Shown here: positions 1 through 61,224 of the stretch, piece by piece
Numbering within the stretch: the first letter of the stretch is position 1
Layout: each line of letters begins with the position of its first letter
Program-made: the position numbers and the translations under genes
Source: a virus
Length of the DNA: 61,224 bases
Reading direction: 5' to 3' (one strand)
IMG/VR virus record: IMGVR_UViG_3300005253_000610
Span: 1-61,224 of that record
The notes under the pieces: generated by a model
What the model saw: only the letters and a program-made list of their open reading frames with translations
The model's database searches: none
Told to the model about the DNA's origin: nothing

Positions 1-527
1 TCGTATATATCGGCGAGGATAAGACTCTCTGGACGCGAGTCATCGGCAACTTCGATGTGTCTAGCATCCCCGCCGGAGCCACTATCGACGCGGCCAAGCT
101 CGTACAGGAGGTGACGCTTTCTAATGGTAGCGCAGCGGGAAAGGTAAAGCGTTGTACGCGCCCCGCCGATTGGGTGGAGAATCAAGTCACCTGGGACGAC
201 TACAAGACGAGTACCGCCTGGACGACCGGCGGCGGGGACTTCGATAACACAACGCCGACTCCTGTAGCCTTCACCTTTCCAGCCTCGACGGGAACGTGGG
301 AGATCACCGGCATGGCGGGGTTCGTGGCTGACGCCCTCGCCCACCGGAGGGATATCGTCTCGGTCATTTTCTTCTTTGACGACGAAGACCCAGGCAGCAA
401 CGTGGGTGGCAACTGGGATTCGAGCGAACACACCACCGAAGCCAACCGCTGGAAGCTGGTGGTAGAGTGGGTAGCTTCATTGCCTCACATACGAGGCCGA
501 TCAATGGCCCATCTTATAGTTAGATAG
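1..527 (+). CDS. DNRLRE-like virion protein, 5' truncated
   Basis: The reading frame is open from base 3 to the stop at 527 and has no start inside the window; the GTG at 57 is internal. The visible part reads YIGEDKTLWTRVIGNFDVSS then IPAGATIDAAKLVQ, the pattern of DNRLRE-type carbohydrate-binding beta domains (a strand with Leu/Phe-Asp-Ser, then IPxGAxI). It is followed by WVENQVTWDDY and a C-terminal WKLVVEW strand. Such domains usually sit in extracellular or virion-surface proteins. The missing N-terminus is probably the 14-codon fragment at 61181-61224. It opens the rightward virion cluster, 18 bp before the next gene. Confidence 0.6.
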   Translation, partial: VYIGEDKTLWTRVIGNFDVSSIPAGATIDAAKLVQEVTLSNGSAAGKVKRCTRPADWVENQVTWDDYKTSTAWTTGGGDFDNTTPTPVAFTFPASTGTWEITGMAGFVADALAHRRDIVSVIFFFDDEDPGSNVGGNWDSSEHTTEANRWKLVVEWVASLPHIRGRSMAHLIVR

Positions 528-545
528 AGAAAGGAAGGAAAGGAT

Positions 546-1028
546 ATGGGAAGGATTTATACTGCGAGGTTTGAGGCAGTGAATGTATCTGCTGCCCAGG
601 ATGTATTCTCTCTCGGTTCACCGACTTCAGGAGTAGGCTTGCTCCACGCAGTCTACCTCTCACAGACTTCAGACGTAGGTGACTCAGCAGAGATTATTGA
701 AGAAGTCAGGATCGTCACGGGAAACACTACAGTAGGATCGGGCGGGTCCGCTCCTACAGCAATTCCGTTTCAGTTAGGAGATACGCCGACTGTTACTGTG
801 AGAGCAAATGATACCACAGAGGTCAGCGCCGGGACACAGGTAATTAAGTTCAGCGATGCGTGGAATGTTCGTGTTGGTTGGCAGTATCTCCCAACTCCTG
901 AAACGCGCATCTACTGGAACGAGTTGATCGCTGGCACGAAAACGTTCTTAGCTATACAGCTTCCCGGCGCTCCTGCTTCGGCAATTACTATGACGGGGAC
1001 AATTATCTTCGAGGAAATCTTAGGCTAG
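546..1028 (+). CDS. Virion structural protein (unknown family)
   Basis: 160 residues, with a strong GGAAGGAAAGG ribosome site upstream of ATG. It has a beta-rich sequence, a Gly/Ser/Thr-rich centre and a 'WNVRVGWQYLPTPE' stretch near residue 115. I associate that stretch with uncharacterised siphovirus or podovirus virion proteins, but I cannot name the family. It lies in the late virion cluster and shares one base with the next gene. The role (capsid decoration, fibre or attachment) is not visible. Confidence 0.6.
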   Translation: MGRIYTARFEAVNVSAAQDVFSLGSPTSGVGLLHAVYLSQTSDVGDSAEIIEEVRIVTGNTTVGSGGSAPTAIPFQLGDTPTVTVRANDTTEVSAGTQVIKFSDAWNVRVGWQYLPTPETRIYWNELIAGTKTFLAIQLPGAPASAITMTGTIIFEEILG

Positions 1029-1261
1029 TGTCCTACGGTGTCTATCGTCGGCGACCTTTTGTACAGCAGCGTAGTCGCACGATTGGTGTACTGACAAACG
1101 CAGGAGGTGCGCCTGCTACTACATCGTTGCCCCTGCCGCGTAGACTTTTACCGTGGGCTGTCTATTATCGACCTCCTACAGCGGTCTATAGGCAACACGG
1201 CTATGTGGCTGTATTATCAAAATCGGCCACCCTAGCCCGCTTTGCGGGGATCATTGGATAA
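1028..1261 (+). CDS. Small hypothetical protein of the virion cluster
   Basis: 77 residues starting at GTG 1028, which overlaps the previous TAG by one base, the coupling used throughout this genome. It is Arg- and Pro-rich, basic, and has repeated YRR/YRP pieces. No recognised domain. The overlap supports it as real. It is the last gene before a strong promoter. Confidence 0.5.
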   Translation: MSYGVYRRRPFVQQRSRTIGVLTNAGGAPATTSLPLPRRLLPWAVYYRPPTAVYRQHGYVAVLSKSATLARFAGIIG

Positions 1262-1263
1262 TC

Positions 1264-1298
1264 CTAACCTTTACGTAAGGGTTAGATTGTGGTATAAT
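1264..1298 (+). promoter_or_regulatory. Sigma70-like late promoter with palindromic -35 region
   Basis: TTTACG (1270-1275), 17-bp spacer, TATAAT (1293-1298) preceded by TGTGG. The -35 box sits inside a 22-bp near-palindrome (1264-1285, 10 of 11 pairs), so a regulator could cover it. The leader 1299-1377 holds TGGGA/TCCCA and GTTAG/CTAAC hairpins before a GAAGGAG ribosome site. Related promoters: 3748, 44805, 56206 and, leftward, 39307. Confidence 0.75.
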
Positions 1299-1377
1299 TA
1301 AGTGTGGGACCATGATCCCATAAGTCCGTTAGTGTGAGATACTCTAACGAGTTTCTCCGAGAAGGAGTAAAGAATCT

Positions 1378-2226
1378 ATGGCTACCGTAGGGGGACAGAC
1401 CCCCAACTTCCAGACCAACTTTTCAGGACGAATCTTCCGTACAAGGATGTTGCGGGATAAGATTGGGCCAGATGACCCAACCTATCACCTACTCATGCTT
1501 CAGGCGAAGCGCGACGTTTTCTCAATCTTCGATGACTTCCTCACCACACTAGACAATACAGGCCAGACAGAGATTTTCTGGACGCCTAGTGCTGCCGGAT
1601 CAAACGGTACTGCGCCTACAGAACGTACTGGTGGTGGGAGCTTGCAGGGTGAGATTATCTTTGACAGCACAGCGAATAACGACGGTAGCTCAACGCTGTT
1701 TTCTGAGACCGTCTTTACGGCTGACCACCGGCCCGTATGCCTATGGCGTATGCAGATGCCGAGTTCCGTAGCCGCAGGTAAGTTTGAACTAGGCTTCGCT
1801 GCTGAGCTAGGGGCGGCATCAGATGAGAATGAAGGCGTTGTAGCGGTGAAGGCTACGCCCACATCCAGCGGGACCGACTATGCAGTCATAATCTATGACA
1901 CGGATGACTCAGCCGCAGGCTCGGACGTGGGCCTAGTATCTGATGGGACAGACGATGCCGTATCTTCCGTAGATGGGTCGCCGGGGATCACGTTTACTAC
2001 ACAGACGTACTACGACATGATGCTCGCTATTGATGAGCAGAAGCGGTGTTCCTTCTGGATCGACTCAACATTCCAGGGATTTACTACGACCGCTCCGGAT
2101 ACTGATAACACGACACTCCTTGGGCTTTACGCTTTTTGTCAGTCTAGGGATGGTACTGCGAACACAATGGTACTTGACTTTGTACTTGCCTGGCAAGAGC
2201 GGAATAGACTACCGTTGTCGCTGTAA
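1378..2226 (+). CDS. Virion protein, lectin-like beta fold, paralogue A
   Basis: 282 residues behind a GAAGGAGTAAAG leader. The second half has K-F-E-L-G-F, GVVAVKATPT, a YDTDD strand-turn and a final LDFVLAWQER. The same blocks recur in the same order in the next gene (KFEFGF, GVVLVKATPT, FDTDD, LDYMQAWQER), so the two are tandem duplicates. The spacing suggests a concanavalin/LamG-like jelly roll, as in fibre or decoration proteins; this is inference. First gene after the 1270 promoter, so probably abundant. Confidence 0.65.
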   Translation: MATVGGQTPNFQTNFSGRIFRTRMLRDKIGPDDPTYHLLMLQAKRDVFSIFDDFLTTLDNTGQTEIFWTPSAAGSNGTAPTERTGGGSLQGEIIFDSTANNDGSSTLFSETVFTADHRPVCLWRMQMPSSVAAGKFELGFAAELGAASDENEGVVAVKATPTSSGTDYAVIIYDTDDSAAGSDVGLVSDGTDDAVSSVDGSPGITFTTQTYYDMMLAIDEQKRCSFWIDSTFQGFTTTAPDTDNTTLLGLYAFCQSRDGTANTMVLDFVLAWQERNRLPLSL

Positions 2227-2237
2227 GGGAGGGATTG

Positions 2238-3077
2238 ATGCCAACAGCATTTAGACTTCCTAATGACCACCTAACAAGGATACTTCTCCAGTCCGATGTG
2301 GGGCGGGACTCTTTGCTGGAGTTTCTCTGCACGGACAGCATTTACAGCTTCAAGGATGACTTTGACAAGGATGACCTATCCGACTACTGGGGGGTCGCTC
2401 ATGGTGAAATCGGCTCCCCAACAGATGGTGTCACAGATTTCCACTTTGTAGATGATGCCATTAACGGATTCATTGAAGGCGATCCTGGCGAAGTGGATGA
2501 TGCAGATATTCGCCTCTTCAGTAAGCACGCACTGTGGTCCCCCGCCCGACGCTGCGTAGTGCAGACATCCTTTGACATATCTAGTCTAACGAGCGCGAAG
2601 TTTGAGTTCGGATTCGCTCACCCCTCCGTTGAACTGGATTCGCCTACCCTATCTGGTGTAGTGCTCGTAAAGGCGACACCGACCGCTAATGAACTTACAG
2701 GCACGTTCGCTGTAGCAGTGTTCGATACGGATGACGACACGAACTGTGACCTTACGACACAGACAGCGGGTACCGTTGCCTCTGTTGCACAGACTGGGGC
2801 ACCTACGTTGAGCGTTCCGGGACCGATCTCGATTATGGTGGCTATGACTGAAGGCGGGGGCGTGCGCTACTGGATCAACGGCGTTCCTGCTGGGTTCGTG
2901 CAGACCGCTCCACGTACAGTAGACGAAACCTTTGGTGTACTTGGTGGAGAGGCTGCTGATCATGGAACGGGGGCGAACATGCACCTTTGGTTCATGGTAC
3001 AGAACCGTGCATCTGGCGTGGCGCATAGTACCCGTCTAGATTATATGCAGGCGTGGCAGGAGAGGGAGATAGTATAA
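2238..3077 (+). CDS. Virion protein, lectin-like beta fold, paralogue B
   Basis: I start at ATG 2238 rather than the in-frame TTG at 2235, because GGGAGG sits just upstream. About 279 residues, paralogous to the preceding gene (shared KFE-GF, VKATPT, DTDD and AWQER blocks). The N-terminus differs and carries an acidic FKDDFDKDDLSDYW stretch. The stop TAA overlaps the ATG of the next gene (TAATG), implying translational coupling. Likely a surface virion component; the exact role is unknown. Confidence 0.65.
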   Translation: MPTAFRLPNDHLTRILLQSDVGRDSLLEFLCTDSIYSFKDDFDKDDLSDYWGVAHGEIGSPTDGVTDFHFVDDAINGFIEGDPGEVDDADIRLFSKHALWSPARRCVVQTSFDISSLTSAKFEFGFAHPSVELDSPTLSGVVLVKATPTANELTGTFAVAVFDTDDDTNCDLTTQTAGTVASVAQTGAPTLSVPGPISIMVAMTEGGGVRYWINGVPAGFVQTAPRTVDETFGVLGGEAADHGTGANMHLWFMVQNRASGVAHSTRLDYMQAWQEREIV

Positions 3078-3745
3078 TGCCACAGTTCATGCGCCCGACA
3101 TCTGATCTCATCCGAAGCGTTCTGCCTATTGAACGCCAGCAAAAGAACTCAAGCGGAACCTTTGTACTCACTACGATGACCCCTGCTGGTCAGAAGCCAG
3201 CCCTCTCTACAGGTGCGTCAGCCTTTGGAGTTATTGATGAGGCGAATCGTGATACCTCAGACTACTTCGAGTCTGCACTAGATGCGATTGGCGGAGTTGT
3301 AGCAGTTGAGACAGGGAACCCCTCCTCAACACCTATAAGCAACCGTAACCACTTCCTCCGTGTGGCTGTTGGAAAGAACTCTTCTGGCGGTGAAGACTTA
3401 GCCTGTACAATAGAAATTCGACAGGGCTATTCGGATGAGACGGACGCAAACAGAGGAACACTTGTTGCTGCGATCCGCGTACTCGTGCCCGATAGCCTTA
3501 CTACATACACCCGCCGTCTTACCGAAGCAGAGGCGATTCTGATCACTGACTATACCGATGTCCAGTTCCGTTTCGTCATGCGTAAGGTAGGGGGAAGTGG
3601 TGGTGCTCGTCGCGTGCGCGTATACTGGGCAGAACTAGAAGTCCCCAGCTTAGGCGCGCCGCTGGACAAGGACATTAAACTGTCTCAGAATGAGCTTCGC
3701 CTACAACAAATGGGCGAGTCTATTGCTGGACGTGTCGAACCCTAA
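3077..3745 (+). CDS. Virion structural protein
   Basis: About 222 residues. I chose ATG 3077 because it overlaps the previous TAA and follows GGAGAGGGAG; an upstream GTG at 3053 lies inside the previous gene. The N-terminal RPTSDLIRSVLP resembles the RLPNDHLTRILLQ opening of the previous protein, hinting at a shared anchoring segment. The remainder is beta-rich (LACTIEIRQGY, VQFRFVMRKV, VRVYWAELEV). No named family recognised. Confidence 0.6.
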   Translation: MPQFMRPTSDLIRSVLPIERQQKNSSGTFVLTTMTPAGQKPALSTGASAFGVIDEANRDTSDYFESALDAIGGVVAVETGNPSSTPISNRNHFLRVAVGKNSSGGEDLACTIEIRQGYSDETDANRGTLVAAIRVLVPDSLTTYTRRLTEAEAILITDYTDVQFRFVMRKVGGSGGARRVRVYWAELEVPSLGAPLDKDIKLSQNELRLQQMGESIAGRVEP

Positions 3746-3776
3746 CCTTGACGTAAGGGTGAGGGTGTGGTATACT
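3743..3776 (+). promoter_or_regulatory. Sigma70-like promoter for the triplicated virion genes
   Basis: TTGACG (3748-3753), exactly 17 bp, then TATACT (3771-3776) with TGTGG before it. It overlaps the previous stop codon. The leader 3777-3861 contains a TAGCTG/CAGCTA hairpin and ends in AGAAAGGAGTAAG before the next ATG. A close relative of the 1270 promoter. Confidence 0.8.
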
Positions 3777-3861
3777 GATCATAGAGGCGGTAGCTGAGTC
3801 CCAGCTATGCGGCCCGCTCCTAGATATATAGGAATATAGGATTAGAAAGGAGTAAGTATAT

Positions 3862-4533
3862 ATGAGCGAATATGGCTTTCGCGGACTCGTAAGACAAGGA
3901 AGCGTAACTAGAGTAAACGACGGATCGTGGGTGGGCCTGAGAGCCCTCCGTGACGGTGCTGCCGTTCTCTGCCCCTGGTATCAGGCTCTCGTTCTTGAGG
4001 GGCGTTGTTTCTCTGCTGCTGCCCCTGGTACGTATGACCATGCTGGTCTTACGGTTATGGCCACGTATGCAGATACATCCAAGACAGTTGCGGTAGATAT
4101 TCCCGATGCCACTGCTGGTATCCCCTTGTATATGGAGGGGAGTTTCCTCGCTACTGGCGGTGCTGTTGTTCATGCTTCAGGTATGGTAAATACAGCACTG
4201 AACGGTACAGGCGGAACGGAGACTGAGATATCTGAATTGAATCTCCGACTAGATAATCCCGTTTCATCTGGTGCAACGGCTATGCATACCGTCTCAAGTG
4301 CAGTGGATAACGTAGATGGGACTGAGAGGGTACTGTTCCACTTCGCTACAAGCCAAGACCTCGACGCAGTTGCACTGGACCCCCGCAGCTCTCTGTGGTC
4401 TATTGGAGAAGTTGGTCTTGCGCCTGTTGTTCTAGACGCCTCATCGATCAACCTCGTAATGTTTACAACCACTTCCGGCACTGGCTTTGGATTGGTTGCT
4501 TGGGCCGAACTCCCTGAGTCGGCCATTACTTAA
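3862..4533 (+). CDS. Virion protein, triplicated family, copy 1
   Basis: 223 residues. First of three adjacent paralogues that share LRALRDGA, a tryptophan-containing WYQALVLEGRCFSA block (about residues 38-52), APGTYD, a VDIPD/IPLY strand, LNLRLDNP, SGATAMHT, TERVLFHFA, QDLDA and a C-terminal WAELPESA. Mostly beta-structure. It comes directly after a strong promoter, so it is probably a high-copy virion component. I know no function. Confidence 0.65.
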   Translation: MSEYGFRGLVRQGSVTRVNDGSWVGLRALRDGAAVLCPWYQALVLEGRCFSAAAPGTYDHAGLTVMATYADTSKTVAVDIPDATAGIPLYMEGSFLATGGAVVHASGMVNTALNGTGGTETEISELNLRLDNPVSSGATAMHTVSSAVDNVDGTERVLFHFATSQDLDAVALDPRSSLWSIGEVGLAPVVLDASSINLVMFTTTSGTGFGLVAWAELPESAIT

Positions 4534-4551
4534 AAAGAAAGGAGTAAAGAT

Positions 4552-5208
4552 ATGGATATTCGTGTACTTGCACAACAGGAAAGCCCGTCGCGTGGAAATG
4601 ACGGACAGCTTGTAGCACTAAGGGCGCTCCGTGATGGAGCAGTCATTACCTGTCCGTGGTATCAGGCCCTTGTCCTCGAAGGGCGGTGCTTTTCGGCGAC
4701 AGGCCCAGGAACGTATGATCATGCGGGCATGACACTAAGAATAACTGAGGCAACCGATGAGGCCGCAGTAACGGTGGATATTCCTGACGGTCTGGCAGCT
4801 ATTCCTCTCTATGCAGAGGCCAGCTTCCTCGCTACAGGTGCGATTATTGTTCACGCAGCCTTCTTTGTTGGACTTCTACCTTATGGGGTAGCCAGTGCAA
4901 CATTGGTAAGCGCACTTAATCTGAGGCTCGATAACCCAATCGCGTCCGGCGCAACGGCACAGCATACTAATAACTCTGGTATAACTGTCGTTGACGGTAC
5001 AGAGCGGATGATGTTCCACTTTGGTACAGCACAGGACCTTGACGCGACCGTTATCAATCCTCGTCGAACGTGGTCAGTTGCGGATGCAGGGTATGCCCCC
5101 GTCGCTATGGATGCGTCGTCCCTGGCCTTGAAGATGTCGGCTGCAACGTCGGGTACTGGCTTTGGGCTTGTTGCCTGGGCTGAGTTGCCCGAATCGGCTA
5201 TCAACTAA
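4552..5208 (+). CDS. Virion protein, triplicated family, copy 2
   Basis: 218 residues, 18 bp after copy 1, with the same AAAGGAGTAA ribosome site. It keeps all shared blocks (LRALRDGA, WYQALVLEGRCFSA, LNLRLDNP, SGATA, TERMMFHFG, QDLDA, WAELPESA) but diverges most in the middle (residues 70-125). This looks like gene amplification followed by divergence. Role unknown. Confidence 0.65.
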   Translation: MDIRVLAQQESPSRGNDGQLVALRALRDGAVITCPWYQALVLEGRCFSATGPGTYDHAGMTLRITEATDEAAVTVDIPDGLAAIPLYAEASFLATGAIIVHAAFFVGLLPYGVASATLVSALNLRLDNPIASGATAQHTNNSGITVVDGTERMMFHFGTAQDLDATVINPRRTWSVADAGYAPVAMDASSLALKMSAATSGTGFGLVAWAELPESAIN

Positions 5209-5226
5209 TTTGAAGAAAGGAGTAAT

Positions 5227-5886
5227 ATGTCTGACGCACGTGTAAAGATTCAACAGCAAAACGTTAGCCGTGAATCGGACGGAAACTGGACTAACCTCCG
5301 TGCCCTCCGTGACGGTGCTATGATTGCTGTGCCTTGGTATCAGGCATTGGTACTAGAAGGACGTTGTTTCTCAGCAGCCGCACCGGGAACGTATGATATT
5401 ACTGGTGTGACTACGATGGGAACGTATGCAGATACGTCCAAAACGCTTGCTGTGGATATTCCCGATGGCACAGCGGCTATTCCGCTGTATATTGAGACCA
5501 ACTTCAACCTGAACGCCGCTACCGTGAGCCACATGTCCGCTATGGTCACGGTGCTGCTTAACGGTACAGGCGGGTCGGAAACTGAAGTATCGGAATTGAA
5601 CCTTCGGGCCGACAACCCTGTGGCTTCCGGCGCAACTGCAATGCATACCGTAACGTCCGCAGTGGATAATGTGGACGCTACCGAACGTGTACTATTCCAC
5701 TGGGCCAGCGCACAGGACTTGGATACAGTTGACCTTGATCCGTATATCAGGTGGAGCGTAGGAAAGACCGGAATTGCCCCTGTCGTTATTGACGCAGGAT
5801 CAATTGCCACCGTCATGTTCAATGCGACGAGCACCGGCTTCTCCCTTATCCACTGGGCAGAGATTACCGAATCGGCATTTAACTAA
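5227..5886 (+). CDS. Virion protein, triplicated family, copy 3
   Basis: 219 residues, again 18 bp after its neighbour and with GAAAGGAGTAAT upstream. It is closer to copy 1 than to copy 2 in the central part (YADTSKT, LNGTGG-ETEVSELNLR, HTVTSAVDNVDATERV). It ends in WAEITESAFN. The constant 18-bp spacing and repeated ribosome site fit serial duplication of a gene-plus-leader unit. Confidence 0.65.
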   Translation: MSDARVKIQQQNVSRESDGNWTNLRALRDGAMIAVPWYQALVLEGRCFSAAAPGTYDITGVTTMGTYADTSKTLAVDIPDGTAAIPLYIETNFNLNAATVSHMSAMVTVLLNGTGGSETEVSELNLRADNPVASGATAMHTVTSAVDNVDATERVLFHWASAQDLDTVDLDPYIRWSVGKTGIAPVVIDAGSIATVMFNATSTGFSLIHWAEITESAFN

Positions 5887-5937
5887 GATACCTGGCAGTG
5901 CTGCCGCAGTGCTGCCTCGTTACAAGGAGGAATTGAC

Positions 5938-6294
5938 ATGGTAAGTGAACCTGAACAGGTTGCTGAGCATCCGAGTTTTAGATTCGTATGTTCAGGATGT
6001 AGGGCCTTTCGTGACCAACAGATACGAAACAAAGACGCTAGGTTTATCAAGTGTGTCTGTGGTGAGAAGGCAGAGAAGATAGATAATAGTCCTAAAGACA
6101 AGGATGAACGTATTAAGTGGTGGACATATCCCAACGGGGAGTATGCTCCTGGTAAGTTTTCAGATAACCCTGATGCGGGAGCCGCCATTGGTAGGATGAT
6201 GGGTATGGGTGGAACGTCCTCTAAGGAATCGAAGCCTACAGGGTTCTTGGGCCGTATCTTTCAGGCTGTTAAGTATATACTAGGGAGAGTGTAA
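5938..6294 (+). CDS. Small zinc-ribbon-like protein
   Basis: 118 residues with a perfect ACAAGGAGG ribosome site. CSGC near residue 19 and CVCG near residue 40 form a two-knuckle zinc ribbon. Then comes a charged segment with KDKDERIKWWTYPNG, a Gly/Met-rich linker and an amphipathic C-terminus (GFLGRIFQAVKYILGRV) that could contact membrane or protein. Function unknown. It is followed after one base by another zinc-ribbon gene. Confidence 0.55.
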   Translation: MVSEPEQVAEHPSFRFVCSGCRAFRDQQIRNKDARFIKCVCGEKAEKIDNSPKDKDERIKWWTYPNGEYAPGKFSDNPDAGAAIGRMMGMGGTSSKESKPTGFLGRIFQAVKYILGRV

Positions 6295-6295
6295 G

Positions 6296-6637
6296 ATTCC
6301 TATCTACGATTTCACTTGCAAGAGCTGTGGTACGACGTATGAGCGGCGTGCTGGGTATAATGACTCTACTGTCCCCTGTGATAATTGTCAGGGGACTGCT
6401 ACACGTAAGCAGGTCTATCGGCAGAGTCTTGTCGTAGACCCTGCGATGCCGCCACAGGAAAACATGGTAGAGGTCCAAGGTGCGTTGGATCAGGAGATGA
6501 GGAAGATCGGTTGGGATGGCGACCGTGCTGTAGATGAATTGCGTCACGCCTTCCAGTACAACGAACAGGGGCAGGGCGAGCTGGACATGAGCAAGATGAG
6601 CAAGACTGCCAGCAAGCGTGGAACGGATGTAGACTAG
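6296..6637 (+). CDS. FmdB-type zinc-ribbon protein with ATT start
   Basis: About 113 residues. The frame opens (M)PIYDFTCKSCGTTYERR, the hallmark opening of FmdB-type zinc ribbons, which normally read MPIYEY-C-x2-C. The Cys pairs are residues 8/11 and 28/31. The codon at the expected Met is ATT (6296-6298), with GGGAGAG upstream; the first ATG (6446) would delete the whole ribbon. I therefore infer initiation at ATT. The C-terminal half is charged. The stop overlaps the GTG of the next gene. Confidence 0.6.
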   Translation: MPIYDFTCKSCGTTYERRAGYNDSTVPCDNCQGTATRKQVYRQSLVVDPAMPPQENMVEVQGALDQEMRKIGWDGDRAVDELRHAFQYNEQGQGELDMSKMSKTASKRGTDVD

Positions 6638-7947
6638 TGGCAACCGTAACAGGGACAAATATCCGACTGGAGTTGCAGAAGTGGGGGATCATTCTCCTGA
6701 CAGGTGCTCCCAGTGCCACAGGCGCAGTCGGATACCTGACTGACACGGAGATGTTGCAGGCAGACACTATAGCTCCTACCATCTTTGATGGGGCTTATGT
6801 TCGTATCAATACAGCAGGAGGCGTCGCTGCCGGGGAGATCGTTCGTGTAGATTATGTAGACGGTGTAAATGGGAGATTGAATGTTACACCTGATTGGTCC
6901 TCCGCGCCAACTACTAGCGCACGGTACGAAATCTTCCGTCCTGGTGTTGATCCTGATGACGCAGACAGGGCGAGGGATAACGCCCTAACGGACGTGTGCA
7001 GCCAGTGGTATCTCCATCCAGTGTCGGAGGTTACTAATGCTGCCTATGTGGAGGCGCTTAGCTCATCGAATTGGGAGGCGATTAACAACGCCGCTATCGC
7101 CAAGCAGGTTCTTGGCTTCCCAATGGAGTTCGCCAGGGATTCCATCCTTGTTACTAACTCAGGAGCAAACGGAGGCGCAGAATCCTTCTCCATCTACACA
7201 CAGCCGGGCAAGAGCTTTTACCTTTGGGTTCCAGTGAGTGGGCGGACAGGAACAGCAGAGGTTGTTGTACGCGATATAACAAACAGTGCAGACATAACCC
7301 TCAACGGTACGTCCACACTTACAGGGCGCGGGTGGTCTGCTATTGAAGTAACCGGACAGATACCAAGCGGATGCTATGAGATCACAATTCGCCTACAGGC
7401 ACAGGGGGCAAGTGATATAGCAGAGTATGGTCCCATTTGCTTCCACTGGCAGGAACAGCGGCGTATCAGCCTGCCTGCGCGTGTGGTTAGCCGTGAATGG
7501 GTGGGGCCAGTACAGAGGCTCACTAACCAGGCAATTGCTGACGACAACTGGGCGCAGGAGGATATAAATGAGGTACTAGGTGTCCGTGTCGAGCAGGTAT
7601 CAGATAATGTTCAGCTACGATTTAACGAACCGCTAAGTACACAACCCCACTTCTATCTGGAGCGGGCGTATTATAGTGCTCTGTCCGCAACGTATATTAC
7701 GGATGCAGCACGGGCTACGGGGGATGCAGCTACCACGCTCTGTCCTACGGACTATGTAGTCCCCGCAATGACGAAACTGCTTGCTGAACAGTATAGGATC
7801 AAACACTCATGGGATAGTGAGTTCTGGGACGGCGTGCTACAACAGGCTACACGGGAACTGGCTATTAAAGAGAAGCTGTATGGGCCGAAGACAAAGGCGC
7901 GTATCGAACGTGCGCGGGGGATAAGTATCCCTAACTTGAGAATATAG
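6637..7947 (+). CDS. Virion structural protein with internal carbohydrate-binding-like domain
   Basis: 436 residues from GTG 6637. The N-terminal part has alternating beta segments. Residues about 165-270 (SILVTNSGANGG, then SFSIYTQPGKSFYLWVPV and YEITIRLQAQG) look like an inserted jelly-roll/CBM-like module. The C-terminus is helical (VPAMTKLLAEQYRIKH, then LAIKEKLYGPKTKARIERAR). Position between head and attachment genes suits a neck or tail-connector protein, but I recognise no family. Confidence 0.55.
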   Translation: MATVTGTNIRLELQKWGIILLTGAPSATGAVGYLTDTEMLQADTIAPTIFDGAYVRINTAGGVAAGEIVRVDYVDGVNGRLNVTPDWSSAPTTSARYEIFRPGVDPDDADRARDNALTDVCSQWYLHPVSEVTNAAYVEALSSSNWEAINNAAIAKQVLGFPMEFARDSILVTNSGANGGAESFSIYTQPGKSFYLWVPVSGRTGTAEVVVRDITNSADITLNGTSTLTGRGWSAIEVTGQIPSGCYEITIRLQAQGASDIAEYGPICFHWQEQRRISLPARVVSREWVGPVQRLTNQAIADDNWAQEDINEVLGVRVEQVSDNVQLRFNEPLSTQPHFYLERAYYSALSATYITDAARATGDAATTLCPTDYVVPAMTKLLAEQYRIKHSWDSEFWDGVLQQATRELAIKEKLYGPKTKARIERARGISIPNLRI

Positions 7948-10122
7948 ATGGCCGTACAGGAGCCTGTTCCAGAAGAAGAACGGATTAAAACCGTCCGACT
8001 GTTTGCGTCGGCGCATAATGGGTTCGGTGATGAGAGGCAGGGGGCACAGGACTTCCGCTATAACCGGAACCATCGGGGGTTTGATCCTCGCTTCCCCGGT
8101 GAGTTGAGGTTCGGGGACAATGTTACCCGTATTACCTATACCTCCTCTCCTGATAGCCCACCAATGATCGTGATCCCCTGGCGTGAAGCTAACTCTAATG
8201 GCCAAGAGGGAATCATGTGCTTTACGGATAAGGGAAATGAATTCTTACGAAGAGGGGGGTTTGGGAACCTTGGGGGCAGTACGGGAAACACTGACGCAGC
8301 CCCACACGATGCAGGAGATGGTATTGAATTTCTCTACTATGTGCAGGGCACCTCTGACGGTCTTAACAAGATCGCAATTGGTGGAGGCGTTAGCGGCACA
8401 GCAGACTCAGCGCCGTGGAACATCGATAAGATTACATCTATCTCTGGGCAGCTATATGCGTCTGTGCAACAGTCAGGATCAGTCCGCTGGAATTCGATTC
8501 AGTTCGTCCCATTCGGCTCCGACCCCTTCACTTCAGGTAACTGGTCCTCTGTAACTCGCGTAGGTTGGCCCCATACGGACATTAACAACATCGTTGCCCT
8601 CCGTGGTATCCCTGTCGTTCTCAAGCCTGAAGGTATATATATGTATAATCGTGCCATCGATCAGTGGGAAAACATGACTCCAGCTTGGGAGTTGGAAACT
8701 CATCCAGACAACGGGCGGGCTGCTGTTGCACTTGGATCGAACCTTCTTGTTACAAAGGGTGAGGGGGGTGCAGTCGTCTTTAATGGAACCAATGAATTTG
8801 ACGTGAGTCCTTATAACAACAATGTACCTGGAGTAGATACGCCTTCTCAGTTGATCTCTTGTCTTGGCTTATGGGGAACGAAAGTGATCGCAGTAACATC
8901 TACGGCCCGCTCCCCTATTGGGGGATCAGGAGATAAGAGTACACACGAGACTGCTTGGGGGTGGGGAGTAAACTCGAAGCTCATCCAACTGGGGGGTGAG
9001 ACAAATACTGATCTCCGCTTTTGGAAGACTACGGATAATGAGAGCACCTTTACACTTTACACACAACCACGAGACGGAAGCATCACAACTGGTGCCACAC
9101 TCAACAGCCTCGACACGGCAGCGAATGGAGACTACTTCTATATCGGTGCTCCGTGGCCGTGGGGGGCGGCACACATTGAGTTCGATGAGGATAACACGCT
9201 GCAAAACGATAATGCGGCCACCCTCGCTGCTGAGTATTGGGACGGTTCAGCATGGCAGACGATGACGATTGTGGACTTTACCGACGTTGCTGGTGATACA
9301 CTCAAAAAGACGGGCATGGTCTTCCTCACTGCTAACCCCTCTGACTGGACAGCAAGGACAATAGATACCGACAGTGTTAATTACTACTATATACGCTTCA
9401 ACGTAAGTGCTGCTCTTGACTCCACAGTGTCCGTTGCTGAGGTCAGACTTCTTCCTTGGAGGCCAACGATTGATGCCACCCTCGCAAATCTGGGCGCAGA
9501 TGGGAGGGATCGCCAAGGTATGATCCCACATATCCTCCTGGGTGAATTGAATGACAAAGGAGACTTCATCTGGCAAGACATGGGAGCAGCGACAGTCAAC
9601 TCCGGGGGCACAGAGCCGGATGTAGACGAGATCGGTGTTGTAGCTGTCGGCTTGGTTGGTGGGGGTGATGGCCCAGCGTATAGGAAAGTTGTCTGCTTTG
9701 GTAGGAGAGCAGCATACATCCACCACATGAATAATAGTCAGGTCTGGGTCAGGCCACCGAGATCAGGGCTCTTTGAAGCTTCTGATTTTGAGGTTGCGGA
9801 TGGGAAAGCTGTTTCCCTGCGAGAGGTGCGTATCTTCGGACGTGACTTTGACGGCGTAGATAACTTTGCCTTCTACTATAGGTATGATCCCAATCAGCCT
9901 TGGGCGGTTGTACACATGGGCGCACGTCCGCCTTTTACTAAGAAGCTGACGGATCGTGGTGGAGGGACTACCTTCCAATGGGCCATTGCCTACACACGAA
10001 CAAGTCTTGTACCTCTGAAGAGACGGCCTGCGATTACGGGTATAGACGGTGTGTTTGAAATCCTCCCCGAACTTGCTGACCGGCACGTGCAACGGACCAT
10101 AGCAGACAGTCCTAGAGGTTAA
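7948..10122 (+). CDS. Large beta-propeller-like virion or tail protein
   Basis: 724 residues, starting immediately after the previous stop. Repeated beta blades are suggested by periodic elements (FLYYVQGTSDGLNKIAI, ITSISGQLYASVQQ, INNIVALRGIPVVLKPEGIY, GSNLLVTKGEGGAVVFNG, LGLWGTKVIAVT), about 40-45 residues apart over residues 60-330. A central YYIRFNVSA-type beta domain and a C-terminal beta region follow. Likely a tail or receptor-facing structural protein; the fold is inferred from spacing only. Confidence 0.5.
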   Translation: MAVQEPVPEEERIKTVRLFASAHNGFGDERQGAQDFRYNRNHRGFDPRFPGELRFGDNVTRITYTSSPDSPPMIVIPWREANSNGQEGIMCFTDKGNEFLRRGGFGNLGGSTGNTDAAPHDAGDGIEFLYYVQGTSDGLNKIAIGGGVSGTADSAPWNIDKITSISGQLYASVQQSGSVRWNSIQFVPFGSDPFTSGNWSSVTRVGWPHTDINNIVALRGIPVVLKPEGIYMYNRAIDQWENMTPAWELETHPDNGRAAVALGSNLLVTKGEGGAVVFNGTNEFDVSPYNNNVPGVDTPSQLISCLGLWGTKVIAVTSTARSPIGGSGDKSTHETAWGWGVNSKLIQLGGETNTDLRFWKTTDNESTFTLYTQPRDGSITTGATLNSLDTAANGDYFYIGAPWPWGAAHIEFDEDNTLQNDNAATLAAEYWDGSAWQTMTIVDFTDVAGDTLKKTGMVFLTANPSDWTARTIDTDSVNYYYIRFNVSAALDSTVSVAEVRLLPWRPTIDATLANLGADGRDRQGMIPHILLGELNDKGDFIWQDMGAATVNSGGTEPDVDEIGVVAVGLVGGGDGPAYRKVVCFGRRAAYIHHMNNSQVWVRPPRSGLFEASDFEVADGKAVSLREVRIFGRDFDGVDNFAFYYRYDPNQPWAVVHMGARPPFTKKLTDRGGGTTFQWAIAYTRTSLVPLKRRPAITGIDGVFEILPELADRHVQRTIADSPRG

Positions 10123-10124
10123 GA

Positions 10125-10946
10125 ATGGCCATCGGACTACCGACTATCGAAGAGGAACTCAACTCCCTTAAAGTGCGGCTAGATCAACTCCGTCCTACAG
10201 GATTGCAGGAGAACTTCTACATTGGTGGCGTCCATCGTGGGCGGATCAAATTATGGGATACGCTGACTGACGGATCAGCCTTCGCAAATGATGTACTTGC
10301 TATATCCCTAAAGTCTAGTGCAACTGCTAGCTTTAGTCATGTATTAGGGCTTAATGCAGCCGGACGGTTAGAACTTCCTACAGCGGGGTCCAGCGCAGGC
10401 ATTCTTGCAGGAGGTGATACACTGTGGTATCGCTCAGCAGCCGACACGTGGCGTACACCTGATAGTGTCATCATTGACGCTGCATTAACTGTTACAACAA
10501 CCTTCACACCACCAGATGAGAGTATTCTTTCCCGTTACCTAGCCCCTGTTATCATCCACGAAGCCTGTACAGGGGATGTAACCATCAACTCCACTACCGA
10601 TACTGATATTACAGGCTGTACAACAACCTTCACACCGGCCATCGCTTCGGTTGCTCTCGTTGTGGGTATGTATGACATTGATGGAACTCACGAGGGTGAG
10701 ATATTTGCGGGGGACTTAGACGTAGACGGGACAGACGAAAGCAGCTCAATGATTTACGAGGTAGCGACTGCTGGTAATGATCGGAAGACGATGCCGATGG
10801 TGTGGCTAGTCGCTTTGACAGCCGCCGAGCACACCTTGAAGCTCCAAGCCCGTCGCGTGGTAGGAGCAAATACCGCTACCGTACGTGCGACTCACACAAA
10901 ACTAGTAGTTCTGCTCTTAGGGGATGCGAACGCGACAATATCATAA
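10125..10946 (+). CDS. Tail-fibre-like protein
   Basis: 273 residues. It opens with a short coiled-coil-like helix (IEEELNSLKVRLDQL), then a small beta region, then a C-terminal beta domain (about residues 140-268: VTINSTTDTDITGCTTTF, AALTAAEHTLKLQARR, THTKLVVLLLG) with the look of the trimerising jelly-roll heads of phage fibres. The helix-plus-head arrangement and last place in the rightward virion cluster suggest a fibre or spike. Its TAA overlaps the next ATG. Confidence 0.5.
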   Translation: MAIGLPTIEEELNSLKVRLDQLRPTGLQENFYIGGVHRGRIKLWDTLTDGSAFANDVLAISLKSSATASFSHVLGLNAAGRLELPTAGSSAGILAGGDTLWYRSAADTWRTPDSVIIDAALTVTTTFTPPDESILSRYLAPVIIHEACTGDVTINSTTDTDITGCTTTFTPAIASVALVVGMYDIDGTHEGEIFAGDLDVDGTDESSSMIYEVATAGNDRKTMPMVWLVALTAAEHTLKLQARRVVGANTATVRATHTKLVVLLLGDANATIS

Positions 10947-11182
10947 TGGAACTTGATGACATCCAAAACGACATCCAAGAGCTAAAGGATTGGGCTGCAC
11001 GGCATGATGACAGCCACACGGCGGATACTAAGCTGCTAGCGTCCATACTAGACAGCCTAAGTACTCACGAACATAACCATCATGGATTGCGAACGACTCT
11101 AACCCGTGGCGGGGGGATCGCTGCCGGGGTCTCCGCTATCCTCATCGTCCTCGCTGAAGTCCTTACCCGCCTCATACTTTAG
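10946..11182 (+). CDS. Holin-like small membrane protein
   Basis: 78 residues, start fixed by the TAATG overlap at 10946. The N-terminal half is helical and hydrophilic (MELDDIQNDIQELKDWAARH). The C-terminus is one strong membrane segment (GGGIAAGVSAILIVLAEVLTRLIL, about residues 53-76). This layout resembles XhlA-type lysis proteins. It is the last gene of the rightward block and its 3' end overlaps the convergent gene below by 84 bp. Confidence 0.5.
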   Translation: MELDDIQNDIQELKDWAARHDDSHTADTKLLASILDSLSTHEHNHHGLRTTLTRGGGIAAGVSAILIVLAEVLTRLIL

Positions 11183-11521
11183 CCTAGCCTTACGGTTCCG
11201 CCCATCTCTCGTGAGCCGCCTTGCTGCGCGATTAGGTCCAGCAATGGACTCTACATGAGCATCGTCCATGCCTGCTAGCCGTGCTTCAATATCTTCCATA
11301 CGCCAGTCAAGAGATTCAAGCTGTTGGTAGCCCTGCTCTACTTGGGCCTTCTCTACTTCCTGTGCATGGGGATCATTCTCAATATGTTGGACCACGATCA
11401 TTGTCCGTGATGCCCGTTCCTTGAGGGCTGTCAACTCCTGCATGAGATGATCACGGTGCTGCTTGGGATCAACCCGTGCAGCAAGGCTCTCTAGTAGGTT
11501 ACGTCGGTTCTTCTTGGACAT
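11099..11521 (-). CDS. Coiled-coil hypothetical protein
   Basis: 140 residues, start adjacent to the upstream stop (TAA then ATG). Long charged helices with heptad character run over residues 15-85 (LMQELTALKERASRTM, EKAQVEQGYQQLESLD). A basic stretch (NRAARRLTRDGRNRKARLKY) and an acidic Pro/Gly tail follow. No family known. Its 3' end overlaps the convergent holin-like gene. Confidence 0.5.
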   Translation of the reverse strand: MSKKNRRNLLESLAARVDPKQHRDHLMQELTALKERASRTMIVVQHIENDPHAQEVEKAQVEQGYQQLESLDWRMEDIEARLAGMDDAHVESIAGPNRAARRLTRDGRNRKARLKYEAGKDFSEDDEDSGDPGSDPPATG

Positions 11522-11764
11522 TTAGTATACGTCTCCATTCTGGTCTATCTTTAGTTCTTCATATGCAGCAATTCGCCGTCTGTAAAGTTCCAGCTTCGCG
11601 CCTTCTAATGCGCCGAGGATGTCATTGTAGCTCTGGTAACTCTCACCATTGGATTCTAGGTACTCGACAGCCGTCATCGTTATCAGATAGTTTAGTTCCC
11701 CTGCGGTTTTAGGCGAGTGTCCACAGTCTAAGTGAAGCCGTCTGGATTTATCTATATACGGCAT
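11522..11764 (-). CDS. DUF6899-like phage protein
   Basis: 80 residues beginning MPYIDKSRR, then AGELNYLIT, an ALEGAKLELYRR helix and a KIDQNGDVY end. I recognise this combination (MPYI..., GELNY, GALE-AKLE-YRR, NGDVY) as the small conserved phage family usually labelled DUF6899. The function is unknown. It sits between a deoxyribosyltransferase-like gene and the last gene of the leftward operon. Confidence 0.7.
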   Translation of the reverse strand: MPYIDKSRRLHLDCGHSPKTAGELNYLITMTAVEYLESNGESYQSYNDILGALEGAKLELYRRRIAAYEELKIDQNGDVY

Positions 11765-11766
11765 GC

Positions 11767-12264
11767 CTATCCTCCCTGACCCCTCAACTTATGAGGTATA
11801 AATGACGGCACAAATGGCACGGCCTTCTCATCTGTAGGCAGAGGCGAGTCAATCCCCGCCGTCCGCTCGCTCTGCTTCCAGTCGATCACAAGCTTCTGAA
11901 ACATCACATGGCTGTAGACTGGAATTTCTATAGCATGCGCTCTGTCCCTCTCAGCCTTTGCACCTGACGAATCTCTCCAGCCTGGGATCAAGAGGAGGGC
12001 AGCAGCATGATCAAGAAGGCGGTTGTCGAGGTCATACCAATAGTCGGGTGATGCGTCTGGGGCTATCACCTCGAAGTGGGCGCTGTTCATGTGGGGACAG
12101 AAGAACGGAATCTGCTCTGTCGCTAATCTCCCTGCCCACAGACGCGCCTCGTTGATGTTCTGGTCAATCTCATAGAAGGACTGCCAAGTGCGGTCCCCCC
12201 CGTGAGCACGGTACGGGCCAGCTACGTACACGAAGCCCGTCTCTACTCCTGGTATTGCTACCAT
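11767..12264 (-). CDS. Nucleoside 2-deoxyribosyltransferase-fold protein (DUF4406-like)
   Basis: About 165 residues. I start at the ATG with AGGAGGAGG upstream rather than a codon 14 residues earlier. VYVAGPYRAHGG at the N-terminus, then INEARLWAGRL, CPHMNSAHFE, a YDLDNRLLDHAAALLLIPGW strand-helix and SSGAKAERDRA match the nucleotide-binding fold of this family: GP-x-R loop, Asp before LL, and SxGAxxE. These proteins are thought to act on nucleosides or to sense nucleotides; substrate unknown. A second member is at 16543. Confidence 0.7.
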   Translation of the reverse strand: MVAIPGVETGFVYVAGPYRAHGGDRTWQSFYEIDQNINEARLWAGRLATEQIPFFCPHMNSAHFEVIAPDASPDYWYDLDNRLLDHAAALLLIPGWRDSSGAKAERDRAHAIEIPVYSHVMFQKLVIDWKQSERTAGIDSPLPTDEKAVPFVPSFIPHKLRGQGG

Positions 12265-12324
12265 ACTAATCCTCCTCCTGTGTAATCGCCTGCCAACGAT
12301 CATCTGTACCTATACACTGCTCCT

Positions 12325-12417
12325 CTAGCGCCCCTTTACTAGCTCGAACAGAGTGATCGCTATCGTTGCACCTACGGTACCCATAACAGCGTGGGCAAAG
12401 ATGGTTGTCCAGTCCAT
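12325..12417 (-). CDS. 30-residue single-pass membrane peptide
   Basis: A small ORF whose ATG overlaps the TAA of the upstream two-pass membrane protein (TAATG). It encodes a Met-Asp-Trp start, one hydrophobic helix (IFAHAVMGTVGATIAITLFE) and a basic end (LVKGR). Coupling and membrane character suggest a lysis accessory, such as an antiholin or pinholin partner. This is inference from position beside the amidase. Confidence 0.45.
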   Translation of the reverse strand: MDWTTIFAHAVMGTVGATIAITLFELVKGR

Positions 12418-12602
12418 TAGTCATTGCCCGCTTGCTTCATTATCTGGTAGCCACCTAGTAGTACGATAGCAGCGATTGCTTCCATAAGCACATCGGTAGT
12501 AACGATAGTAGGCACAGTTATAAACGCTCCTACTATCAGACCCACTATCGACAGCATCGCAGCCACCGCTCCAAATAGCTTTCTGCTAATTAGGTGCCCC
12601 AT
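12417..12602 (-). CDS. Two-pass membrane protein, holin candidate
   Basis: 61 residues with GGAGGTAAGAC before ATG. Two hydrophobic helices (about residues 10-33 and 38-55) are separated by a short Thr/Val turn, and the C-terminus is charged (KQAGND). It lies two genes after the amidase and overlaps both neighbours. The size and topology fit small class II holins. The 30-residue membrane peptide follows directly. Confidence 0.5.
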   Translation of the reverse strand: MGHLISRKLFGAVAAMLSIVGLIVGAFITVPTIVTTDVLMEAIAAIVLLGGYQIMKQAGND

Positions 12603-13032
12603 GTCTTACCTCCGTCAAATCAATGAACTCGTAACTACAGACGTTCCTAATGCTTTCCAATTCATCGGGCCGTGCGGGGAACCCAGCACAGAGATCAGGG
12701 CGCTCTGATGTTCCCATCAAATTACACTCCTTATCCGGCGTCAGTGCCTCGCACTCTATATACATAAACGCATCCAACCTCCCCTTCTCTGGATCATCAA
12801 TGATAATCAGCCCGTGTAGCTCGGCCCACTTTACCCAGTCATTGAACTTCTGCGGATGCGTCCGTAACCTGGGATCGAGCGGAATGATGATCTTTTCACA
12901 ACATGCGCCACAGCCCTCTGTACAGCCCCCCGTTCTCAAGGTGTCCTGAGCTGTGACGGTGGGCAATTCCGCCCGTAATCGGCCTGTGTGCTGTCTGGGG
13001 GCACTCTCAGGGGCAACACGGACTGTACTCAT
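12586..13032 (-). CDS. YkgJ-like cysteine-cluster protein
   Basis: 148 residues. CTEGCGACCEK (near residues 37-47) plus two later cysteines in KECNLMG and RPDLCAGFPA match the CxxxC-x2-CC arrangement of the YkgJ-like zinc/iron-chelating family, followed by the usual RPxxCxxFP element. Biochemical role unknown. It starts one base after the amidase stop. Confidence 0.65.
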   Translation of the reverse strand: MSTVRVAPESAPRQHTGRLRAELPTVTAQDTLRTGGCTEGCGACCEKIIIPLDPRLRTHPQKFNDWVKWAELHGLIIIDDPEKGRLDAFMYIECEALTPDKECNLMGTSERPDLCAGFPARPDELESIRNVCSYEFIDLTEVRHGAPN

Positions 13033-13033
13033 G

Positions 13034-13702
13034 CTACTTGATTCCCAAGTAGAGCATAACGTTCTTCAAATCAGTAGGTAGGCCAGCACCACGAAGGGCA
13101 CCGATAGCCACATGGACCGCTTGAATCTTACGGAACTTCTCCTGCGCCTTCAGCTCGTTTAGAACCTCACTCATATCTTCCTCCTCTGTTAGAATACGTT
13201 CTACTCGCGTACGGATCAGTCGACGGGGGATACGGTGAGAGGGGCAGGCCGTTGCAACGATCTCATGGTGCTCCCACAGCCCCTTGTTATCCCCTATTTG
13301 GCTTAGGTTAGCTATATGCCCTTGTTGGTATAGCCAAGCAGTTAGTTCTACTGTAGCAGTAAGCTGGGTAGAGGTAAGAGGCTCTGACTCGTTACCTATA
13401 GGTCCGCCCTCATGCTCAATACCGATCAGATCGCGGTTGTTACTGATCTCCCCAGCCGGATCATCCCTATCTCCACAGTGCCAAGCCCATGCTGTAACGG
13501 GATAGTGCTGCATCACAGCCCCGTTCTGTCTCACGCTAAAGTGCCACGAGCTTTCGGCTGGCCCCAACAGCTTACCATATGCAGATGCATAGGAGGACAC
13601 CATCGAGTGGTAGACTGCCCCCTTCTTAGCCTGTGGGGGACCGGATACCTTATAATCTGGACCGTAGGGACGACGCGCCTTTGGATACCAAAGTTCTGCC
13701 AT
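13034..13702 (-). CDS. N-acetylmuramoyl-L-alanine amidase (endolysin)
   Basis: 222 residues. Residues about 25-165 form an amidase_2/PGRP-like domain: AVYHSM (zinc His near 32), WHFSVRQNGAVMQHYPV, AWAWHCGD, NRDLIGIEHEGG, then WEHHEIVATACPSHRIPR carrying the second His and the Cys ligand. It cleaves the bond between MurNAc and the stem peptide, releasing virions. The C-terminal 50 residues are helical and may bind the wall. No signal peptide is visible, so a holin is expected; two small membrane genes follow. Confidence 0.85.
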   Translation of the reverse strand: MAELWYPKARRPYGPDYKVSGPPQAKKGAVYHSMVSSYASAYGKLLGPAESSWHFSVRQNGAVMQHYPVTAWAWHCGDRDDPAGEISNNRDLIGIEHEGGPIGNESEPLTSTQLTATVELTAWLYQQGHIANLSQIGDNKGLWEHHEIVATACPSHRIPRRLIRTRVERILTEEEDMSEVLNELKAQEKFRKIQAVHVAIGALRGAGLPTDLKNVMLYLGIK

Positions 13703-13735
13703 TCGTACCTCCTAGTTGAAGTATAGCATGTTGGG

Positions 13736-13951
13736 CTAATCGTTGTCTAGGGCTTCCTTCTTCCATTTCTTGTTCAGCGCCTCCCATATCTCCGCCTCAC
13801 GTTCGATTTGTCTGATTGCAGCTCTTTGTATGCTCTTCATAAACTCATCCATACGCTTCTGTTCAGCTTCCGTTCGCTTCGGTTCTGGTAGAGGAACACC
13901 GTTCAGGTAATCATAGGCACGCTGTAAGTGTTCCTCAGTAAGACGCACCAT
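13736..13951 (-). CDS. Small charged helical protein
   Basis: 71 residues, highly charged and predicted helical throughout (RTEAEQKRMDEFMKSIQRAA, IREAE-like repeats, ending KKWKKEALDND). It overlaps the upstream exonuclease gene by 17 bp. No family recognised. Confidence 0.5.
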   Translation of the reverse strand: MVRLTEEHLQRAYDYLNGVPLPEPKRTEAEQKRMDEFMKSIQRAAIRQIEREAEIWEALNKKWKKEALDND

Positions 13952-14723
13952 AGCGCCTCCACCTGCTAGCCGACAGGTTAATAAACCCTTTCAACTTCTC
14001 AAACGCCTGTCCTAGTGTCTCCACATCAATCTGACAGTGGTCCACGATGTAGGCTACTGACTCCTGATCCCCCGCCAGCGCACGTACCCAGATAGGGCCA
14101 ACCACCCGCGTCTTCTCCGACTCACCAAAGAGCGTCTCAAGGAGGACAACTAGGCGGTTGCTGTGCATCTTCAACTTAAAGCGGGCAGTGTAGTAGAGGT
14201 CAATGTGGCGTATCTGATTGATAGGCCGTTCGCCATGGATGATGAGACGGGTGTTTACGAAGGGAATGTCAAACTTTGTACCATAATATGTGCATACATA
14301 ATCTAGGCTTTCGAGATAATCACGCATCGCCACAACTGCCTGGTGATCGTCAATGATCCCCTGCTCGTCTCTCCCTGCTACCCACGTATGCACCTCACCG
14401 TTGCGATCCTTCACACAGGCGCAGAGGATCAGGCCAATGTTAGCGTCCAGGTTCGAGGACTCGATATCAAAGAACCCGATCTTACTCTTATCCAATAGCC
14501 ATGCGTTCTTAGCCTGTGAATTATCTAGGTTGTGCAGCTTACGACGTTCCTGTAGCCCCCATAAGGTTTCAGGATCACTAGGGCCTGGCTCAGTCAGCCG
14601 CTTCGCAGAGTTCTCTGCCTTCCGCTTGCATTTATGATCGCTACAGTATTTAGCATTATGTGACCCTGGTGTAAACTGGCAACACCTGTCATACCAGCAC
14701 CAGATCATGGGGTTTGTAGACAT
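13935..14723 (-). CDS. DEDD-type 3'-5' exonuclease (RNase H fold)
   Basis: 262 residues. The N-terminus carries a possible zinc site (CWYDRCCQ, then CSDHKCKRK). The nuclease follows: exo I GFFDIESSNL (Asp and Glu), exo II YYGTKFDIPFVNTR with Asp, and exo III in HCQIDVETLGQAF with Asp. The pattern resembles YprB/RNase_H_2 proteins. Likely a proofreading-like or processing exonuclease. It lies within the leftward DNA-metabolism operon and abuts the metallopeptidase-like gene. Confidence 0.75.
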   Translation of the reverse strand: MSTNPMIWCWYDRCCQFTPGSHNAKYCSDHKCKRKAENSAKRLTEPGPSDPETLWGLQERRKLHNLDNSQAKNAWLLDKSKIGFFDIESSNLDANIGLILCACVKDRNGEVHTWVAGRDEQGIIDDHQAVVAMRDYLESLDYVCTYYGTKFDIPFVNTRLIIHGERPINQIRHIDLYYTARFKLKMHSNRLVVLLETLFGESEKTRVVGPIWVRALAGDQESVAYIVDHCQIDVETLGQAFEKLKGFINLSASRWRRYGASY

Positions 14724-15145
14724 TACTTCACCACCTCAATTGCGTTTCGTTTGGGATACTTCAGGCGTAAGAGACAGCGTGTTACAATATCGCATAGTTC
14801 TTCCATCTGATCTGTAAACCTCTCCGGAGTCTCATCATTCGTATGGTTTTTTAGAATAACCTCTAGGGGCATGACAAAGATATGTAGCAACTCATGTAAG
14901 AGCATGTATTCAACGTCATATTCTGTGCCCCCAAGATACGAGGTATCAATATACACTTCGACGCGGCGGTATGGGAATTGTACCTCAATCCGTGCTCCTT
15001 CTGCATGTCCCCCAGCGGTTGTGCCTTTTAACTTGTTAAGCCGAAATGATATCTCCCATGTTTGGGACAGTCCAAGAAACTCGGCCCACCATATTAGATA
15101 CTTACTAATCTGCTGCTCAAGTTTCTGTCTCTTCGTCTGCGCCAA
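14723..15145 (-). CDS. HExxH metallopeptidase-like protein
   Basis: 140 residues with the zinc motif HELLHIF in the middle of a helix (about residue 85), preceded by a YDVEYMLL helix and strands carrying YRRVEVYIDTSYL. The upstream lysine-rich segment and late helix resemble SprT-like or DUF45-type small metalloproteases. A third ligand is not obvious; Glu in METEELCD-like sequence after the motif is a candidate. Substrate unknown. Confidence 0.6.
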   Translation of the reverse strand: MAQTKRQKLEQQISKYLIWWAEFLGLSQTWEISFRLNKLKGTTAGGHAEGARIEVQFPYRRVEVYIDTSYLGGTEYDVEYMLLHELLHIFVMPLEVILKNHTNDETPERFTDQMEELCDIVTRCLLRLKYPKRNAIEVVK

Positions 15146-15509
15146 CCTTAGCCTCCTCTCCTACTCCTAAGTATACCATATTCGCCGCCACCATGCAGTC
15201 ATAGAGGAGCATTCTCTCAAGGAATGCCTGCTTTGTCGGCTCGCCGGGGACATGCTTTAGTATCTCTGCATGACGCTCTAGATCAGTTATAATTGGGGGA
15301 GATTGTGGTATCCCAGTTTTAATAGTCTGACGCGCAAGAATAACCCTATCAAACCCCATCTTCTGTAACTTAGATGCGAGATGGGCTACAGGATCGCCTG
15401 TCCGTACCTCCCACTCCCATCCTTTATCGTCAACTACTCGCATAAGGCCATCATCATATCCGCAAGACAGGGCATACAGAGGGTTGTGATGCCAAGGACA
15501 TGGGCGCAC
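15117..15509 (-). CDS. Hypothetical protein
   Basis: 130 residues from GTG 15509, with AGGAG four to five bases upstream. It contains HLASKLQKMGFDRVILARQ and a helical region LERMLLYDCMVAANM, and ends acidic. No recognised domain. It overlaps the following metallopeptidase-like gene by 29 bp. Confidence 0.5.
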   Translation of the reverse strand: MRPCPWHHNPLYALSCGYDDGLMRVVDDKGWEWEVRTGDPVAHLASKLQKMGFDRVILARQTIKTGIPQSPPIITDLERHAEILKHVPGEPTKQAFLERMLLYDCMVAANMVYLGVGEEAKVGADEETET

Positions 15510-15545
15510 TTACGCTCCTGCTTACAGCGATCACATACTGCGGAT

Positions 15546-15905
15546 TCAATCTGGATTGGCATTCTTCAGCTCCGGTATTTGAATTACATCCCCAATAGAG
15601 GGAAGGGCATTATCGCTTAACAGAGGTGCAAGGGTACTCACAAAATCAAGATGTTCGGCCATCTCCGGCCCCCAAACCTCCTCCATCCAATTGTTATCCC
15701 TCTTACGGGTGCGCCTCTGCCACCAGTAGGCTAACCTCCTCTTCCAACTAAGGAGATGGGGAACAGCCGGACCACAATTGGGACACTTCCCATTCCTATA
15801 TGGGAGAACGGGAAGCTCTGCCTCATCATATCCTTCATCATTTGTGAACCAGTCACATTGCGTGCAGCGAATTGTATATTCATAGGTTATCTCAGTCTTT
15901 AGCAT
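15546..15905 (-). CDS. Zinc-ribbon hypothetical protein
   Basis: About 119 residues. The start at 15905 overlaps the stop of the upstream methyltransferase (TAATG) and has GGGGAG upstream, so I prefer it to an ATG four codons earlier. CTQC near residue 14 and CPNC near residue 41 form a zinc ribbon, followed by an Arg/Trp-rich basic helix (WKRRLAYWWQRRTRKR) and an acidic tail. Possibly nucleic-acid binding. Confidence 0.55.
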   Translation of the reverse strand: MLKTEITYEYTIRCTQCDWFTNDEGYDEAELPVLPYRNGKCPNCGPAVPHLLSWKRRLAYWWQRRTRKRDNNWMEEVWGPEMAEHLDFVSTLAPLLSDNALPSIGDVIQIPELKNANPD

Positions 15906-16555
15906 TAGTCTCCCCACCTGTAACAGATGTAATAAGCATGTGCCCGTCGGAAGTGATACTGATTCTTCCAGCGGGGATCACGCATTCGCGCAGCCGGACT
16001 TACCTGTAGTAACACATCCTCAGGCCACAGCCCTAATAGCCGATCTCCGATGTTCATTACCTGATACGTCCACCAATTCGGGTGTTGGGAAGTGATCAGG
16101 TCTTGTCCTTTGAGAATCATTCCATGTCGTGCAATACGGCGCATCTCCTGCATAGCTACAACAGTCTGCTGATAAAGCTGTTTGCTATTACGTGGCGCGT
16201 TGATACGGGGATCATTACCTGTAGTTACTCCTAAAAAGAAGCGTTTTGCACCAATGATGCCCCGCAGTCCTGGCGAGAAGATAAAAGGCGGATCAAAGAT
16301 CGCAACCTCAACAGACTGATCTTTAAGGGGTACGTAACAATAGCTGGCCTGGACCTCTGCACCCCCTATTGGTTCAAGGTCTAACTTGACAACGTCTGGT
16401 AGTACCATGTCATCTGATGGCCACTTCCAAAACCGCCCCTTCCCATATGTAAGATCGGCAACCGTCTTAGCATTAGGATAGATGATCCGAAAGCAGTCTT
16501 CGATACATGCTCCTGATGTACCACGACGAATCGTCTCAAGCCCTAAGTATGGCAT
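15905..16555 (-). CDS. Class I SAM-dependent DNA methyltransferase-like protein
   Basis: 216 residues. TVADLTYGKGRFWKW is the SAM-binding motif I (loop Gly-Lys-Gly), and VEVAIFDPPFIF carries the DPPF catalytic motif of amino-methyltransferases. The remainder holds a HGMILKGQ strand and an Arg-rich end. It could methylate adenine N6 or cytosine N4; no target-recognition domain is evident. One of four methyltransferase-like genes in the genome. Confidence 0.65.
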   Translation of the reverse strand: MPYLGLETIRRGTSGACIEDCFRIIYPNAKTVADLTYGKGRFWKWPSDDMVLPDVVKLDLEPIGGAEVQASYCYVPLKDQSVEVAIFDPPFIFSPGLRGIIGAKRFFLGVTTGNDPRINAPRNSKQLYQQTVVAMQEMRRIARHGMILKGQDLITSQHPNWWTYQVMNIGDRLLGLWPEDVLLQVSPAARMRDPRWKNQYHFRRAHAYYICYRWGD

Positions 16556-16983
16556 ATATCACCACCCGCTAACATGTTAAGGAGATCGTCTTCATGGAAG
16601 AATACTCCATTAGCAAACCTGTACATAAGGTCAAACCTCTCAGGCTCTCGATCAAACACCACGTATCCCGGCTTCCCTTGTCCAATCATATATCCCAACT
16701 CTAAGTGGCTCGACTTCCCTGCGGGCAATAGGAGGACTGCTATTTCAGCAGCGTCCATATGTTCCCTGTCCCAATAAAAGATATTGTCTGCTGCTTCACC
16801 ATAGAGGGCTTCAACATATGACCTCCCACGTGTCACCTCGTATTGCTGCCAACAATCGTCGGCCCGCTCGCCCGCACCCCACCAGTCATCGAAGACATCA
16901 AACCCAGCAGCACGAAGGCGGTTACCAAGAAGGGGTACTTTCGGGTTTCGGAGTGATCCAATCAACTGTATCTTCATTGCCAT
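16543..16983 (-). CDS. Nucleoside 2-deoxyribosyltransferase-like protein
   Basis: 146 residues. MKIQLIGSLRNPKVP forms the first strand and phosphate-binding loop. DVFDDWWGAGERADDCW is highly characteristic of a phage family. AEIAVLLLPAGKSSHLELGYM gives the catalytic-type Glu in S-x-HLELG, and VVFDREPERFDLMY ends the fold. Probably handles deoxynucleosides or nucleotide-like signals. It overlaps both neighbours. The second such protein besides 11767. Confidence 0.75.
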   Translation of the reverse strand: MAMKIQLIGSLRNPKVPLLGNRLRAAGFDVFDDWWGAGERADDCWQQYEVTRGRSYVEALYGEAADNIFYWDREHMDAAEIAVLLLPAGKSSHLELGYMIGQGKPGYVVFDREPERFDLMYRFANGVFFHEDDLLNMLAGGDICHT

Positions 16984-17726
16984 TTCTTTGTAATCTCCTC
17001 AACAAATGCCTTCACACGTTTGGGGCCAAGACCATCTACCGTCCTACAAAAGTCCTTAGCAGGTAGCGTTGTCGCAGCAATGTATATACCCAACACACTA
17101 CCATACTCTTCTAACATCGCTGTTGCAGTCTCAGGCCCAATACCATCAAACGCACACAGGCTCCATACTGCATTCTTATACTCCCCATCCAACGTCAGTA
17201 CCTCTGGCCTAGTCCGCTGCCTCAACCATTTATGCTCACTCTTTGACAAGTTCACAGCAAGCCGTGCAATCTCCCTAGCTGCATCACCAGCATTAGGACA
17301 GTCGATGAAGTCTATACCTAGAAGCATCACATCAGCCTTGATAGCCTGGAAGGAATCCCAGTTCCAGCCTGACCGTACCCACCCGTTACTGTCAGCTTGC
17401 GGGTGCTTAGGTGCCTGGTACGCTACCTGTCCTGCGTCCTCTGTGTACCTCCCACGTACCATGATAAAGGCGATGTCCCCTGTATTTGCCAGGCCGTGTG
17501 CCTGTGCTACTAGGCGTTTAGACGTGAGCTTACCAAGGAGATCGGATACCGTGCTGAGTTCAATGAGAACGGTTAGCCCATGTGCAAAGAAGGCATAGTC
17601 TCCATACTGTAACCTACTTACTACTGCTTGTAAGCCGTAGGATTGGAGGGAGACAGCCATGTGCTCTGGTTCACGGTCATCTACGATGATGAGGGGCGCG
17701 GTGGGAGTAGCCTTAGCTTTGGTCAT
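16974..17726 (-). CDS. ERCC4-family (XPF/Mus81-like) nuclease with altered motif
   Basis: About 250 residues from ATG 17726 (GAAAGGTG upstream). ERCC4 core: IIVDDREPE (residues 13-21), GDY (42-44), then IELSTVSD (55-62), where the family usually reads ERKxxxD. Glu56 and Asp62 remain but Arg and Lys are Leu and Ser, so catalysis may be altered. The C-terminal helix-hairpin-helix region (AFDGIGPETATAMLEEYGS, VDGLGPKRVKAF) supports structure-specific DNA binding. Likely processes recombination or replication forks. Confidence 0.75.
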   Translation of the reverse strand: MTKAKATPTAPLIIVDDREPEHMAVSLQSYGLQAVVSRLQYGDYAFFAHGLTVLIELSTVSDLLGKLTSKRLVAQAHGLANTGDIAFIMVRGRYTEDAGQVAYQAPKHPQADSNGWVRSGWNWDSFQAIKADVMLLGIDFIDCPNAGDAAREIARLAVNLSKSEHKWLRQRTRPEVLTLDGEYKNAVWSLCAFDGIGPETATAMLEEYGSVLGIYIAATTLPAKDFCRTVDGLGPKRVKAFVEEITKKWQ

Positions 17727-18240
17727 CTGACACCTTTCTAAAAATACAGCAAGCCCGCAGCCGATGCCACACCCGCGTTGCAACAAGGATACGCATGAAG
17801 TATTCAGTTTGATCTGGGCGAGGTGTTACAGTTACATGATAAGACGCAATGAAACCACCAACCTGTGTTACACGAACGGCTTCCCGTATATAATCCTTGT
17901 AAACAATAGGGGGCGTCTTGTACATACGCGCCGACTCCTCTGCGCTATACGGAGGGTCAGCAATAGTAAGCATAAACACGTTGTCCTTAAAGGGCAATCT
18001 ATGGGCATCTCCTTGCACATCAGGTGGCGTCCAAGCCAAGTTCGGATGATTAGAGTAAGGATGTGTACGCCGCATATCTATACGAAGCCCATACTCAGCC
18101 ATACCCCCAAATTGATTAAGTATAGGGTGGGGGTTATCTAATACACGTACTAACTTTTTCTCGAAATGGAGCGGCCAGCTTCCGGGATAGGCGTCTTGTC
18201 GTGGCCGTGGTAGTACCCAAGCAAGTGTTGGAACAGCCAT
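17713..18240 (-). CDS. SAM-dependent methyltransferase-like protein
   Basis: 175 residues. Residues about 75-95 hold GDAHRLPFKDNVFML followed by ADPPYS, the DPPY-type active site, and a following helix and strand (VGGFIASYHVTV). Motif I is weak or displaced, so a circularly arranged or minimal DNA amino-methyltransferase is possible. It sits between the glycosyltransferase-like and ERCC4 genes. Confidence 0.6.
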   Translation of the reverse strand: MAVPTLAWVLPRPRQDAYPGSWPLHFEKKLVRVLDNPHPILNQFGGMAEYGLRIDMRRTHPYSNHPNLAWTPPDVQGDAHRLPFKDNVFMLTIADPPYSAEESARMYKTPPIVYKDYIREAVRVTQVGGFIASYHVTVTPRPDQTEYFMRILVATRVWHRLRACCIFRKVSDDQS

Positions 18241-18930
18241 TTACTCAGTGTCTCCTGGTATAATCTGCACAGGTTCAGCAGTTCGCACTAGCTTATCCCC
18301 TACCTCATACACGTGCTCTCCTGTATGCCCAACACGGGGGCCAGTGTGGACGAAGATTCTCTCCTTACCTAATACTTCATATACTAAATCACAGAAGGCC
18401 CAGTCCCCACTAAGCCTATTGCCATGGAGAAAGAAGAACGGCCAATACAGGCCGTCCGTTTCAAGAAGGGTACGGCTCAATTCCTCAAGTATGGTACGGG
18501 GGATTGCAATCAGCCCTGTGGATACATAGTCACACTCAATCGTATCATCCTTACCAATTGTGATCATAACTTGTGTATCCATGTCGAGAGTTGGGCGGAA
18601 GGTAAGATCGAGGCCGAATGCCCGCTTAGAGTGTATTGCTGCTACGACTGCGCCCTTATCCCATGCTGACTCCGCAAGTTTTTGTAAACTCCCTTCATCC
18701 CATGAGATATCATGGTCACACATGAGAAGGATATCCCCATATCGTGGGTCTTCCAAGAACTGACTGGCTGCTATCGATCTACTGCGGATGATGAGGGGAT
18801 CATTCCCTGCCCACGCTAGGCCGAGCTGGGGCCATTGGCGGAGGTCACGGACTATAGACATATGAGTCTTGGGGAGGACCTCACGATAGGCCATCAGCAT
18901 TAAAGTAGACTTAGGTAGTACGTTCGACAT
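18241..18930 (-). CDS. Glycosyltransferase-like protein (GT-A fold)
   Basis: 229 residues. A nucleotide-sugar-type fold is suggested by RSRSIAASQFLEDPRYGDIL then LLMCDHDISW, a DxD-like metal site, and later YVSTGLIAIPR and GDWAFCDLVYEV. Phage enzymes of this kind modify DNA bases, virion proteins or host surface. Another GT-A-like gene (27945) has the same R-N/S...-FL...D-D order. Confidence 0.6.
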   Translation of the reverse strand: MSNVLPKSTLMLMAYREVLPKTHMSIVRDLRQWPQLGLAWAGNDPLIIRSRSIAASQFLEDPRYGDILLMCDHDISWDEGSLQKLAESAWDKGAVVAAIHSKRAFGLDLTFRPTLDMDTQVMITIGKDDTIECDYVSTGLIAIPRTILEELSRTLLETDGLYWPFFFLHGNRLSGDWAFCDLVYEVLGKERIFVHTGPRVGHTGEHVYEVGDKLVRTAEPVQIIPGDTE

Positions 18931-19138
18931 TGCATACCTCCCAATCTTTCAGTGTGGTTATACAAACAGTAGCAATATCTGCCAATGCATTCAGTAATTT
19001 GTCAACGTGTTCGTCTGTCTGGCGCACGGTGCCAACCCCACCACACCAATGACAGTCTATTGTAACCCACTCTCGTTCCCATGTCCTGGACATATAACCC
19101 TGCACTGTACGATCTCCGTTACACCGTGGACAGATCAT
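18911..19138 (-). CDS. DnaJ-type zinc-finger protein
   Basis: 75 residues. CPRCNGDR at the N-terminus and CHWCGGVGTV near residue 30 form the paired CxxCxGxG knuckles of a DnaJ-like zinc finger. A helix follows (HVDKLLNALADIATVC). The TGA overlaps the next gene. Possibly a nucleic-acid or protein adaptor. Confidence 0.6.
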   Translation of the reverse strand: MICPRCNGDRTVQGYMSRTWEREWVTIDCHWCGGVGTVRQTDEHVDKLLNALADIATVCITTLKDWEVCNVERTT

Positions 19139-19977
19139 CGTAACGCCTCCTCATTAGGAAACTTCCCCCTCGCATAGAAACTGTACACCATCTCAAACGT
19201 AGGAGATTCCAACTTCATCCCCTCCAGTGCCGTATCCCGACCGAACTTCAGGAATTGTCCAAAGTGTTTCCGTCCTACGTGCGCTCTACAATCAGGAGCA
19301 CTACAGGTACTACACTCCTTCGTCAGGTCTAGGCGAACCTCTACAATATACGGCACCTTGTTATTCTGCTTCGCCCTATATTTCCCAGGTATCGGTCCCT
19401 GTGCGTCCCACTCCTGCGCCTTCGTATGCGTAATGATAAGAAACGCGCCCTGATTCTTGATCCAATTCAGGACACCAGATACGATGAGGTTAGCCTGCCC
19501 ATACTCCAGTCCGCCCCGCTTCTTCCCCCCTTCTCTCTCTCGCTTCTCCTGCTCAGGCGCTACATATACTTCCTGCACTACATCCCAAAATGTAGAGCCT
19601 GAGTCTATGATAAACGTTCCTCCAGCAAGTTTGCCATCCGATAGATGTTCTTGCGCCACTTCTGCTAACGCATGTAGTGCATCCTTACCTTCCGGGCGCG
19701 TCCATCCTCCGCTTCCTTTTGCGTGGAACGCATATAGGACGGTGCGTTCACGACGCTCTGCGCTCATATCATAAAGAAGCGGTGTAGCATCTCTGTCCCC
19801 AAAGTTCACATGCACGATAGGCGTGGGACAGGTAAGTAATCCGAAGTAGGTCTTCCCTGTCCCCTCTAAGCCCTCTACAGATGTAGCAAACGTAATCGGA
19901 TCACCATTCGCCACAATATCTACGGCTTTGATTGCCCCATACTTTTCCTGTACCTCTTCAACTGTTGGCATCTTCAC
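19135..19977 (-). CDS. Sak4-like RecA-fold recombinase ATPase
   Basis: 280 residues. Walker A GLEGTGKT (36-43), Walker B GTFIIDSGS (about 120-128), then WIKNQGAFLIITHTK, a sensor strand. This is the compact AAA_24/RecA-like arrangement of phage Sak4 single-strand annealing proteins. A four-Cys cluster (CSTCSAPDC) near residue 225 is extra and could bind zinc. It is directly downstream of the Cas4-like nuclease, the usual pairing in phage recombination modules. Confidence 0.75.
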   Translation of the reverse strand: MKMPTVEEVQEKYGAIKAVDIVANGDPITFATSVEGLEGTGKTYFGLLTCPTPIVHVNFGDRDATPLLYDMSAERRERTVLYAFHAKGSGGWTRPEGKDALHALAEVAQEHLSDGKLAGGTFIIDSGSTFWDVVQEVYVAPEQEKREREGGKKRGGLEYGQANLIVSGVLNWIKNQGAFLIITHTKAQEWDAQGPIPGKYRAKQNNKVPYIVEVRLDLTKECSTCSAPDCRAHVGRKHFGQFLKFGRDTALEGMKLESPTFEMVYSFYARGKFPNEEALR

Positions 19978-19980
19978 CTC

Positions 19981-21033
19981 CTATGTAACATCATCCGGTC
20001 TGCTCTGCTTCCTTGCTTCTTCTGTTCCACTAGCACCGCCTTCCGCCTCCCAATTTGCTAGCTGATCTTCTGGCACGGTATCTAGTTTCCACGTAGTTTC
20101 ATCCTTAGCAATGTGTTCAGCCTGTGTAATATATTGCTTGTCCGCCTTACTTTTAACCTTAGCAACCTCTACCTCTGTATTCTTTTCCTTCCCGTCTGCG
20201 TCCCAAATATAATTCTCACAATCTATTAGCGCACCAACCTGACAACTGCTGCACTCCCACGTATATGCCGGGCTTCTAGCGCCCTCCTCCATTCCAGTAA
20301 GGGGGGGCATTTCCGACCCTTCGGTAATCATCTTCCGCCGATGCAACTCCTTAATCCAATCGGGTAGGCGATCAGGGTTGAACACTACACGATAGGCATC
20401 CAGTGCTGCTTGTGGGGGCTTCGGCTTCCAGCCCTTCTTACGTGAGCCATAATCCCCCATTAGCCATTTGGCTACGATCCGTGCATAGGGGGCAGTGGTC
20501 CAGTGCGCTAGCTTAGCAAAGGCGAAGTATGTCCTTAGCTGGTCAATCCACCACGGTGCAGACTCAGGGCCATTCTTCCTACTCTTACGGGTTTCCTTAG
20601 CCTCATGGATGATCCCATCTACTATGTAGTCGGGAGTAAATACAAGCCACCGTTCGTCACATACGGGACAGGTGGCTGCTTCCTTCTCTCCTCTGATACG
20701 TGCGGGCATACTCCCCACAGCCTGACACTTCCAGCAGTATGTCGAAGCGGCCTGCCTCTCACCCTCCGATACGAGGTCCTCGAACATCAACCCGCCTGTC
20801 CAGGTCAGGATTGTGTTGTCGTCTATATCATTAAGCAGGCCATCCGGCGCATCCATCTTCCCATTCTCGATCTGCAACCTAGTCCAAGATTTTCTCAGGC
20901 ACATGAAGAGATCGGATGCATGCGTAGCATTGCGGGGGCCGGACGAGCCATAGCGATCCCTTACGCGGTCGTTGAGGTATGCTGTGTACTCAGTATCTAA
21001 CTCAATGGTGTAGTCGTCATCTGTCCAAGCCAT
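19981..21033 (-). CDS. Cas4/RecB-like PD-(D/E)XK exonuclease
   Basis: About 350 residues from ATG 21033 (AAAAGGAG upstream). HASDLFMCLRK (residues 38-48) gives an early Cys. FTPDYIVDGIIHEAKETRK holds the catalytic Asp135, Glu144 and Lys146, and QLRTYF the QxxxY helix. An inserted zinc-ribbon (C100, C103, C122, C125) precedes the active site, and late cysteines (CSSCQ, LIDCENY) could complete a 4Fe-4S cluster as in Cas4. Likely resects ends for the adjacent Sak4-like protein. Confidence 0.7.
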   Translation of the reverse strand: MAWTDDDYTIELDTEYTAYLNDRVRDRYGSSGPRNATHASDLFMCLRKSWTRLQIENGKMDAPDGLLNDIDDNTILTWTGGLMFEDLVSEGERQAASTYCWKCQAVGSMPARIRGEKEAATCPVCDERWLVFTPDYIVDGIIHEAKETRKSRKNGPESAPWWIDQLRTYFAFAKLAHWTTAPYARIVAKWLMGDYGSRKKGWKPKPPQAALDAYRVVFNPDRLPDWIKELHRRKMITEGSEMPPLTGMEEGARSPAYTWECSSCQVGALIDCENYIWDADGKEKNTEVEVAKVKSKADKQYITQAEHIAKDETTWKLDTVPEDQLANWEAEGGASGTEEARKQSRPDDVT

Positions 21034-21124
21034 CGTACTCCTTTTGATGGGTCTTACAGAGCTTGCCAAATCCTAGTACAATATTATGGCAGCCATATAG
21101 CGCACAGTAATAATATGTCTTCAT
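21017..21124 (-). CDS. 35-residue Cys/His mini zinc-finger protein
   Basis: AGGGAGGAAGC precedes ATG 21124. The product has a Cys-x4-Cys-His start (CALYGCHN) and a CKTH end, a plausible four-ligand zinc site, and closes KEYDGLDR. The frame overlaps the start of the Cas4-like gene, whose ribosome site it contains. Function unknown. Confidence 0.5.
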   Translation of the reverse strand: MKTYYYCALYGCHNIVLGFGKLCKTHQKEYDGLDR

Positions 21125-21189
21125 GCTTCCTCCCTAGAATCCTACGGTCGTAACAGAGGGGCCGTGATCACACCGACCCCCCATCCCCG

Positions 21190-21402
21190 TTAACCTACTT
21201 TCTGATAGGCTACAACCATAACTTTGTTAAGGCGGATCAAATATTGTTCCCTTACCTTAACTGTCGGATCATCCTTATACTTCTCTTGCATCTCTTCAAA
21301 AGTATCAGAATGTTCGTCCACGATATGCTCCTCAATGATGTTATGGCTATTCTTCCAGAAGTAGATTGAGAAAACGAATCTTCCGGGCAGTCTTACCAAC
21401 AT
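21190..21402 (-). CDS. Small hypothetical protein
   Basis: 70 residues, 4 bp after the preceding gene. An aromatic and basic N-terminus (FVFSIYFWKNSHN) is followed by acidic and mixed helices (IIEEHIVDEHSDTFEEM). The ribosome site is weak. No recognised domain. The 66-bp gap to the next gene includes the tract 21160-21189, which holds nothing obvious. Confidence 0.4.
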   Translation of the reverse strand: MLVRLPGRFVFSIYFWKNSHNIIEEHIVDEHSDTFEEMQEKYKDDPTVKVREQYLIRLNKVMVVAYQKVG

Positions 21403-21406
21403 CCTA

Positions 21407-22249
21407 CTATGCTATTCCCATGACGCCGCTCTTGGCGTCAATTGTGATCGCCCCCTGTCCTTGAAGCTCCTTCAGCAACTCCTGTGTAGCAATACCATTC
21501 AGGACCACAGGAAGGCGGACGTTCTGTGGAAGAGCTGCGATAATCCCTGCTACGTCATCAACCTTCTGCCCAGCCAAGAGGTTAGGCAGTAGGTCAATAG
21601 CAGTCTGTTCGTCCAACAGCGTTACCGCTCCCTCACTTGAGGGAGGTACGCCCTCTGTACTACCGTCTGCGGGTACGTCCTCCTGCCTTGCCCGTGCCTG
21701 GAAGACTACCTTCTCCCCATCGAACGCGAACTCTGGTGGGAGTACACTTACGGGCTCAAGCACTCTACTTATAGTAATCGTACCAACTGCTAGTTTTTGG
21801 TAGTAGTCAAACATCGCCTTCTTGCCTACTAATACAGAAGTCGGTTGAACAGTACCAAACACGTTTTTGTACGCATTTGTTACACGCCATTCTTTCGGAT
21901 AACGACTAGATATAGGAACAAGCCCACCACGTCCATCATTGACGTGGACATTAAACTTCTTCATATCAATTGCGTCGAAAGGACCTGACCCATAGAGAAC
22001 ATCTGTTTGCGCTCCGTCCAACTCGTGGCGAATTGCATCTAACCGCTTAACTTGGACATTCCACTGCGGCAAATCTTCGGTAATCTCTGGGCGGTACAAA
22101 CTTTCCTTTCGATACCGCTCGTCTGCTAAACGAAATTCGCTTATGATAATTTCCCCTGGAAAAGTCTCTTTCGGGTCTTCCCAGGTTGCGGGGTCAATAC
22201 TGATCCCCGGAAACGACGTGTCCAATCCTACTGGGTCTTGTTCTGGCAA
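21407..22249 (-). CDS. Phage protein, possible single-strand DNA-binding protein
   Basis: 280 residues. The central part has a beta-rich block (WNVQVKRLD, KKFNVHVNDG, VTNAYKNVFG, SVLVGKKAMFDYYQ, ITISRVLEPVSVLPPEF). I associate this with uncharacterised proteins encoded beside Sak4 and Cas4 genes, with an OB-like strand order. The last 80 residues include a helical tail (QTAIDLLPNLLAGQ). Single-strand DNA binding fits the context but is not proven here. Confidence 0.45.
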   Translation of the reverse strand: MPEQDPVGLDTSFPGISIDPATWEDPKETFPGEIIISEFRLADERYRKESLYRPEITEDLPQWNVQVKRLDAIRHELDGAQTDVLYGSGPFDAIDMKKFNVHVNDGRGGLVPISSRYPKEWRVTNAYKNVFGTVQPTSVLVGKKAMFDYYQKLAVGTITISRVLEPVSVLPPEFAFDGEKVVFQARARQEDVPADGSTEGVPPSSEGAVTLLDEQTAIDLLPNLLAGQKVDDVAGIIAALPQNVRLPVVLNGIATQELLKELQGQGAITIDAKSGVMGIA

Positions 22250-22297
22250 TTTAGTTTACCTCCATTAAGATATCTGGTTGATGTATGCAATTGTAGT

Positions 22298-22642
22298 CTA
22301 TTGCTTAGAACCTCCTCCTTTCTTCTTGGTATTCTCCTCTGCTACTTGGTCTAATATCATTTTCGCAATCTCATGCAGCCAAAACTGTCGCTGCACATAG
22401 CTACTCTGTACTTCAATTGGGGGCAATGGCACCACAACACCCTTCGTGGGCGTCAAGGTAGACTTTCGCTCGTATGAAATACTGAGACCTAGTTGCGAAC
22501 CGGTCTTTACAGGTCGAACAGTAAGAACTGAAACAACGTTCGTCATGGCCAGTACATCAGCCAGATCAGACTTTAATAAGTCCGGCAAGAAGTCTAGAAA
22601 GGCAGACTCCTTCAACAGGGGCTTCTTATTAAATAGCCACAT
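22298..22642 (-). CDS. Hypothetical protein
   Basis: 114 residues from ATG 22642, which follows AAGGAGAGAGG; a longer frame upstream overlaps the helicase. The helical N-terminus (FLPDLLKSDLADVL), beta middle (VVSVLTVRPV) and Lys/Gly-rich tail (EENTKKKGGGSKQ) do not match a family I know. It lies between the helicase and the possible DNA-binding protein. Confidence 0.5.
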   Translation of the reverse strand: MWLFNKKPLLKESAFLDFLPDLLKSDLADVLAMTNVVSVLTVRPVKTGSQLGLSISYERKSTLTPTKGVVVPLPPIEVQSSYVQRQFWLHEIAKMILDQVAEENTKKKGGGSKQ

Positions 22643-22643
22643 T

Positions 22644-24308
22644 TTATCCTCTCTCCTTAAACCATTTGAACACTTCCCTGAAGTGCGTAGGTACATAGCC
22701 TCTCTGATACAAGGCATGAAAATTCCCATCTAGTATAAACGTCACCCCCTTATCATCCGGTGCCCTCACTGCCCGACCGCACGCTTGTATCACGGTGTTC
22801 AGCGCATCAGCATCATAGCTCTGCCGTCCGAACGGTACACCCGCTACGTGATAGTCCTTCCTTGCACGTACTACGGGATCGGACAGGTCTGCATAGGGAA
22901 CCTTGGCTATTACTTGGAAGCCTATCTCATAGGGGATGTCTACTCCTGTTGCGAGAGACGGGGAGAGAACGATCATGGGCCGTCGATCAGTCTGTAAGAT
23001 TTCGATCATGGTCTCCTTCCGTGCTGATCCCCCTTCTTGCGTCTGCATGATGTAGCGGATGAAAGGCTTATCGGCATTTATCTCTTTCTCAAGCAACCTT
23101 ACAAAGAGTTCTCTCGTTATACGGAACGATCCCGTATGTATGATCCCCTTCTTCCTCTGCAACCCGTCCTGCTCAGCAAGCCATGAGATGGCAGCCGCTA
23201 GGTGATCCCACCCCTCACTGTCCGTCTTCCTATTTACCTTCTCCACCGGCCAGTAAAAGACAGGACGGTTCTCTTTGGGAAAGTATGAGGGGACTTCTAT
23301 GTGTACCCACTCATCATCCGGTAGCGCAAGTTTCCTTGCAAGAATCTTCGGGTCCCCTAGCGTAGCCGACATGATGAGGGCCTGCTTGAAGGCGAAGAAC
23401 AGGGTCTTCTGTGCTACAGCCCAGCCCCATACAGGCCGGATACGTATGAAATATTTATCCTCTATCACTACCCAATCATCAGTGTCCGGCATATTGTTAA
23501 GCATGTTCACAGTATCCATGAAGGACTGGGCCGAACGGTAATCCTTCAGCACTGTACTAGAGGGAGAATGGTCACACTCCTTACAATGCACTGATGCGTG
23601 ATCACATAACGCCTTCCCGCTTCGGGTCTGTAACCACCCTACTACCCGCATCCGTACATCCTTAGCCCATGTAACAAAGTCCTGTACGCTAGCATTATAT
23701 CTGGGGGCATCGAACGTCTTCGCTGTCTGCCTATTCAGTGTCACAGTCACGGCGTCAATGATCGCCTGCTCAGCCAGGTCCCCCTCATCACATACGAGTA
23801 GGTCACGACGGAAGGGATTACGTGTCATCTTCCTAATCCCCTTCGCCCTTACTATCCTTGTAGCATACGCATAGTTTAGTACAGCTTGTGGACTATCCGC
23901 TGCTGCATACAAGGCACGATAGTAGGAGCAGCCATCCGGCGCGGGGGCTATGTACTCGCAGTCTGCGCCCTGAGCACACGGAGCGTTCTCTGCTGTGGCA
24001 TTGATAGCCTTTAGCTGGTCCAGCTCACACATATGGTTACTCCGCCCTGTAACTACCTTCGCCCAGTCCATAGTCTTAAGGCACTGCTCCTGAAGCTGCT
24101 TTGTGTGTACAGTGTATACGGATTCCACACCCAGTAACCTCTGTACTGCGGAGGCGACAAGGGTCTTACCCGATCCTGTAGGCGCAGTGAGGAGCACATA
24201 CTTGTACTCCTGAAAGGCAGTAAGGATCGCTTCTACTGTATCCCTCTGTCCTGGACGCCAGGCATCAAAAGGAAGACCGAGATCGCGTGGTGTTTCTGGT
24301 GTTTGCAT
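22644..24308 (-). CDS. XPD/DinG-like superfamily 2 DNA helicase
   Basis: 554 residues. Walker A TAPTGSGKT (41-49), VYTVHTKQLQEQ motif Ia, four Cys at 94, 111, 117 and 127 in the XPD position for a 4Fe-4S cluster, DEAH-like box CDEGD near 172, and late motifs SLATGVDIPYE, QACGRAVRAPDD (motif VI Arg). A 5'-3' helicase of this type could open DNA during replication, repair or R-loop resolution. No DnaB-type helicase is visible, so it may be the main one. Confidence 0.85.
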   Translation of the reverse strand: MQTPETPRDLGLPFDAWRPGQRDTVEAILTAFQEYKYVLLTAPTGSGKTLVASAVQRLLGVESVYTVHTKQLQEQCLKTMDWAKVVTGRSNHMCELDQLKAINATAENAPCAQGADCEYIAPAPDGCSYYRALYAAADSPQAVLNYAYATRIVRAKGIRKMTRNPFRRDLLVCDEGDLAEQAIIDAVTVTLNRQTAKTFDAPRYNASVQDFVTWAKDVRMRVVGWLQTRSGKALCDHASVHCKECDHSPSSTVLKDYRSAQSFMDTVNMLNNMPDTDDWVVIEDKYFIRIRPVWGWAVAQKTLFFAFKQALIMSATLGDPKILARKLALPDDEWVHIEVPSYFPKENRPVFYWPVEKVNRKTDSEGWDHLAAAISWLAEQDGLQRKKGIIHTGSFRITRELFVRLLEKEINADKPFIRYIMQTQEGGSARKETMIEILQTDRRPMIVLSPSLATGVDIPYEIGFQVIAKVPYADLSDPVVRARKDYHVAGVPFGRQSYDADALNTVIQACGRAVRAPDDKGVTFILDGNFHALYQRGYVPTHFREVFKWFKERG

Positions 24309-24565
24309 TACTTCGTAGTCAACTGCTTACCAACAATAGCACTACCCGCTTCGAGAAGTCCTAAGGTCTGCACAATCCCCCCCTGCCCAGCCATCGCTAG
24401 AAGAATCTGCCCAGCATCGGTGATTGCGATAGCGATTACTGCCGTTGCCCGTGCTGTGGTTGCCTGTCCACTGAATTCTCGCAACGCTTTGGTAACAGGT
24501 GTATCAAGGGGGATCGCCTGCTTCTTCAACGTATCAAGATTGGGAACGTTCTCATCGTCAGTCAT
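24308..24565 (-). CDS. Small hydrophobic helical protein
   Basis: 85 residues, overlapping the helicase start as TAATG. Ala/Ile-rich stretches (AVIAIAITDAGQILLAM and IVQTLGLLEAGSAIV) could be amphipathic or membrane-interacting. The N-terminus is hydrophilic. No family recognised. Confidence 0.45.
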   Translation of the reverse strand: MTDDENVPNLDTLKKQAIPLDTPVTKALREFSGQATTARATAVIAIAITDAGQILLAMAGQGGIVQTLGLLEAGSAIVGKQLTTK

Positions 24566-24782
24566 TTAACCAATCCTTTGCCACTTGTATGCGACGATAC
24601 TTTCGATCTAAAGTATTAATAAGGCGGTTATACCGTGACCACAGTTCTTGTACCTCCAACAGTGCTATCGAGTCCTTGTCCCTAACTGAAGCTAACAACG
24701 GTTTCCGAACATTACTATCGCGCTCAGCTCGCCAAGTGCGTAGTTCCTCAGGCGTCACGTCTACATCTAGACTAGTATCCAC
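24558..24782 (-). CDS. Small hypothetical helical protein
   Basis: 74 residues, charged, with helices (EVQELWSRYNRLINTLDRKYRR) typical of phage accessory proteins. It overlaps the next gene by 8 bp, supporting translation as part of the operon. Confidence 0.45.
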   Translation of the reverse strand: MDTSLDVDVTPEELRTWRAERDSNVRKPLLASVRDKDSIALLEVQELWSRYNRLINTLDRKYRRIQVAKDWLND

Positions 24783-24810
24783 ACTACCTACCTCCTACTC
24801 TAACCCTACC

Positions 24811-25122
24811 CTACTTCTCTTGGTCTGTCAAGTCTGTCAGCAACTCCTGGACAGCTAGCAGGACGACATCTACGTCTTTCAGGTGTACGCGCTGGGCCTG
24901 TGCGTAGAGTCGGTTGTTCTCAGGTGTTGCTAGGCCGTGCTTAATATAGTCAGCAGCGTGGTGGTGCATGTTCCTGAGAGCCACTAACTCCCGCAACACC
25001 TGGGGCCAAAGACTGCCTAACTTGTCGCCAAGAACGCTGCAACCCTCATATCGGAGGGGGCTCAGCACCCCGTCTAGTGTCGCCACCACTGCCAGAAGTG
25101 TCTTAGTGTCTAATTCTCTCAT
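24811..25122 (-). CDS. Small hypothetical helical protein
   Basis: 103 residues from ATG 25122, which overlaps the upstream TGA (ATGA coupling); a longer ATG exists but lies inside that gene. It is all-helical and Leu/Val-rich (LLAVVATLDGVLSPL, then LLAVQELLTDL), with an internal HHH. No recognised domain. Confidence 0.5.
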   Translation of the reverse strand: MRELDTKTLLAVVATLDGVLSPLRYEGCSVLGDKLGSLWPQVLRELVALRNMHHHAADYIKHGLATPENNRLYAQAQRVHLKDVDVVLLAVQELLTDLTDQEK

Positions 25123-25769
25123 GTGCCTATATCCCTGCCTTTCCTCAATGACTCCCACGCATCCATCCACTTCTGCGCCATGATTGCATGTGGCGGATAG
25201 GGAGATGCGGGATCGTTATAGTTCGGGCTACCAGCTAACAGGCGTATCAGTGACCAGAAGGCAGACACATGCGCTGCCGATACCAGTACCCTCTTCTCCG
25301 CCTGAGTAGGCAGCTCATCAAGATACTCTGTAACACCTTTGAGGATATTAGATGCCGAATCAATATCCCCCACGTCCTCGATGTTATTGATCACATCCCC
25401 CCATGTGCGGAACATCGACTCATACTCTTCCCGCTTGAGGTTACGCCTGTGTATCGCATCCATCTGCGACTCCCGCTTGAACCGATCAAATGGCCTAGAG
25501 GGGTTCGCGCTTATATAAGATACGATCAGGTGCTCTATCGCAAACCGTATCGCCCACTCCTCATCACGGTAGAACTGTTCCCGTACCATGCGATTCCACC
25601 CGCTGAGCGCCTCGTCTGTAAGGTGTGGCATCTCGATCCGTGACCGCTTGTGGTCCCGACGCTGATACTCCGGCATCCCAGATAGGGGTGGGCAATCCCA
25701 CTGATTAGGATCACGGAACGGTATGAGGAATGCGGGGGGTACAGTGATGTCTTTGTCCTTCTCCTCCAC
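25119..25769 (-). CDS. Hypothetical protein
   Basis: 216 residues, mostly helical with Arg/Asp pairs (RRDHKRSRIEMPHL, EEWAIRFAIEHLIVSYI). No catalytic motif is evident. It starts directly after the TM peptide gene stop and couples to the next gene by ATGA. Confidence 0.5.
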   Translation of the reverse strand: MEEKDKDITVPPAFLIPFRDPNQWDCPPLSGMPEYQRRDHKRSRIEMPHLTDEALSGWNRMVREQFYRDEEWAIRFAIEHLIVSYISANPSRPFDRFKRESQMDAIHRRNLKREEYESMFRTWGDVINNIEDVGDIDSASNILKGVTEYLDELPTQAEKRVLVSAAHVSAFWSLIRLLAGSPNYNDPASPYPPHAIMAQKWMDAWESLRKGRDIGT

Positions 25770-25961
25770 CTATCCCCCTAACAGCCTAACCATTAGCCAG
25801 AAACTTATCCCCGCAAACGTACCAGAGATACATCCTGCAATCACCCGCTCTGCTACGTCCTTCCAGTTTATGTGTCCCCGCCAGCGGAACGGCCCTACGT
25901 AGTGCGCCTTCATATGGTCAGCTAAGTAGTCCCAGTAATCCTCTATTGTTGGTTCAACCAC
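25770..25961 (-). CDS. Single-pass membrane protein
   Basis: 63 residues. The first 40 are hydrophilic and Trp/Asp-rich; the C-terminus is one transmembrane helix (GCISGTFAGISFWLMVRLL). It overlaps the Cys-rich gene by 8 bp. Role unknown. Confidence 0.45.
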   Translation of the reverse strand: MVEPTIEDYWDYLADHMKAHYVGPFRWRGHINWKDVAERVIAGCISGTFAGISFWLMVRLLGG

Positions 25962-26082
25962 CTACGCACCCTCCACATCCACAGTCCTTCCCATGCAGCG
26001 GCTTCAGTCCTGCCCAGAATGCTGCCAGCTCTACACACTTTATACACACACAATCTATGTCATGTGTTGGACCTACGGGCAT
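25954..26082 (-). CDS. Cysteine-rich mini-protein
   Basis: 42 residues from the ATG one base after the upstream stop, with AGAAAGG before it. Six cysteines, ending CGCGGCVGG with an earlier CVCIKC. Zinc or iron-sulfur binding is likely. A longer frame overlapping the zinc-ribbon gene in another frame is probably a shadow. Confidence 0.45.
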   Translation of the reverse strand: MPVGPTHDIDCVCIKCVELAAFWAGLKPLHGKDCGCGGCVGG

Positions 26083-26083
26083 T

Positions 26084-26578
26084 CTAACCTTTCTGTCGGG
26101 CAGCGCGTCGTCCTCTAGCGTTTCTGGTTTTCTTCTTCGTATCTTCGCTCGGCCTCTTACCTTTAGCCCTGTCTTCCGCCGCACGGTTGACATCTAGCCC
26201 GGCCTCCTTTACTTCCTTCCGCCCCTCTTCATAGAGGTAGGGGCGTGTGTTCTTGTTATACTCATGTGATTCCTTAGCAATGTCATCCCATACCTCAACT
26301 GCTTCATCGGTCTTCAGTCCTGCCGTGGACTTAGGATCGGGCGGGTTGGGGACATAGACCGTCTTCGTGAACCCATCACCCTTGAAGGATACATACTGGT
26401 CACGGTAGACAGGTACACGCTTAGCTGGAAGGCCACAACAATGTAAGGTTACAGGGTAGTCGTCTCCCTCAAAGTCTGGGATACCACATACCGCTTGACA
26501 GGGTATAGTATCATCTTCGTACGAACCGACTGCTTCAAACATGTGCTCCTCAGAGCACTTGTAGTCATATCGAGGCAA
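26084..26578 (-). CDS. FmdB-like zinc-ribbon protein, restarted at TTG after HNH invasion
   Basis: About 164 residues from TTG 26578, preceded by GGAGGGGGG. It begins (M)PRYDYKCSEEHMFEA, the FmdB-type ribbon opening, with later cysteines CQAVCG and HCCG, an FTKTVYVPNPPDPKS stretch and a Lys/Arg-rich tail. The HNH gene ends 14 bases inside this frame. Upstream, at 27057, another PRYDFTCDEGHTFEA opening is truncated after 20 codons. The present gene therefore appears to be the intact partner of that remnant. Confidence 0.6.
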   Translation of the reverse strand: MPRYDYKCSEEHMFEAVGSYEDDTIPCQAVCGIPDFEGDDYPVTLHCCGLPAKRVPVYRDQYVSFKGDGFTKTVYVPNPPDPKSTAGLKTDEAVEVWDDIAKESHEYNKNTRPYLYEEGRKEVKEAGLDVNRAAEDRAKGKRPSEDTKKKTRNARGRRAARQKG

Positions 26579-27002
26579 GAGCTGCCCCCCTCCGCTCACG
26601 CTGACGAAGCGTTCTACATCGTTGGCAGTAGCGACGCCTACTAGTAAATCTGTCAAACGCGTGCCCACGCTGACACAGATCAGATGGGTACTTAATAAAC
26701 CAATTGGAGGTACGGCCCTTACGTGCTGCGTCTTGCATGTTATCTTGATTAGTCCCTAGAAAGAGATGGCCTGGATTTGCACAGGGCGGATTGTCGCAAT
26801 GGTGTAGCACAAAGAGCCCATCAGGGATCGATCCCACCAATAAACGATAGGCTAATCGGTGTGTATACTCAAGGTGCTTATTAACAGACATCTGCCCATA
26901 GCCCTTTCCACTACAGGCACGCACCCACGGCCAGCAATCGTTGGGATGGCCAATTTGGATACCATCAAAAAATCTATCCACTACTGAACTTGCCCTAGAC
27001 AT
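26565..27002 (-). CDS. HNH homing-type endonuclease
   Basis: 145 residues from ATG 27002. CWPWVRACSGKGYGQ, HRLAYRLLVG, VLHHCDNPPCANPGHLFLG (catalytic HH and the N/H positions of HNH_3 enzymes) and GTNQDNMQDAARKGR are diagnostic. Two Cys pairs near the C-terminus (CQRGH, CQRC) add a zinc knuckle. Free-standing HNH genes of this kind spread by cutting alleles that lack them. It sits exactly between a 20-codon zinc-ribbon remnant and the functional zinc-ribbon gene. Confidence 0.85.
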   Translation of the reverse strand: MSRASSVVDRFFDGIQIGHPNDCWPWVRACSGKGYGQMSVNKHLEYTHRLAYRLLVGSIPDGLFVLHHCDNPPCANPGHLFLGTNQDNMQDAARKGRTSNWFIKYPSDLCQRGHAFDRFTSRRRYCQRCRTLRQRERRGAALASI

Positions 27003-27057
27003 ACTGTGCCTCGAAGGTGTGGCCTTCATCACATGTAAAATCATAACGGGGCATCAT
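26995..27057 (-). pseudogene. N-terminal remnant of an FmdB-like zinc-ribbon gene
   Basis: 20 codons: an MM start, then PRYDFTCDEGHTFEAQYV and a TAG. It matches the opening of the protein at 26578 (PRYDYKCSEEHMFEA) but with different codons. AGAGGTAC lies upstream, so it is still translatable. Its stop overlaps the ATG of the HNH gene, marking the invasion point. It may act as a leader that couples HNH translation. Confidence 0.6.
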
Positions 27058-27149
27058 GTACCTCTATATAAATAGCAGCCGAGCGTAAGCGTGTTGGACT
27101 ATCGCTTAGTAATCCAATACCACACAACAGCAGTCATATCTAGGGATAA

Positions 27150-27317
27150 CTAATCTCCGTCCCACCAGGAGGGATCACGTGTAACAGCTAGCCTACTAAG
27201 TGCCGTCTTAAGCCCAGATGAAGGTGTTGATACTTGGTCCAGCATGTGGACTACAACATCAATGCGTTTTTGCATCTCTAGTAATCTACTCAACCGTACT
27301 GTAACTAGTGTTTCCAT
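27150..27317 (-). CDS. Small hypothetical helical protein
   Basis: 55 residues from ATG 27317, which overlaps the TAA of the upstream gene. A helix-rich start (LVTVRLSRLLEMQKRIDVVVHML) is followed by a short tail ending PSWWDGD. It lies downstream of a repeated junction sequence (see repeats). Role unknown. Confidence 0.4.
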   Translation of the reverse strand: METLVTVRLSRLLEMQKRIDVVVHMLDQVSTPSSGLKTALSRLAVTRDPSWWDGD

Positions 27318-27334
27318 TATAACCCCCACCTCCA
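27315..27334 (-). repeat. Repeated stop/ribosome-site/start junction, diverged copy
   Basis: A variant of the 20-base junction sequence. On the minus strand the upstream gene ends ...LWRWGL-stop over GGAGG, then a purine-rich spacer and the ATG of the next gene. It differs from the two identical copies at 27478 and 27945 by a few bases. Confidence 0.6.
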
Positions 27335-27481
27335 AAGTGTATACATAACTCGCTTCCACCACGAGCTACCTTCATAAAGCCTTACCTCCCCACAAATACA
27401 GGGCGTGTAGAGGTGTGGTATATGATATCGCGTCAACTCGACGGACCAACTATGTCTGCCCAGCCCCGTCTCACACTTCAT
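27317..27481 (-). CDS. Small Cys-containing hypothetical protein
   Basis: About 54 residues starting at ATG 27481 with GGAGG 10 bases upstream inside the repeated junction. It contains CETG and TPCICGE, possibly a metal site, and ends WKRVMYTLWRWGL, whose last codons are the ribosome site of the next gene. No function recognised. Confidence 0.4.
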   Translation of the reverse strand: MKCETGLGRHSWSVELTRYHIPHLYTPCICGEVRLYEGSSWWKRVMYTLWRWGL

Positions 27482-27498
27482 AATAGCCCCAACCTCCA
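27478..27498 (-). repeat. Repeated stop/ribosome-site/start junction
   Basis: 21 bases identical to the copy at 27945-27965. On the minus strand GGAGGTTGGGGCTATTATGA contains the Shine-Dalgarno, the last codons of the upstream gene (...WRLGLL), its TGA and the next ATG. Confidence 0.85.
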
Positions 27499-27948
27499 AA
27501 CTAAAATCACGCTAGGGAATGGTGCTGGACCGTCTTGTCCGCCGAACTTCAACCTCCCCTTAATAAACCGTGGCGTCAGTACGCCTTCAACATACTCGTG
27601 CCACCATTTGACATCAGTTGTAGCCTTCAGCAGGCCCACAACCAGTGCAGCATTACCGGCCTCTACCTCATATGCAGCCTTAGCGATCCAGTCCCCTACC
27701 CCTTTACCGTAAGGCGGATTCATAAAGACTTTCCCATCCCATACACGAGCGAGGCCGTCCATCCCAACTGAACCATCGAAGAGTCTACCGCCCGCATCAA
27801 GGACTCGCTCAACTGTATACTGCCCTCGTGTTCCACACGGGTCTAGATCAAATCCATTGAACTCTGCCCATAGTTCATCAAATAAATCACGAGGCGTCTC
27901 CCAGTCAGCTCCTTGTGATGGGAGTATGTACCCCCTATCCCCACTCAT
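27478..27948 (-). CDS. Phage Dam-type N6-adenine DNA methyltransferase
   Basis: About 156 residues from ATG 27948. DWETPRDLFDELWAEF, FDLDPCGTRGQ and VFMNPPYGKGVGDWI (NPPY catalytic motif) are the hallmark of the compact phage Dam family (Pfam Dam type). It methylates adenine N6, protecting phage DNA or altering regulation. A second copy of the same family is at 39853. Its start and its stop both lie in repeated junctions. Confidence 0.85.
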   Translation of the reverse strand: MSGDRGYILPSQGADWETPRDLFDELWAEFNGFDLDPCGTRGQYTVERVLDAGGRLFDGSVGMDGLARVWDGKVFMNPPYGKGVGDWIAKAAYEVEAGNAALVVGLLKATTDVKWWHEYVEGVLTPRFIKGRLKFGGQDGPAPFPSVILVWRLGLL

Positions 27949-27965
27949 AATAGCCCCAACCTCCA
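27945..27965 (-). repeat. Repeated stop/ribosome-site/start junction
   Basis: The second perfect copy of the 21-base junction. The upstream glycosyltransferase ends KLWRLGLL over it and the Dam methylase starts at its ATG. Confidence 0.85.
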
Positions 27966-28634
27966 TAGTTTGATGTGGTCCGCCGTCAGGTACAGGTGCG
28001 CCTTGATCCCATACCCCGCTGCCTGCACCTTACGCCAGAACCAGATGTCTTCCGTTCCTCGTAAGTGTCCTTCTTGGTCATGTTCCATATGGAACCAGGG
28101 CCTAGATACCATACCAAAAATAGGAGCCTCATCGTCTAACTTGGTCCCTGCTAGTTCCATAATATGGGTCCGGTCCTTCTGCCTTACATCAAACAAGCTA
28201 CGAGGCAGCAAGGCACCTGACATCCCCGTCATATCTACATCAATGGTCCCCTGTCTCGCATACGTAACTGGAACAAACGGGTTCTCTGGTACTACAATTG
28301 TACTACCAGATTTTGTAGCATCATTATACGCCATCGGATGCGGCCTATTGCTCTCGTCCACTGCCATGCAGGGTGCAACATGGATGCTGTATGAGTCCTC
28401 CTCTGTCATGCCTAAGAGGGTTTCGATTGTCCCCGGTACAGGGATCACATCAAAGTCCACAATAAATAGATAGTCATGTGATGTAGCAAGGAACCGTTCT
28501 GCCTGTACATTCCTCTGATGCTCTATGGTATACGGTCCCTTCACAATATCAACAGGGTACGGCTGCTCACACATCCACTGTGCTGTCTCAGCATGGATGA
28601 CTTCGCGGGTGATGCAGCTAATCAATACACTCAT
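27945..28634 (-). CDS. Glycosyltransferase-like protein (GT-A fold)
   Basis: About 229 residues from ATG 28634. HQRNVQAERFLATSHDYLF then IVDFDVIPVPGTIETLL carries a DxD-like metal site after a nucleotide-binding strand. Later come GMSGALLPR, PWFHMEHDQEGHLRGTEDIWF and WRKVQAAGYGIK, typical of acceptor-side family GT-A enzymes. It resembles 18241. Sugar acceptor unknown; candidates are hypermodified bases or virion proteins. Confidence 0.65.
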   Translation of the reverse strand: MSVLISCITREVIHAETAQWMCEQPYPVDIVKGPYTIEHQRNVQAERFLATSHDYLFIVDFDVIPVPGTIETLLGMTEEDSYSIHVAPCMAVDESNRPHPMAYNDATKSGSTIVVPENPFVPVTYARQGTIDVDMTGMSGALLPRSLFDVRQKDRTHIMELAGTKLDDEAPIFGMVSRPWFHMEHDQEGHLRGTEDIWFWRKVQAAGYGIKAHLYLTADHIKLWRLGLL

Positions 28635-28657
28635 GCGAATAGCACCCAACCTACCCA
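28631..28657 (-). repeat. Degenerate junction repeat before the glycosyltransferase
   Basis: GGTTGGGTGCTATTCGCATGA on the minus strand resembles the 27478/27945 junction (GGTTGGGGCTATTATGA), with one insertion block. It contains the stop of the membrane peptide and the ATG of the glycosyltransferase. Confidence 0.45.
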
Positions 28658-28732
28658 TACTCCTATACTAACACCGAAGGCATAGCTGCTCAATGCTATA
28701 ACCTCAATAGCAACCAAGTATTTCAAGTCCAT
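28631..28732 (-). CDS. 33-residue single-pass membrane peptide
   Basis: The start ATG 28732 is seven bases after AGGAGG, which lies in the 3' coding end of the DNA polymerase gene. A short N-terminus (MDLKYLV) is followed by one hydrophobic helix with Ser/Tyr/Gly and a Trp-rich end (GVWVGWVLFA). It ends in ATGA at the next gene. Similar in size to the peptides at 12325 and 34769. Confidence 0.5.
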   Translation of the reverse strand: MDLKYLVAIEVIALSSYAFGVSIGVWVGWVLFA

Positions 28733-31136
28733 GTCGCCCCCTCCTATTATGCGTGCCCTGCCAGTCCTGCCCTACCCCCACATCCACCATCAATGGCACC
28801 CCCTCAAGTGGTTGATCCAGACACATTAAGCTTACCATAGCCGTCTCGTACCTGTCAAATGGTAAATTTACTTCTGACAAAAGTTCGTCATGCACCTGAA
28901 GCAGCAGCCTCCCCCCTTCCAACTTACTCACGGCATTACAAGCCATCCTCGTTATGTCTGCCGCCGTACCCTGTAGAATGTGGTTAATTCCTGCCCGCTC
29001 CGCCGCCTCACGCATACTCTTATCCCCCGATACAAGGTCAGGCAGTATACGTGGCCGACCGAATGCAGTGTATGATGTATTCTTCTGCTCTCTCATTCGT
29101 TGTATGGCAAAAGGAACCCACTCACGGAAGTAGTGTACATAGGTGTAGGTAAGTTCCTGTATACTACGAGTTGTCTCGCGTAAGGTAGGCGGCTCGCCTA
29201 ATGATGGGTCTTGGAGGATCAGCTTCTCCAGTACCTCCTGCACCTGCTGTCCCTTACTCCCGTACAGTGCGCCGAACATAAAGTTCTTTGCCCTAGTACG
29301 CAGTACCTTATACTCCCCTTGATCCTCATATGGAACATGGAACAGCTTGTGTACATTCTGTGCATGTAAGTCGCCCTCGTATGTATCCGGGTCATTGTTG
29401 ACTATTTTCATCAACAATGGATCACGTGAGGAGAAGGCGGCACACCTTAGCTCTAGACCCTGGTAGTCTGCTGCGAGCAGTATCTTCCCATCTTCAGCAA
29501 CAAAATGGCCGCGCCATAAGAGGGAAACCTGCGTTAAGTTAGGGTCACGGGACGATATCCGCCCGCTTCTAACATAGGCGTTAGTAAACGTGGTATGTAT
29601 TCTACTGTCTGTTTGCGTGTCTTCTACCCATCCCTCAAGAAACTCCTTATACTTCTCCAGTCCTCTCCACCTAACGAGCAAGGAGATAGCGGGATGCTCA
29701 TGCTGCATACGTAAGAGCGCAAGAGCACTGACTGACGGTTGCCCTGTCTTCTGAGATACAGCCTGGATGGAGATACCTAAGTGTCGGTGTAGCCACTCGA
29801 CTAGCTGGGCAGAGGAGCCGGGCATTATAGGCTGGGGACTGTGGAATACTCCTACTCCCTTACATTCCTTACAGTCTCTCTTCTTGTTCTTTCCATTATG
29901 GCATCCCCTACACACATACCTCCTGTCGGGACGCATGAACCCAGAGTCCAGTGCAAGGATATTGATCGCCTTGTCTAGTGCATCTAGCTTCTCTGTAGTA
30001 TCCTTGAGTGCAACTTGTGCGCTCTCCCTGTCCAGCTTGATCCCTGCCAGCTCCATGTCAACAATTGTCTGCACCATGGGGAGATCAACGGAGTCATATA
30101 GCTGCTTAGCCTTGTCTGTCAACCCCTCTACTAGGTCCCGCTCCCCCTTCAGCGCCCAGTACGCATCACCACAGCAGTACCGTGCCACATCTTCAGGCGG
30201 TACATCAAGGATCGATCCCCCACCAGTCACATCGTCATACTGGATCATCCTTATACCATAGGTGCGGAGTATATAGTCCTTCAACCCTGCCCTCGGCTCC
30301 CCTGCTAGATAGGCAGCAAGCATCCCGTCTCCATGTAAGGGACCGGGGATTATACCATGACGGAGGAGGACAGCACAATCGTACTTCGCATTCCATCCAA
30401 CCCATGTCCTCTTCGGTAAACACTCCTTGAGCAACGCCATCCATCGAGGATCACTAGCCTCCCCGTAGAAACACTTATCTCCAAACGCAAGCCCAATACC
30501 TACAAGGATATCCTTCGTCTCATTTGGTGTACTGCCTGTAACAACTGTTTCAGTATCAATCCCAATTGGTATGGGCGTTAAAGGGGGACCGTCCCACCAG
30601 ATAGGGACAAGAGACGACGCCACATCCTCATAATCCTTGTCTTCCCTTACTAACTTCCATGTATACGGCAGTACATCTATCCTCTCTGTACTACCAATAG
30701 TTTCTAAGTCCTTGATACTATTCAAAGATATGTTCAACACAGGTGAGAGTTCAACCAATGCCTGCGCTGCATCCCACATCCGTTTATACTTATGTTTGTC
30801 TGTCTTCGGGGGGGTACGGACTAACACCTTTGCATCACTGCTTGACATACCTAGTTGGATCAAGTGCCACTCTAGCCATGTACTGACTCTATTCGCCGGG
30901 CCATCCTCTTGTGTAGTATCCGTAGCGTGTACGATGAGGACTTCTGGTGCTAACCTCCGCCAGTAGGGAAAGGCAGAAGGTTGGCAGATGATAGAGTCTC
31001 CTGACTTGAGAGAGCGCAGTGCTGTATCCCTCAAGCGTTGGGGTAGTAGGGTGCCAGACAGTCCTAATGCAACAGCACGGGTCCGAGCAAGGGCTTCGGT
31101 TGGGCCGAGGGAGTGGAGGTCAATGTATGCTGTCAT
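28704..31136 (-). CDS. Family A DNA polymerase with zinc-finger insertion
   Basis: 810 residues. 3'-5' exonuclease: IGIDTETV near 192, GWNAKYD and YCCGDAYW. Polymerase: motif A AADYQGLELR near 553, motif B RTRAKNFMFGALYG near 610 (Phe at the dNTP-discriminating position), motif C LLLQVHDELL near 745. Before PGSSAQL (about 404-430) a DnaJ-type finger (C-x2-C...C-x2-CKGVG) is inserted. The main replicative polymerase by position; no second polymerase is visible. Confidence 0.9.
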   Translation of the reverse strand: MTAYIDLHSLGPTEALARTRAVALGLSGTLLPQRLRDTALRSLKSGDSIICQPSAFPYWRRLAPEVLIVHATDTTQEDGPANRVSTWLEWHLIQLGMSSSDAKVLVRTPPKTDKHKYKRMWDAAQALVELSPVLNISLNSIKDLETIGSTERIDVLPYTWKLVREDKDYEDVASSLVPIWWDGPPLTPIPIGIDTETVVTGSTPNETKDILVGIGLAFGDKCFYGEASDPRWMALLKECLPKRTWVGWNAKYDCAVLLRHGIIPGPLHGDGMLAAYLAGEPRAGLKDYILRTYGIRMIQYDDVTGGGSILDVPPEDVARYCCGDAYWALKGERDLVEGLTDKAKQLYDSVDLPMVQTIVDMELAGIKLDRESAQVALKDTTEKLDALDKAINILALDSGFMRPDRRYVCRGCHNGKNKKRDCKECKGVGVFHSPQPIMPGSSAQLVEWLHRHLGISIQAVSQKTGQPSVSALALLRMQHEHPAISLLVRWRGLEKYKEFLEGWVEDTQTDSRIHTTFTNAYVRSGRISSRDPNLTQVSLLWRGHFVAEDGKILLAADYQGLELRCAAFSSRDPLLMKIVNNDPDTYEGDLHAQNVHKLFHVPYEDQGEYKVLRTRAKNFMFGALYGSKGQQVQEVLEKLILQDPSLGEPPTLRETTRSIQELTYTYVHYFREWVPFAIQRMREQKNTSYTAFGRPRILPDLVSGDKSMREAAERAGINHILQGTAADITRMACNAVSKLEGGRLLLQVHDELLSEVNLPFDRYETAMVSLMCLDQPLEGVPLMVDVGVGQDWQGTHNRRGRHGLEILGCY

Positions 31137-31369
31137 GGTACAGGCGGATAATCCACTAGTTCATTAAGTTCTGTTACCCTGCCTTGCAAATGCCTAACGT
31201 CAGCTTGCGCGTTATCGCGCTCGTGTAGAGCAGCTTCAGCAAACACGACAGCCTGAACATAATTTTCTGCTCCTGTTGCCTTCACCAACCGATCTAACAG
31301 TTCTGAGTACGCCTGTATCTCTACGCGGTCTAGCTCCGTCTGCTCCTCCGCACTAGGTTCAGCAGCCAT
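31133..31369 (-). CDS. Small coiled-coil hypothetical protein
   Basis: 78 residues, nearly all helical (AEEQTELDRVEIQAYSELL, HERDNAQADVRHLQGRVTEL), overlapping the polymerase start by four bases. It may be a polymerase accessory or an adaptor; nothing in the sequence proves this. Confidence 0.45.
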   Translation of the reverse strand: MAAEPSAEEQTELDRVEIQAYSELLDRLVKATGAENYVQAVVFAEAALHERDNAQADVRHLQGRVTELNELVDYPPVP

Positions 31370-31384
31370 AGCGCCCTTCCTCCT

Positions 31385-31612
31385 CTATCGCTCCACAATC
31401 TCACACATCTGTTCAGGATCAAACAAGTCAGCCAACAGTAACACATCCCCCCGGTAGTATATCTGATCACTGAACGCTCCCGCCATCCGCTTCAGTGCAA
31501 CACGATAAGACTTCGTAGGCTTACCAATAAGCGTCCAAAGCCTATCCCCCCGTACACGCACGCGCGCTTGGTATCGTGTGTTAGTACCGGCACATATACT
31601 TCCACTAGCCAT
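31385..31612 (-). CDS. Small hypothetical protein
   Basis: 75 residues from ATG 31612, with GGAGGGAGAGTAAG upstream. Basic strands (YQARVRVRGDRLWTLIG) and a helical centre (ALKRMAGAF) are visible. No family. A longer upstream ATG overlaps the preceding small gene. Confidence 0.5.
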   Translation of the reverse strand: MASGSICAGTNTRYQARVRVRGDRLWTLIGKPTKSYRVALKRMAGAFSDQIYYRGDVLLLADLFDPEQMCEIVER

Positions 31613-31613
31613 C

Positions 31614-31757
31614 TTACTCTCCCTCCTCTGTGGGGCCAAAGTCCACTCGATCAACTCCCAAGCGGTGTTGCTTCGCCACGGTCAGGAAGGCGTTAAGCAA
31701 GTTCTGAAACGTCGTGTTAGGCCGTTTGACGTGAAGCGTCACCTTTAGCTCAGCCAT
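31614..31757 (-). CDS. 47-residue hypothetical protein
   Basis: A small frame with AAGGGGG upstream of ATG 31757; its TAA sits four bases before the next ATG. The product is [17 protein letters not shown]-like at the start, then [12 protein letters not shown] and a [14 protein letters not shown] tail. A compact beta-alpha protein is plausible. It overlaps the uracil-DNA glycosylase C-terminus by 13 bp. Confidence 0.45.
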
Positions 31758-32317
31758 GTTTGGCCCCCTTCACTAACTAACGTAACTGCCCTTCTTAGAG
31801 AATCTAGTATACTCTGGTCCTGCATGTTCCATGTACCCCCTGTTCTTAGTGCATGTGAGGGATGCACACTGCCAACCACAATACGTCCATCCGGTAGCAT
31901 CCTCTGTAATGTAGCCATGTCATATGCCCTCGATCCTGGGAAGGATAAGTTTCCTGCTATAGTACCGAAGGCCACAATTACTTTCGGGTTGACCTCTTGT
32001 ATCTCGGCATCAAGCCACAGTGGAGGACAGGTAACAAGAGCGTTCGGGTGCGCGCGGAGATCGTTCCGAGGGGGGCGGCACTTCACCACGTTGGTCAAGA
32101 AGATTTCCTCTCTATCTAGCGGCACCCTTTCGAGTATTACATCCAGCCTCTTCCCCGCAGGCCCCACTAAGGGAAGTCCCTGCTTATCCTCCTCTGCACC
32201 GGGGGCTTCGGCTATCCCCATGATATCAGCGTTGGGATTCCCATGTCCTGGTACTACTTGGGTGCGAGTGCGGTGTAGCTCACATGAAGTACAGGAGAGC
32301 ATATCTTCTAGTGTCAT
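31745..32317 (-). CDS. Family 4 uracil-DNA glycosylase
   Basis: 190 residues from ATG 32317, which overlaps the upstream TGA as ATGA. Cys9, Cys12, Cys80 and Cys97 are positioned for the 4Fe-4S cluster of family 4 enzymes. [11 protein letters not shown] is the active-site loop, [12 protein letters not shown] is conserved, and VHPSHALR is motif 2. It removes uracil from DNA. In a phage this may protect a genome copied by a uracil-tolerant polymerase. Confidence 0.85.
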
Positions 32318-32610
32318 GGCATCCCCCAGCCTGTTGTCGGGGTGCCTGCTGGTAGGCGGCAGCGTTCCTGCGCTAACTGTTGCATTTGGCGGTATATCTT
32401 GACGCCTCGAACAAACAGCGGCAACGCGGGCCAACTGTAGCTGTGAGGGTTTTGCAGGCGACCTGCTGATGACCGCACTGCACGACCGGCTTGCCCGTGG
32501 TAGTAGCCTCCGAGACCTGTTACCTTGTAGCCGCCCGCGCTGTTACGGGATGGCGTCGGCCCAGGTAGGCACTTGTAATCCTTCCTCTTCTGTTTAAGGT
32601 GATTGCTCAT
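32314..32610 (-). CDS. Small hypothetical protein
   Basis: 98 residues from ATG 32610 (GAGGTGCAGT upstream). Basic and Tyr/Gly-rich ([18 protein letters not shown]), with [18 protein letters not shown] near the end. No family; coupled to the glycosylase. Confidence 0.45.
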
Positions 32611-32986
32611 ACTGCACCTCATCTAGCGTCCGATGCCTATCCCTCTTAGCATTCCAATAACTGCTGACCATCTCATAGTCCCCTTCCAGTACAGTAACAA
32701 AGTCGCTCATCTTCCCCGGCCAAGGGAAGCGGATGCATACACGGAAGACTGCGAAGGTGTCCCGTATCACAGTAACGTCTATGATCTCATACTCCTCCGG
32801 CATGTTGACTACGGAAGGCAATCCTCTCTCTGTCATGACGAAATCGTAGTGCCTGCTTCTACCTAGTCCTACCCCTGTATCGGGAAGGAATTCCAATGCT
32901 GCCTCGATGATATTCCTCGGTAGGTATACATCCTTATGATATCTCATATAGCGGGAGTCATTGAGGTGTTCTTGTTCACGCTCCAT
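32594..32986 (-). CDS. Hypothetical protein
   Basis: 130 residues. Beta-rich (DVTVIRDTFAVFRVCIRF) with an acidic EEYEII element. It lies between the RGPD-domain gene B and the small basic gene, and the last 17 bp overlap the latter. No recognised domain. Confidence 0.45.
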   Translation of the reverse strand: MEREQEHLNDSRYMRYHKDVYLPRNIIEAALEFLPDTGVGLGRSRHYDFVMTERGLPSVVNMPEEYEIIDVTVIRDTFAVFRVCIRFPWPGKMSDFVTVLEGDYEMVSSYWNAKRDRHRTLDEVQYEQSP

Positions 32987-32989
32987 GCT

Positions 32990-33412
32990 CTACTCCTCAG
33001 CCGCTTCTAGTATCATCTCAAGCGTAACCGTGTAATCCATGAAAAGTGCCTTTGCCACGCTCGCTAACTTTTTTAACCCTAAGACTAAAGCGGCGTCTGC
33101 TATATGTAGAAGATAATGATCATACCGTGACATTGGAAAGGCTCGTGTAATAATCTCAGCATAGTGTAACTCAAACGTCTCCCTCTTAGGGTTGCGGACT
33201 ACGCCAAGTTTCTGTGCGTACTCTGCTACACCCACTGCAAAGCGAATCCTTGCCGTAAAGAGGTACTTCAGAGCGTCGTCTAAGGCCATAGGACTACCGG
33301 GCTCACAAATATCCGGTCCTCTTAATGCACAGGCCACGTCGTAAATAGCCCTCGTGTTCCATGCCACATCCCTTACCTGAGTAGCCTTCTTCTTCCAAAA
33401 TAGTAAATTCAT
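32990..33412 (-). CDS. RGPD-domain protein B, downstream flank of the ubiquitin-like cassette
   Basis: 140 residues, largely helical. IYDVACALRGPD near residue 25, ALKYLFTARIRFAVGV, RYDHYLLHIADAALVLGLKKL and an ILEAAEE end match the C-terminal domain of the protein at 36910 (VYDVLAAIRGPD, LKQLFTNPIR, YRHYLNHIVAAATVLEM). I have no name for the domain. Its duplication at both edges of the cassette suggests a shared partner or target-binding role. Confidence 0.55.
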   Translation of the reverse strand: MNLLFWKKKATQVRDVAWNTRAIYDVACALRGPDICEPGSPMALDDALKYLFTARIRFAVGVAEYAQKLGVVRNPKRETFELHYAEIITRAFPMSRYDHYLLHIADAALVLGLKKLASVAKALFMDYTVTLEMILEAAEE

Positions 33413-33738
33413 TTTCTCTCACCTCCAAAACAAGTACACTCATCAAGCCTATTAGCAAACTGCGTACATAACCTAGTCATCGTCTCATCACACACCTTCC
33501 CCTGTCGCCCCCCTGTCGTACACCTCCACACATGGACATATGGTTGTGCATCTGAATACCCACCGTACTCCCATGCACATGCCCCCCCATGTATCCGCTT
33601 CGGATTATTGGGCATGAAGGGCGGAAGAGCAGGGGTAATGGGCGGTAAATAATCCGTACCTGCCTGCTGCATTGCCTTCTCCAAATTCTTCTTATCCTCT
33701 TCGGCAGATGCCCACCAAGAGTCTGCTATTCCTGACAT
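33409..33738 (-). CDS. Cysteine-containing hypothetical protein
   Basis: About 109 residues from ATG 33738 with AGGAGG 10 bases before it; an upstream GTG would add eight residues. It contains Pro-rich LPPITPALPPFMPNN, GGACAWEYGGY, VWRCTTG, and a C-terminal CTQFANRLDECTCFGG. Six cysteines could bind metal. It shares four bases with the RGPD gene start. Confidence 0.45.
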   Translation of the reverse strand: MSGIADSWWASAEEDKKNLEKAMQQAGTDYLPPITPALPPFMPNNPKRIHGGACAWEYGGYSDAQPYVHVWRCTTGGRQGKVCDETMTRLCTQFANRLDECTCFGGERK

Positions 33739-33794
33739 AGGTAGTGTACCTCCTGCTGTCACCTTACCTTATGGGATATCTAGCTGTCAAGCTG

Positions 33795-34340
33795 CTAGTC
33801 TGTACACTCCACAACCATTTGTTTCTCCTGATGCTCTGGTACATAGTGTGACGCTACAGTAACTTCCCTCTCTACCAGCTTACAGTTCTCAGTGTTAGGG
33901 ATGCAATCAAAGTTACAGTGGAGAGATACCCCAGCTTTAGATGCGCTAACAGTGATAGACAGCCCGCCCTTTGGGTCAAAGCTTTCTCGCGCCTTACCTT
34001 TATTCCTTACCTCCCAACCCTGTCGCGTAAGCGCCTTGCCCATCTTAGTAATCGTGCCCAGCATTCGATCCACCATACCGGGCTGATCCACGTCACCAAC
34101 CGCCTCAAGAGACAAGTGTATGTCACCCAGTTTAGACGCGTCAGTATATGAAGGCGACGTACGAAGGCTGCTCACCTGATAGGTAGTACCTAATGTGCTG
34201 GGCATAAAAGGTAGCAGGTCTATGATAATCTGCTTGCCCAACCGTCGTTGTCTAGCTCTTTGGTTGCACTCCCTCCGCTCCTCTCCTGTAAGTATATCTA
34301 ACTGATCTAAGAATCCTGCATTCCTAAGTGTATTAGTCAT
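33795..34340 (-). CDS. Hypothetical protein beside the Ubl gene
   Basis: 181 residues from ATG 34340, preceded by an excellent AGGAGGTAAC; the longer frame upstream lacks a ribosome site. N-terminal helix, then beta segments (GDIHLSLEAVGDVD, SITVSASKAGVSLHCNFDC) and an acidic VPEHQEKQMVVECTD tail. The beta-alpha pattern could host a modification substrate or partner. Gap 34341-34439 shows no gene apart from a 22-codon frame without a ribosome site. Confidence 0.5.
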   Translation of the reverse strand: MTNTLRNAGFLDQLDILTGEERRECNQRARQRRLGKQIIIDLLPFMPSTLGTTYQVSSLRTSPSYTDASKLGDIHLSLEAVGDVDQPGMVDRMLGTITKMGKALTRQGWEVRNKGKARESFDPKGGLSITVSASKAGVSLHCNFDCIPNTENCKLVEREVTVASHYVPEHQEKQMVVECTD

Positions 34341-34439
34341 GTTACCTCCTATAATCCGTTCAAAGTGGAGGGAACAGAGGGAGTGATCAATCTCCCCCCA
34401 TCCCCCTTCATATACATGCTGCAAGAAGGGTTGATTCCC

Positions 34440-34697
34440 TTAGGCTCCCTTAACCCCACCCGACGCAAGCCGTGTCCCAATAGCAAGGATCACGTCGCCT
34501 GCGCGCAGTTGTGCATCCGTGGTGTCCTTGCTAATGATGTGCCCATCCAGGGATAGCTCATTGTTGGTGAAGGGATTCACGCTGCCAAAGAACTTCTTCA
34601 GTGCATCCTTCACCGTTACCATCGTACCATTGATAGCATATGTCTCATGCTTGCTGGTCGTGGCAACAACTACTATTCCATGTTCGTTACTTGCCAT
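34440..34697 (-). CDS. Ubiquitin-like (ThiS/MoaD-type) beta-grasp protein
   Basis: 85 residues: IVVVATTSKHETYAING, VTVKDALKKFFGS, an LDGHIIS turn, and DAQLRAGDVILAIGTRLASGG before VKGA. The L-x-x-GD-V-I strand followed by a C-terminal Gly-Gly (80-81) is the signature of ThiS, MoaD and ubiquitin-like modifiers. The four-residue VKGA extension resembles an immature precursor that a JAB peptidase could trim. The E1-like, E2-like and JAB genes are directly upstream. Confidence 0.65.
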   Translation of the reverse strand: MASNEHGIVVVATTSKHETYAINGTMVTVKDALKKFFGSVNPFTNNELSLDGHIISKDTTDAQLRAGDVILAIGTRLASGGVKGA

Positions 34698-34730
34698 TCT
34701 TACCTCCTATATACGATGCTAGTAGATACT

Positions 34731-34746
34731 GGTCGTGATCACGACC
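34731..34746. promoter_or_regulatory. 16-bp perfect palindrome upstream of the Ubl gene
   Basis: GGTCGTGATCACGACC is a perfect palindrome in the 71-bp gap between the membrane peptide and the Ubl gene. It could be an operator for a homodimeric regulator or an RNA stem. No strong promoter is visible beside it. Confidence 0.5.
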
Positions 34747-34768
34747 CTTCGTTGCAGCCAGTAAAATG

Positions 34769-34858
34769 CTAAAGGGGTATGTGTGCGAATCCGATGCCTA
34801 TCCAACAGCCGATAGTTCCACACACAACGCCAAAGGTAAAACTACTTAGGTGAAGCAT
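34769..34858 (-). CDS. 29-residue single-pass membrane peptide
   Basis: ATG 34858 lies 10 bases after AAGGAGG in the 3' end of the E1-like gene. A short hydrophilic start (MLHLSSF) is followed by one hydrophobic helix rich in Gly/Val/Ile/Cys (GVVCGTIGCWIGIGF). It sits exactly between the E1 and Ubl genes. Function unknown; it could anchor or gate the system at the membrane. Confidence 0.45.
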   Translation of the reverse strand: MLHLSSFTFGVVCGTIGCWIGIGFAHIPL

Positions 34859-34860
34859 GA

Positions 34861-35547
34861 TTATTGTACCTCCTTACTCTCTACTTGTGGTAGTGCCTGT
34901 ACTGTAGGCACATGCCATACTCTCAACGCTGGGATCGGTATTCCCTTACACCACTGGTTGATCGTGCTTGCTATCTGCGATGCGAGGAACATTCCGACAT
35001 ATGCTGTGCCAGACTGCCCGCAGGGTACATCATCTACCTCATCGTCCGTTGGCAAGGCAGCAAGGTACTCCGCATATCCCTCCTTCGTCGTAACAGTAGC
35101 GAGGACCGCCAGCTCCCCCTGTATTCTCCCATCCAGGTAGAGAGGGACATTATGATCCCTCGCCCACTCTGCGTTGGCCTTCCTGCCTGACATAGAATCA
35201 ACAGCGGATACGAGTGCAGTGGTAGGATGGCTACCGGGATACGGAAAGGGCGTACTCTGCCCACTCAAACGTAGGTACGGATTGGGCAGGCTTTGGTAGA
35301 GCGCCTCGACCTTACTCCGCCCAACATCGCTAGTGGTATAGGGTTGACAGCCCACATTCACGTCTTCAACTTCGTCAGGATCGAAGAAGATTAACCCGTA
35401 TACTGCCCTACTCAATGCGTGTGCCGTCCACCCCCCTATCATCCCTACTCCTGCTATCGTCACCTCCATCTCTGCCATCTTCGGGTGTATGATCCCATGT
35501 TGTCGCTGGTGCATCACCTTTGTGTGTAGTATACGCTTACCGTCCAC
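34861..35547 (-). CDS. E1-like (ThiF-family) adenylating enzyme
   Basis: 228 residues from GTG 35547 (GAAGGGGAAGAAC upstream). Nucleotide loop IAGVGMIGGW (Gly33, Gly35, Gly38), FFDPDEVEDVNVGCQPY (Asp56, Asp58, Asn64, Gln68), VGRSKVEAL (Lys79) and SAVDSMSGR (Asp117) define the ThiF/E1 adenylation domain. Cys176 in VPCGQSGTAY is a candidate catalytic thiol. It would adenylate the C-terminus of the Ubl encoded downstream. It overlaps the JAB gene by 11 bp. Confidence 0.8.
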   Translation of the reverse strand: MDGKRILHTKVMHQRQHGIIHPKMAEMEVTIAGVGMIGGWTAHALSRAVYGLIFFDPDEVEDVNVGCQPYTTSDVGRSKVEALYQSLPNPYLRLSGQSTPFPYPGSHPTTALVSAVDSMSGRKANAEWARDHNVPLYLDGRIQGELAVLATVTTKEGYAEYLAALPTDDEVDDVPCGQSGTAYVGMFLASQIASTINQWCKGIPIPALRVWHVPTVQALPQVESKEVQ

Positions 35548-36172
35548 GTTCTTCCCCTTCCTCTGCTATCTTCCTAAACGATGCTAAGTCTTCCGCATTC
35601 CAAACGCCATACTCATATGGTAGAGCCTGACCACGTAACGAAGGATACGCCCCCTTAGGAGTCACAGGACTTTTATCTATCACCCTCTTCATCATCTGTT
35701 TTACCTGTGTAGCTACCCCGTGAGATGCAAATGTACCCTTAGCCTCTACATCCAGCTCAGCAAAGAGGCCCACGGGATGCTCGACATCGATCCATCCGTA
35801 ATACTCACCACGTAGGTTTGTAACTAGTCCGGCGAACCAGCCCAAGTCAGGGACGGACTCGGCTAGTAACTCCAGGGTGTCGTCATCCTGTCTGCTTGGG
35901 TGTGTAGTCATCCCGCAGTGTGAGTGCCACCATACGGGGTAGTCAGACAGGGTGTGTCCTTTTCTTGCTATCTCGATTAGTGTAGTACGCAGATTCCCTT
36001 TCTCTATGTCTGTATATGCTCCTCCACCTTCTTGTGGCGGGATGATGATATCAGTAACAGTGATCTTCCCATCCTCCAGATGCGCCTTACCAAAGCCGGA
36101 TACTTCCAGTGTCGGCTCCGCTTTCACGGCAAGCCGAATCATTTGTGCTGCCTTCTGACGAAGGACTATCAT
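35537..36172 (-). CDS. JAB/MPN (JAMM) metallopeptidase
   Basis: 211 residues. A full JAMM zinc site is present: Glu23 in LEVSGFG, then His83, His85, Ser93 and Asp96 in HSHCGMTTHPSRQD (H-x-H-x7-S-x2-D). The fold continues in GWFAGLVTNLRGEYYGWIDV. JAB proteins cleave isopeptide or C-terminal peptide bonds of ubiquitin-like proteins, so it could mature the Ubl or remove it from targets. It overlaps the E1 gene and is 4 bp from the E2-like gene, strongly implying one pathway. Confidence 0.85.
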   Translation of the reverse strand: MIVLRQKAAQMIRLAVKAEPTLEVSGFGKAHLEDGKITVTDIIIPPQEGGGAYTDIEKGNLRTTLIEIARKGHTLSDYPVWWHSHCGMTTHPSRQDDDTLELLAESVPDLGWFAGLVTNLRGEYYGWIDVEHPVGLFAELDVEAKGTFASHGVATQVKQMMKRVIDKSPVTPKGAYPSLRGQALPYEYGVWNAEDLASFRKIAEEGEERGR

Positions 36173-36176
36173 TCCT

Positions 36177-36917
36177 CTACCTCCTTAGTGCGCCGAACAT
36201 AGCAGTACGCAACGCTGCAATAGTTGTAACTTCTCCCGTATCACTGCGTTGAATCTTACTTGTAGGGGGGCAGACTTCTAACCAAGCTGCACCTTCCTCT
36301 GCCCAATCATCCACATACAGACTAGTAGGATCATAGCCTAGTCTCCAACGAGAAGCGATACGCAAGAGAGGTAGCGGGTAGGGCACGGTGCTAAGAGCGT
36401 ATATAACATCACCCACACTACCCCAACAAATACTCTCATTGTCTATATGCGGATGTGTCCCTTCTAACACTTCGCAGTCCATGTAGTCGTCCTCCCAAAT
36501 AAGATGAAGCGTTAGCTCTGTTGTCATGCCCATGCTACCTTCATCTATGATCGCAACAGGAACAAATATAACAATTAGGGCGTGAACCCCAACCTGGTTT
36601 GCTGCCACAACTTCAGGCCATCTACGTACTTCTGTAAGGGCATTCTCCCATACAAAGACTTCCTCACCCCTCTTAGGCATAAGATTCAGATGAGGAGAAG
36701 GACTATCACAGTATACGACTCGGCGTGTGTTTAGCCATGAATGGATGCGGCGGCTACGTAACGCAAACTCTTGCGGGTCCTCAATCCGACGCCCGTCAAG
36801 TACCCTCAGCCACCTTCCAGTGCCCACTAAGGATTGGACGGGGAGCACACCGTCATACTGTGAGACTGCGTACTCTAAGATGGCACTGTACGATATTAGT
36901 GCTCTCTCTTCAGGCAT
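36177..36917 (-). CDS. E2-like (prokaryotic Ubc-fold) conjugating protein
   Basis: 246 residues. After an N-terminal region and a beta meander (VGVHALIVIFVPVAII, TELTLHLIWEDD) comes THPHIDNESICWGS: His155-Pro156-His157 then Cys164. This mirrors the E2 active-site order HPN...xxC. In prokaryotic systems such E2-like proteins relay Ubl from an E1. The fold is inferred from motif order and from its place next to JAB and E1, not from full-length similarity. If wrong, Cys164 would be a coincidental match. Confidence 0.6.
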   Translation of the reverse strand: MPEERALISYSAILEYAVSQYDGVLPVQSLVGTGRWLRVLDGRRIEDPQEFALRSRRIHSWLNTRRVVYCDSPSPHLNLMPKRGEEVFVWENALTEVRRWPEVVAANQVGVHALIVIFVPVAIIDEGSMGMTTELTLHLIWEDDYMDCEVLEGTHPHIDNESICWGSVGDVIYALSTVPYPLPLLRIASRWRLGYDPTSLYVDDWAEEGAAWLEVCPPTSKIQRSDTGEVTTIAALRTAMFGALRR

Positions 36918-37542
36918 CGCTACACCACCCGCTCTCTGCTGCTACTCGTAAGATGGCCTCTTCAGTAACAGTACCAGCCCGGAAATCCCTTGCAAGGGTA
37001 CGAAACGTTTCCATTTCTAACACCGTTGCCGCAGCAACGATGTGATTTAGATAGTGTCTATACTCCAGACTAATACTCCTACGCTCCTTGTATAGACTCT
37101 TGGCTATACTAATAGTTACTCCACTGTACCAGGCTACGCCGCTCATCTTCGTACGTATGGGGTTAGTGAATAACTGTTTAAGATTAGTTGCGATCTCGGT
37201 CTGTTGATCCGGCCCCCGTATAGCAGCCAGCACGTCATACACCTGTATATCGCCCCAGTCTATCTTCGCCAGCTTCTCCGCAAGCGTTAGTGTAGCAGGC
37301 TCACGTACCTCATCGATTGCTTGGCTAACAGGATCACCACACGTATTGGGGGCTACGCCTTCTTGTACTAGTTCCATGTCTTCATACCAGAGCCATACTT
37401 CATGCAGCCTCTCCCCTATAAGCATCTTCAGGCTACCAGTATACTTTGCTAGCCCCCCTAACACCCCCTCTAGTCCCTTGAGTGCTCCCCTCTTCACCCT
37501 AAACGTCTTCCCTTGTAACTTCCTAGCTTCTTGTATGTCCAT
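36910..37542 (-). CDS. RGPD-domain protein A, upstream flank of the ubiquitin-like cassette
   Basis: 210 residues. The N-terminal part has a basic KOW-like start (KTFRVKRGALKGLEGVLGGL) and a WLWYEDMEL strand. The C-terminal part repeats the domain of 32990: VYDVLAAIRGPD, LKQLFTNPIR, YRHYLNHIVAAATVLEM and ILRVAAESG. The AAGGAG ribosome site lies in the preceding small gene. It overlaps the E2-like start by eight bases. Possibly a substrate adaptor. Confidence 0.55.
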   Translation of the reverse strand: MDIQEARKLQGKTFRVKRGALKGLEGVLGGLAKYTGSLKMLIGERLHEVWLWYEDMELVQEGVAPNTCGDPVSQAIDEVREPATLTLAEKLAKIDWGDIQVYDVLAAIRGPDQQTEIATNLKQLFTNPIRTKMSGVAWYSGVTISIAKSLYKERRSISLEYRHYLNHIVAAATVLEMETFRTLARDFRAGTVTEEAILRVAAESGWCSDA

Positions 37543-37547
37543 TGTGC

Positions 37548-37711
37548 CTAATCTCCTTCCACCTCAGCTAATAGCCGCTCAAACATTGTATTCCCTTGCC
37601 CATTCTTTGCCTTGCTCCTCGGCTTCCCCCCCACACAGTATGCACACCCCGGTCCACGAGTAGTGCTAGTGTTTCGTGATTGTCTTCCCACTTACGTATG
37701 CGTTGTAACAT
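37548..37711 (-). CDS. Small gene with a possible -1 frameshift
   Basis: From ATG 37711 (GAAGAGG upstream) one frame gives MLQRIRKWEDNHETLALLVD and ends at 37568. A second frame, open to 37548, reads GPGCAYCVGGKPRSKAKNGQ then FERLLAEVEGD, with a CxxC knuckle. Only an unsupported GTG at 37691 starts it. A -1 shift in the CCGGGG run would join the two into a ~55-residue zinc-knuckle protein. It may be an assembly error, a programmed frameshift or two small proteins. Confidence 0.35.
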
Positions 37712-37715
37712 TATG

Positions 37716-37934
37716 CTATGCCTCTTCCTGTACATAGTCCAACTTCGCCTGCTTCAGATCACCAAGCGTAACGTATGAGAACACTATCTCATCTCCTCTA
37801 AAGCGCCCACGCCGTTGAACCAGCTTCAACCCTTCACCACATTCACACTGGAAGATATGCCTATCTTCAAGGTAGAAGTAGTCATCAGGATTAGCCGACG
37901 CTTCACACTGGCACACTCCGCAGTACAGATACAT
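37716..37934 (-). CDS. Zinc-ribbon protein
   Basis: 72 residues. CGVCQCE (near residue 5-11) and CECGEGL near residue 30 form a four-Cys zinc ribbon, followed by RGRFRGDEIVFSYVTL and a helical QAKLDYVQEEA tail. A strong hairpin (37956-38012) lies just upstream of the start. Possible nucleic-acid binding. Confidence 0.55.
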   Translation of the reverse strand: MYLYCGVCQCEASANPDDYFYLEDRHIFQCECGEGLKLVQRRGRFRGDEIVFSYVTLGDLKQAKLDYVQEEA

Positions 37935-37955
37935 GCTTTACCTCCTTCAGTAACG

Positions 37956-38012
37956 GGGGAAGCACGGCACTGTGCTGGTGGTATAGGATGGTCAGTCGTA
38001 CCGTGCTTCCCC
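37956..38012 (-). promoter_or_regulatory. Structured RNA element with perfect 12-bp stem
   Basis: 12-bp inverted repeat (37956-37967 with 38001-38012) around a 33-base loop, in the 103-bp gap between 38038 and 37934. There is no U run after it, so it is not a simple terminator. It ends about 10 bases before the ribosome site of the zinc-ribbon gene and could block or expose it, or act as an RNA stabiliser. Confidence 0.5.
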
Positions 38013-38037
38013 ACACGTGGAGAGTGTGAATGTCTAA

Positions 38038-38547
38038 CTACTTGTTCTTACTCCCCTTGGGCATTCCCCTACTCTTCGTAGTAGTGAGAGGCCCTTTGCC
38101 CTGTTCCGCCCGCTGTAGCAACGCAGAGGCGTACTGGTAGGACACAGACTTGGGCCTGCCATCGCTACCGTCGAGCATGGCGAACGCTTCCCGTTCCTTC
38201 GCCTCTGTCCTATCGCCCCGCATGAACATACGCGCCTGCTTCCCGCCCGCCAGCATGTAGGTCCTGATCGCAGCGACGCTGTGTGTGGCGCACCTGTTGA
38301 GCAGCTTGACCTTGCTTTGGCGCGCGATCTGGGAACTCAGGGCTACCAGTTCAGGATCGTCCGTCTTGATCTGCGTAACGGTTTCCTCTGGTTGCCCCTG
38401 TGGCTTCGCAGCCGAGTGCGCTGTAACAGTTTCCGGTGTCTCCAGCTTGTCCAGGCGTGCATCCATTTCATGCAGCGCGCCCATGATTGCCTGTAGAGCC
38501 TCAATTGTGGTAGGCTCCTCAGCCTGTGTTCTCTTTGTACGTGCCAT
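38038..38547 (-). CDS. Hypothetical DNA-binding or scaffold-like protein
   Basis: 169 residues beginning MARTKRTQ, with a helical stretch (TIEALQAIMGALHEMDARLD), Gln/Glu-rich linker, then Arg/Lys-rich LNRCATHSVAAIRTYMLAGG and a basic KSRGMPKGSKNK tail. It may bind DNA. Its first codons match those of the next two upstream genes at the DNA level. Confidence 0.5.
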   Translation of the reverse strand: MARTKRTQAEEPTTIEALQAIMGALHEMDARLDKLETPETVTAHSAAKPQGQPEETVTQIKTDDPELVALSSQIARQSKVKLLNRCATHSVAAIRTYMLAGGKQARMFMRGDRTEAKEREAFAMLDGSDGRPKSVSYQYASALLQRAEQGKGPLTTTKSRGMPKGSKNK

Positions 38548-38552
38548 GTTAC

Positions 38553-38714
38553 TTACCTCCCCTGACAGGGCTTTGGCCCTTCAACTAACATAACTGAAAG
38601 ATAGAGCACGGTACACATGTTGGCGGCGTAGGCTTCGCGCTCCTCTGCACGGGCATCACTAGGCAGCGTCAACGTACTGCCGCAGTTTGTACATGTTTTC
38701 TTTGTACGTACCAT
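38553..38714 (-). CDS. 53-residue zinc-ribbon-like protein
   Basis: ATG 38714 follows AGGAGGAATC perfectly. MVRTKKTCTNCGS gives one CxxC; a later Cys (MCTVL) and KPCQGR end could complete a site. It shares the MxRTKK start with its two neighbours. Middle residues are helical (AEEREAYAANM). Confidence 0.55.
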   Translation of the reverse strand: MVRTKKTCTNCGSTLTLPSDARAEEREAYAANMCTVLYLSVMLVEGPKPCQGR

Positions 38715-38722
38715 GATTCCTC

Positions 38723-38896
38723 CTACGTCTGCAATTCCTCATACTCAACAGATGCCTTAAATGCTGCTGCATCCGGCGTCCCACCAACACGATTACGGAA
38801 CCGGCGGTACGCCCCAATTTCAAGATATAGACTGCCCATCTCTTCTAGCATATCAATATCGAGTGGAGAGTACAGTCGTTTCTTAGTACGTGCCAT
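38723..38896 (-). CDS. 57-residue hypothetical protein
   Basis: Begins MARTKKRLYSPL, then a helix (IDMLEEMGSLYLEIGAYRRF) and acidic VEYEELQT end. It follows AGGGGGAAAC and is the first gene of the long leftward operon, about 380 bp downstream of the 39279-39307 promoter. No recognised family. Confidence 0.5.
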   Translation of the reverse strand: MARTKKRLYSPLDIDMLEEMGSLYLEIGAYRRFRNRVGGTPDAAAFKASVEYEELQT

Positions 38897-39278
38897 TGTT
38901 TCCCCCTACTAGGCACAGTAGCCTAGCTATAGCTTCTCTTGGTTTCCTACTACCGGCCTTGCAGCATTCCCTACATCACCTAGCCTTTCTGACTACCGCC
39001 ACCCACTGGTGATACTCGTATCCCATGCACGAGCTGTTAGCCCCATATGTAGATGCCCGAACACGGATACTACACCGCGAACATTCTACCATCGTATACT
39101 GAGGGACCACCTGTTGTTTGGCATCCACGGAATACTCCCTTCTATTCCTCGTTCTATTGCTTCTACTCTACTCCTTCCTCCGCCTCTTGTCAATCCCCCA
39201 AATGTTTGCATATCTCTCTGACTCTAACCTTTACGTCAACGTGAGGGTTCCTCTAACCCTATTCTAATCGCGCGTACG

Positions 39279-39307
39279 CGTATACCATATAGATAACTGT
39301 CTGTCAA
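39279..39307 (-). promoter_or_regulatory. Leftward promoter of the DNA-metabolism operon
   Basis: Reading leftward: TTGACA (39307-39302), 17 bp, TATACG (39284-39279), with TATGG before the -10. The bases before the -35 are CTAACC, as in the 1270 and 3748 promoters. It should drive the block from 38896 to 11099 as an early unit. Confidence 0.75.
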
Positions 39308-39829
39308 GGTTAGACGGGTGTACCCTAGTAAGTAGATAGAGATCATATACAATAGATCACTTGAATACTTGAATAGATAGAGGGATGCTAGATACATAGG
39401 ATGCTAGTATGCTAGTATACTAGTACTCATACACCATCCCTCCCCTCTAGTCTATATAGTATGTAAGGAGATACTGTACTACTATTAGTATACTACTAAC
39501 AGTCTACCTATATACTATATACATAGGGATACTATACATACTATAGTATACACTCTTGTACTAGCCTTGACAGTGTACGCGCGCGATTATAATAGAGATA
39601 CATGGTCCCTCCCCTTATGTATACATATATACTCCGGGATACTTTCTTATACCCCCAGTACCCCCCTATATATATATAATTGTAGGGGTGGGGGGATACT
39701 TCCATTCTTGTATACTGAAGGGGGGCGCACCTGGGTACCACGTATATGTAGCTGTATGCATAGCAAGCCAAGCATTTTTGACCATCTACTAGGAAGGTAT
39801 AGTGGAACATACGTTCTACTCGAATATGG

Positions 39830-39851
39830 TATACTGTATATAGGAGGTATG
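39830..39851 (+). promoter_or_regulatory. Extended -10 promoter for the rightward early genes
   Basis: TATGGTATACT (-10 at 39830-39835, with an extended TG). The -35 position (39807-39812) is poor. It is followed within 15 bases by AGGAGG and the Dam start, so the transcript would be near leaderless, or this box serves as an internal site. Confidence 0.45.
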
Positions 39852-39852
39852 T

Positions 39853-40299
39853 ATGGCAGATTTTGATAAGAATAGATTCAAAAGTACGAACCAATCGTGG
39901 GAGACACCTGATAGTCTATTTGATCAAATAGATGCAGTGTTCCACTTCACACGTGATGTTTGTGCCTCACTCGAAAATACTAAGTGTAAAGAGTTTTGGA
40001 CAGAGGAAGATTCCTGCTTAACTAAGTCTTGGGATGGGGTGAATTGGATGAATCCACCTTATGCGGACATGAAGAAGTTCGTCCAAAAGGCGTATGAAGA
40101 AAGAGTTAATGGCGTTACAGTTTGTTTGATCCCGGCACGAACCAATACAAAATGGTGGCATGACTGGTGTATGCAAGGGGAGATATACTTCATCTGTGGA
40201 AGGCCTAAATTTAAGGGATGTGTCTATGGTTTGCCACAACCACTAGCCTTTGTAGTATTCGGTAGAGGGAAAGGGGTTATGAAGTCATTTTACCTATAA
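39853..40299 (+). CDS. Phage Dam-type N6-adenine DNA methyltransferase
   Basis: 148 residues after AGGAGGTATGT. QSWETPDSLFDQIDAVFHF, RDVCASLENTKC and WDGVNWMNPPYADM (NPPY motif) place it in the same compact family as 27478. It lacks a separate target domain, as usual. First gene rightward from the control region, so probably early and protective against host restriction. Confidence 0.85.
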   Translation: MADFDKNRFKSTNQSWETPDSLFDQIDAVFHFTRDVCASLENTKCKEFWTEEDSCLTKSWDGVNWMNPPYADMKKFVQKAYEERVNGVTVCLIPARTNTKWWHDWCMQGEIYFICGRPKFKGCVYGLPQPLAFVVFGRGKGVMKSFYL

Positions 40300-40393
40300 C
40301 ATGTGCTCTATCAAGACGAACGTATGTTCTAGTAAGAATGGTATAAGTGCTGCTATCATCGGGGCGCTCTGGAATATTACTATATATAGGGGG

Positions 40394-40422
40394 TTGTGTT
40401 CTGCTAGAAGGGGTGGTATACT
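40394..40422 (+). promoter_or_regulatory. Sigma70-like promoter before 40447
   Basis: TTGTGT (40394-40399), 17 bp, TATACT (40417-40422) with GTGG before it. It directly precedes GAAAGGAGG and the next ATG. The preceding stretch 40300-40393 has only a 41-codon frame without a ribosome site. Confidence 0.65.
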
Positions 40423-40446
40423 GTAAGTAGAAAGGAGGGCAGTATC

Positions 40447-40839
40447 ATGTCTGCTCTAACTACGTACCCTGACACTTCAGCTCAGGACCAATTGAGGGAA
40501 TGGTTCACTAATAGGGGGTTTAGGCCAAAGCACTTGCGGTGGGAATGGAACAGTGAGGACGGGAGGGTCGTTTTCTCTACAACGAAGAATAACTATTTCG
40601 TAGTGTTTAAGGCCGCCTATCTCGGTATGGGGGCATCTTCTCGACTTGCACGTCCGGGTGAAACCTGGCTACGAGGGAATGATCTTCCTGATGGGAAATT
40701 CTCCAAAGAAACCTTTGATAAGATGATGGACGCTGTGCTGATGTATGAACTGCGTGCGGTATCAGAGGAACAAGCACTCCCACCGTGGGAGCTAGAAAAG
40801 CCTTTAAATATCCCTGACCCGGCGTATTTGACTTCCTAG
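40447..40839 (+). CDS. Early hypothetical protein
   Basis: 130 residues behind AAAGGAGGGCAG. It includes QDQLREWFTNRGF, a beta pair (GRVVFSTTKNNYFVVFKA) and a helical KETFDKMMDAVLMYELR. No known domain. Its own promoter and the next promoter overlapping its stop suggest an individually controlled early gene. Confidence 0.5.
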   Translation: MSALTTYPDTSAQDQLREWFTNRGFRPKHLRWEWNSEDGRVVFSTTKNNYFVVFKAAYLGMGASSRLARPGETWLRGNDLPDGKFSKETFDKMMDAVLMYELRAVSEEQALPPWELEKPLNIPDPAYLTS

Positions 40840-40856
40840 ATGAGAGGTAGTATACT
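40828..40856 (+). promoter_or_regulatory. Sigma70-like promoter before the noncoding stretch
   Basis: TTGACT (40828-40833), exactly 17 bp, TATACT (40851-40856). It lies inside the 3' end of the preceding gene and points into 40857-41025, which has no supported gene and ends in a hairpin. Confidence 0.7.
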
Positions 40857-41025
40857 GAAGGTAGACGGTTCTAGCACTAGCCTAAGTGTCTGCGGCGTAC
40901 TACGTATGCGATATGCGGATTACCATGATGGCTGTGATGTTGGAACTGGGGGTCGGACCCGGGCACCCTTTAGATGGCTCGTGTAGGGCCAGCGTGAGAA
41001 GCCCTCAGAAATGGGGGCTTTCTCA
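40857..41025 (+). ncRNA. Candidate small noncoding RNA
   Basis: A good promoter at its 5' side and a terminator-like hairpin at its 3' side (GAGAAGCCC 40996-41004 with GGGCTTTCTC 41015-41024; the U tract is weak). The body has a GGGTC/GACCC stem near 40950-40965. The only frame, 37 codons, has no ribosome site. A tRNA is excluded by the lack of a cloverleaf. About 170 bases. Confidence 0.4.
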
Positions 41026-41030
41026 TACCC

Positions 41031-41059
41031 TTGCTAAGTAGTGGGAAATGTGGTATACT
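41031..41059 (+). promoter_or_regulatory. Sigma70-like promoter with long structured leader
   Basis: TTGCTA (41031-41036), 17 bp, TATACT (41054-41059) preceded by TGTGG. It starts right after the hairpin of the previous unit. Confidence 0.7.
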
Positions 41060-41270
41060 TAGAGTAGACCCCTGTACTGTTGCATGGGCAGCGATGCAGC
41101 GTTCTGAGATATGACGCTCGTCGTGGGGGTGAAGGGGCGCAAGTTCACGTCAGTCGGTTCGGCCATTGGCATGTGAGGCTGGCACTAGTGGATAGGGAGT
41201 ATACATTGTGCAAGGGGCGTAAGGGGGATTCGCCCTAATCTAGAAGGACTAAAATAGGAGGTATAGGATC
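41060..41270 (+). promoter_or_regulatory. 211-base structured 5' leader of the early small-gene operon
   Basis: No gene. Local stems visible: GCAT/ATGC around 41082-41097, AGCGT/ACGCT around 41098-41118, and GGGCG/CGCCC around 41216-41236. It ends in AGGAGGTATAGGATC before ATG 41271. Such length is unusual in this compact genome. It could be an RNA regulator of the downstream genes. Confidence 0.4.
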
Positions 41271-41429
41271 ATGTTCACAAAGAAACAGGAATGCTACGGA
41301 TGTCCGACAGCTATCCACTGCATATGTAAGATACAGAGGTACTGTCCGGTCCACACCCCCTCTAGATGGGGCCAGATGCGTTTCACATGCTATGTGGGGA
41401 TGCTTGCAGCGGTAGCGGGAATAACGTAA
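41271..41429 (+). CDS. 52-residue Cys-rich early protein
   Basis: Follows a strong AGGAGGTATAGGATC. Eight Cys/His positions (ECYGCPTAIHCICK, then RYCPVHTP and FTCYVG) suggest a zinc or metal site; the end is hydrophobic (GMLAAVAGIT). First gene after the structured leader. Confidence 0.55.
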   Translation: MFTKKQECYGCPTAIHCICKIQRYCPVHTPSRWGQMRFTCYVGMLAAVAGIT

Positions 41430-41465
41430 TATCCCGTTATACTATTATATATATAGGAGGACTAG

Positions 41466-41675
41466 ATGGGAAAATATCCGCAGGGTGACGAACTGTGCTA
41501 TCATGGGCGAGACTGTGAATGCATTGTAAAGAAAACGTTAAAAGCAGAATGGCTGGAGGGGGAAATTGATCGCCTCTTGTATGAGATAGGGCCTAGAGGG
41601 GAGCGGGAGCGGGATAGGACTGAGAGGCTGCTTACACTGTTTACTCTTGCGATGAGGCTCCAGGATGGCGCATGA
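41466..41675 (+). CDS. Early hypothetical protein with Cys/His N-terminus
   Basis: 69 residues behind AGGAGG. ELCYHGRDCECIVKK holds three Cys and one His, followed by charged helices (EWLEGEIDRLLYEIG, RDRTERLLTLF). No family. Confidence 0.5.
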   Translation: MGKYPQGDELCYHGRDCECIVKKTLKAEWLEGEIDRLLYEIGPRGERERDRTERLLTLFTLAMRLQDGA

Positions 41676-41712
41676 GGGGATACTATTACATATATAGGAA
41701 GGAGGATTAGGC

Positions 41713-41880
41713 ATGGTTGAGAAGAAGATGATCGTAAGACAGTCCCTCCGCACTGACGGTCCCTTTATAGTGGTACGGACCATAAATACGGTAGAAATTC
41801 GAGTAGGAGAGATGGTGGAGTGGAGGCTGTTACAGGACTTAATCTACCTCAGAGGGATTACTGTCGAGGTAGTTTCTTAG
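41713..41880 (+). CDS. 55-residue early protein, paralogue of 43230
   Basis: ATG follows GGAGGATTAGGC. KMIVRQSLRTDGPFIVVRTIN, then EWRLLQDLIY and GITVEVVS. The protein at 43230 has the same order (TSLDGSVTYIVIATVN, KLLQTFI, GIDVEVVEG), so the two are distant duplicates with a beta-beta-alpha-beta pattern. Function unknown. Confidence 0.5.
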   Translation: MVEKKMIVRQSLRTDGPFIVVRTINTVEIRVGEMVEWRLLQDLIYLRGITVEVVS

Positions 41881-41892
41881 GGCTTATTTCAT

Positions 41893-42402
41893 ATGTGGAA
41901 TGAAGAAGTCCTCTGTGCTTGTGGCTGCGCTACTACCTTCACTGAAGACCTCCGTGTAGGCCGTCCGAGGGAGTACCTGAACTTCACCCACGCTAAGAAG
42001 GTAGCAATGAAGAACTACCGGAGGCGGGTGAAGGAGGGGGTACAGATAGTAGGGGACCAATGTAGGCGATACCAGCCTAAGTCTCTCAAGATCGCTGAGA
42101 AGGTATTCGAGGATCATTGTAAGTACAACAAGATCGGGCACCGCTACTGTCCCAAGTCCCTCCCTCGTACACAGAACCGTTGTCCTGCGGCCTTCCACAA
42201 AGACTGGACGTGTGATCAGAAGCTCTGCATTGCCTACGGGACGCTCCTAGACGATTTCCTCGAATGGAAGATTCCTAACTATCGCCGTAGGTATACTACC
42301 TACCTGGGGTTCTGGATGAATGATTTTGACAAGGCTGATGCGGTTAATCCCTTACCTACTAGCGATCTCCAACCTTGGGAGGAAGAGGGGGTATACGTAT
42401 GA
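41893..42402 (+). CDS. Zinc-finger-like early protein, paralogue A
   Basis: 169 residues. CACGCATTF with RVGRPREYLNFTH (residues 8-33) resembles a phage HNH-less zinc module with CxCGC...GRPRxYx..H. The middle (CRRYQPKSLK, DHCKYNK, CPKSLPRT, RCPAAFHKDWTCDQKLC) adds further Cys. The TGA overlaps the next ATG. A nucleic-acid-binding role is likely but unproven. Confidence 0.5.
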   Translation: MWNEEVLCACGCATTFTEDLRVGRPREYLNFTHAKKVAMKNYRRRVKEGVQIVGDQCRRYQPKSLKIAEKVFEDHCKYNKIGHRYCPKSLPRTQNRCPAAFHKDWTCDQKLCIAYGTLLDDFLEWKIPNYRRRYTTYLGFWMNDFDKADAVNPLPTSDLQPWEEEGVYV

Positions 42403-42821
42403 GCCGTCTAGTTGTGTGTGCTTGTGGCTGTGGTGCAAACTTTATAGAGGAGCCGAGAGTAGGGCGTCCACGGGAGTACCTGAATGAAAGGCACTCACAA
42501 CGGGATAAGCAACGGCGGTATCGTCTAAACAAGCGTGAGGGCGTACTTGCTGGCCTCTCCAAGACGGGCCGATGTACTCGTCGGTATCCTAGATCACGTG
42601 AAGCCGCGCTTAAGGCGTTTAACAGACATTGTGATCATGGAACAAAGGCGGCGCTTAACTGTGTACAGGCTGATCCTGTTCAGTATCGTTGTCCGGCAGT
42701 TGTACAGAAGGACCCACAATTCTGCTTGGTTTATGCAACACTCTATGATGACTACATGGAGCTAGCATTGCCGGGCCGTTACACGCGGGAACGTACAACA
42801 GATGACGGGCTTTGGCTATAA
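42399..42821 (+). CDS. Zinc-finger-like early protein, paralogue B
   Basis: 140 residues from ATG 42399 (ATGA overlap). CACGCGANF, RVGRPREYLNERH, a basic RRYRLNKREG, then CTRRY, HCDHG, YRCPAV and FCLVYATLYDDY follow the same order as the preceding gene, so these are tandem duplicates. Likely the last gene before the inverted-repeat element. Confidence 0.5.
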   Translation: MSRLVVCACGCGANFIEEPRVGRPREYLNERHSQRDKQRRYRLNKREGVLAGLSKTGRCTRRYPRSREAALKAFNRHCDHGTKAALNCVQADPVQYRCPAVVQKDPQFCLVYATLYDDYMELALPGRYTRERTTDDGLWL

Positions 42822-42838
42822 CATATACTATACGGTAG

Positions 42839-42968
42839 TGTCTACTGAAACTAAATTACGGTTATTCGATTAAGAGCTAATCTATGTAGGTAAGTTAGCA
42901 GTTAATGAGAGCAATTGTTCTGGCAATTGTTATTGTAGGGAATAACCGTAATTAACTTTAAGTAGACA
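42839..42968. repeat. 130-bp element with 29-bp terminal inverted repeats (MITE-like or cruciform)
   Basis: Left arm 42839-42867 and right arm 42940-42968 are inverted copies of 29 bases (about four mismatches), starting TGTCTACT and containing ATTACGGTTATTC perfectly. A further 10-bp pair (42823-42832 with 42974-42983, ATATACTATA) continues the symmetry outside. The 72-bp middle is AT-rich with two CAATTGTT words. No target-site duplication is obvious. It lies between an operon end and a promoter. Confidence 0.7.
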
Positions 42969-43000
42969 TGTGCTATAGTATATTACTAATGGGCTGCTGC

Positions 43001-43030
43001 TTGACATTCCCCCGTTCCCTGTGATACAAT
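43001..43030 (+). promoter_or_regulatory. Sigma70-like promoter
   Basis: TTGACA (43001-43006), 18 bp, TACAAT (43025-43030) ahead of AGAGGAG and the ATG at 43055. It has a perfect -35 consensus. Confidence 0.7.
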
Positions 43031-43054
43031 TATAGTGAGAGGAGTATAAGAACA

Positions 43055-43204
43055 ATGCCTACCGAAGCGCCAGTCAAGACCCCTACCAAGACTCCTACAG
43101 AAGCACCGGAGAAGACTCCTGATCCTGAGAAGTATTACAGTCCAAAACGCCTTTGCGATGACCAAAAGCGTGACGGAGGATTTCGTACGGCTCCCCAGAA
43201 GTAG
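43055..43204 (+). CDS. 49-residue Pro/Thr/Lys-rich early protein
   Basis: MPTEAPVKTPTKTPTEAPEK shows a short repeated KTPT/TEAP pattern. It continues DPEKYYSPKRLCDDQKRDGG. Intrinsically disordered and basic. GAGAGGAG precedes the ATG. First gene after the 43001 promoter. Confidence 0.5.
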   Translation: MPTEAPVKTPTKTPTEAPEKTPDPEKYYSPKRLCDDQKRDGGFRTAPQK

Positions 43205-43229
43205 TCAACTAATACTATAGGAGGCAGAC

Positions 43230-43400
43230 ATGAACAAGCAGATCACTGTTAAGGTTCGTACATCCCTTGATGGGAGTGTAACGTATATAGTAATTGCGAC
43301 GGTTAACGTGTTGGAGACTTCTATACACAGTGAAATCTCTGAGAAGCTATTACAAACCTTTATATCTCAAGGAATTGATGTTGAGGTTGTAGAAGGCTAG
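43230..43400 (+). CDS. 56-residue early protein, paralogue of 41713
   Basis: Behind AGGAGGCAGAC. KQITVKVRTSLDGSVTYIV, ISEKLLQTFIS and GIDVEVVEG repeat the order of 41713. One base separates its stop from the next ATG. Function unknown. Confidence 0.5.
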   Translation: MNKQITVKVRTSLDGSVTYIVIATVNVLETSIHSEISEKLLQTFISQGIDVEVVEG

Positions 43401-43401
43401 T

Positions 43402-44214
43402 ATGCGTGTCCCATCCTGTACTCTCTGTAATATCGTAACAACTGCGGAAGCTGAACGGGATACTCCGATACCCCCCTATATCCCCCTATACTGTCCTTCT
43501 CACTACACCTATATGTTCGTAGCTACGGGCCATGATGTGGATGATGTGGAATTTGATGCAGAGGATGAGGGGGATCGGCAGGGCATCGAAGAAGCTATCC
43601 GATTCTTCTATGATAATGGGCGTCTGGATAGCGGTAAGACGATCAGCGTTCTCCTCCGTCTGGGAACGTTCCACGCAACAGGATCAGGAGCAGGGCATGT
43701 GCGCCTCCACGTATCTTCAATATCCCCCTATAAGGAAATGCCACAAGAGCTAGCGAATGAAATCGCAGAGGAAGCAGAGGAAGTAGTCCACTATTACCAC
43801 CCTGACATCTACCCTGACTTCCAGTATGATGCTCTTTGGACTATGAGGGAGATTAGTGATGAGGAAGTCGAGGAACGTGTCCAGGGGTTCCAGTATGCGA
43901 TGGATAGGGAGATAGCCCGTCTTCTGGCCTTTAAGTATGATGGCTGGTCCTGGAGGTTCGATCCTGATTGGAGAGAGAGGCATCACAAGTGGGTGGAGGC
44001 ATACTATGATGAGGAGATAGATAATGGTGATCTTGTATATGTATCGGAACAAAAGCACATACTCCGGTATGATCTCGAAGACCTCCCCTTCCACCTGCAA
44101 CGAGCACTAGTTACACATTGGGAACACATCTGGGAGAACTGGGCAGATCGCTATCTCCCCACACCACTACCACGTCCTGGGGATAGTATTGTAATACGAT
44201 GGGAGAAGAATTAG
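43402..44214 (+). CDS. Early acidic protein with N-terminal zinc knuckle
   Basis: 270 residues. N-terminal CTLC and later CPSH form a zinc-knuckle-like pair. The rest is acidic and Trp/Tyr-rich, with charged helical stretches (QELANEIAEEAEEVVHYY, WREHHHKWVEAYYDEE-like). Mixed alpha/beta, no recognised family. Its acidity would suit a DNA mimic, but that is conjecture. Confidence 0.5.
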   Translation: MRVPSCTLCNIVTTAEAERDTPIPPYIPLYCPSHYTYMFVATGHDVDDVEFDAEDEGDRQGIEEAIRFFYDNGRLDSGKTISVLLRLGTFHATGSGAGHVRLHVSSISPYKEMPQELANEIAEEAEEVVHYYHPDIYPDFQYDALWTMREISDEEVEERVQGFQYAMDREIARLLAFKYDGWSWRFDPDWRERHHKWVEAYYDEEIDNGDLVYVSEQKHILRYDLEDLPFHLQRALVTHWEHIWENWADRYLPTPLPRPGDSIVIRWEKN

Positions 44215-44215
44215 G

Positions 44216-44719
44216 ATGGCTATATCTGACCTGATACCTGAGGATAATCCCACCTTCCGTATGATGCTTCCAATGGAAGGGGCGTGGATGATACGGAACA
44301 TCATTCGGCCTGGGATTGATATTGCTTATCGTGATCCTGCGGTCAACGAGATTGACCGTATTACCCGCGCCCTTCGTATACGGGTAAACAATCTGATCCT
44401 TCGTATGATGGATGAGGAAGAAGATGCGCTAGAGATTGAGTTAGACAGTCAAGAAGCGTGGGCACTCGATTCCATTATTCCATTCGACGGTCCTGGTGGT
44501 GTGGGAACGGGAATGATCGTCAGCATCCTCCGTGGGCTATGGTATCTGGATATAGGACGGCATATTGCTGGTACGTCTGATCTCGTTGCTGATCCCCGTG
44601 CAGACTGGTCTAATACTAAACTGAAGGGCTTAGCAAAAGGCTCAGAGGGAGTGCCCGCAACACCACAGATGCACGGCTTTCCAGACGACTTTGCACCCTC
44701 TACAGAAGATATGGTATAA
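44216..44719 (+). CDS. Early hypothetical protein
   Basis: 167 residues, one base after the previous stop. Helical (MEGAWMIRNIIRPGIDIAY, ITRALRIRVNNLILRMMDEEEDALEIELD) with a Gly-rich turn (PFDGPGGVGTGMIV). No family. The 44691 promoter lies within its end. Confidence 0.5.
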   Translation: MAISDLIPEDNPTFRMMLPMEGAWMIRNIIRPGIDIAYRDPAVNEIDRITRALRIRVNNLILRMMDEEEDALEIELDSQEAWALDSIIPFDGPGGVGTGMIVSILRGLWYLDIGRHIAGTSDLVADPRADWSNTKLKGLAKGSEGVPATPQMHGFPDDFAPSTEDMV

Positions 44720-44720
44720 T
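44691..44720 (+). promoter_or_regulatory. Weak promoter overlapping the gene end
   Basis: TTGCAC (44691-44696), 18 bp, TATAAT (44715-44720) with TATGG before it. Only 40 bases separate it from a strong terminator, so any transcript would be a short RNA of about 70-80 bases. Confidence 0.4.
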
Positions 44721-44759
44721 TAGATTACCAGTCCTGGGTGTAAAGTCCGGCACTGTTAA

Positions 44760-44796
44760 CCGTCACCTCTACAAGCGGGGTGGCGGCTTTCTTTTG
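44760..44796 (+). terminator. Strong rho-independent terminator
   Basis: 10-bp stem CCGTCACCTC with GGGGTGGCGG (two G-U pairs), 7-base loop, then CTTTCTTTT. It closes the early rightward region before the packaging module. The next promoter begins 9 bases later. Confidence 0.85.
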
Positions 44797-44804
44797 CCCC
44801 ATCC

Positions 44805-44834
44805 TTGACGTTAACGTAAGGGTCATGGTATACT
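44805..44834 (+). promoter_or_regulatory. Sigma70-like promoter for the packaging and head module
   Basis: TTGACG (44805-44810), 18 bp, TATACT (44829-44834), with ATGG before it and an ACGTTAACGT palindrome overlapping the -35. The leader 44845-44943 has a GGGGG(G)CC/GGTCCCCC hairpin. Confidence 0.75.
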
Positions 44835-44844
44835 TAGTATAGTG

Positions 44845-44943
44845 CAGTATGAGTATGGGTGCGATGCCTGTACTTTGGGGGGCCGATGACTGCCTCCTTC
44901 AAAGGTCCCCCAGCACTATTCTTATGAGATGTGAGGACAGCAG
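44845..44943 (+). promoter_or_regulatory. Structured leader before the packaging module
   Basis: 99 bases with a GGGGGGCC...GGTCCCCC stem over about 44876-44911 (8 pairs, one G-U). No U tract follows. It ends in GAGGACAGCAG before ATG 44944. Possibly a stability or attenuation element. Confidence 0.4.
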
Positions 44944-45090
44944 ATGAACAGCGATGAACAGTTTCAGAAGCTCTATGATGTCTTCGTTCGGATGTATGAT
45001 ATTCATGTCATAAATACTGTAGCAACTCTTCTGGCGGCGTGTGTGAGCGTGGTTGCACTTACTATTGCTATTATTGCGGTGACAAACTAG
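44944..45090 (+). CDS. 48-residue single-pass membrane protein
   Basis: Hydrophilic N-terminus (MNSDEQFQKLYDVFVRMYD) and a C-terminal transmembrane helix (VATLLAACVSVVALTIAIIAV). First gene after the 44805 promoter, ending exactly one base before the small-terminase-like ATG. A holin-like topology is possible, but it is upstream of packaging genes. Confidence 0.5.
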   Translation: MNSDEQFQKLYDVFVRMYDIHVINTVATLLAACVSVVALTIAIIAVTN

Positions 45091-45483
45091 ATGCCAGATA
45101 AGGGAGGCGCTAGGATAAGTGATAACCGTCGTCGGCGTATACTGGATCGGACTGACGGTTATATTATCAAACATCTGCCAGAGTATATTGGAATCCTTGA
45201 AGAACTGGCTAAAGGTGTATGGTTTGAGAAAGTAGATGGACGGTCTGATACCTCAAAGATATATAGGCAGATACCTGATCGTCAGGCACTTGAGTTCCTG
45301 ATTGAGCATGGGATTGGTAAGGTCCCCCAGAGGCATGAGCTATCAGGAGAAGAAGGTGAAGTTACGTTCATCCCATGGGTGCCCACGCTGACACCTAAAC
45401 CGAAGGAGATCGAAGGAGAAGTAGTAGATGCCGAGACATACGAAAAAGAGGAAACCGAAGGGGTAGCTAGTGGCACGTCCTAA
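45091..45483 (+). CDS. Putative terminase small subunit
   Basis: 130 residues directly before the large terminase, with a 14-bp overlap. The N-terminus is basic (NRRRRILDRTD), then helices (YIGILEELAKGVW, DRQALEFLIEHGIGKVP), then an acidic tail. Size and position suit a DNA-recognising small subunit. No sequence family is recognisable, so this rests on context. Confidence 0.5.
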   Translation: MPDKGGARISDNRRRRILDRTDGYIIKHLPEYIGILEELAKGVWFEKVDGRSDTSKIYRQIPDRQALEFLIEHGIGKVPQRHELSGEEGEVTFIPWVPTLTPKPKEIEGEVVDAETYEKEETEGVASGTS

Positions 45484-46915
45484 GGCTCGTTTAAGCGCAC
45501 AACAGCAGGCGATCCGTAAGGGCGCTGGCCCGTCTGCCAATCGTAAGGTCTTATATAAGACCCATGTCGGCGCACAGTCAGACTTTCTCATGAGTGAGGC
45601 AGAGGAGGTACTGTATGGTGGGGCGAAGGGCGGGGGGAAGTCCTATGCGCTGAGGGCCTATGCTGTAAATTACTGTATGAGCTTTCCTGGGGCGCGTGTA
45701 GTCCTATTCCGCCAGTCCTACCGCCAGTTGGAAGAGACACATATTATCTCCATCCAACAGGAAGTGCCCCAGAGCGTGGCCCACTATTCCTCAGGCTCAC
45801 ACGATCTGATCTTTACAAATGGCTCCATCCTCCACTTGCGTTACTGTGAGAAAGATGAGGATGCCAGGGGCTACGACACGGCTGAGTTCGACGCCATGCT
45901 CTTTGACGAGCTGACTCACTTTACGGAATTCACCTACACTTACCTGACCACCCGCTGCCGCTCTACGAAACCTTGGTGGACTGGACCCAGGATACGTGCT
46001 GGTGCTACCCCTCTAGGGCGGGGGCACGGTTGGGTAAAGGCGCGCTGGCTTGACAACTCGAACGTTAAGCCGAATGAGGTTTGGAAAGGCCCTGCTGACG
46101 AAGGGGGCATGACGCGCCAATTCATTCCCGCTATTGTTACCGATAATCCTACACTGATGAAGGCTGATCCTAAGTATGTAGAACGTCTCCGCGCGCTGAC
46201 TCGTGAAGAGTATAAAGCTGCGATGGGGAACTGGGACGTGTTCATGGGACAGTTCTTTCAGCGGTGGGAGCCTACAATCCATGTAGTCCAGCCCTTCGAC
46301 ATTCCGGCTGACTGGGACCGCTTCATGTGTGTAGACTATGGGTTCGCTGCGCCCTACTGTGTGCTGTGGTTTGCCCGTCCGCCTGGGACGAAATCTGCAT
46401 ACTTCTATCGTGAACAGTATGGTGTGGGGGTAAAACTCCCTGAACAAGTCTATAGGGCACACCAGTCTGTGGTTGATTCCTCAGAGAAGATTCGAGCCAT
46501 TATTCTCGACCCCTCAATGTTTGGCAAGATCAATGTTAAGGGGGATCGTGTGGAGTCCCTATCTGCTGAATGGGAGAAACAGTTCGGCGGCACAACTAGG
46601 ATTATCAAAGGAAACAATGAACGGGTTGCGGGATGGCGGAAGTTACGTGAGATGATCGACTGGACAGAGGCCCCACAAGGGGGGATTTTGGCACACCCTC
46701 ACTTGTATGCCTTTAATACCTGTGTTAATCTAGTCCGAACACTGCCCCTGTTGATCTCAGACGAGCACAACATTGAAGATGTAGATTCTGATGGGGAAGA
46801 CCACGCCGGGGATGCTGCTAGGTATGGTATACAGCACGCCTTTGCTGGGGGTGGCAGGCACGGCGTACAGCGCAGTTACAGTCTTGGCCCTAACGGTATT
46901 GTGGTGAGGAGGTAA
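45470..46915 (+). CDS. terL: Terminase large subunit
   Basis: 481 residues from GTG 45470. ATPase: YGGAKGGGKSYALRA (Walker A), VVLFRQSYRQLEE, FDAMLFDELTHF (Walker B with catalytic Glu). Coupling and nuclease: VDYGFAAPYCVLWFA with Asp of motif I, then LDPSMFG and an acidic EDVDSDGEDHAGDAARYG (nuclease end, DxD). It is the ATP-driven packaging motor and cutter. Length is usual for the family. Confidence 0.9.
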   Translation: MARPKARLSAQQQAIRKGAGPSANRKVLYKTHVGAQSDFLMSEAEEVLYGGAKGGGKSYALRAYAVNYCMSFPGARVVLFRQSYRQLEETHIISIQQEVPQSVAHYSSGSHDLIFTNGSILHLRYCEKDEDARGYDTAEFDAMLFDELTHFTEFTYTYLTTRCRSTKPWWTGPRIRAGATPLGRGHGWVKARWLDNSNVKPNEVWKGPADEGGMTRQFIPAIVTDNPTLMKADPKYVERLRALTREEYKAAMGNWDVFMGQFFQRWEPTIHVVQPFDIPADWDRFMCVDYGFAAPYCVLWFARPPGTKSAYFYREQYGVGVKLPEQVYRAHQSVVDSSEKIRAIILDPSMFGKINVKGDRVESLSAEWEKQFGGTTRIIKGNNERVAGWRKLREMIDWTEAPQGGILAHPHLYAFNTCVNLVRTLPLLISDEHNIEDVDSDGEDHAGDAARYGIQHAFAGGGRHGVQRSYSLGPNGIVVRR

Positions 46916-46917
46916 AA

Positions 46918-48987
46918 ATGCTTGAAGACGCAGAAGAATCTGAAATCTGGAAACTAAGAGGCGAAGTAATGAAAGCCTATCGTACACGGGATAGGCTCTG
47001 GGCGGATCGTCGTAAAATACGCTATCGTCAGATGGATAACGCATTGAAGGCCCTGCCCCTAAACCCTCGCATTAGCGATACGGCCCTCATGGTGTACCAG
47101 ACTGAACTCCCTAACCAGGAAGCGCATAAGCGTACAAAGCGGCTGATTGCTAACCATCCCCGTTTTGAGGTTATCCTTCTCCGCTCTGGTCCTGAATTCC
47201 AAGCTCAGGCACAGGAACTTGAGAACGGTCTGAAGGCCCTCTATAACTGGATGAATCGCGGGAAGCCCACATTTGACTGGAAGCTCGTTGAGCATCAGCA
47301 AGGGGATGGGCTGGGCATCGCTAAGGTGGAGTTCCTTCCCACGCATGGTATCTCCCTCAAGGATTTTGATCTAGATGATATTACGAGTGATGATGAAGAG
47401 GCGGATATTGAAGGGGCTGAAGATCGTAATAAGGCCCGTGCTAGCTTCCGTACTGAGCGGGCAAAGCGGACAGATGGGAGTGAGGAGGCAGCGTTTAAGA
47501 CGGTTACGGAAGACGCATTGAAGGCAGAACTTCCGCCTATGCGCCTGATTGCCGTAGACCCCCTTAACTGTTACTGGTGGGAGGATGATGACGGCGTAGC
47601 CCTTATGGTAGAGACAGGAGAGAAGGCGCTGAATCCACTTCTAGAAGCCTTTAGGGGTTACGGACTGAAGTTTGACTCCAGCTCCGGGAAAGTATTTATT
47701 GAGAAGGAAACGACAGAGGCAGTTGGTGCTCGGACGTATCCTCCTCCTGATTCAGATGCGGGGCCTCATGTAGGCGATGCTCTTAGTACACGGGTGTCTT
47801 ATACGGAAATACGGACACGTGAGCATATTGTGATCATGATTGAGCACCCGAAGCTGAAGAGGGGCGCTCGTGGGAGGAAGGGAGATAAGGGTGTTATCTT
47901 TCATTTCGATAATCCCTTTGGCCCCTATACTACGGGATATGCTCTTGTTCCTGGTGATGTGACTACGGAGGATAGCCCAGAGAACAAGTACCAGCCGGTT
48001 ATTGAAGGTATCCTTTCTACAGCGCAGGCGTTGAACGTGCTGATGACTGCACGGCTTTCTGCTTCTCTGGAAGAGGCCCTTGCACCCCCCTATATCAAAG
48101 TATCTCCCGATCAGCCAATGCTCCCCTCAGATGAAGAGAAGACCCCTGAGGTAGGACAAGAGAACCGTGCCATTCCCACCATCCCTGGTGAGATTAAGCG
48201 GGTAGAGACTCCCAACGCTGATCTGGATAAGGCTGAGGGCAGGCTGCTTGCGGAGACGGCTGAGTATCAGATGCAGGAAGCGCAGGAGGGCGGTGCGCCT
48301 TCTGAAGCCTCTGGGCACAGGTTAGCAATCCAGGTTGCTCAGGCAGACATTCAAATGGTCCCCTACCAGAATGTGCGGAAGGAGGCCCTGGCAGAGCTGA
48401 TGAAGGGGATCGTCTATGCCGTTCGTAAGCATGGCCTACCGATTTTCATTCCCGCAATGCCTGATGGCGCGCGGCGTGGTAGTGAGAAGATTCGTGTTGT
48501 AGAGCCTGCGGCTATCCGGCCTGAGATGGCTGACCTTCCCTTTGACCTTATCATAACCCTTGGTGCTGAGACGCCAGTAACGAAGTATGCGAAATGGCAG
48601 GCGCTCGCACAGCGGATGGAGCAGGGGACAGCGAGTTATCAGACTGTAGTAGAACAATCGGATACGGAAGACCCTGATGAGGAGATTGCACGGGTATTTG
48701 AGGGTAAGTTGCTGATTGCCACAATGGAACAGCTCATACCAGCCCTGGCGGAATTGGCTCAGGCTTACGGGAAACAACAGATTCAGGTCGCACTGGGGGC
48801 TAATGAAGCGGTAGAGCAGGCACCCCCTCAACAGTTGCCTCTTGGTATTGATCCCAGTACGGGGCTGGCGCAGGGCGGGGGCGGCGGTGCTGATCTAGCA
48901 CAGAGGGTTCCTGGTGTCGGGATGCCTGTAGTCCAGACAACTAATGAGGATGGTCCCCGTGTTCCAGAAGGGATAGAGGTAAGTTAG
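46918..48987 (+). CDS. Portal protein
   Basis: 689 residues directly after the terminase. Long N-terminal helices (RGEVMKAYRTRDRLW), NPRISDTALMVYQTELPN, an ALYNWMNRGKPTFDWKLVEHQ stretch, beta wing near 150-330 and a long helical stem with many Gln/Glu (AETAEYQMQEAQEGG, LAIQVAQADIQMVPYQN). The C-terminal tail is Gly/Gln-rich. The size is like P22-type portals of short-tailed phages. The call rests on order, size and architecture. Confidence 0.7.
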   Translation: MLEDAEESEIWKLRGEVMKAYRTRDRLWADRRKIRYRQMDNALKALPLNPRISDTALMVYQTELPNQEAHKRTKRLIANHPRFEVILLRSGPEFQAQAQELENGLKALYNWMNRGKPTFDWKLVEHQQGDGLGIAKVEFLPTHGISLKDFDLDDITSDDEEADIEGAEDRNKARASFRTERAKRTDGSEEAAFKTVTEDALKAELPPMRLIAVDPLNCYWWEDDDGVALMVETGEKALNPLLEAFRGYGLKFDSSSGKVFIEKETTEAVGARTYPPPDSDAGPHVGDALSTRVSYTEIRTREHIVIMIEHPKLKRGARGRKGDKGVIFHFDNPFGPYTTGYALVPGDVTTEDSPENKYQPVIEGILSTAQALNVLMTARLSASLEEALAPPYIKVSPDQPMLPSDEEKTPEVGQENRAIPTIPGEIKRVETPNADLDKAEGRLLAETAEYQMQEAQEGGAPSEASGHRLAIQVAQADIQMVPYQNVRKEALAELMKGIVYAVRKHGLPIFIPAMPDGARRGSEKIRVVEPAAIRPEMADLPFDLIITLGAETPVTKYAKWQALAQRMEQGTASYQTVVEQSDTEDPDEEIARVFEGKLLIATMEQLIPALAELAQAYGKQQIQVALGANEAVEQAPPQQLPLGIDPSTGLAQGGGGGADLAQRVPGVGMPVVQTTNEDGPRVPEGIEVS

Positions 48988-48992
48988 TTCTA

Positions 48993-49283
48993 ATGGCACG
49001 CCCAGATCATACACAGCTATTGAGTGCAGAATGGACAAATGAAAGATTTAATAACGTCCTTGATGGTGTACAGCAGATTATAGATCGCCTACTGACTTCT
49101 GTATACATTGATGGATATGGCCCACTTGAGGTGCCGGTAACGCGGGCAGATATTACCAAGCTCAGCCTAGAAGCCTTCCAAAATCTCGTAGACCAACAGC
49201 CCACAATTGGGGCTAAGGCAGAGCTGCTCAATGAGGCTGAACGATTAGACATCCCTCGTCAGGTCTTGCAAGGTAGAACATAA
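48993..49283 (+). CDS. Small head-module hypothetical protein
   Basis: 96 residues beginning MARPDHTQLLSAEW, with helices (DGVQQIIDRLLTSVY, TKLSLEAFQNLVDQ, KAELLNEAERL). It may be a small connector or head-completion protein. No family. Confidence 0.5.
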   Translation: MARPDHTQLLSAEWTNERFNNVLDGVQQIIDRLLTSVYIDGYGPLEVPVTRADITKLSLEAFQNLVDQQPTIGAKAELLNEAERLDIPRQVLQGRT

Positions 49284-49294
49284 TGTGGTACAAT
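49266..49294 (+). promoter_or_regulatory. Sigma70-like promoter inside the head module
   Basis: TTGCAA (49266-49271), 17 bp, TACAAT (49289-49294), preceded by TGTGG. It begins in the end of the previous gene and leads to 49330. Confidence 0.6.
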
Positions 49295-49329
49295 GTAGTT
49301 GAATACATAGGGGGCTATGGTGGAGTATA

Positions 49330-49989
49330 ATGCCCTTTCATCCTGATGTTGGTCAAAGTCAATTAGAAGCATTTCGCCTGGGTGCAGCCCCGCTAGGCGG
49401 TGATGGGGGCGATGGTGGGGGTAGGGACTTCGGCACAAAAGATAATCCCATCTCACCGAATTATGATCTCCCAGGCTTTGTGCGCCTTCCCTTATATAAT
49501 GAGCACTCTGGAGAGTTTGTAGGCTGGGAGACGTTACGTGATCCTACCTTTGGCACCGGAACAGGTAGCGGTGCTGCATCTCCTCAGTTCCGTCCAGGTG
49601 AACTTGCCCTTCTCCAAGCCGAGCTAGCAGAACGAGAGCGCTCCAGTCGTGTGCAGGAAGCGCAGGGAGCACGCCGTATCACACTAGACCGTGCGCTTGG
49701 CGGGCTGAATGCTTTTAACCAATCACGTACATTGGCTGATAATCGTCGGCTGTCTGCGTTCCAGGAAGCACGGCAACTTATGGGGCTTCTTGTCCCAAAG
49801 GGGACTACAGAATTCCCTGGCCTTGGTGCAGGAGGGGCACTTGCACAGGTGTCACAGAACTTCAACCTTCCCTTTACGCCTTCTCCTGTAGTGGAGCGTG
49901 AATTCAATCCCCAGGCACTTGCAACCCCTGCTGAGGGCAACCTTCCTTTCCAGATTGGGGCGATGCTTAGGGGGGTAGGACAGATTTAA
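49330..49989 (+). CDS. Virion-associated protein, Gly-rich N-terminus
   Basis: 219 residues. N-terminal half Gly/Asp-rich (GGDGGDGGGRDFG), then a long charged helix (LALLQAELAERERSSRVQEA, LDRALGGLNAFNQSR). Then GLGAGGALAQ and a Pro/Phe-rich end. Likely an internal or minor virion protein. Gene order suggests it belongs with the next three genes. Confidence 0.5.
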   Translation: MPFHPDVGQSQLEAFRLGAAPLGGDGGDGGGRDFGTKDNPISPNYDLPGFVRLPLYNEHSGEFVGWETLRDPTFGTGTGSGAASPQFRPGELALLQAELAERERSSRVQEAQGARRITLDRALGGLNAFNQSRTLADNRRLSAFQEARQLMGLLVPKGTTEFPGLGAGGALAQVSQNFNLPFTPSPVVEREFNPQALATPAEGNLPFQIGAMLRGVGQI

Positions 49990-49991
49990 TC

Positions 49992-50510
49992 ATGCCGTTT
50001 TCTAATCCAACACCGTCACAGAGGAGACAAATTGAGGAGCGCCTACAGGCCAATAACCTATTTGGTCAGGACCCCTTTAACATAGCAGGCGGGTTCGATA
50101 TTGCAGGGTTGAACCTTGAGGCACAGCGACTTGCGCTGGAATCTGAACTGGCACGGCAGGAATTTGGCCGCAGTCTTCTACAACAGGTAATGGATGTTCA
50201 ACGTGATCCGTTTAGTATTGTTCCTGCATTGCAGGGGTTCAGTGCTGCTGGTGGTGGGACGTTGGCTCCTGCACAGGACTTTGCTCAGACAGGGGGGCGG
50301 CCTGCTGATCCGATATTTGGTCAACTAGTCCAGCAGCTTCTGCAAGGTGCGGGGCAGTTTGCGCCAGGAGGACAGGGGGCTCCTACTGCTCCATCGGAAC
50401 TTCAGAAGTTGATTAGTGGGTTTGGTAAGCAACCGTCTGCAATTAACACAGGTAAGACAGTAAGCACCCAGGATATCTTCAAGAAAATTCAAGCAGGGGG
50501 AACACTGTAA
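49992..50510 (+). CDS. Minor virion protein, Gln/Ala/Gly-rich
   Basis: 172 residues. Helical N-terminus (SQRRQIEERLQANNLFG), then AQRLALESELARQEFGRS helix, and low-complexity Gly/Gln (GAGQFAPGGQGAPTAP). It resembles its neighbours in composition. Its last base is shared with the next ATG (TAATG). Confidence 0.5.
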   Translation: MPFSNPTPSQRRQIEERLQANNLFGQDPFNIAGGFDIAGLNLEAQRLALESELARQEFGRSLLQQVMDVQRDPFSIVPALQGFSAAGGGTLAPAQDFAQTGGRPADPIFGQLVQQLLQGAGQFAPGGQGAPTAPSELQKLISGFGKQPSAINTGKTVSTQDIFKKIQAGGTL

Positions 50511-51019
50511 TGCCTCATACATCCTTTGCAGCACGTAAGAGAAGTAAGAATCCGTCTGTGAGAACTTCGTTGTTTGATCAGTCTCCGGTACAGAAAGCTG
50601 TTAGTCAGTTTGGTCAGGGGACGAATATCCAAGATATTTTCCGTGCTATCCAAACGCAGGGGGTACAACCTCAGTTACCTCCTGAGCCCTTTCCTGGTGG
50701 ATTGGGAGGGCAGCCTGTAAGTATTTCCCCCAGTCCTGTTACACTAACGCCTCCTGTAATTGATGATAGCCCTACAGCACAGGCAGCGAGACTTCTTAGC
50801 GGTGCTGTTGCTGGGAACCCGTTTATTAGTCAGGAAGGACAGGGAAGACTTCAGGGTGGACAGGCCCCGCTTCTAAACCAGATCACTCCATCATTCTTTC
50901 GGCAGACGAGTCCTGTGATTCAACAGTCCCTCCTTGGGCTGTTTCAGTCGCTTGGATTACGCCCAGAGGATGTGTCATTTATTATGCAACAGTTTACGCC
51001 GAGAGGCTTTTCTAGATAA
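50510..51019 (+). CDS. Minor virion protein, Gln/Pro-rich
   Basis: 169 residues. Ser/Arg start, Gln-rich NIQDIFRAIQTQG, a Pro-rich block (LPPEPFPGGLGGQPVS) and helical end (LLGLFQSLGLRPEDV). NIQDIFRAI recalls STQDIFKKI at the end of the preceding protein, hinting at a common small binding motif. Role unknown. Confidence 0.5.
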   Translation: MPHTSFAARKRSKNPSVRTSLFDQSPVQKAVSQFGQGTNIQDIFRAIQTQGVQPQLPPEPFPGGLGGQPVSISPSPVTLTPPVIDDSPTAQAARLLSGAVAGNPFISQEGQGRLQGGQAPLLNQITPSFFRQTSPVIQQSLLGLFQSLGLRPEDVSFIMQQFTPRGFSR

Positions 51020-51024
51020 GGGGT

Positions 51025-51306
51025 ATGAGCATGGCGTTTCATTTTGATGTTCGGCAAGTCGGCGTCCGTTGGGGCGTGTTCGATGTCCGTGATAATTCCC
51101 CCGTAGGTAAGACATTTACTACACGTGTTGATGCACGAGCGTGGATGGACGAACTATACGCAGATGAGGGTCTTCTACAGGATATAGGCTATAGCTTGAA
51201 CTCCCTGGAAAAGTGGCTAGAGGAGCATAAGAAGTCTCGCTTTAAGTTCTCCGAACAAGGTGAGAACGTTGGTGCAGGGGACTTGAATACGCCCAAGGTT
51301 AGCTAG
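51025..51306 (+). CDS. Small hypothetical protein of the head module
   Basis: 93 residues. Beta-hairpin-rich start (FHFDVRQVGVRWGVFDV), then WMDELYADEG and YSLNSLEKWLEEHKK. Ends in KFSEQGENVGAGDLN. No family. Its end lies 12 bp before the giant protein gene. Confidence 0.45.
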   Translation: MSMAFHFDVRQVGVRWGVFDVRDNSPVGKTFTTRVDARAWMDELYADEGLLQDIGYSLNSLEKWLEEHKKSRFKFSEQGENVGAGDLNTPKVS

Positions 51307-51318
51307 GAGGCTACCAAG

Positions 51319-54300
51319 ATTCCCTTTAGATTTGGTGATACTATCTTTCGCATGGCGCGTCGGAGGCGTCCGACACAGTCCATTATACATGGGCCGGAAC
51401 CACTCCCCCTGTCGCCTGTCCCTGAACCCAGGCCGATCTCTACACCTGTACGGAGCCAGCTAATACGGGCTCTAGAAGCACAGGCTCAAGCGACGCCTAT
51501 GATTGAGGCTGAGAGTCAGCTAGGACAGCGATCACAGCGTCTTCAAGATGACTATCGCCTACAACTTCAGAGGGATGCTGCATTCGCTCAAGAGGCAGAA
51601 CAGGCTAGAGATGAGCAAGACCGTAACCAACTAGAGCTTCTGCGTGAGGGGTTTGCTCCAGATGAAGACGATCTGGGCGCAGATGTACGTCAGGCTGCTG
51701 CGTTCCGTGCGGGTACGCAGGACCGTCCCTATTATGAGGTATTAGAAGAAGAACGGTTAAACGAAGGCACACGGCGTCTGAAGGCATTTGGTGATATGAT
51801 GGAGAACCTATCACCTGAGCTACGTGTGGCATTAGCTCCCATGGCAGCAGCAGTGCAGAAGGAGGGACTATCTGCGAAGGCATTTAAGGATATTGCTATT
51901 GCTGCCCGTGCGGAAGATAATAGCATTTGGCGCTTCTCAGCAGAAGATCGCGCACGGGCTAATCGCGTGATAGCTACGCTTGGTCCGCCTATTGATCCCA
52001 TTCCTGTGATTCCTGAAGGGGAACGTCCGTCTATACGTGAGCAGTTAGGACGCGAACCACGGGAGGAGCCGGAAACGGTACTAGGGGGACTTAAGGAATC
52101 TGTTAAGGCTATTCCGGGAGCAGTAAAGGATATAACTGCTATTGAACCGACAGTTAGCTTGGTTACCAATCTGGGGCAGGCCGTAGACGCCTTAGTTACT
52201 GGCGATTTTAAGGGAGCAGGAGCGGAGCTGCGTGAAGCAGGTGATGATATTGTTACCACAGGTGTTATACCAGGACTACAGCAGGAGCGTATCCTAACTG
52301 CCCTGGAAGCTGAACAGGATGTTATTACACCTATCACACGTCCTTTCCTCCGTACCACATTGACAAGTGCAGGCGTGCCCGATAATTGGGCAGAACCAAT
52401 ATCTAAGTATGGGGCCGAGTTCCTTGTTCCTAGCTCACTGCTTCCTGTATCTCGAATTAAGGCTGGAGTGCCGATCCTAAAACAACTGCCTGCTTTAATA
52501 AATGTCATGGCTCAGGAAGGGGCCATCAACGTTGGACAGGATATCGCGGGAAGGCGCTCACGTGGGGAAGATGATCCCACGCTAGCAGAGAGCCTGCTTA
52601 TCTTTGCCGCTGGTGGCCTCGCTCGTGGTGGACTAGAGACAATTGTGGGTCCGTTTGTTAAAAAGACAATTACTCCGTTCATTGATAAGTTGCGAGGGAG
52701 GGGCGTGCCTGTAGATGTTCCGATCTCACAGGTGGATGATCCTCGGTTCTTTGCCGATGTAGCGGAGGAGGCTGTACCTTCTCCCGCTGTGCGTGCCGTG
52801 GAGCCTGGGGCTGCTCAAGTGGAAGGTGCAGGACTTACATTTACCCCTCGTACTCAAAGTCCAACAGACATTACAAAGGGACAGATTATTGAGGATGCCA
52901 CTGATGCTGGGGGACGACGTATAGGGGAGATTGAATATAGAATTGATCCTCGCCAACTAGAGCGTGTAGAGGTTGTCAATGTCTTTGTGGAAGAGGAGTT
53001 CCGTGGACAGGGCTTTGGTAGTGCCCTACGTAACCGTGCAATAGAAGCCGGGCAGGAGCGGGGGGCCGCACGGGTTACAGGAGAAGCTATTAGTACTGAG
53101 GGTGGAAGGCTTGGCGGTGGAGTTAAGGGTGAAGAGTTTGATGTTGATATTCCACCAAAGGCTGTGACAGAGGCCCCCACAAAACCTGGCGACGTGGTGG
53201 ATGAAGCTATCGCGCGCGGCGAAGACTCCCCGCTTACAACCTTTCAGCCTAAGCCAGAAGGCGACCTTCCTGAACGGATAGCCGCGCTTGAGGCGGGTGT
53301 AAAGCAGGCTGATGATGCGGTGGACGGTGCAGTACGAGGAACAAAGGGGGCCTTACGTAAGACAGCACAAGAACTACGTGCCAAGCTCAGAGGTGCGAAT
53401 AAAGAACTGAAGGACATACAGGACTATAACCAGTTTGAGCTTCCCAAGCTGCGGGACAGGATGGCGGTCCGTCTCGACCGTGCTCAGAAAACTGCTGACA
53501 TTCAGCGTGGTAAGGCAGAACGCGCAACTCCGGCCCGCCGTGATCAGGCTAGGATAGATGCACAAGCGGCAGAAGGACGGGCAAATGTTCTAGCTGATAA
53601 CCCTGGGGCTGTAGATAAATTGACCGATGCGGTGCAGTCAGCACGACGTAGTGTGACGTTGGCGGAGGTGGAAGTTAGCGCAGGACGGCGTACCCAAGCT
53701 GCTGCCGCTGGACGCGCTCTTGAAAGTGCGACAGGACTACCAATTGGCGAGCAGATTGCCCGTACACGTGGGGCACTAAAGGGAAAGATACGTCCTGAAG
53801 GGCTGGAAGGCGCAGCGGTACGGCTTGATCCCGAAACGGAACAGGTATTGACTGATGCAATTAATCAGTATTTCCGTGTTACGAAGAAACAACCGCTGAA
53901 GGCGGGGAACGCACTTGAGGCGTTGGAATCGGTGCTGACAGGTGATTACAACAAGCTCACACGGTCGAAGCTGGACCTTTTAGAAGATGCGTTAGGCTTT
54001 GACTTCCACGTTGCGCTGACAAAGGCAATGGCCGAGGCCCCGCTGAAGGTGTCGGATGAGATTCTTTGGGGCGCATTGACTGTCTGGAATCTCCCGCGTC
54101 GGTTCTTGGCAGGACTGGGCGACTGGTCCTATATGTTACGTCAGGACCTTTTCTCCGCCATCACTGAACCCGGACTATGGCTTCGGCGTGCCAGAACGTA
54201 TCCTGAGGCTTTCCTTAGCGCGACGGATGCAGCGAAGACGACTGAGAGGCTGATAGATGATCCGGTCTACCGCCTAGCACGTGAGCAAAATGTAACCATG

Positions 54301-56196
54301 CCCGTTCTCAGCGAGCAAATCGCGGGTGAAGAATTAGCGTTGATGGGGACAGAGAAGGGCTGGTTTGCGCGGCAGCTACGGGATATTCCTCTACTTGGAA
54401 GAATGTTTGATGCTACCGATAGAAGTGCGTCTATTTACATTTCTACAAGTAGGGCAGAGAACTGGGAGAATTGGCTTGTAAGAGACATCATTTCCCCAGA
54501 AACACGGATACGTTATCTAGATGCGCCAACCCGTGGTGGAAAGGCGGATGTCCTCCGTGATTTCATGGCGGAGAACGCGCAAAACGATAAGGCTGCACAG
54601 GTTCTTGGTAGTTTTGTTAATGAAACCTCTGGCCGTGGGGCGCTAGGAAAACTGGAGAAGTACCTTGGCCCCCTTAACGTGATATTCTTTGCCCCCCGCT
54701 TTGTGGCTGGACAAGTAACTCGTCTGCGGTTTGCGGCTCAGTCAGGGATACCTATGCCAGTACGTATGTTGGCTGTGAGAAAGCTGACACAGTTCTATGG
54801 CACACTAGCAGGTATTCTGGGGGTTATTAAGGCAAGCGGTATTGCAGAGGTTGAAATGGACCCGCGCTCAGTTGACTTTGCAAAGGTGAGGGTTGGTAAT
54901 CAGCGGATTGATATTACGAGTGGACTCCAGCCGCTTATGCGGTATATAGCACAGATTAGTCGTGGGCAGCGAAAGCCGGAAGTGGGCGACTTGCAAGATG
55001 TAGATATTAAAGCCGCGCTTCTTAATTTTACTCGATCAAAGATGGCTCCAGGATCAGGTGTGATTTGGTCACTTCTTGAAGGGGAGACGTTCATTGGTGA
55101 AGATATCGGTCTGGTTCAGTTGGCTACTGACCTTTTTGTTCCGATTTTTGGGCAGGACGTACAGGAGGCATTCGCATCCGGTACGCCGATTAACCGTATG
55201 ACATCATTACTAGCCTTTGTAGGTGTAGGCATTCAGACCTATGAAACACGATCTGCGGCTACCGAGCAGGTTATTGCTGACATGTTTGAGGCGGGAATGA
55301 TTGACCCCTATCAGTATGACGATCTGCCACAAACGTTTGGTGAACTTCTGCCGGAAGATAGGGTAGAGTTCCAGAAGGTTGCGCCTAAGCTGTGGTCAGA
55401 GATCGAGGAGAGCGGTGCTGAACGTGCGGGTGATGTGAGTGAGGGCGGTCAGCGTGCCCTACTCGGTGATGTTGCTGATAGAGGGAGAGAAGAGCTTGAC
55501 CGCACACTCCAAGGCGCAGCAGAGCGGTATCGCAGTAGCGGACAGAGTTCGGGGGAAGGTAAGCAGTTTCGGGATACAGTAGGTGATGCGATTATTGCTC
55601 GCCGTGGCTTGCAAACAGCAATTCAGGCAGAGTTTGAAACTTTAGATATTGAACAGAAGGAACGCTCTGGTCCAGTATTTGATGACTTGGATAACTACTT
55701 TGGCATCTTCGATAAGTACCCTGATGTAGCATTTGATCCTGCCCAACGTGAGGAGATGTTTGATGAGCTAGAGCGGTTCTTTGATGGTATTGGCACAGCG
55801 CGGGCAGATGCAGTGGACGCACAGCTTGGGCTGGATTCACGCACGGTGCCTGAGTATGCCCAACTACGTAATGACAAGACTATAATCCGTGAGTCGGGCT
55901 GGTTTGATATCGGACAGGGCGTGTGGGATGAGATGCGGAGGCAGCGTCCTGATATGCGACTACCGAAGACAAGGAGAGAATATGAGGCACAAGTAAGTGA
56001 TCGTGCAAACCTAAAATTCCCCAATAACCCACGAGCACGAGACGCCTTTAGAGATGGAGATCGTACCTTAAAGGTCTACAGTCGGCGTAAGGATGATGCG
56101 AATCAGCGATGGTATGCTGAACATCCCAACCTTCTAGTCATTCTTGATCGTTGGGGATATAGAGAATTCGCTGTATCGAAACCAGTACAACGATAA
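51319..56196 (+). CDS. Giant virion (polyvalent/internal) protein with GNAT-like domain, ATT start
   Basis: 1625 residues from ATT 51319, eight bases after AGGAGG; the first ATG (51352) has no ribosome site. Regions: helical Gln/Arg N-terminus (1-350), hydrophobic VPILKQLPALINVMAQ (390-410), a GNAT-like insertion (about 515-605; FVEEEFRGQGFGSALR acetyl-CoA loop), a long coiled coil (655-800), and a C-terminal region with FFAPRFVAGQVTRL and DPRSVDFAKVRVGNQRID (1115-1200). That last pattern occurs in phage polyvalent proteins. Probably ejected or internal. Confidence 0.65.
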   Translation: MPFRFGDTIFRMARRRRPTQSIIHGPEPLPLSPVPEPRPISTPVRSQLIRALEAQAQATPMIEAESQLGQRSQRLQDDYRLQLQRDAAFAQEAEQARDEQDRNQLELLREGFAPDEDDLGADVRQAAAFRAGTQDRPYYEVLEEERLNEGTRRLKAFGDMMENLSPELRVALAPMAAAVQKEGLSAKAFKDIAIAARAEDNSIWRFSAEDRARANRVIATLGPPIDPIPVIPEGERPSIREQLGREPREEPETVLGGLKESVKAIPGAVKDITAIEPTVSLVTNLGQAVDALVTGDFKGAGAELREAGDDIVTTGVIPGLQQERILTALEAEQDVITPITRPFLRTTLTSAGVPDNWAEPISKYGAEFLVPSSLLPVSRIKAGVPILKQLPALINVMAQEGAINVGQDIAGRRSRGEDDPTLAESLLIFAAGGLARGGLETIVGPFVKKTITPFIDKLRGRGVPVDVPISQVDDPRFFADVAEEAVPSPAVRAVEPGAAQVEGAGLTFTPRTQSPTDITKGQIIEDATDAGGRRIGEIEYRIDPRQLERVEVVNVFVEEEFRGQGFGSALRNRAIEAGQERGAARVTGEAISTEGGRLGGGVKGEEFDVDIPPKAVTEAPTKPGDVVDEAIARGEDSPLTTFQPKPEGDLPERIAALEAGVKQADDAVDGAVRGTKGALRKTAQELRAKLRGANKELKDIQDYNQFELPKLRDRMAVRLDRAQKTADIQRGKAERATPARRDQARIDAQAAEGRANVLADNPGAVDKLTDAVQSARRSVTLAEVEVSAGRRTQAAAAGRALESATGLPIGEQIARTRGALKGKIRPEGLEGAAVRLDPETEQVLTDAINQYFRVTKKQPLKAGNALEALESVLTGDYNKLTRSKLDLLEDALGFDFHVALTKAMAEAPLKVSDEILWGALTVWNLPRRFLAGLGDWSYMLRQDLFSAITEPGLWLRRARTYPEAFLSATDAAKTTERLIDDPVYRLAREQNVTMPVLSEQIAGEELALMGTEKGWFARQLRDIPLLGRMFDATDRSASIYISTSRAENWENWLVRDIISPETRIRYLDAPTRGGKADVLRDFMAENAQNDKAAQVLGSFVNETSGRGALGKLEKYLGPLNVIFFAPRFVAGQVTRLRFAAQSGIPMPVRMLAVRKLTQFYGTLAGILGVIKASGIAEVEMDPRSVDFAKVRVGNQRIDITSGLQPLMRYIAQISRGQRKPEVGDLQDVDIKAALLNFTRSKMAPGSGVIWSLLEGETFIGEDIGLVQLATDLFVPIFGQDVQEAFASGTPINRMTSLLAFVGVGIQTYETRSAATEQVIADMFEAGMIDPYQYDDLPQTFGELLPEDRVEFQKVAPKLWSEIEESGAERAGDVSEGGQRALLGDVADRGREELDRTLQGAAERYRSSGQSSGEGKQFRDTVGDAIIARRGLQTAIQAEFETLDIEQKERSGPVFDDLDNYFGIFDKYPDVAFDPAQREEMFDELERFFDGIGTARADAVDAQLGLDSRTVPEYAQLRNDKTIIRESGWFDIGQGVWDEMRRQRPDMRLPKTRREYEAQVSDRANLKFPNNPRARDAFRDGDRTLKVYSRRKDDANQRWYAEHPNLLVILDRWGYREFAVSKPVQR

Positions 56197-56205
56197 ACCT
56201 TCACC

Positions 56206-56234
56206 TTGACGTTAGGGTTAGGGTATGATATACT
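56206..56234 (+). promoter_or_regulatory. Sigma70-like promoter before scaffold and capsid genes
   Basis: TTGACG (56206-56211), 17 bp, TATACT (56229-56234), with GATA before the -10 and TTAGGGTTAGGG in the spacer. It lies ten bases after the giant gene stop and should boost capsid expression. Confidence 0.8.
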
Positions 56235-56253
56235 TATGATAGGAGACTAACTA

Positions 56254-57318
56254 ATGGCTACACAGATACAAGTAGTAGAGGAAGACACAACAGTCGTGGA
56301 AGATACCGATAACCCTCCCGTGACGGACGCTCCTCAGGAACCCGTAGATCAGGCTCCAGCCGATCCTGTTGAAGCAAAGGACTCAACGGCAGACCCCGTT
56401 GCTCCTGAGCCGACAGTTGTTGACGCTGCACCGGATGCGGATACTGAGAAAACGGCGGACACCAAGGAGGAAGAGCCTAAGGAAGCCGATGAACCGTGGG
56501 AACTAGACGATGATACTATTGAAGCGATTGCTGACTCCTATGGAGATAAACTTGCAAGCACAAAGGGTATTAAGGATATCGTCTCCAAGTCTGTCAAGGA
56601 CGAAGTCGCACGGCAGGTACGGGAGTATCAGTCTGCAACAGATGGGCAGGGACAGGCAGATCAGCTTGTCAATCAGGGACGTGTAGCGGCGGAGAAGATG
56701 CAACAGTTTGCAACGAAAGCCGCAGGCGAACTTGCTAAGGCCGCAAATGGTGAAGAAGGAATTGATGCCAACGTCTTTGATAAAACAGAGTTCATCGGAT
56801 CACTTGAGCAGTATGGCTCGGCAACTGCGCTCTATGAGCGGCACATATTTGAATCCGCCACACAGGACGGGTTCGATCATGTCTTTGCTGACGTGCTGCC
56901 AGAACTCTCGGACGAACACCGCGAGGAGCTACAGGGGATCGTTAATACCGCGAATCGGATGCGAGGCGATCCACGACAGTCACAGCGGGCAGATGCCTAC
57001 TGGATGAGAGAGCTTCTTGGGTTCGTAGCAAACCGAGCAACTGAGAACGGACGGACGCTTGAACACCAACAGCTTACGAATCGCAGGGCAGTGAAGGGGA
57101 AGATTGCAGACTCCAATGCTGTCACCGCTGCGAAGGCGAAGATAGAGGCGAGTAAGCAGCCTCCCCGTGTGCCGAAGTCTGATCCGAAGGCAGGACCAGT
57201 TGAATTCTCCGAAGAGGGCTACCAGAGGATTAAGCAGAGCGGTGTGCCGAGTTCGGAGATTCAAGAGTATGTGAATAACTGGTCTGCTGCTCGGAGACGT
57301 TCGGCTAGTATTAAATAA
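56254..57318 (+). CDS. Scaffolding-like protein
   Basis: 354 residues directly before the capsid gene. Very acidic, Pro/Asp/Glu-rich N-terminus (about residues 1-95), then helical regions with many Gln/Glu (VKDEVARQVREYQSATDGQG) and a Lys-rich tail ending SAARRRSASIK. Scaffolds are typically acidic, helical and located just before the coat gene, and often have a basic end that binds the capsid. Confidence 0.65.
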   Translation: MATQIQVVEEDTTVVEDTDNPPVTDAPQEPVDQAPADPVEAKDSTADPVAPEPTVVDAAPDADTEKTADTKEEEPKEADEPWELDDDTIEAIADSYGDKLASTKGIKDIVSKSVKDEVARQVREYQSATDGQGQADQLVNQGRVAAEKMQQFATKAAGELAKAANGEEGIDANVFDKTEFIGSLEQYGSATALYERHIFESATQDGFDHVFADVLPELSDEHREELQGIVNTANRMRGDPRQSQRADAYWMRELLGFVANRATENGRTLEHQQLTNRRAVKGKIADSNAVTAAKAKIEASKQPPRVPKSDPKAGPVEFSEEGYQRIKQSGVPSSEIQEYVNNWSAARRRSASIK

Positions 57319-57343
57319 TATAACTAGGAAGGAGAACAACTAA

Positions 57344-58249
57344 TTGGCTATTACAGACCGTGAGATGACCAGCACCACGCACGATGACTTTCTTCCGATT
57401 GTGTGGGCTGATGACACGCGCGATGCGATCCAGTTTAATGAAGTGCTACCAAAGCTTGTAAATACGTCTTATGAAGATGAGCTTCGTGTAGGTCGCGTGC
57501 TTCGTATTCCGTTGCGGGCGAACTATGACACGCAGACTAAGAGCGAGGGTGTTGGAAACACCATTAGCTTTCAGTCTGTACCCGGAACTGGAGCGTTTGG
57601 AAACGTACAGGATGTGACGGTGAATACGTTTGAGTATGCAGCCGCACTTCTGAACGCCGTCGTTGCTGCTCAGTCTAAGTATGATGAGCGCCAGCGAATC
57701 GCACAGGGTATTGGATATGCACTCATGCGTGGTATGGAGGTTAGCATTTCTGCCCTCTTCCAAAGCTTTACTCAGATCGTTGGTACGCTTGGTGCCGACC
57801 CTGACGATGCTGTGCTACGGCGTGCGTGGCAGTACCTAGCGGATTCTGGTGTGTATGACAACGCTTCGTGGGTCTTTGGCCCTGCTGCTGTTTCTGCACT
57901 CTTTGGTAACAACAAGTTTACCAGCAAGGACTTTGTAGATGCGAAGTCGGTTATTGAAACTGCTACGCTTCCTCCGCTCTACAACTATCCAGCATATAGT
58001 TCTAACCTGCTTAGGGCACCGTCTACTGGACAGACTGACTGTACGCTAATGCACAAGGAAGCTATTATCCTAATCCGTCAGATCAAGCCCACGTTCCGTG
58101 AGCAGTTCCTTATTAGGAATCTTGCAGACGGAATCGTTGCCTACAACCTCTACGTGGCTGCTGAAGCTAACTGGGTGGTTGAGACACCGGCTACAAATGC
58201 TGACCCCACTACGACGGATGCGGGCGGCGTTTTGATCCGAACCGGATAG
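57344..58249 (+). CDS. Major capsid protein
   Basis: 301 residues from TTG 57344, with AAGGAG nine bases upstream. Alpha/beta sequence: TSTTHDDFLPIVWADDTRD, LRVGRVLRIPLRANYDTQ, VTVNTFEYAAALLNAVVAAQ, GIGYALMRGMEVSISALFQ, and a C-terminal GIVAYNLYVAAEANWVVE strand-helix typical of coat proteins of small HK97-fold heads. Position right after the scaffold supports the call. Sequence family unnamed. Confidence 0.8.
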   Translation: MAITDREMTSTTHDDFLPIVWADDTRDAIQFNEVLPKLVNTSYEDELRVGRVLRIPLRANYDTQTKSEGVGNTISFQSVPGTGAFGNVQDVTVNTFEYAAALLNAVVAAQSKYDERQRIAQGIGYALMRGMEVSISALFQSFTQIVGTLGADPDDAVLRRAWQYLADSGVYDNASWVFGPAAVSALFGNNKFTSKDFVDAKSVIETATLPPLYNYPAYSSNLLRAPSTGQTDCTLMHKEAIILIRQIKPTFREQFLIRNLADGIVAYNLYVAAEANWVVETPATNADPTTTDAGGVLIRTG

Positions 58250-58277
58250 ACAAGTAGACAAAAGAAGGAGTAAGTAT

Positions 58278-58376
58278 ATGGGACAGAAAGGTACCGAAGG
58301 TTCGACACAGAAGGCGGTTAGCCCCAATCCTTCTAAGCCGAACTCGAACAAGACCGTAGGTAAGAAAAACGCCTAG
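58278..58376 (+). CDS. 32-residue basic peptide after the capsid gene
   Basis: Strong AAGAAGGAGTAAG before ATG. MGQKGTEGSTQKAV, then Ser/Asn/Lys-rich to KKNA. Disordered and basic. A stabilising peptide or decoration is possible, but no similarity is known. Confidence 0.5.
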   Translation: MGQKGTEGSTQKAVSPNPSKPNSNKTVGKKNA

Positions 58377-58410
58377 TTGATGGGGAACGGGCGGGTTCCC
58401 CAAAGACGAT

Positions 58411-59031
58411 ATGAAGATTGAAATCAAAGCTGAACCAGAATATGGCTTGGTGAGCAAGGTAGGCTCCATTGACCTTGAATATGGGGTTAAGGGGAGCGAG
58501 TTGGAGAGGGAGCTGAGGGCTGCACAAGAAGCATTTCTCCGTTCGATGGACCTGCGTGGGTTGGTATTGGATAAAAGAGTGCCTCAGAACCCACGGTGGA
58601 CTACAGATGGTGAAGGAAAGCTAAGTGCCACGTATGCAATAGATTGGGAGGGCGTGCGAAGGCCGAAGACGACTACTTCTGATGGCAAAGAAGTCGAACT
58701 GCCGAATAAGAAGGAAACGAGCCTAGAAGATACACAGGGCATGGTAGAGTACCGTATCGTGGGCGTCTTCTGGGCACCGAAGCAGGCAGTAGAGATACTT
58801 AAACACCGTGAGCAGATTAAAGACGAAGAACGGGCAAAGCGGAATGGGAAGTCCTTTGGATACGGTGGGGGAGAGCTTCCGACGATCCCGAATTATCCCG
58901 GCGATGATGCTTTTGATGGACAAGAGTATTCGAGCCGAAGTATACAGAAGGGACCAATAGAAAATGGCAACAAAGCAGACAGAGCCGACAGACGAATCGT
59001 TGATGACGACACAAGAAGGCTCTCCGGTTGA
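58411..59031 (+). CDS. Head-module hypothetical protein
   Basis: 206 residues. Beta-rich start (IEIKAEPEYGLVSKVG), a long charged helix (LERELRAAQEAFLRSM), WTTDGEGKLSATYAIDW and a Lys/Asp-rich end. It overlaps the next gene by 68 bp in another frame, an unusually long overlap. Its first ATG has no strong ribosome site. Confidence 0.5.
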   Translation: MKIEIKAEPEYGLVSKVGSIDLEYGVKGSELERELRAAQEAFLRSMDLRGLVLDKRVPQNPRWTTDGEGKLSATYAIDWEGVRRPKTTTSDGKEVELPNKKETSLEDTQGMVEYRIVGVFWAPKQAVEILKHREQIKDEERAKRNGKSFGYGGGELPTIPNYPGDDAFDGQEYSSRSIQKGPIENGNKADRADRRIVDDDTRRLSG

Positions 59032-59938
59032 GAGAACAACAGAATGGCGGGCAATTAAACAGCGTGAGGAGATCACTGCCGCTGTTCCTACAGAGGAACC
59101 GCCTACCACAGATAAAGCAGTAGAGGAAGCAATGGAGGCGGTCAAGGCACAGATGGATAAGCCTCCGAAGACAAAGACTCCTGTTGCCAATGCTTCAAGC
59201 GCAGAGGCTATTGGGAAATTACAGGAGGAGCTATCCACCCTACGTGATGAGGTAACGAATCTTCGCTCTGCTAGTACAAAGACAGAAGGCGTAGTAGATT
59301 CAGGGCCGTCCGGCTACCCCTGGCAGTATTACAAGAGAAGTGATCGTAATACACCAGGCTACAACTACGGTCTTCAGGCAAATTGGATCACTACTGGACC
59401 GGGGGGCGCAACGCCTGGCGGTCAGCGTGATACTGGAGCATTTACCAAGTATATGATAAAGGGCATGAAGCCCATTATGGGATATGGGGTGTGTGATGCT
59501 CCATCTGCTTACAAGACCCCAGGCGGACAGTTTATTCCGATGCTGGAGAAGGGCGGAGCGAGGGAGTTCCCCGCTACACAGGTAATTGCCTATAAATGGC
59601 ATGTGAAGCCTCCGTTGGAAGGTCTGGTGTTCCCGCAATACGAAGCCGTAAAAGGTACAGTGCGGCATTTCATGTGTGAGGACTGTATCTTTGATATTTG
59701 GATGCTAGAAGATGACAAAGACACGGGGATGGCCTGTTTCAGGCATCTAAGGAGCGATACAGGAGATGGTAAGCATAACTATAGCCGTAGGGAAGGTACT
59801 GCGATCCTTATGGAACAGAAAGTGCCCTTCTCTGCTGGACGGTTTGCCGCTCTTGCTGAAGAGCTAAGAAGGCAGGAGATTGCAGGCGATTCGAGCGCGT
59901 TGAGAGATGCTGCGAAGAACCTTTCCGCCCTTAAATAG
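58964..59938 (+). CDS. Hypothetical virion protein
   Basis: 324 residues. Disordered acidic N-terminus, a coiled coil (AEAIGKLQEELSTLRDEVTN, about residues 75-105), then an aromatic, Gly/Pro-rich core (YPWQYYKRSDRNTPGYNYG, FTKYMIKGMKPIMGYG) and a region with several Cys/His/Asp (RHFMCEDCIFDIWMLEDD). The start is inside the previous gene. Role unknown. Confidence 0.5.
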   Translation: MATKQTEPTDESLMTTQEGSPVERTTEWRAIKQREEITAAVPTEEPPTTDKAVEEAMEAVKAQMDKPPKTKTPVANASSAEAIGKLQEELSTLRDEVTNLRSASTKTEGVVDSGPSGYPWQYYKRSDRNTPGYNYGLQANWITTGPGGATPGGQRDTGAFTKYMIKGMKPIMGYGVCDAPSAYKTPGGQFIPMLEKGGAREFPATQVIAYKWHVKPPLEGLVFPQYEAVKGTVRHFMCEDCIFDIWMLEDDKDTGMACFRHLRSDTGDGKHNYSRREGTAILMEQKVPFSAGRFAALAEELRRQEIAGDSSALRDAAKNLSALK

Positions 59939-59945
59939 ATAGCTA

Positions 59946-60362
59946 ATGCCTGACCTAGAGCCTTATCTTCAGAACGAAGAACTGGACGCCTTCAGCGCAT
60001 CCGGCTCGGCTAACACTGCTATATCTCTACGGAGCGCCCCTGTTGGTAGAGCGGGGCAGTTGATGCTTGTGCTAGTTAGCTACTCCTCAGCGGTAAGTGT
60101 AAACGTGGACGTAACCCTGGATTCCCATCTGGGGGCAAACTTTGACGCACGTATACGGCGGATTACCCTTAGTAATCAGTCTGACGCCTTCTGGCTCCCA
60201 GATAAGGATATTCGTTTGGCACGGAAAGATCAAATCCTGATAGAAGCACCCGCTGGTGGGGCTAGTATTACTGCTCATATCGCAGTCTACATAGACCCAG
60301 GACGTTCACGGTTTGCTGGGTTGGAGGCACTGATTGAGCCGATCCTGCGAAGGGCACGTTAA
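59946..60362 (+). CDS. Virion structural protein (beta-rich)
   Basis: 138 residues, beta-rich (RAGQLMLVLVSYSSAVSVNV, ITLSNQSDAFWLPD, ASITAHIAVYIDPGR) with a basic end (LEPILRRAR-like). It resembles small capsid-associated or neck proteins of the jelly-roll type. Eight bases after the previous stop. The next gene begins right after its stop. Confidence 0.5.
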   Translation: MPDLEPYLQNEELDAFSASGSANTAISLRSAPVGRAGQLMLVLVSYSSAVSVNVDVTLDSHLGANFDARIRRITLSNQSDAFWLPDKDIRLARKDQILIEAPAGGASITAHIAVYIDPGRSRFAGLEALIEPILRRAR

Positions 60363-60755
60363 GTGCCTGCATATAAGGATGGGATACGTGATGATGGTAC
60401 AATTGCTATCGTCTTAGTCATCGACGGGGGCGGCTCCGTGATCAGCACGGGTATTGCAGGATGGCTCCACATTCCTTTTGCTTGCGTTATTGAAGAGGTG
60501 ACGATGTTAGCTGACCAGTCTGGGAGCATCGTTGTTGATATCTGGAAGGACGCCTACTCAGACTATCCGCCAACTAATGCCGACAGTATCACGGCCAGTG
60601 CCCCGCCGACGATCAGCACCGCGACGAAGAGTCAGGACAGTACGCTCACGGGCTGGACGACCTCGATTGCAGCAGGTGACACCCTCCACTTTAATGTGGA
60701 CTCCGTAACGACGATTACCGAGCTTACGATCTCACTGAAAGCGCAGAAGACCTAA
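60363..60755 (+). CDS. Virion structural protein with widespread phage motif
   Basis: 130 residues from GTG 60363. GIAGWLHIPFACVIEEVTML, then SIVVDIWKDAYSDYPPTNAD, ITASAPPTISTATKSQDST and LTGWTTSIAAGDTLHFNVD are strongly reminiscent of a common phage/prophage protein family. It forms a beta-sandwich-like head or fibre component. Shares one base with the next gene. Confidence 0.6.
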   Translation: MPAYKDGIRDDGTIAIVLVIDGGGSVISTGIAGWLHIPFACVIEEVTMLADQSGSIVVDIWKDAYSDYPPTNADSITASAPPTISTATKSQDSTLTGWTTSIAAGDTLHFNVDSVTTITELTISLKAQKT

Positions 60756-61180
60756 TGGCTATCCGTTTTATTCAGCCCGCAGATCACGTCAAGGCCCAGG
60801 GCCTCCTGGGAGGACCGCGCACGCTCGATGCCCCGGGCAATCGCGTCCACGTAGCGGAGGAGAACGGGAAGATCGTAGGAGCTACGGTATGGGCGCAGCC
60901 GGACGATGGCGAGGCCATCCTGGGCGATGTAGTGGCTCCTATGGGACGGCGCGACCTCTACTACGGGCTGATTAAGGCGGCGGTCACAGACGCCCTTGCT
61001 CGTGGCTTCACAAAAGGCGTTAGCACCGTGCATCGTAAGGCGCTGCTGAATCAGTTAGAGCGCGATTTCACCCTCACAGCCAACCCGTCGGGCTGGAATC
61101 CCCTGACGCAAGCGCCTGTCGAGTGGACGATCCACGTTGACCTGGAAGACCTGCTCCTCCAGCTAGAGGCGGTGGTGTAG
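60755..61180 (+). CDS. GNAT-like acetyltransferase-fold protein in the virion cluster
   Basis: 141 residues. IRFIQPADHVKAQGLL, VHVAEENGKIVGATVWAQP and the strand-helix region (GDVVAPMGRRDLYYGLIKAA) fit a GNAT-like fold, although the acetyl-CoA loop is not the usual RxxGxG/A. It may be a structural derivative. The neighbours are virion genes; phages use acetyltransferases to alter host proteins. Confidence 0.45.
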   Translation: MAIRFIQPADHVKAQGLLGGPRTLDAPGNRVHVAEENGKIVGATVWAQPDDGEAILGDVVAPMGRRDLYYGLIKAAVTDALARGFTKGVSTVHRKALLNQLERDFTLTANPSGWNPLTQAPVEWTIHVDLEDLLLQLEAVV

Positions 61181-61224
61181 ATGGGCCAGCTTAGCGCCGT
61201 TGCGACGATTGACTCCTACATAAA
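61181..61224 (+). CDS. N-terminal fragment, probably of the DNRLRE-like gene at the window start
   Basis: 14 codons from ATG directly after the previous TAG: MGQLSAVATIDSYI, then two bases at the end of the window. The ATIDSYI stretch is the usual start of DNRLRE-type repeats. The C-terminal part of a DNRLRE protein opens the window. Joining needs a short missing piece with length 3n+2, about 45 bases by typical repeat length. Confidence 0.5.
   Translation, partial: MGQLSAVATIDSYI

Follow-up and report, generated by a model that had tools for sequence, protein, structure and literature searches.

According to the accessible parts of the sources cited here, the Cluster A mycobacteriophages (L5, Bxb1), which are temperate phages with a known repressor, possess asymmetric 13-bp sites in 20 to 30 copies per genome, mostly off promoters (PMC6550527). 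In bacteriophage T4, MotA boxes have their centre between -30 and -31, and a good -10 is required at the middle promoters (PMC6755090). Lambdoid Q antiterminators have their sites within late promoters, that of phage 21 being composed of two direct 6-bp repeats (PMC6606751). In uncultured groups, little is known of how structural genes are timed by phages in which no late sigma factor, Q protein or RNA polymerase can be recognised. The sites of MerR-type LiuR regulators have the form TTKACGTNNACGTMAA.

Here we describe a 22-bp dyad-symmetric element, close to YTNACSTTKACGTMARGGTNAR, which lies over the -35 region of four rightward sigma70-type promoters (at 1264, 3742, 56200 and 44799/44805) of one phage genome. 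The window, by which we mean the whole stretch of DNA that was analysed, is a complete IMG/VR virus record of a phage (G000 below), 61,224 bases long with 51% G+C. Among its products we could recognise the terminase large subunit, the major head protein, a DNA polymerase, a helicase and an exonuclease; no tRNA was found, and Rfam gave no match at gathering scores. According to the ORF list, the rightward genes occupy two stretches, 39853 to the end and 1 to about 11,000, and the leftward genes lie between 38547 and 11,099. No near DNA match to positions 1-12000 was obtained in 50,697 phage records, and the protein encoded at 46918 was also without match in tblastn. A 1614-aa protein of the structural region (51352-56196, +) contains a GNAT acetyltransferase stretch at residues 520-575.

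Searching viral contigs provided the following relatives, in which gene order is largely syntenic with the window:

G001: 3300005663_000868, 40.6 kb, nearly identical to the window
G003: 3300037247_000447, 38.7 kb, covering part of the genome only
G004: 3300037247_000311, 61.9 kb
G006: 3300005253_000079, 61.3 kb
G007: 3300037247_000790, 61.7 kb

Terminase identity to the window amounts to 66% in G003, 71% in G004, 60% in G006 and 61% in G007, and that of the major head protein to 74% in G003 and G004, 73% in G007 and 64% in G006. In G004 the terminase large subunit (5378-7567, -, locus L038) carries an insertion of about 245 residues which looks intein-like (CVGIGTPILT ... SSQN/T). Side by side at 34440-36172 (-) of the window we noticed genes for a small protein, which ends in ...LASGGVKGA and by eye resembles ubiquitin, for a ThiF/E1 protein and for a JAB-like protein, the latter two with weak matches to the 6A-MBL cap2_3 family; this gene set is present in G003 and G004 and was not found in G006 and G007.

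The element and its promoters in the window

The sites, the promoters and the genes which they precede are given below.

1264..1285, plus strand: operator A, CTAACCTTTACGTAAGGGTTAG; palindromic at 10 of 11 pairs, centred at about -30.5
1270..1298, plus strand: promoter A, TTTACG-17-TATAAT, the -10 preceded by TG; upstream of gene 1378
3742..3763, plus strand: operator B, CTAACCTTGACGTAAGGGTGAG
3748..3776, plus strand: promoter B, TTGACG-17-TATACT; upstream of gene 3862
39165..39193, minus strand: leftward early promoter candidate, TTGACA-17-TAGAGT; lies 30 bp past operator E
39224..39245, minus strand: operator E, full site within the non-coding DNA that separates the gene arms, lacking a -10 at promoter distance; 26.5 bits
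39279..39313, minus strand: half-site, TTGACA-17-TATACG, lacking the right arm; excluded from the family at 11.0 bits
44760..44786, plus strand: terminator-like stem of 10 pairs, just 5' of promoter C
44799..44826, plus strand: operator C, two registers scoring alike (44799, 18.7 bits; 44805, 18.7 bits)
44805..44834, plus strand: promoter C, TTGACG-18-TATACT; upstream of the terminase operon
45470..46915, plus strand: terminase large subunit (PHROG 979, E 3e-37), downstream of promoter C
56200..56221, plus strand: operator D, TTCACCTTGACGTTAGGGTTAG
56206..56234, plus strand: promoter D, TTGACG-17-TATACT; upstream of 56254 and then of the major head protein gene 57344
57344..58249, plus strand: major head protein (PHROG 267, E 1e-11), downstream of promoter D

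Each of promoters A-D agrees with the sigma70 consensus in 10 of 12 letters, with spacers of 17, 17, 18 and 17 bp, inside the 16-18 bp range for this type, and operators A, B and D are centred at -30.5 relative to the expected start. Judging by their letters, we propose that these are ordinary promoters of the host sigma70 type with a strong and often TG-extended -10. They would drive terminase, capsid and tail-region genes, which suggests a late-gene operator regulon, "late" being taken from the gene content; the products of the tail-region genes 1378 and 3862, located after promoters A and B, gave no Pfam match. Three extended -10 candidates pointing rightward in the middle region (39827, 40414 and 41049) do not carry the element, thus it is not part of every promoter.

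An earlier note on this DNA had listed a promoter family recurring at 1270, 3748, 44805 and 56206, and leftward at 39307. Exact hexamers with the 17-bp spacer were confirmed at 1270, 3748 and 56206; at 44805 the TTGACG and TATACT are present, but the spacer is 18 and not 17 bp. The near-perfect 22-bp palindrome claimed at 1264-1285 does pair at 10 of 11 positions. What had been taken for a half copy at 39225-39250 is actually a full site on the minus strand, and the leftward sequence at 39307, promoter-like and with one arm only, was rejected as a member of the family at 11.0 bits.

Allowing up to 3 mismatches, the palindrome CTAACCNTTNACGTAAGGGTNAG was found twice in the window and not once in 100 shuffles. 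For scoring we employed a six-site matrix made of sites from two relatives, namely five late promoters and position 47737 of G004; the C site of G003 and the relatives' sites between the gene arms were left out. Applied to the window, it gave 32.5 bits at 1264, 30.2 at 3742, 28.6 at 56200, 26.5 at 39224 (-) and 18.7 at 44805, the next non-overlapping place having 11.0 bits and nothing else exceeding 11.1. In 200 simulated windows the peak score of this matrix had a mean of 13.7 and a maximum of 20.7 bits, and the 44805 site alone, at 18.7 bits, would not be significant without its conserved position. As the CTTKACG seed leading to the relatives' sites came from the window, the matrix scan is not fully independent, and G007 serves as the cleaner test. 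In 78 terminase-bearing loci of bacterial genomes (1,264,742 bases) there was a single matrix match of at least 16 bits, at 16.1. The bare hexamer pattern has three matches without mismatch in the window and none in the reversed control; with up to two mismatches it is not above chance (16 found versus 11.6 expected, 16 being reached by 12 of 100 shuffles), and the hexamers alone were dropped as evidence.

Conservation and anatomy of the site

When all CTTKACG occurrences in the six records were considered, the same arms appeared at orthologous places in G003 and G004. The element is located before the ortholog of 1378 in G000, G004 and G007, before that of 3862 in G000 and G004, before those of both 45091 and 56254 in G000, G003, G004 and G007, and between the gene arms in G000, G003 (twice) and G004. 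The arms are conserved on both sides of the -35, including the part that belongs to the spacer, where the earlier note would have given up its family had the spacer arms not been conserved. Its idea of a regulon with one shared factor gains support from these arms at orthologous late promoters and from the copies without a -10 box, and we consider it very probable that one factor serves all these sites.

G007 was held out: it was fetched after the six-site matrix had been made, and scanned with a nine-site matrix consisting of the six sites and three window sites. Its top three loci, 5600 (-) with 31.1 bits, 10570 (-) with 20.9 and about 24240 with 17.8, are situated before the orthologs of 1378, 56254 and 45091, respectively, each with a -10-like box at promoter distance, and the next independent place has 12.8 bits. 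One of these three sites is palindromic at 9 of 11 positions; the third, at 17.8 bits, is close to the 95th percentile that simulated windows gave with the six-site matrix (17.5). With the nine-site matrix no match was seen in G007 before the 3862 ortholog nor between the gene arms. In the more distant relative G006 the element is absent, the highest score being 15.3 bits at 47267, away from the orthologous late promoters. Promoters are kept there at three of the places, with TTGACA-18-TATAAT twice and TTTACA-17-TATAAT.

Among viral contigs, CTAACCTTKACGTNAGGG was found in three stretches, two of them in G004 and one (L010) without homology to the phage group. The operator-plus-TATAMT pattern gave five stretches, of which L135 and L136 are without homology and look like chance, and TNACSTTKACGTMARGGTNA gave 24, six from the phage group and 18 without blastx match to its proteins. 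Since the stretches outside the group lack homology, these exact patterns did not reveal any further phage group. In two A+T-rich viral contigs without homology to the phage group (L155, 10839-10858, and L157, 10597-10616) we observed TTGACGTTTACGTAAAGGTAA adjoining TGTGGATAACTTTG.

The anatomy of the site was derived from 18 sites in four genomes, chosen by score, so that conservation is partly built in. In these 18 sites the strong columns are mirror-paired (T2/A21, A4/T19, C5/G18, T8/A15, A10/T13 and C11/G12), and each half consists of two 6-bp words, YTNACS and TTKACG, hence a -35-like TTGACG is possible at either word. Two helical phases relative to the -10, considered as an argument for a repressor, were dropped, the two registers at 44805 scoring 18.71 versus 18.68 bits.

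Copies without a -10 at promoter distance are found between the gene arms at 39224 of the window, 12073 of G004 and 17764 and 17787 of G003, some 30 to 200 bp upstream of a leftward early promoter candidate of the form TTGACA-17-TANNNT. A further one, at 47737 of G004, adjoins an inserted gene. Occurring also without a -10 box, the element is more than promoter sequence. The inserted gene, of about 232 codons (G004 47035-47789; loci L040 and L023), stands between two structural-region genes and has a full operator just before its start codon, with an outward TTGACA-17-TATACT promoter alongside. As for the window region between the arms (38550-39850), it is 1.3 kb of non-coding DNA with repeats and C- and G-rich runs, a candidate origin, and the layout is similar in G003, G004 and G006.

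The leader RNA of the terminase transcript

The first approximately 80 bases of the terminase transcript form a closing stem with two hairpins, which fold alone in G000, G003 and G004.

44839..44921, plus strand: promoter C leader RNA, two neighbouring hairpins plus a closing stem, the loop of the second hairpin with TGCCTCC
L038 8162-8246, L042 14254-14333, L131 7795-7875 and L147 4634-4716, all minus strand: the same leader in relatives

In G006 and G007 the pair of hairpins is the best fold of the trimmed stretch, and a longer stretch of G006 prefers another first stem. Shuffle z-scores of the leaders range from -3.5 to -1.5. A covariance model, built from G000 and G004 only and used for searching 299,431 bases, recovers the orthologous leaders of G006 (E 1e-10) and G003 (7e-6); that of G007 is a weak match, fifth best at 0.24, with a likely chance match next at 0.39. 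Pairing holds for 95.6% of cells in the alignment fitted to the model, and in 19 of its 31 pairs both sides have changed, versus 4 to 8 in slid controls. TGCCTCC is present in the second hairpin loop in all five genomes. The start of the model falls 4 nt behind the -10 in the window, and transcription may therefore leave out the outermost pairs of the closing stem.

No Rfam family matched the leader, in 78 more distant loci the model gave one chance-level match, and no description of this RNA was found in the open-licence literature searched. As a candidate, it may be a put-like antiterminator, a translational leader or a packaging RNA. It resembles the put RNA of HK022, as described in the accessible part of PMC9378689, in being of comparable size (about 70 nt there), in having two stem-loops and in standing right behind the promoter, as putL does. 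The likeness is one of structure and position: HK022 put serves early promoters, and leader C differs in stems, loops and the closing stem. RNAs of the put type act in cis against termination, by way of the beta' zinc-binding domain. Heading the terminase operon, the leader would be a second control element that can be tested independently.

The leaders of promoters A and B (1299-1370 and 3777-3850) contain short hairpins too. The B-leader hairpin is GTAGCTGAGTCCCAGCTAT in G000 versus GTAACTGAGTCCCAGTTAT in G004, a paired change, and its shuffle test was not significant.

Function of the element and comparison with known systems

From the element shared by the promoters, its symmetry, its conserved positions and its absence from the unrelated DNA searched, we infer a binding protein, the two-fold symmetry of that protein, the negative sign of its action and the timing. 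A probably phage-encoded protein would bind the 22-bp site over the -35 (centre about -30.5) at the terminase, capsid and tail-region promoters and at the copy between the gene arms. By covering the -35, it would shut otherwise strong promoters early in infection, and the late genes would open once the protein has been removed or inactivated, or once replication has made the operators outnumber it. Three points were counted for repression, namely that the -35 is retained inside the site, that G006, lacking the element, has plain consensus-like promoters at three of the places, and that the element is also present off promoters. With the -35 kept, the -10 strong and plain promoters in G006, negative control is the simplest added function. 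Taken as a whole, a late-gene operator regulon bound by a two-fold symmetric protein and acting by repression is the reading which we favour with modest confidence.

An activator box could just as well be centred at -30.5, and the same regulon might have the opposite sign, with a phage activator recruiting or appropriating the host sigma factor in the manner of T4 MotA. Three of the four window promoter sites are centred there, beside an excellent and often extended -10, but MotA boxes replace the -35 while TTGACG or TTTACG is kept here, sites without a -10 exist, and MotCF (PF09158) matched none of five records. Moreover, G006 manages without the element, having consensus-like promoters, so an activator site seems unneeded there; we regard activation as rather unlikely, with some real weight left to it. 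The 6-bp words YTNACS and TTKACG of each half, together with a structured leader immediately after the terminase promoter, would also suit a Q-like late antiterminator, as in lambdoid phages, that is loaded at the promoter. Such a site would be expected at one promoter and not at four, nor in copies away from promoters, and Antiterm (PF03589) was found in 0 of 5 records, though PF03589 does not cover all Q proteins, which leaves this explanation quite improbable.

Phages might instead exploit the site of a host regulator, given that no phage regulator was recognised and that the longer form of the site, like the ACGT-ACGT forms at 39230 and 44805, resembles the LiuR-type motif TTKACGTNNACGTMAA. 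That motif does not contain the outer TAACC/GGTTA arms, and the copy between the gene arms and the loss in G006 fit a phage system as well, thus we consider a host regulator improbable. Finally, the sites could be similar by chance or shared ancestry alone, as sigma70 promoters of related phages, in agreement with the synteny of the relatives and the chance-level frequency of bare hexamers with two mismatches. Conserved arms and spacer part, 22 bp shared by four mutually non-orthologous window promoters, their absence from shuffles and 1.26 Mb of control DNA, and also G007 speak against it, and we give it hardly any credence.

In the search for the protein of the favoured repression reading, 75 window proteins scanned with Pfam gave no DNA-binding regulator domain. 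HTH_3, MerR_1, RHH_1 and Sigma70_r4 each matched none of five records, two of these searches, that for HTH_3 included, having G001 in the set in place of G007. A tyrosine integrase was likewise found in 0 of 5 records, which makes a lysogeny repressor unlikely; with neither it nor HTH_3 found in the records searched, a temperate-phage immunity operator is not supported. As mere candidates we name the product of the first leftward gene (38038-38547; model pLDDT 63, no PDB match at E 0.001) and the pair at 41893-42402 and 42375-42821, whose model (pLDDT 46) is too poor to judge. This pair (+) consists of Cys/His-rich paralogs in tandem which contain a GRPRxYLN motif; four relatives have one copy, and the proteins may bind zinc and DNA. 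Relatives of the gene at 43402-44214 were found in G004 and G007, weakly in G003, and not in G006, a distribution which fits the spread of the operator; as a DNA binder its product is a candidate only. As the sites are located to the base and persist in diverged genomes, a short DNA bait could fish out the factor.

A more elaborate scheme, which we put forward as a speculation and judge unlikely, is a two-part late switch. A regulator of unknown fold would act on all main late promoters through a single symmetric operator and be titrated by replication via the copy at the candidate origin region, which would open the late genes; the terminase transcript would then begin with a put-like RNA that takes the polymerase along the whole of the long late operon.

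Operators that overlap promoters are familiar from phages, and no earlier description of this operator with its target set was found in the open-licence literature searched. Like the operators/stoperators of Cluster A mycobacteriophages, as presented in the accessible part of PMC6550527, the element is a phage-specific repeated site with some copies within promoters and a motif that drifts among relatives; it differs in forming five symmetric 22-bp sites, mainly at structural-gene promoters, in a genome where no integrase or repressor was seen. With the MotA-box middle promoters of T4, so far as they are described in the accessible part of PMC6755090, it has in common the centre near -30.5 beside a strong, often extended -10, whereas here the element is a palindrome, keeps the -35, marks structural genes and comes with no MotCF match. 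The lambdoid Q-binding elements, as the accessible part of PMC6606751 presents them, are similar in lying inside late promoters and in being composed of 6-bp words, while the element described here occupies several promoters, has inverted symmetry and off-promoter copies, and is accompanied by no Antiterm match.
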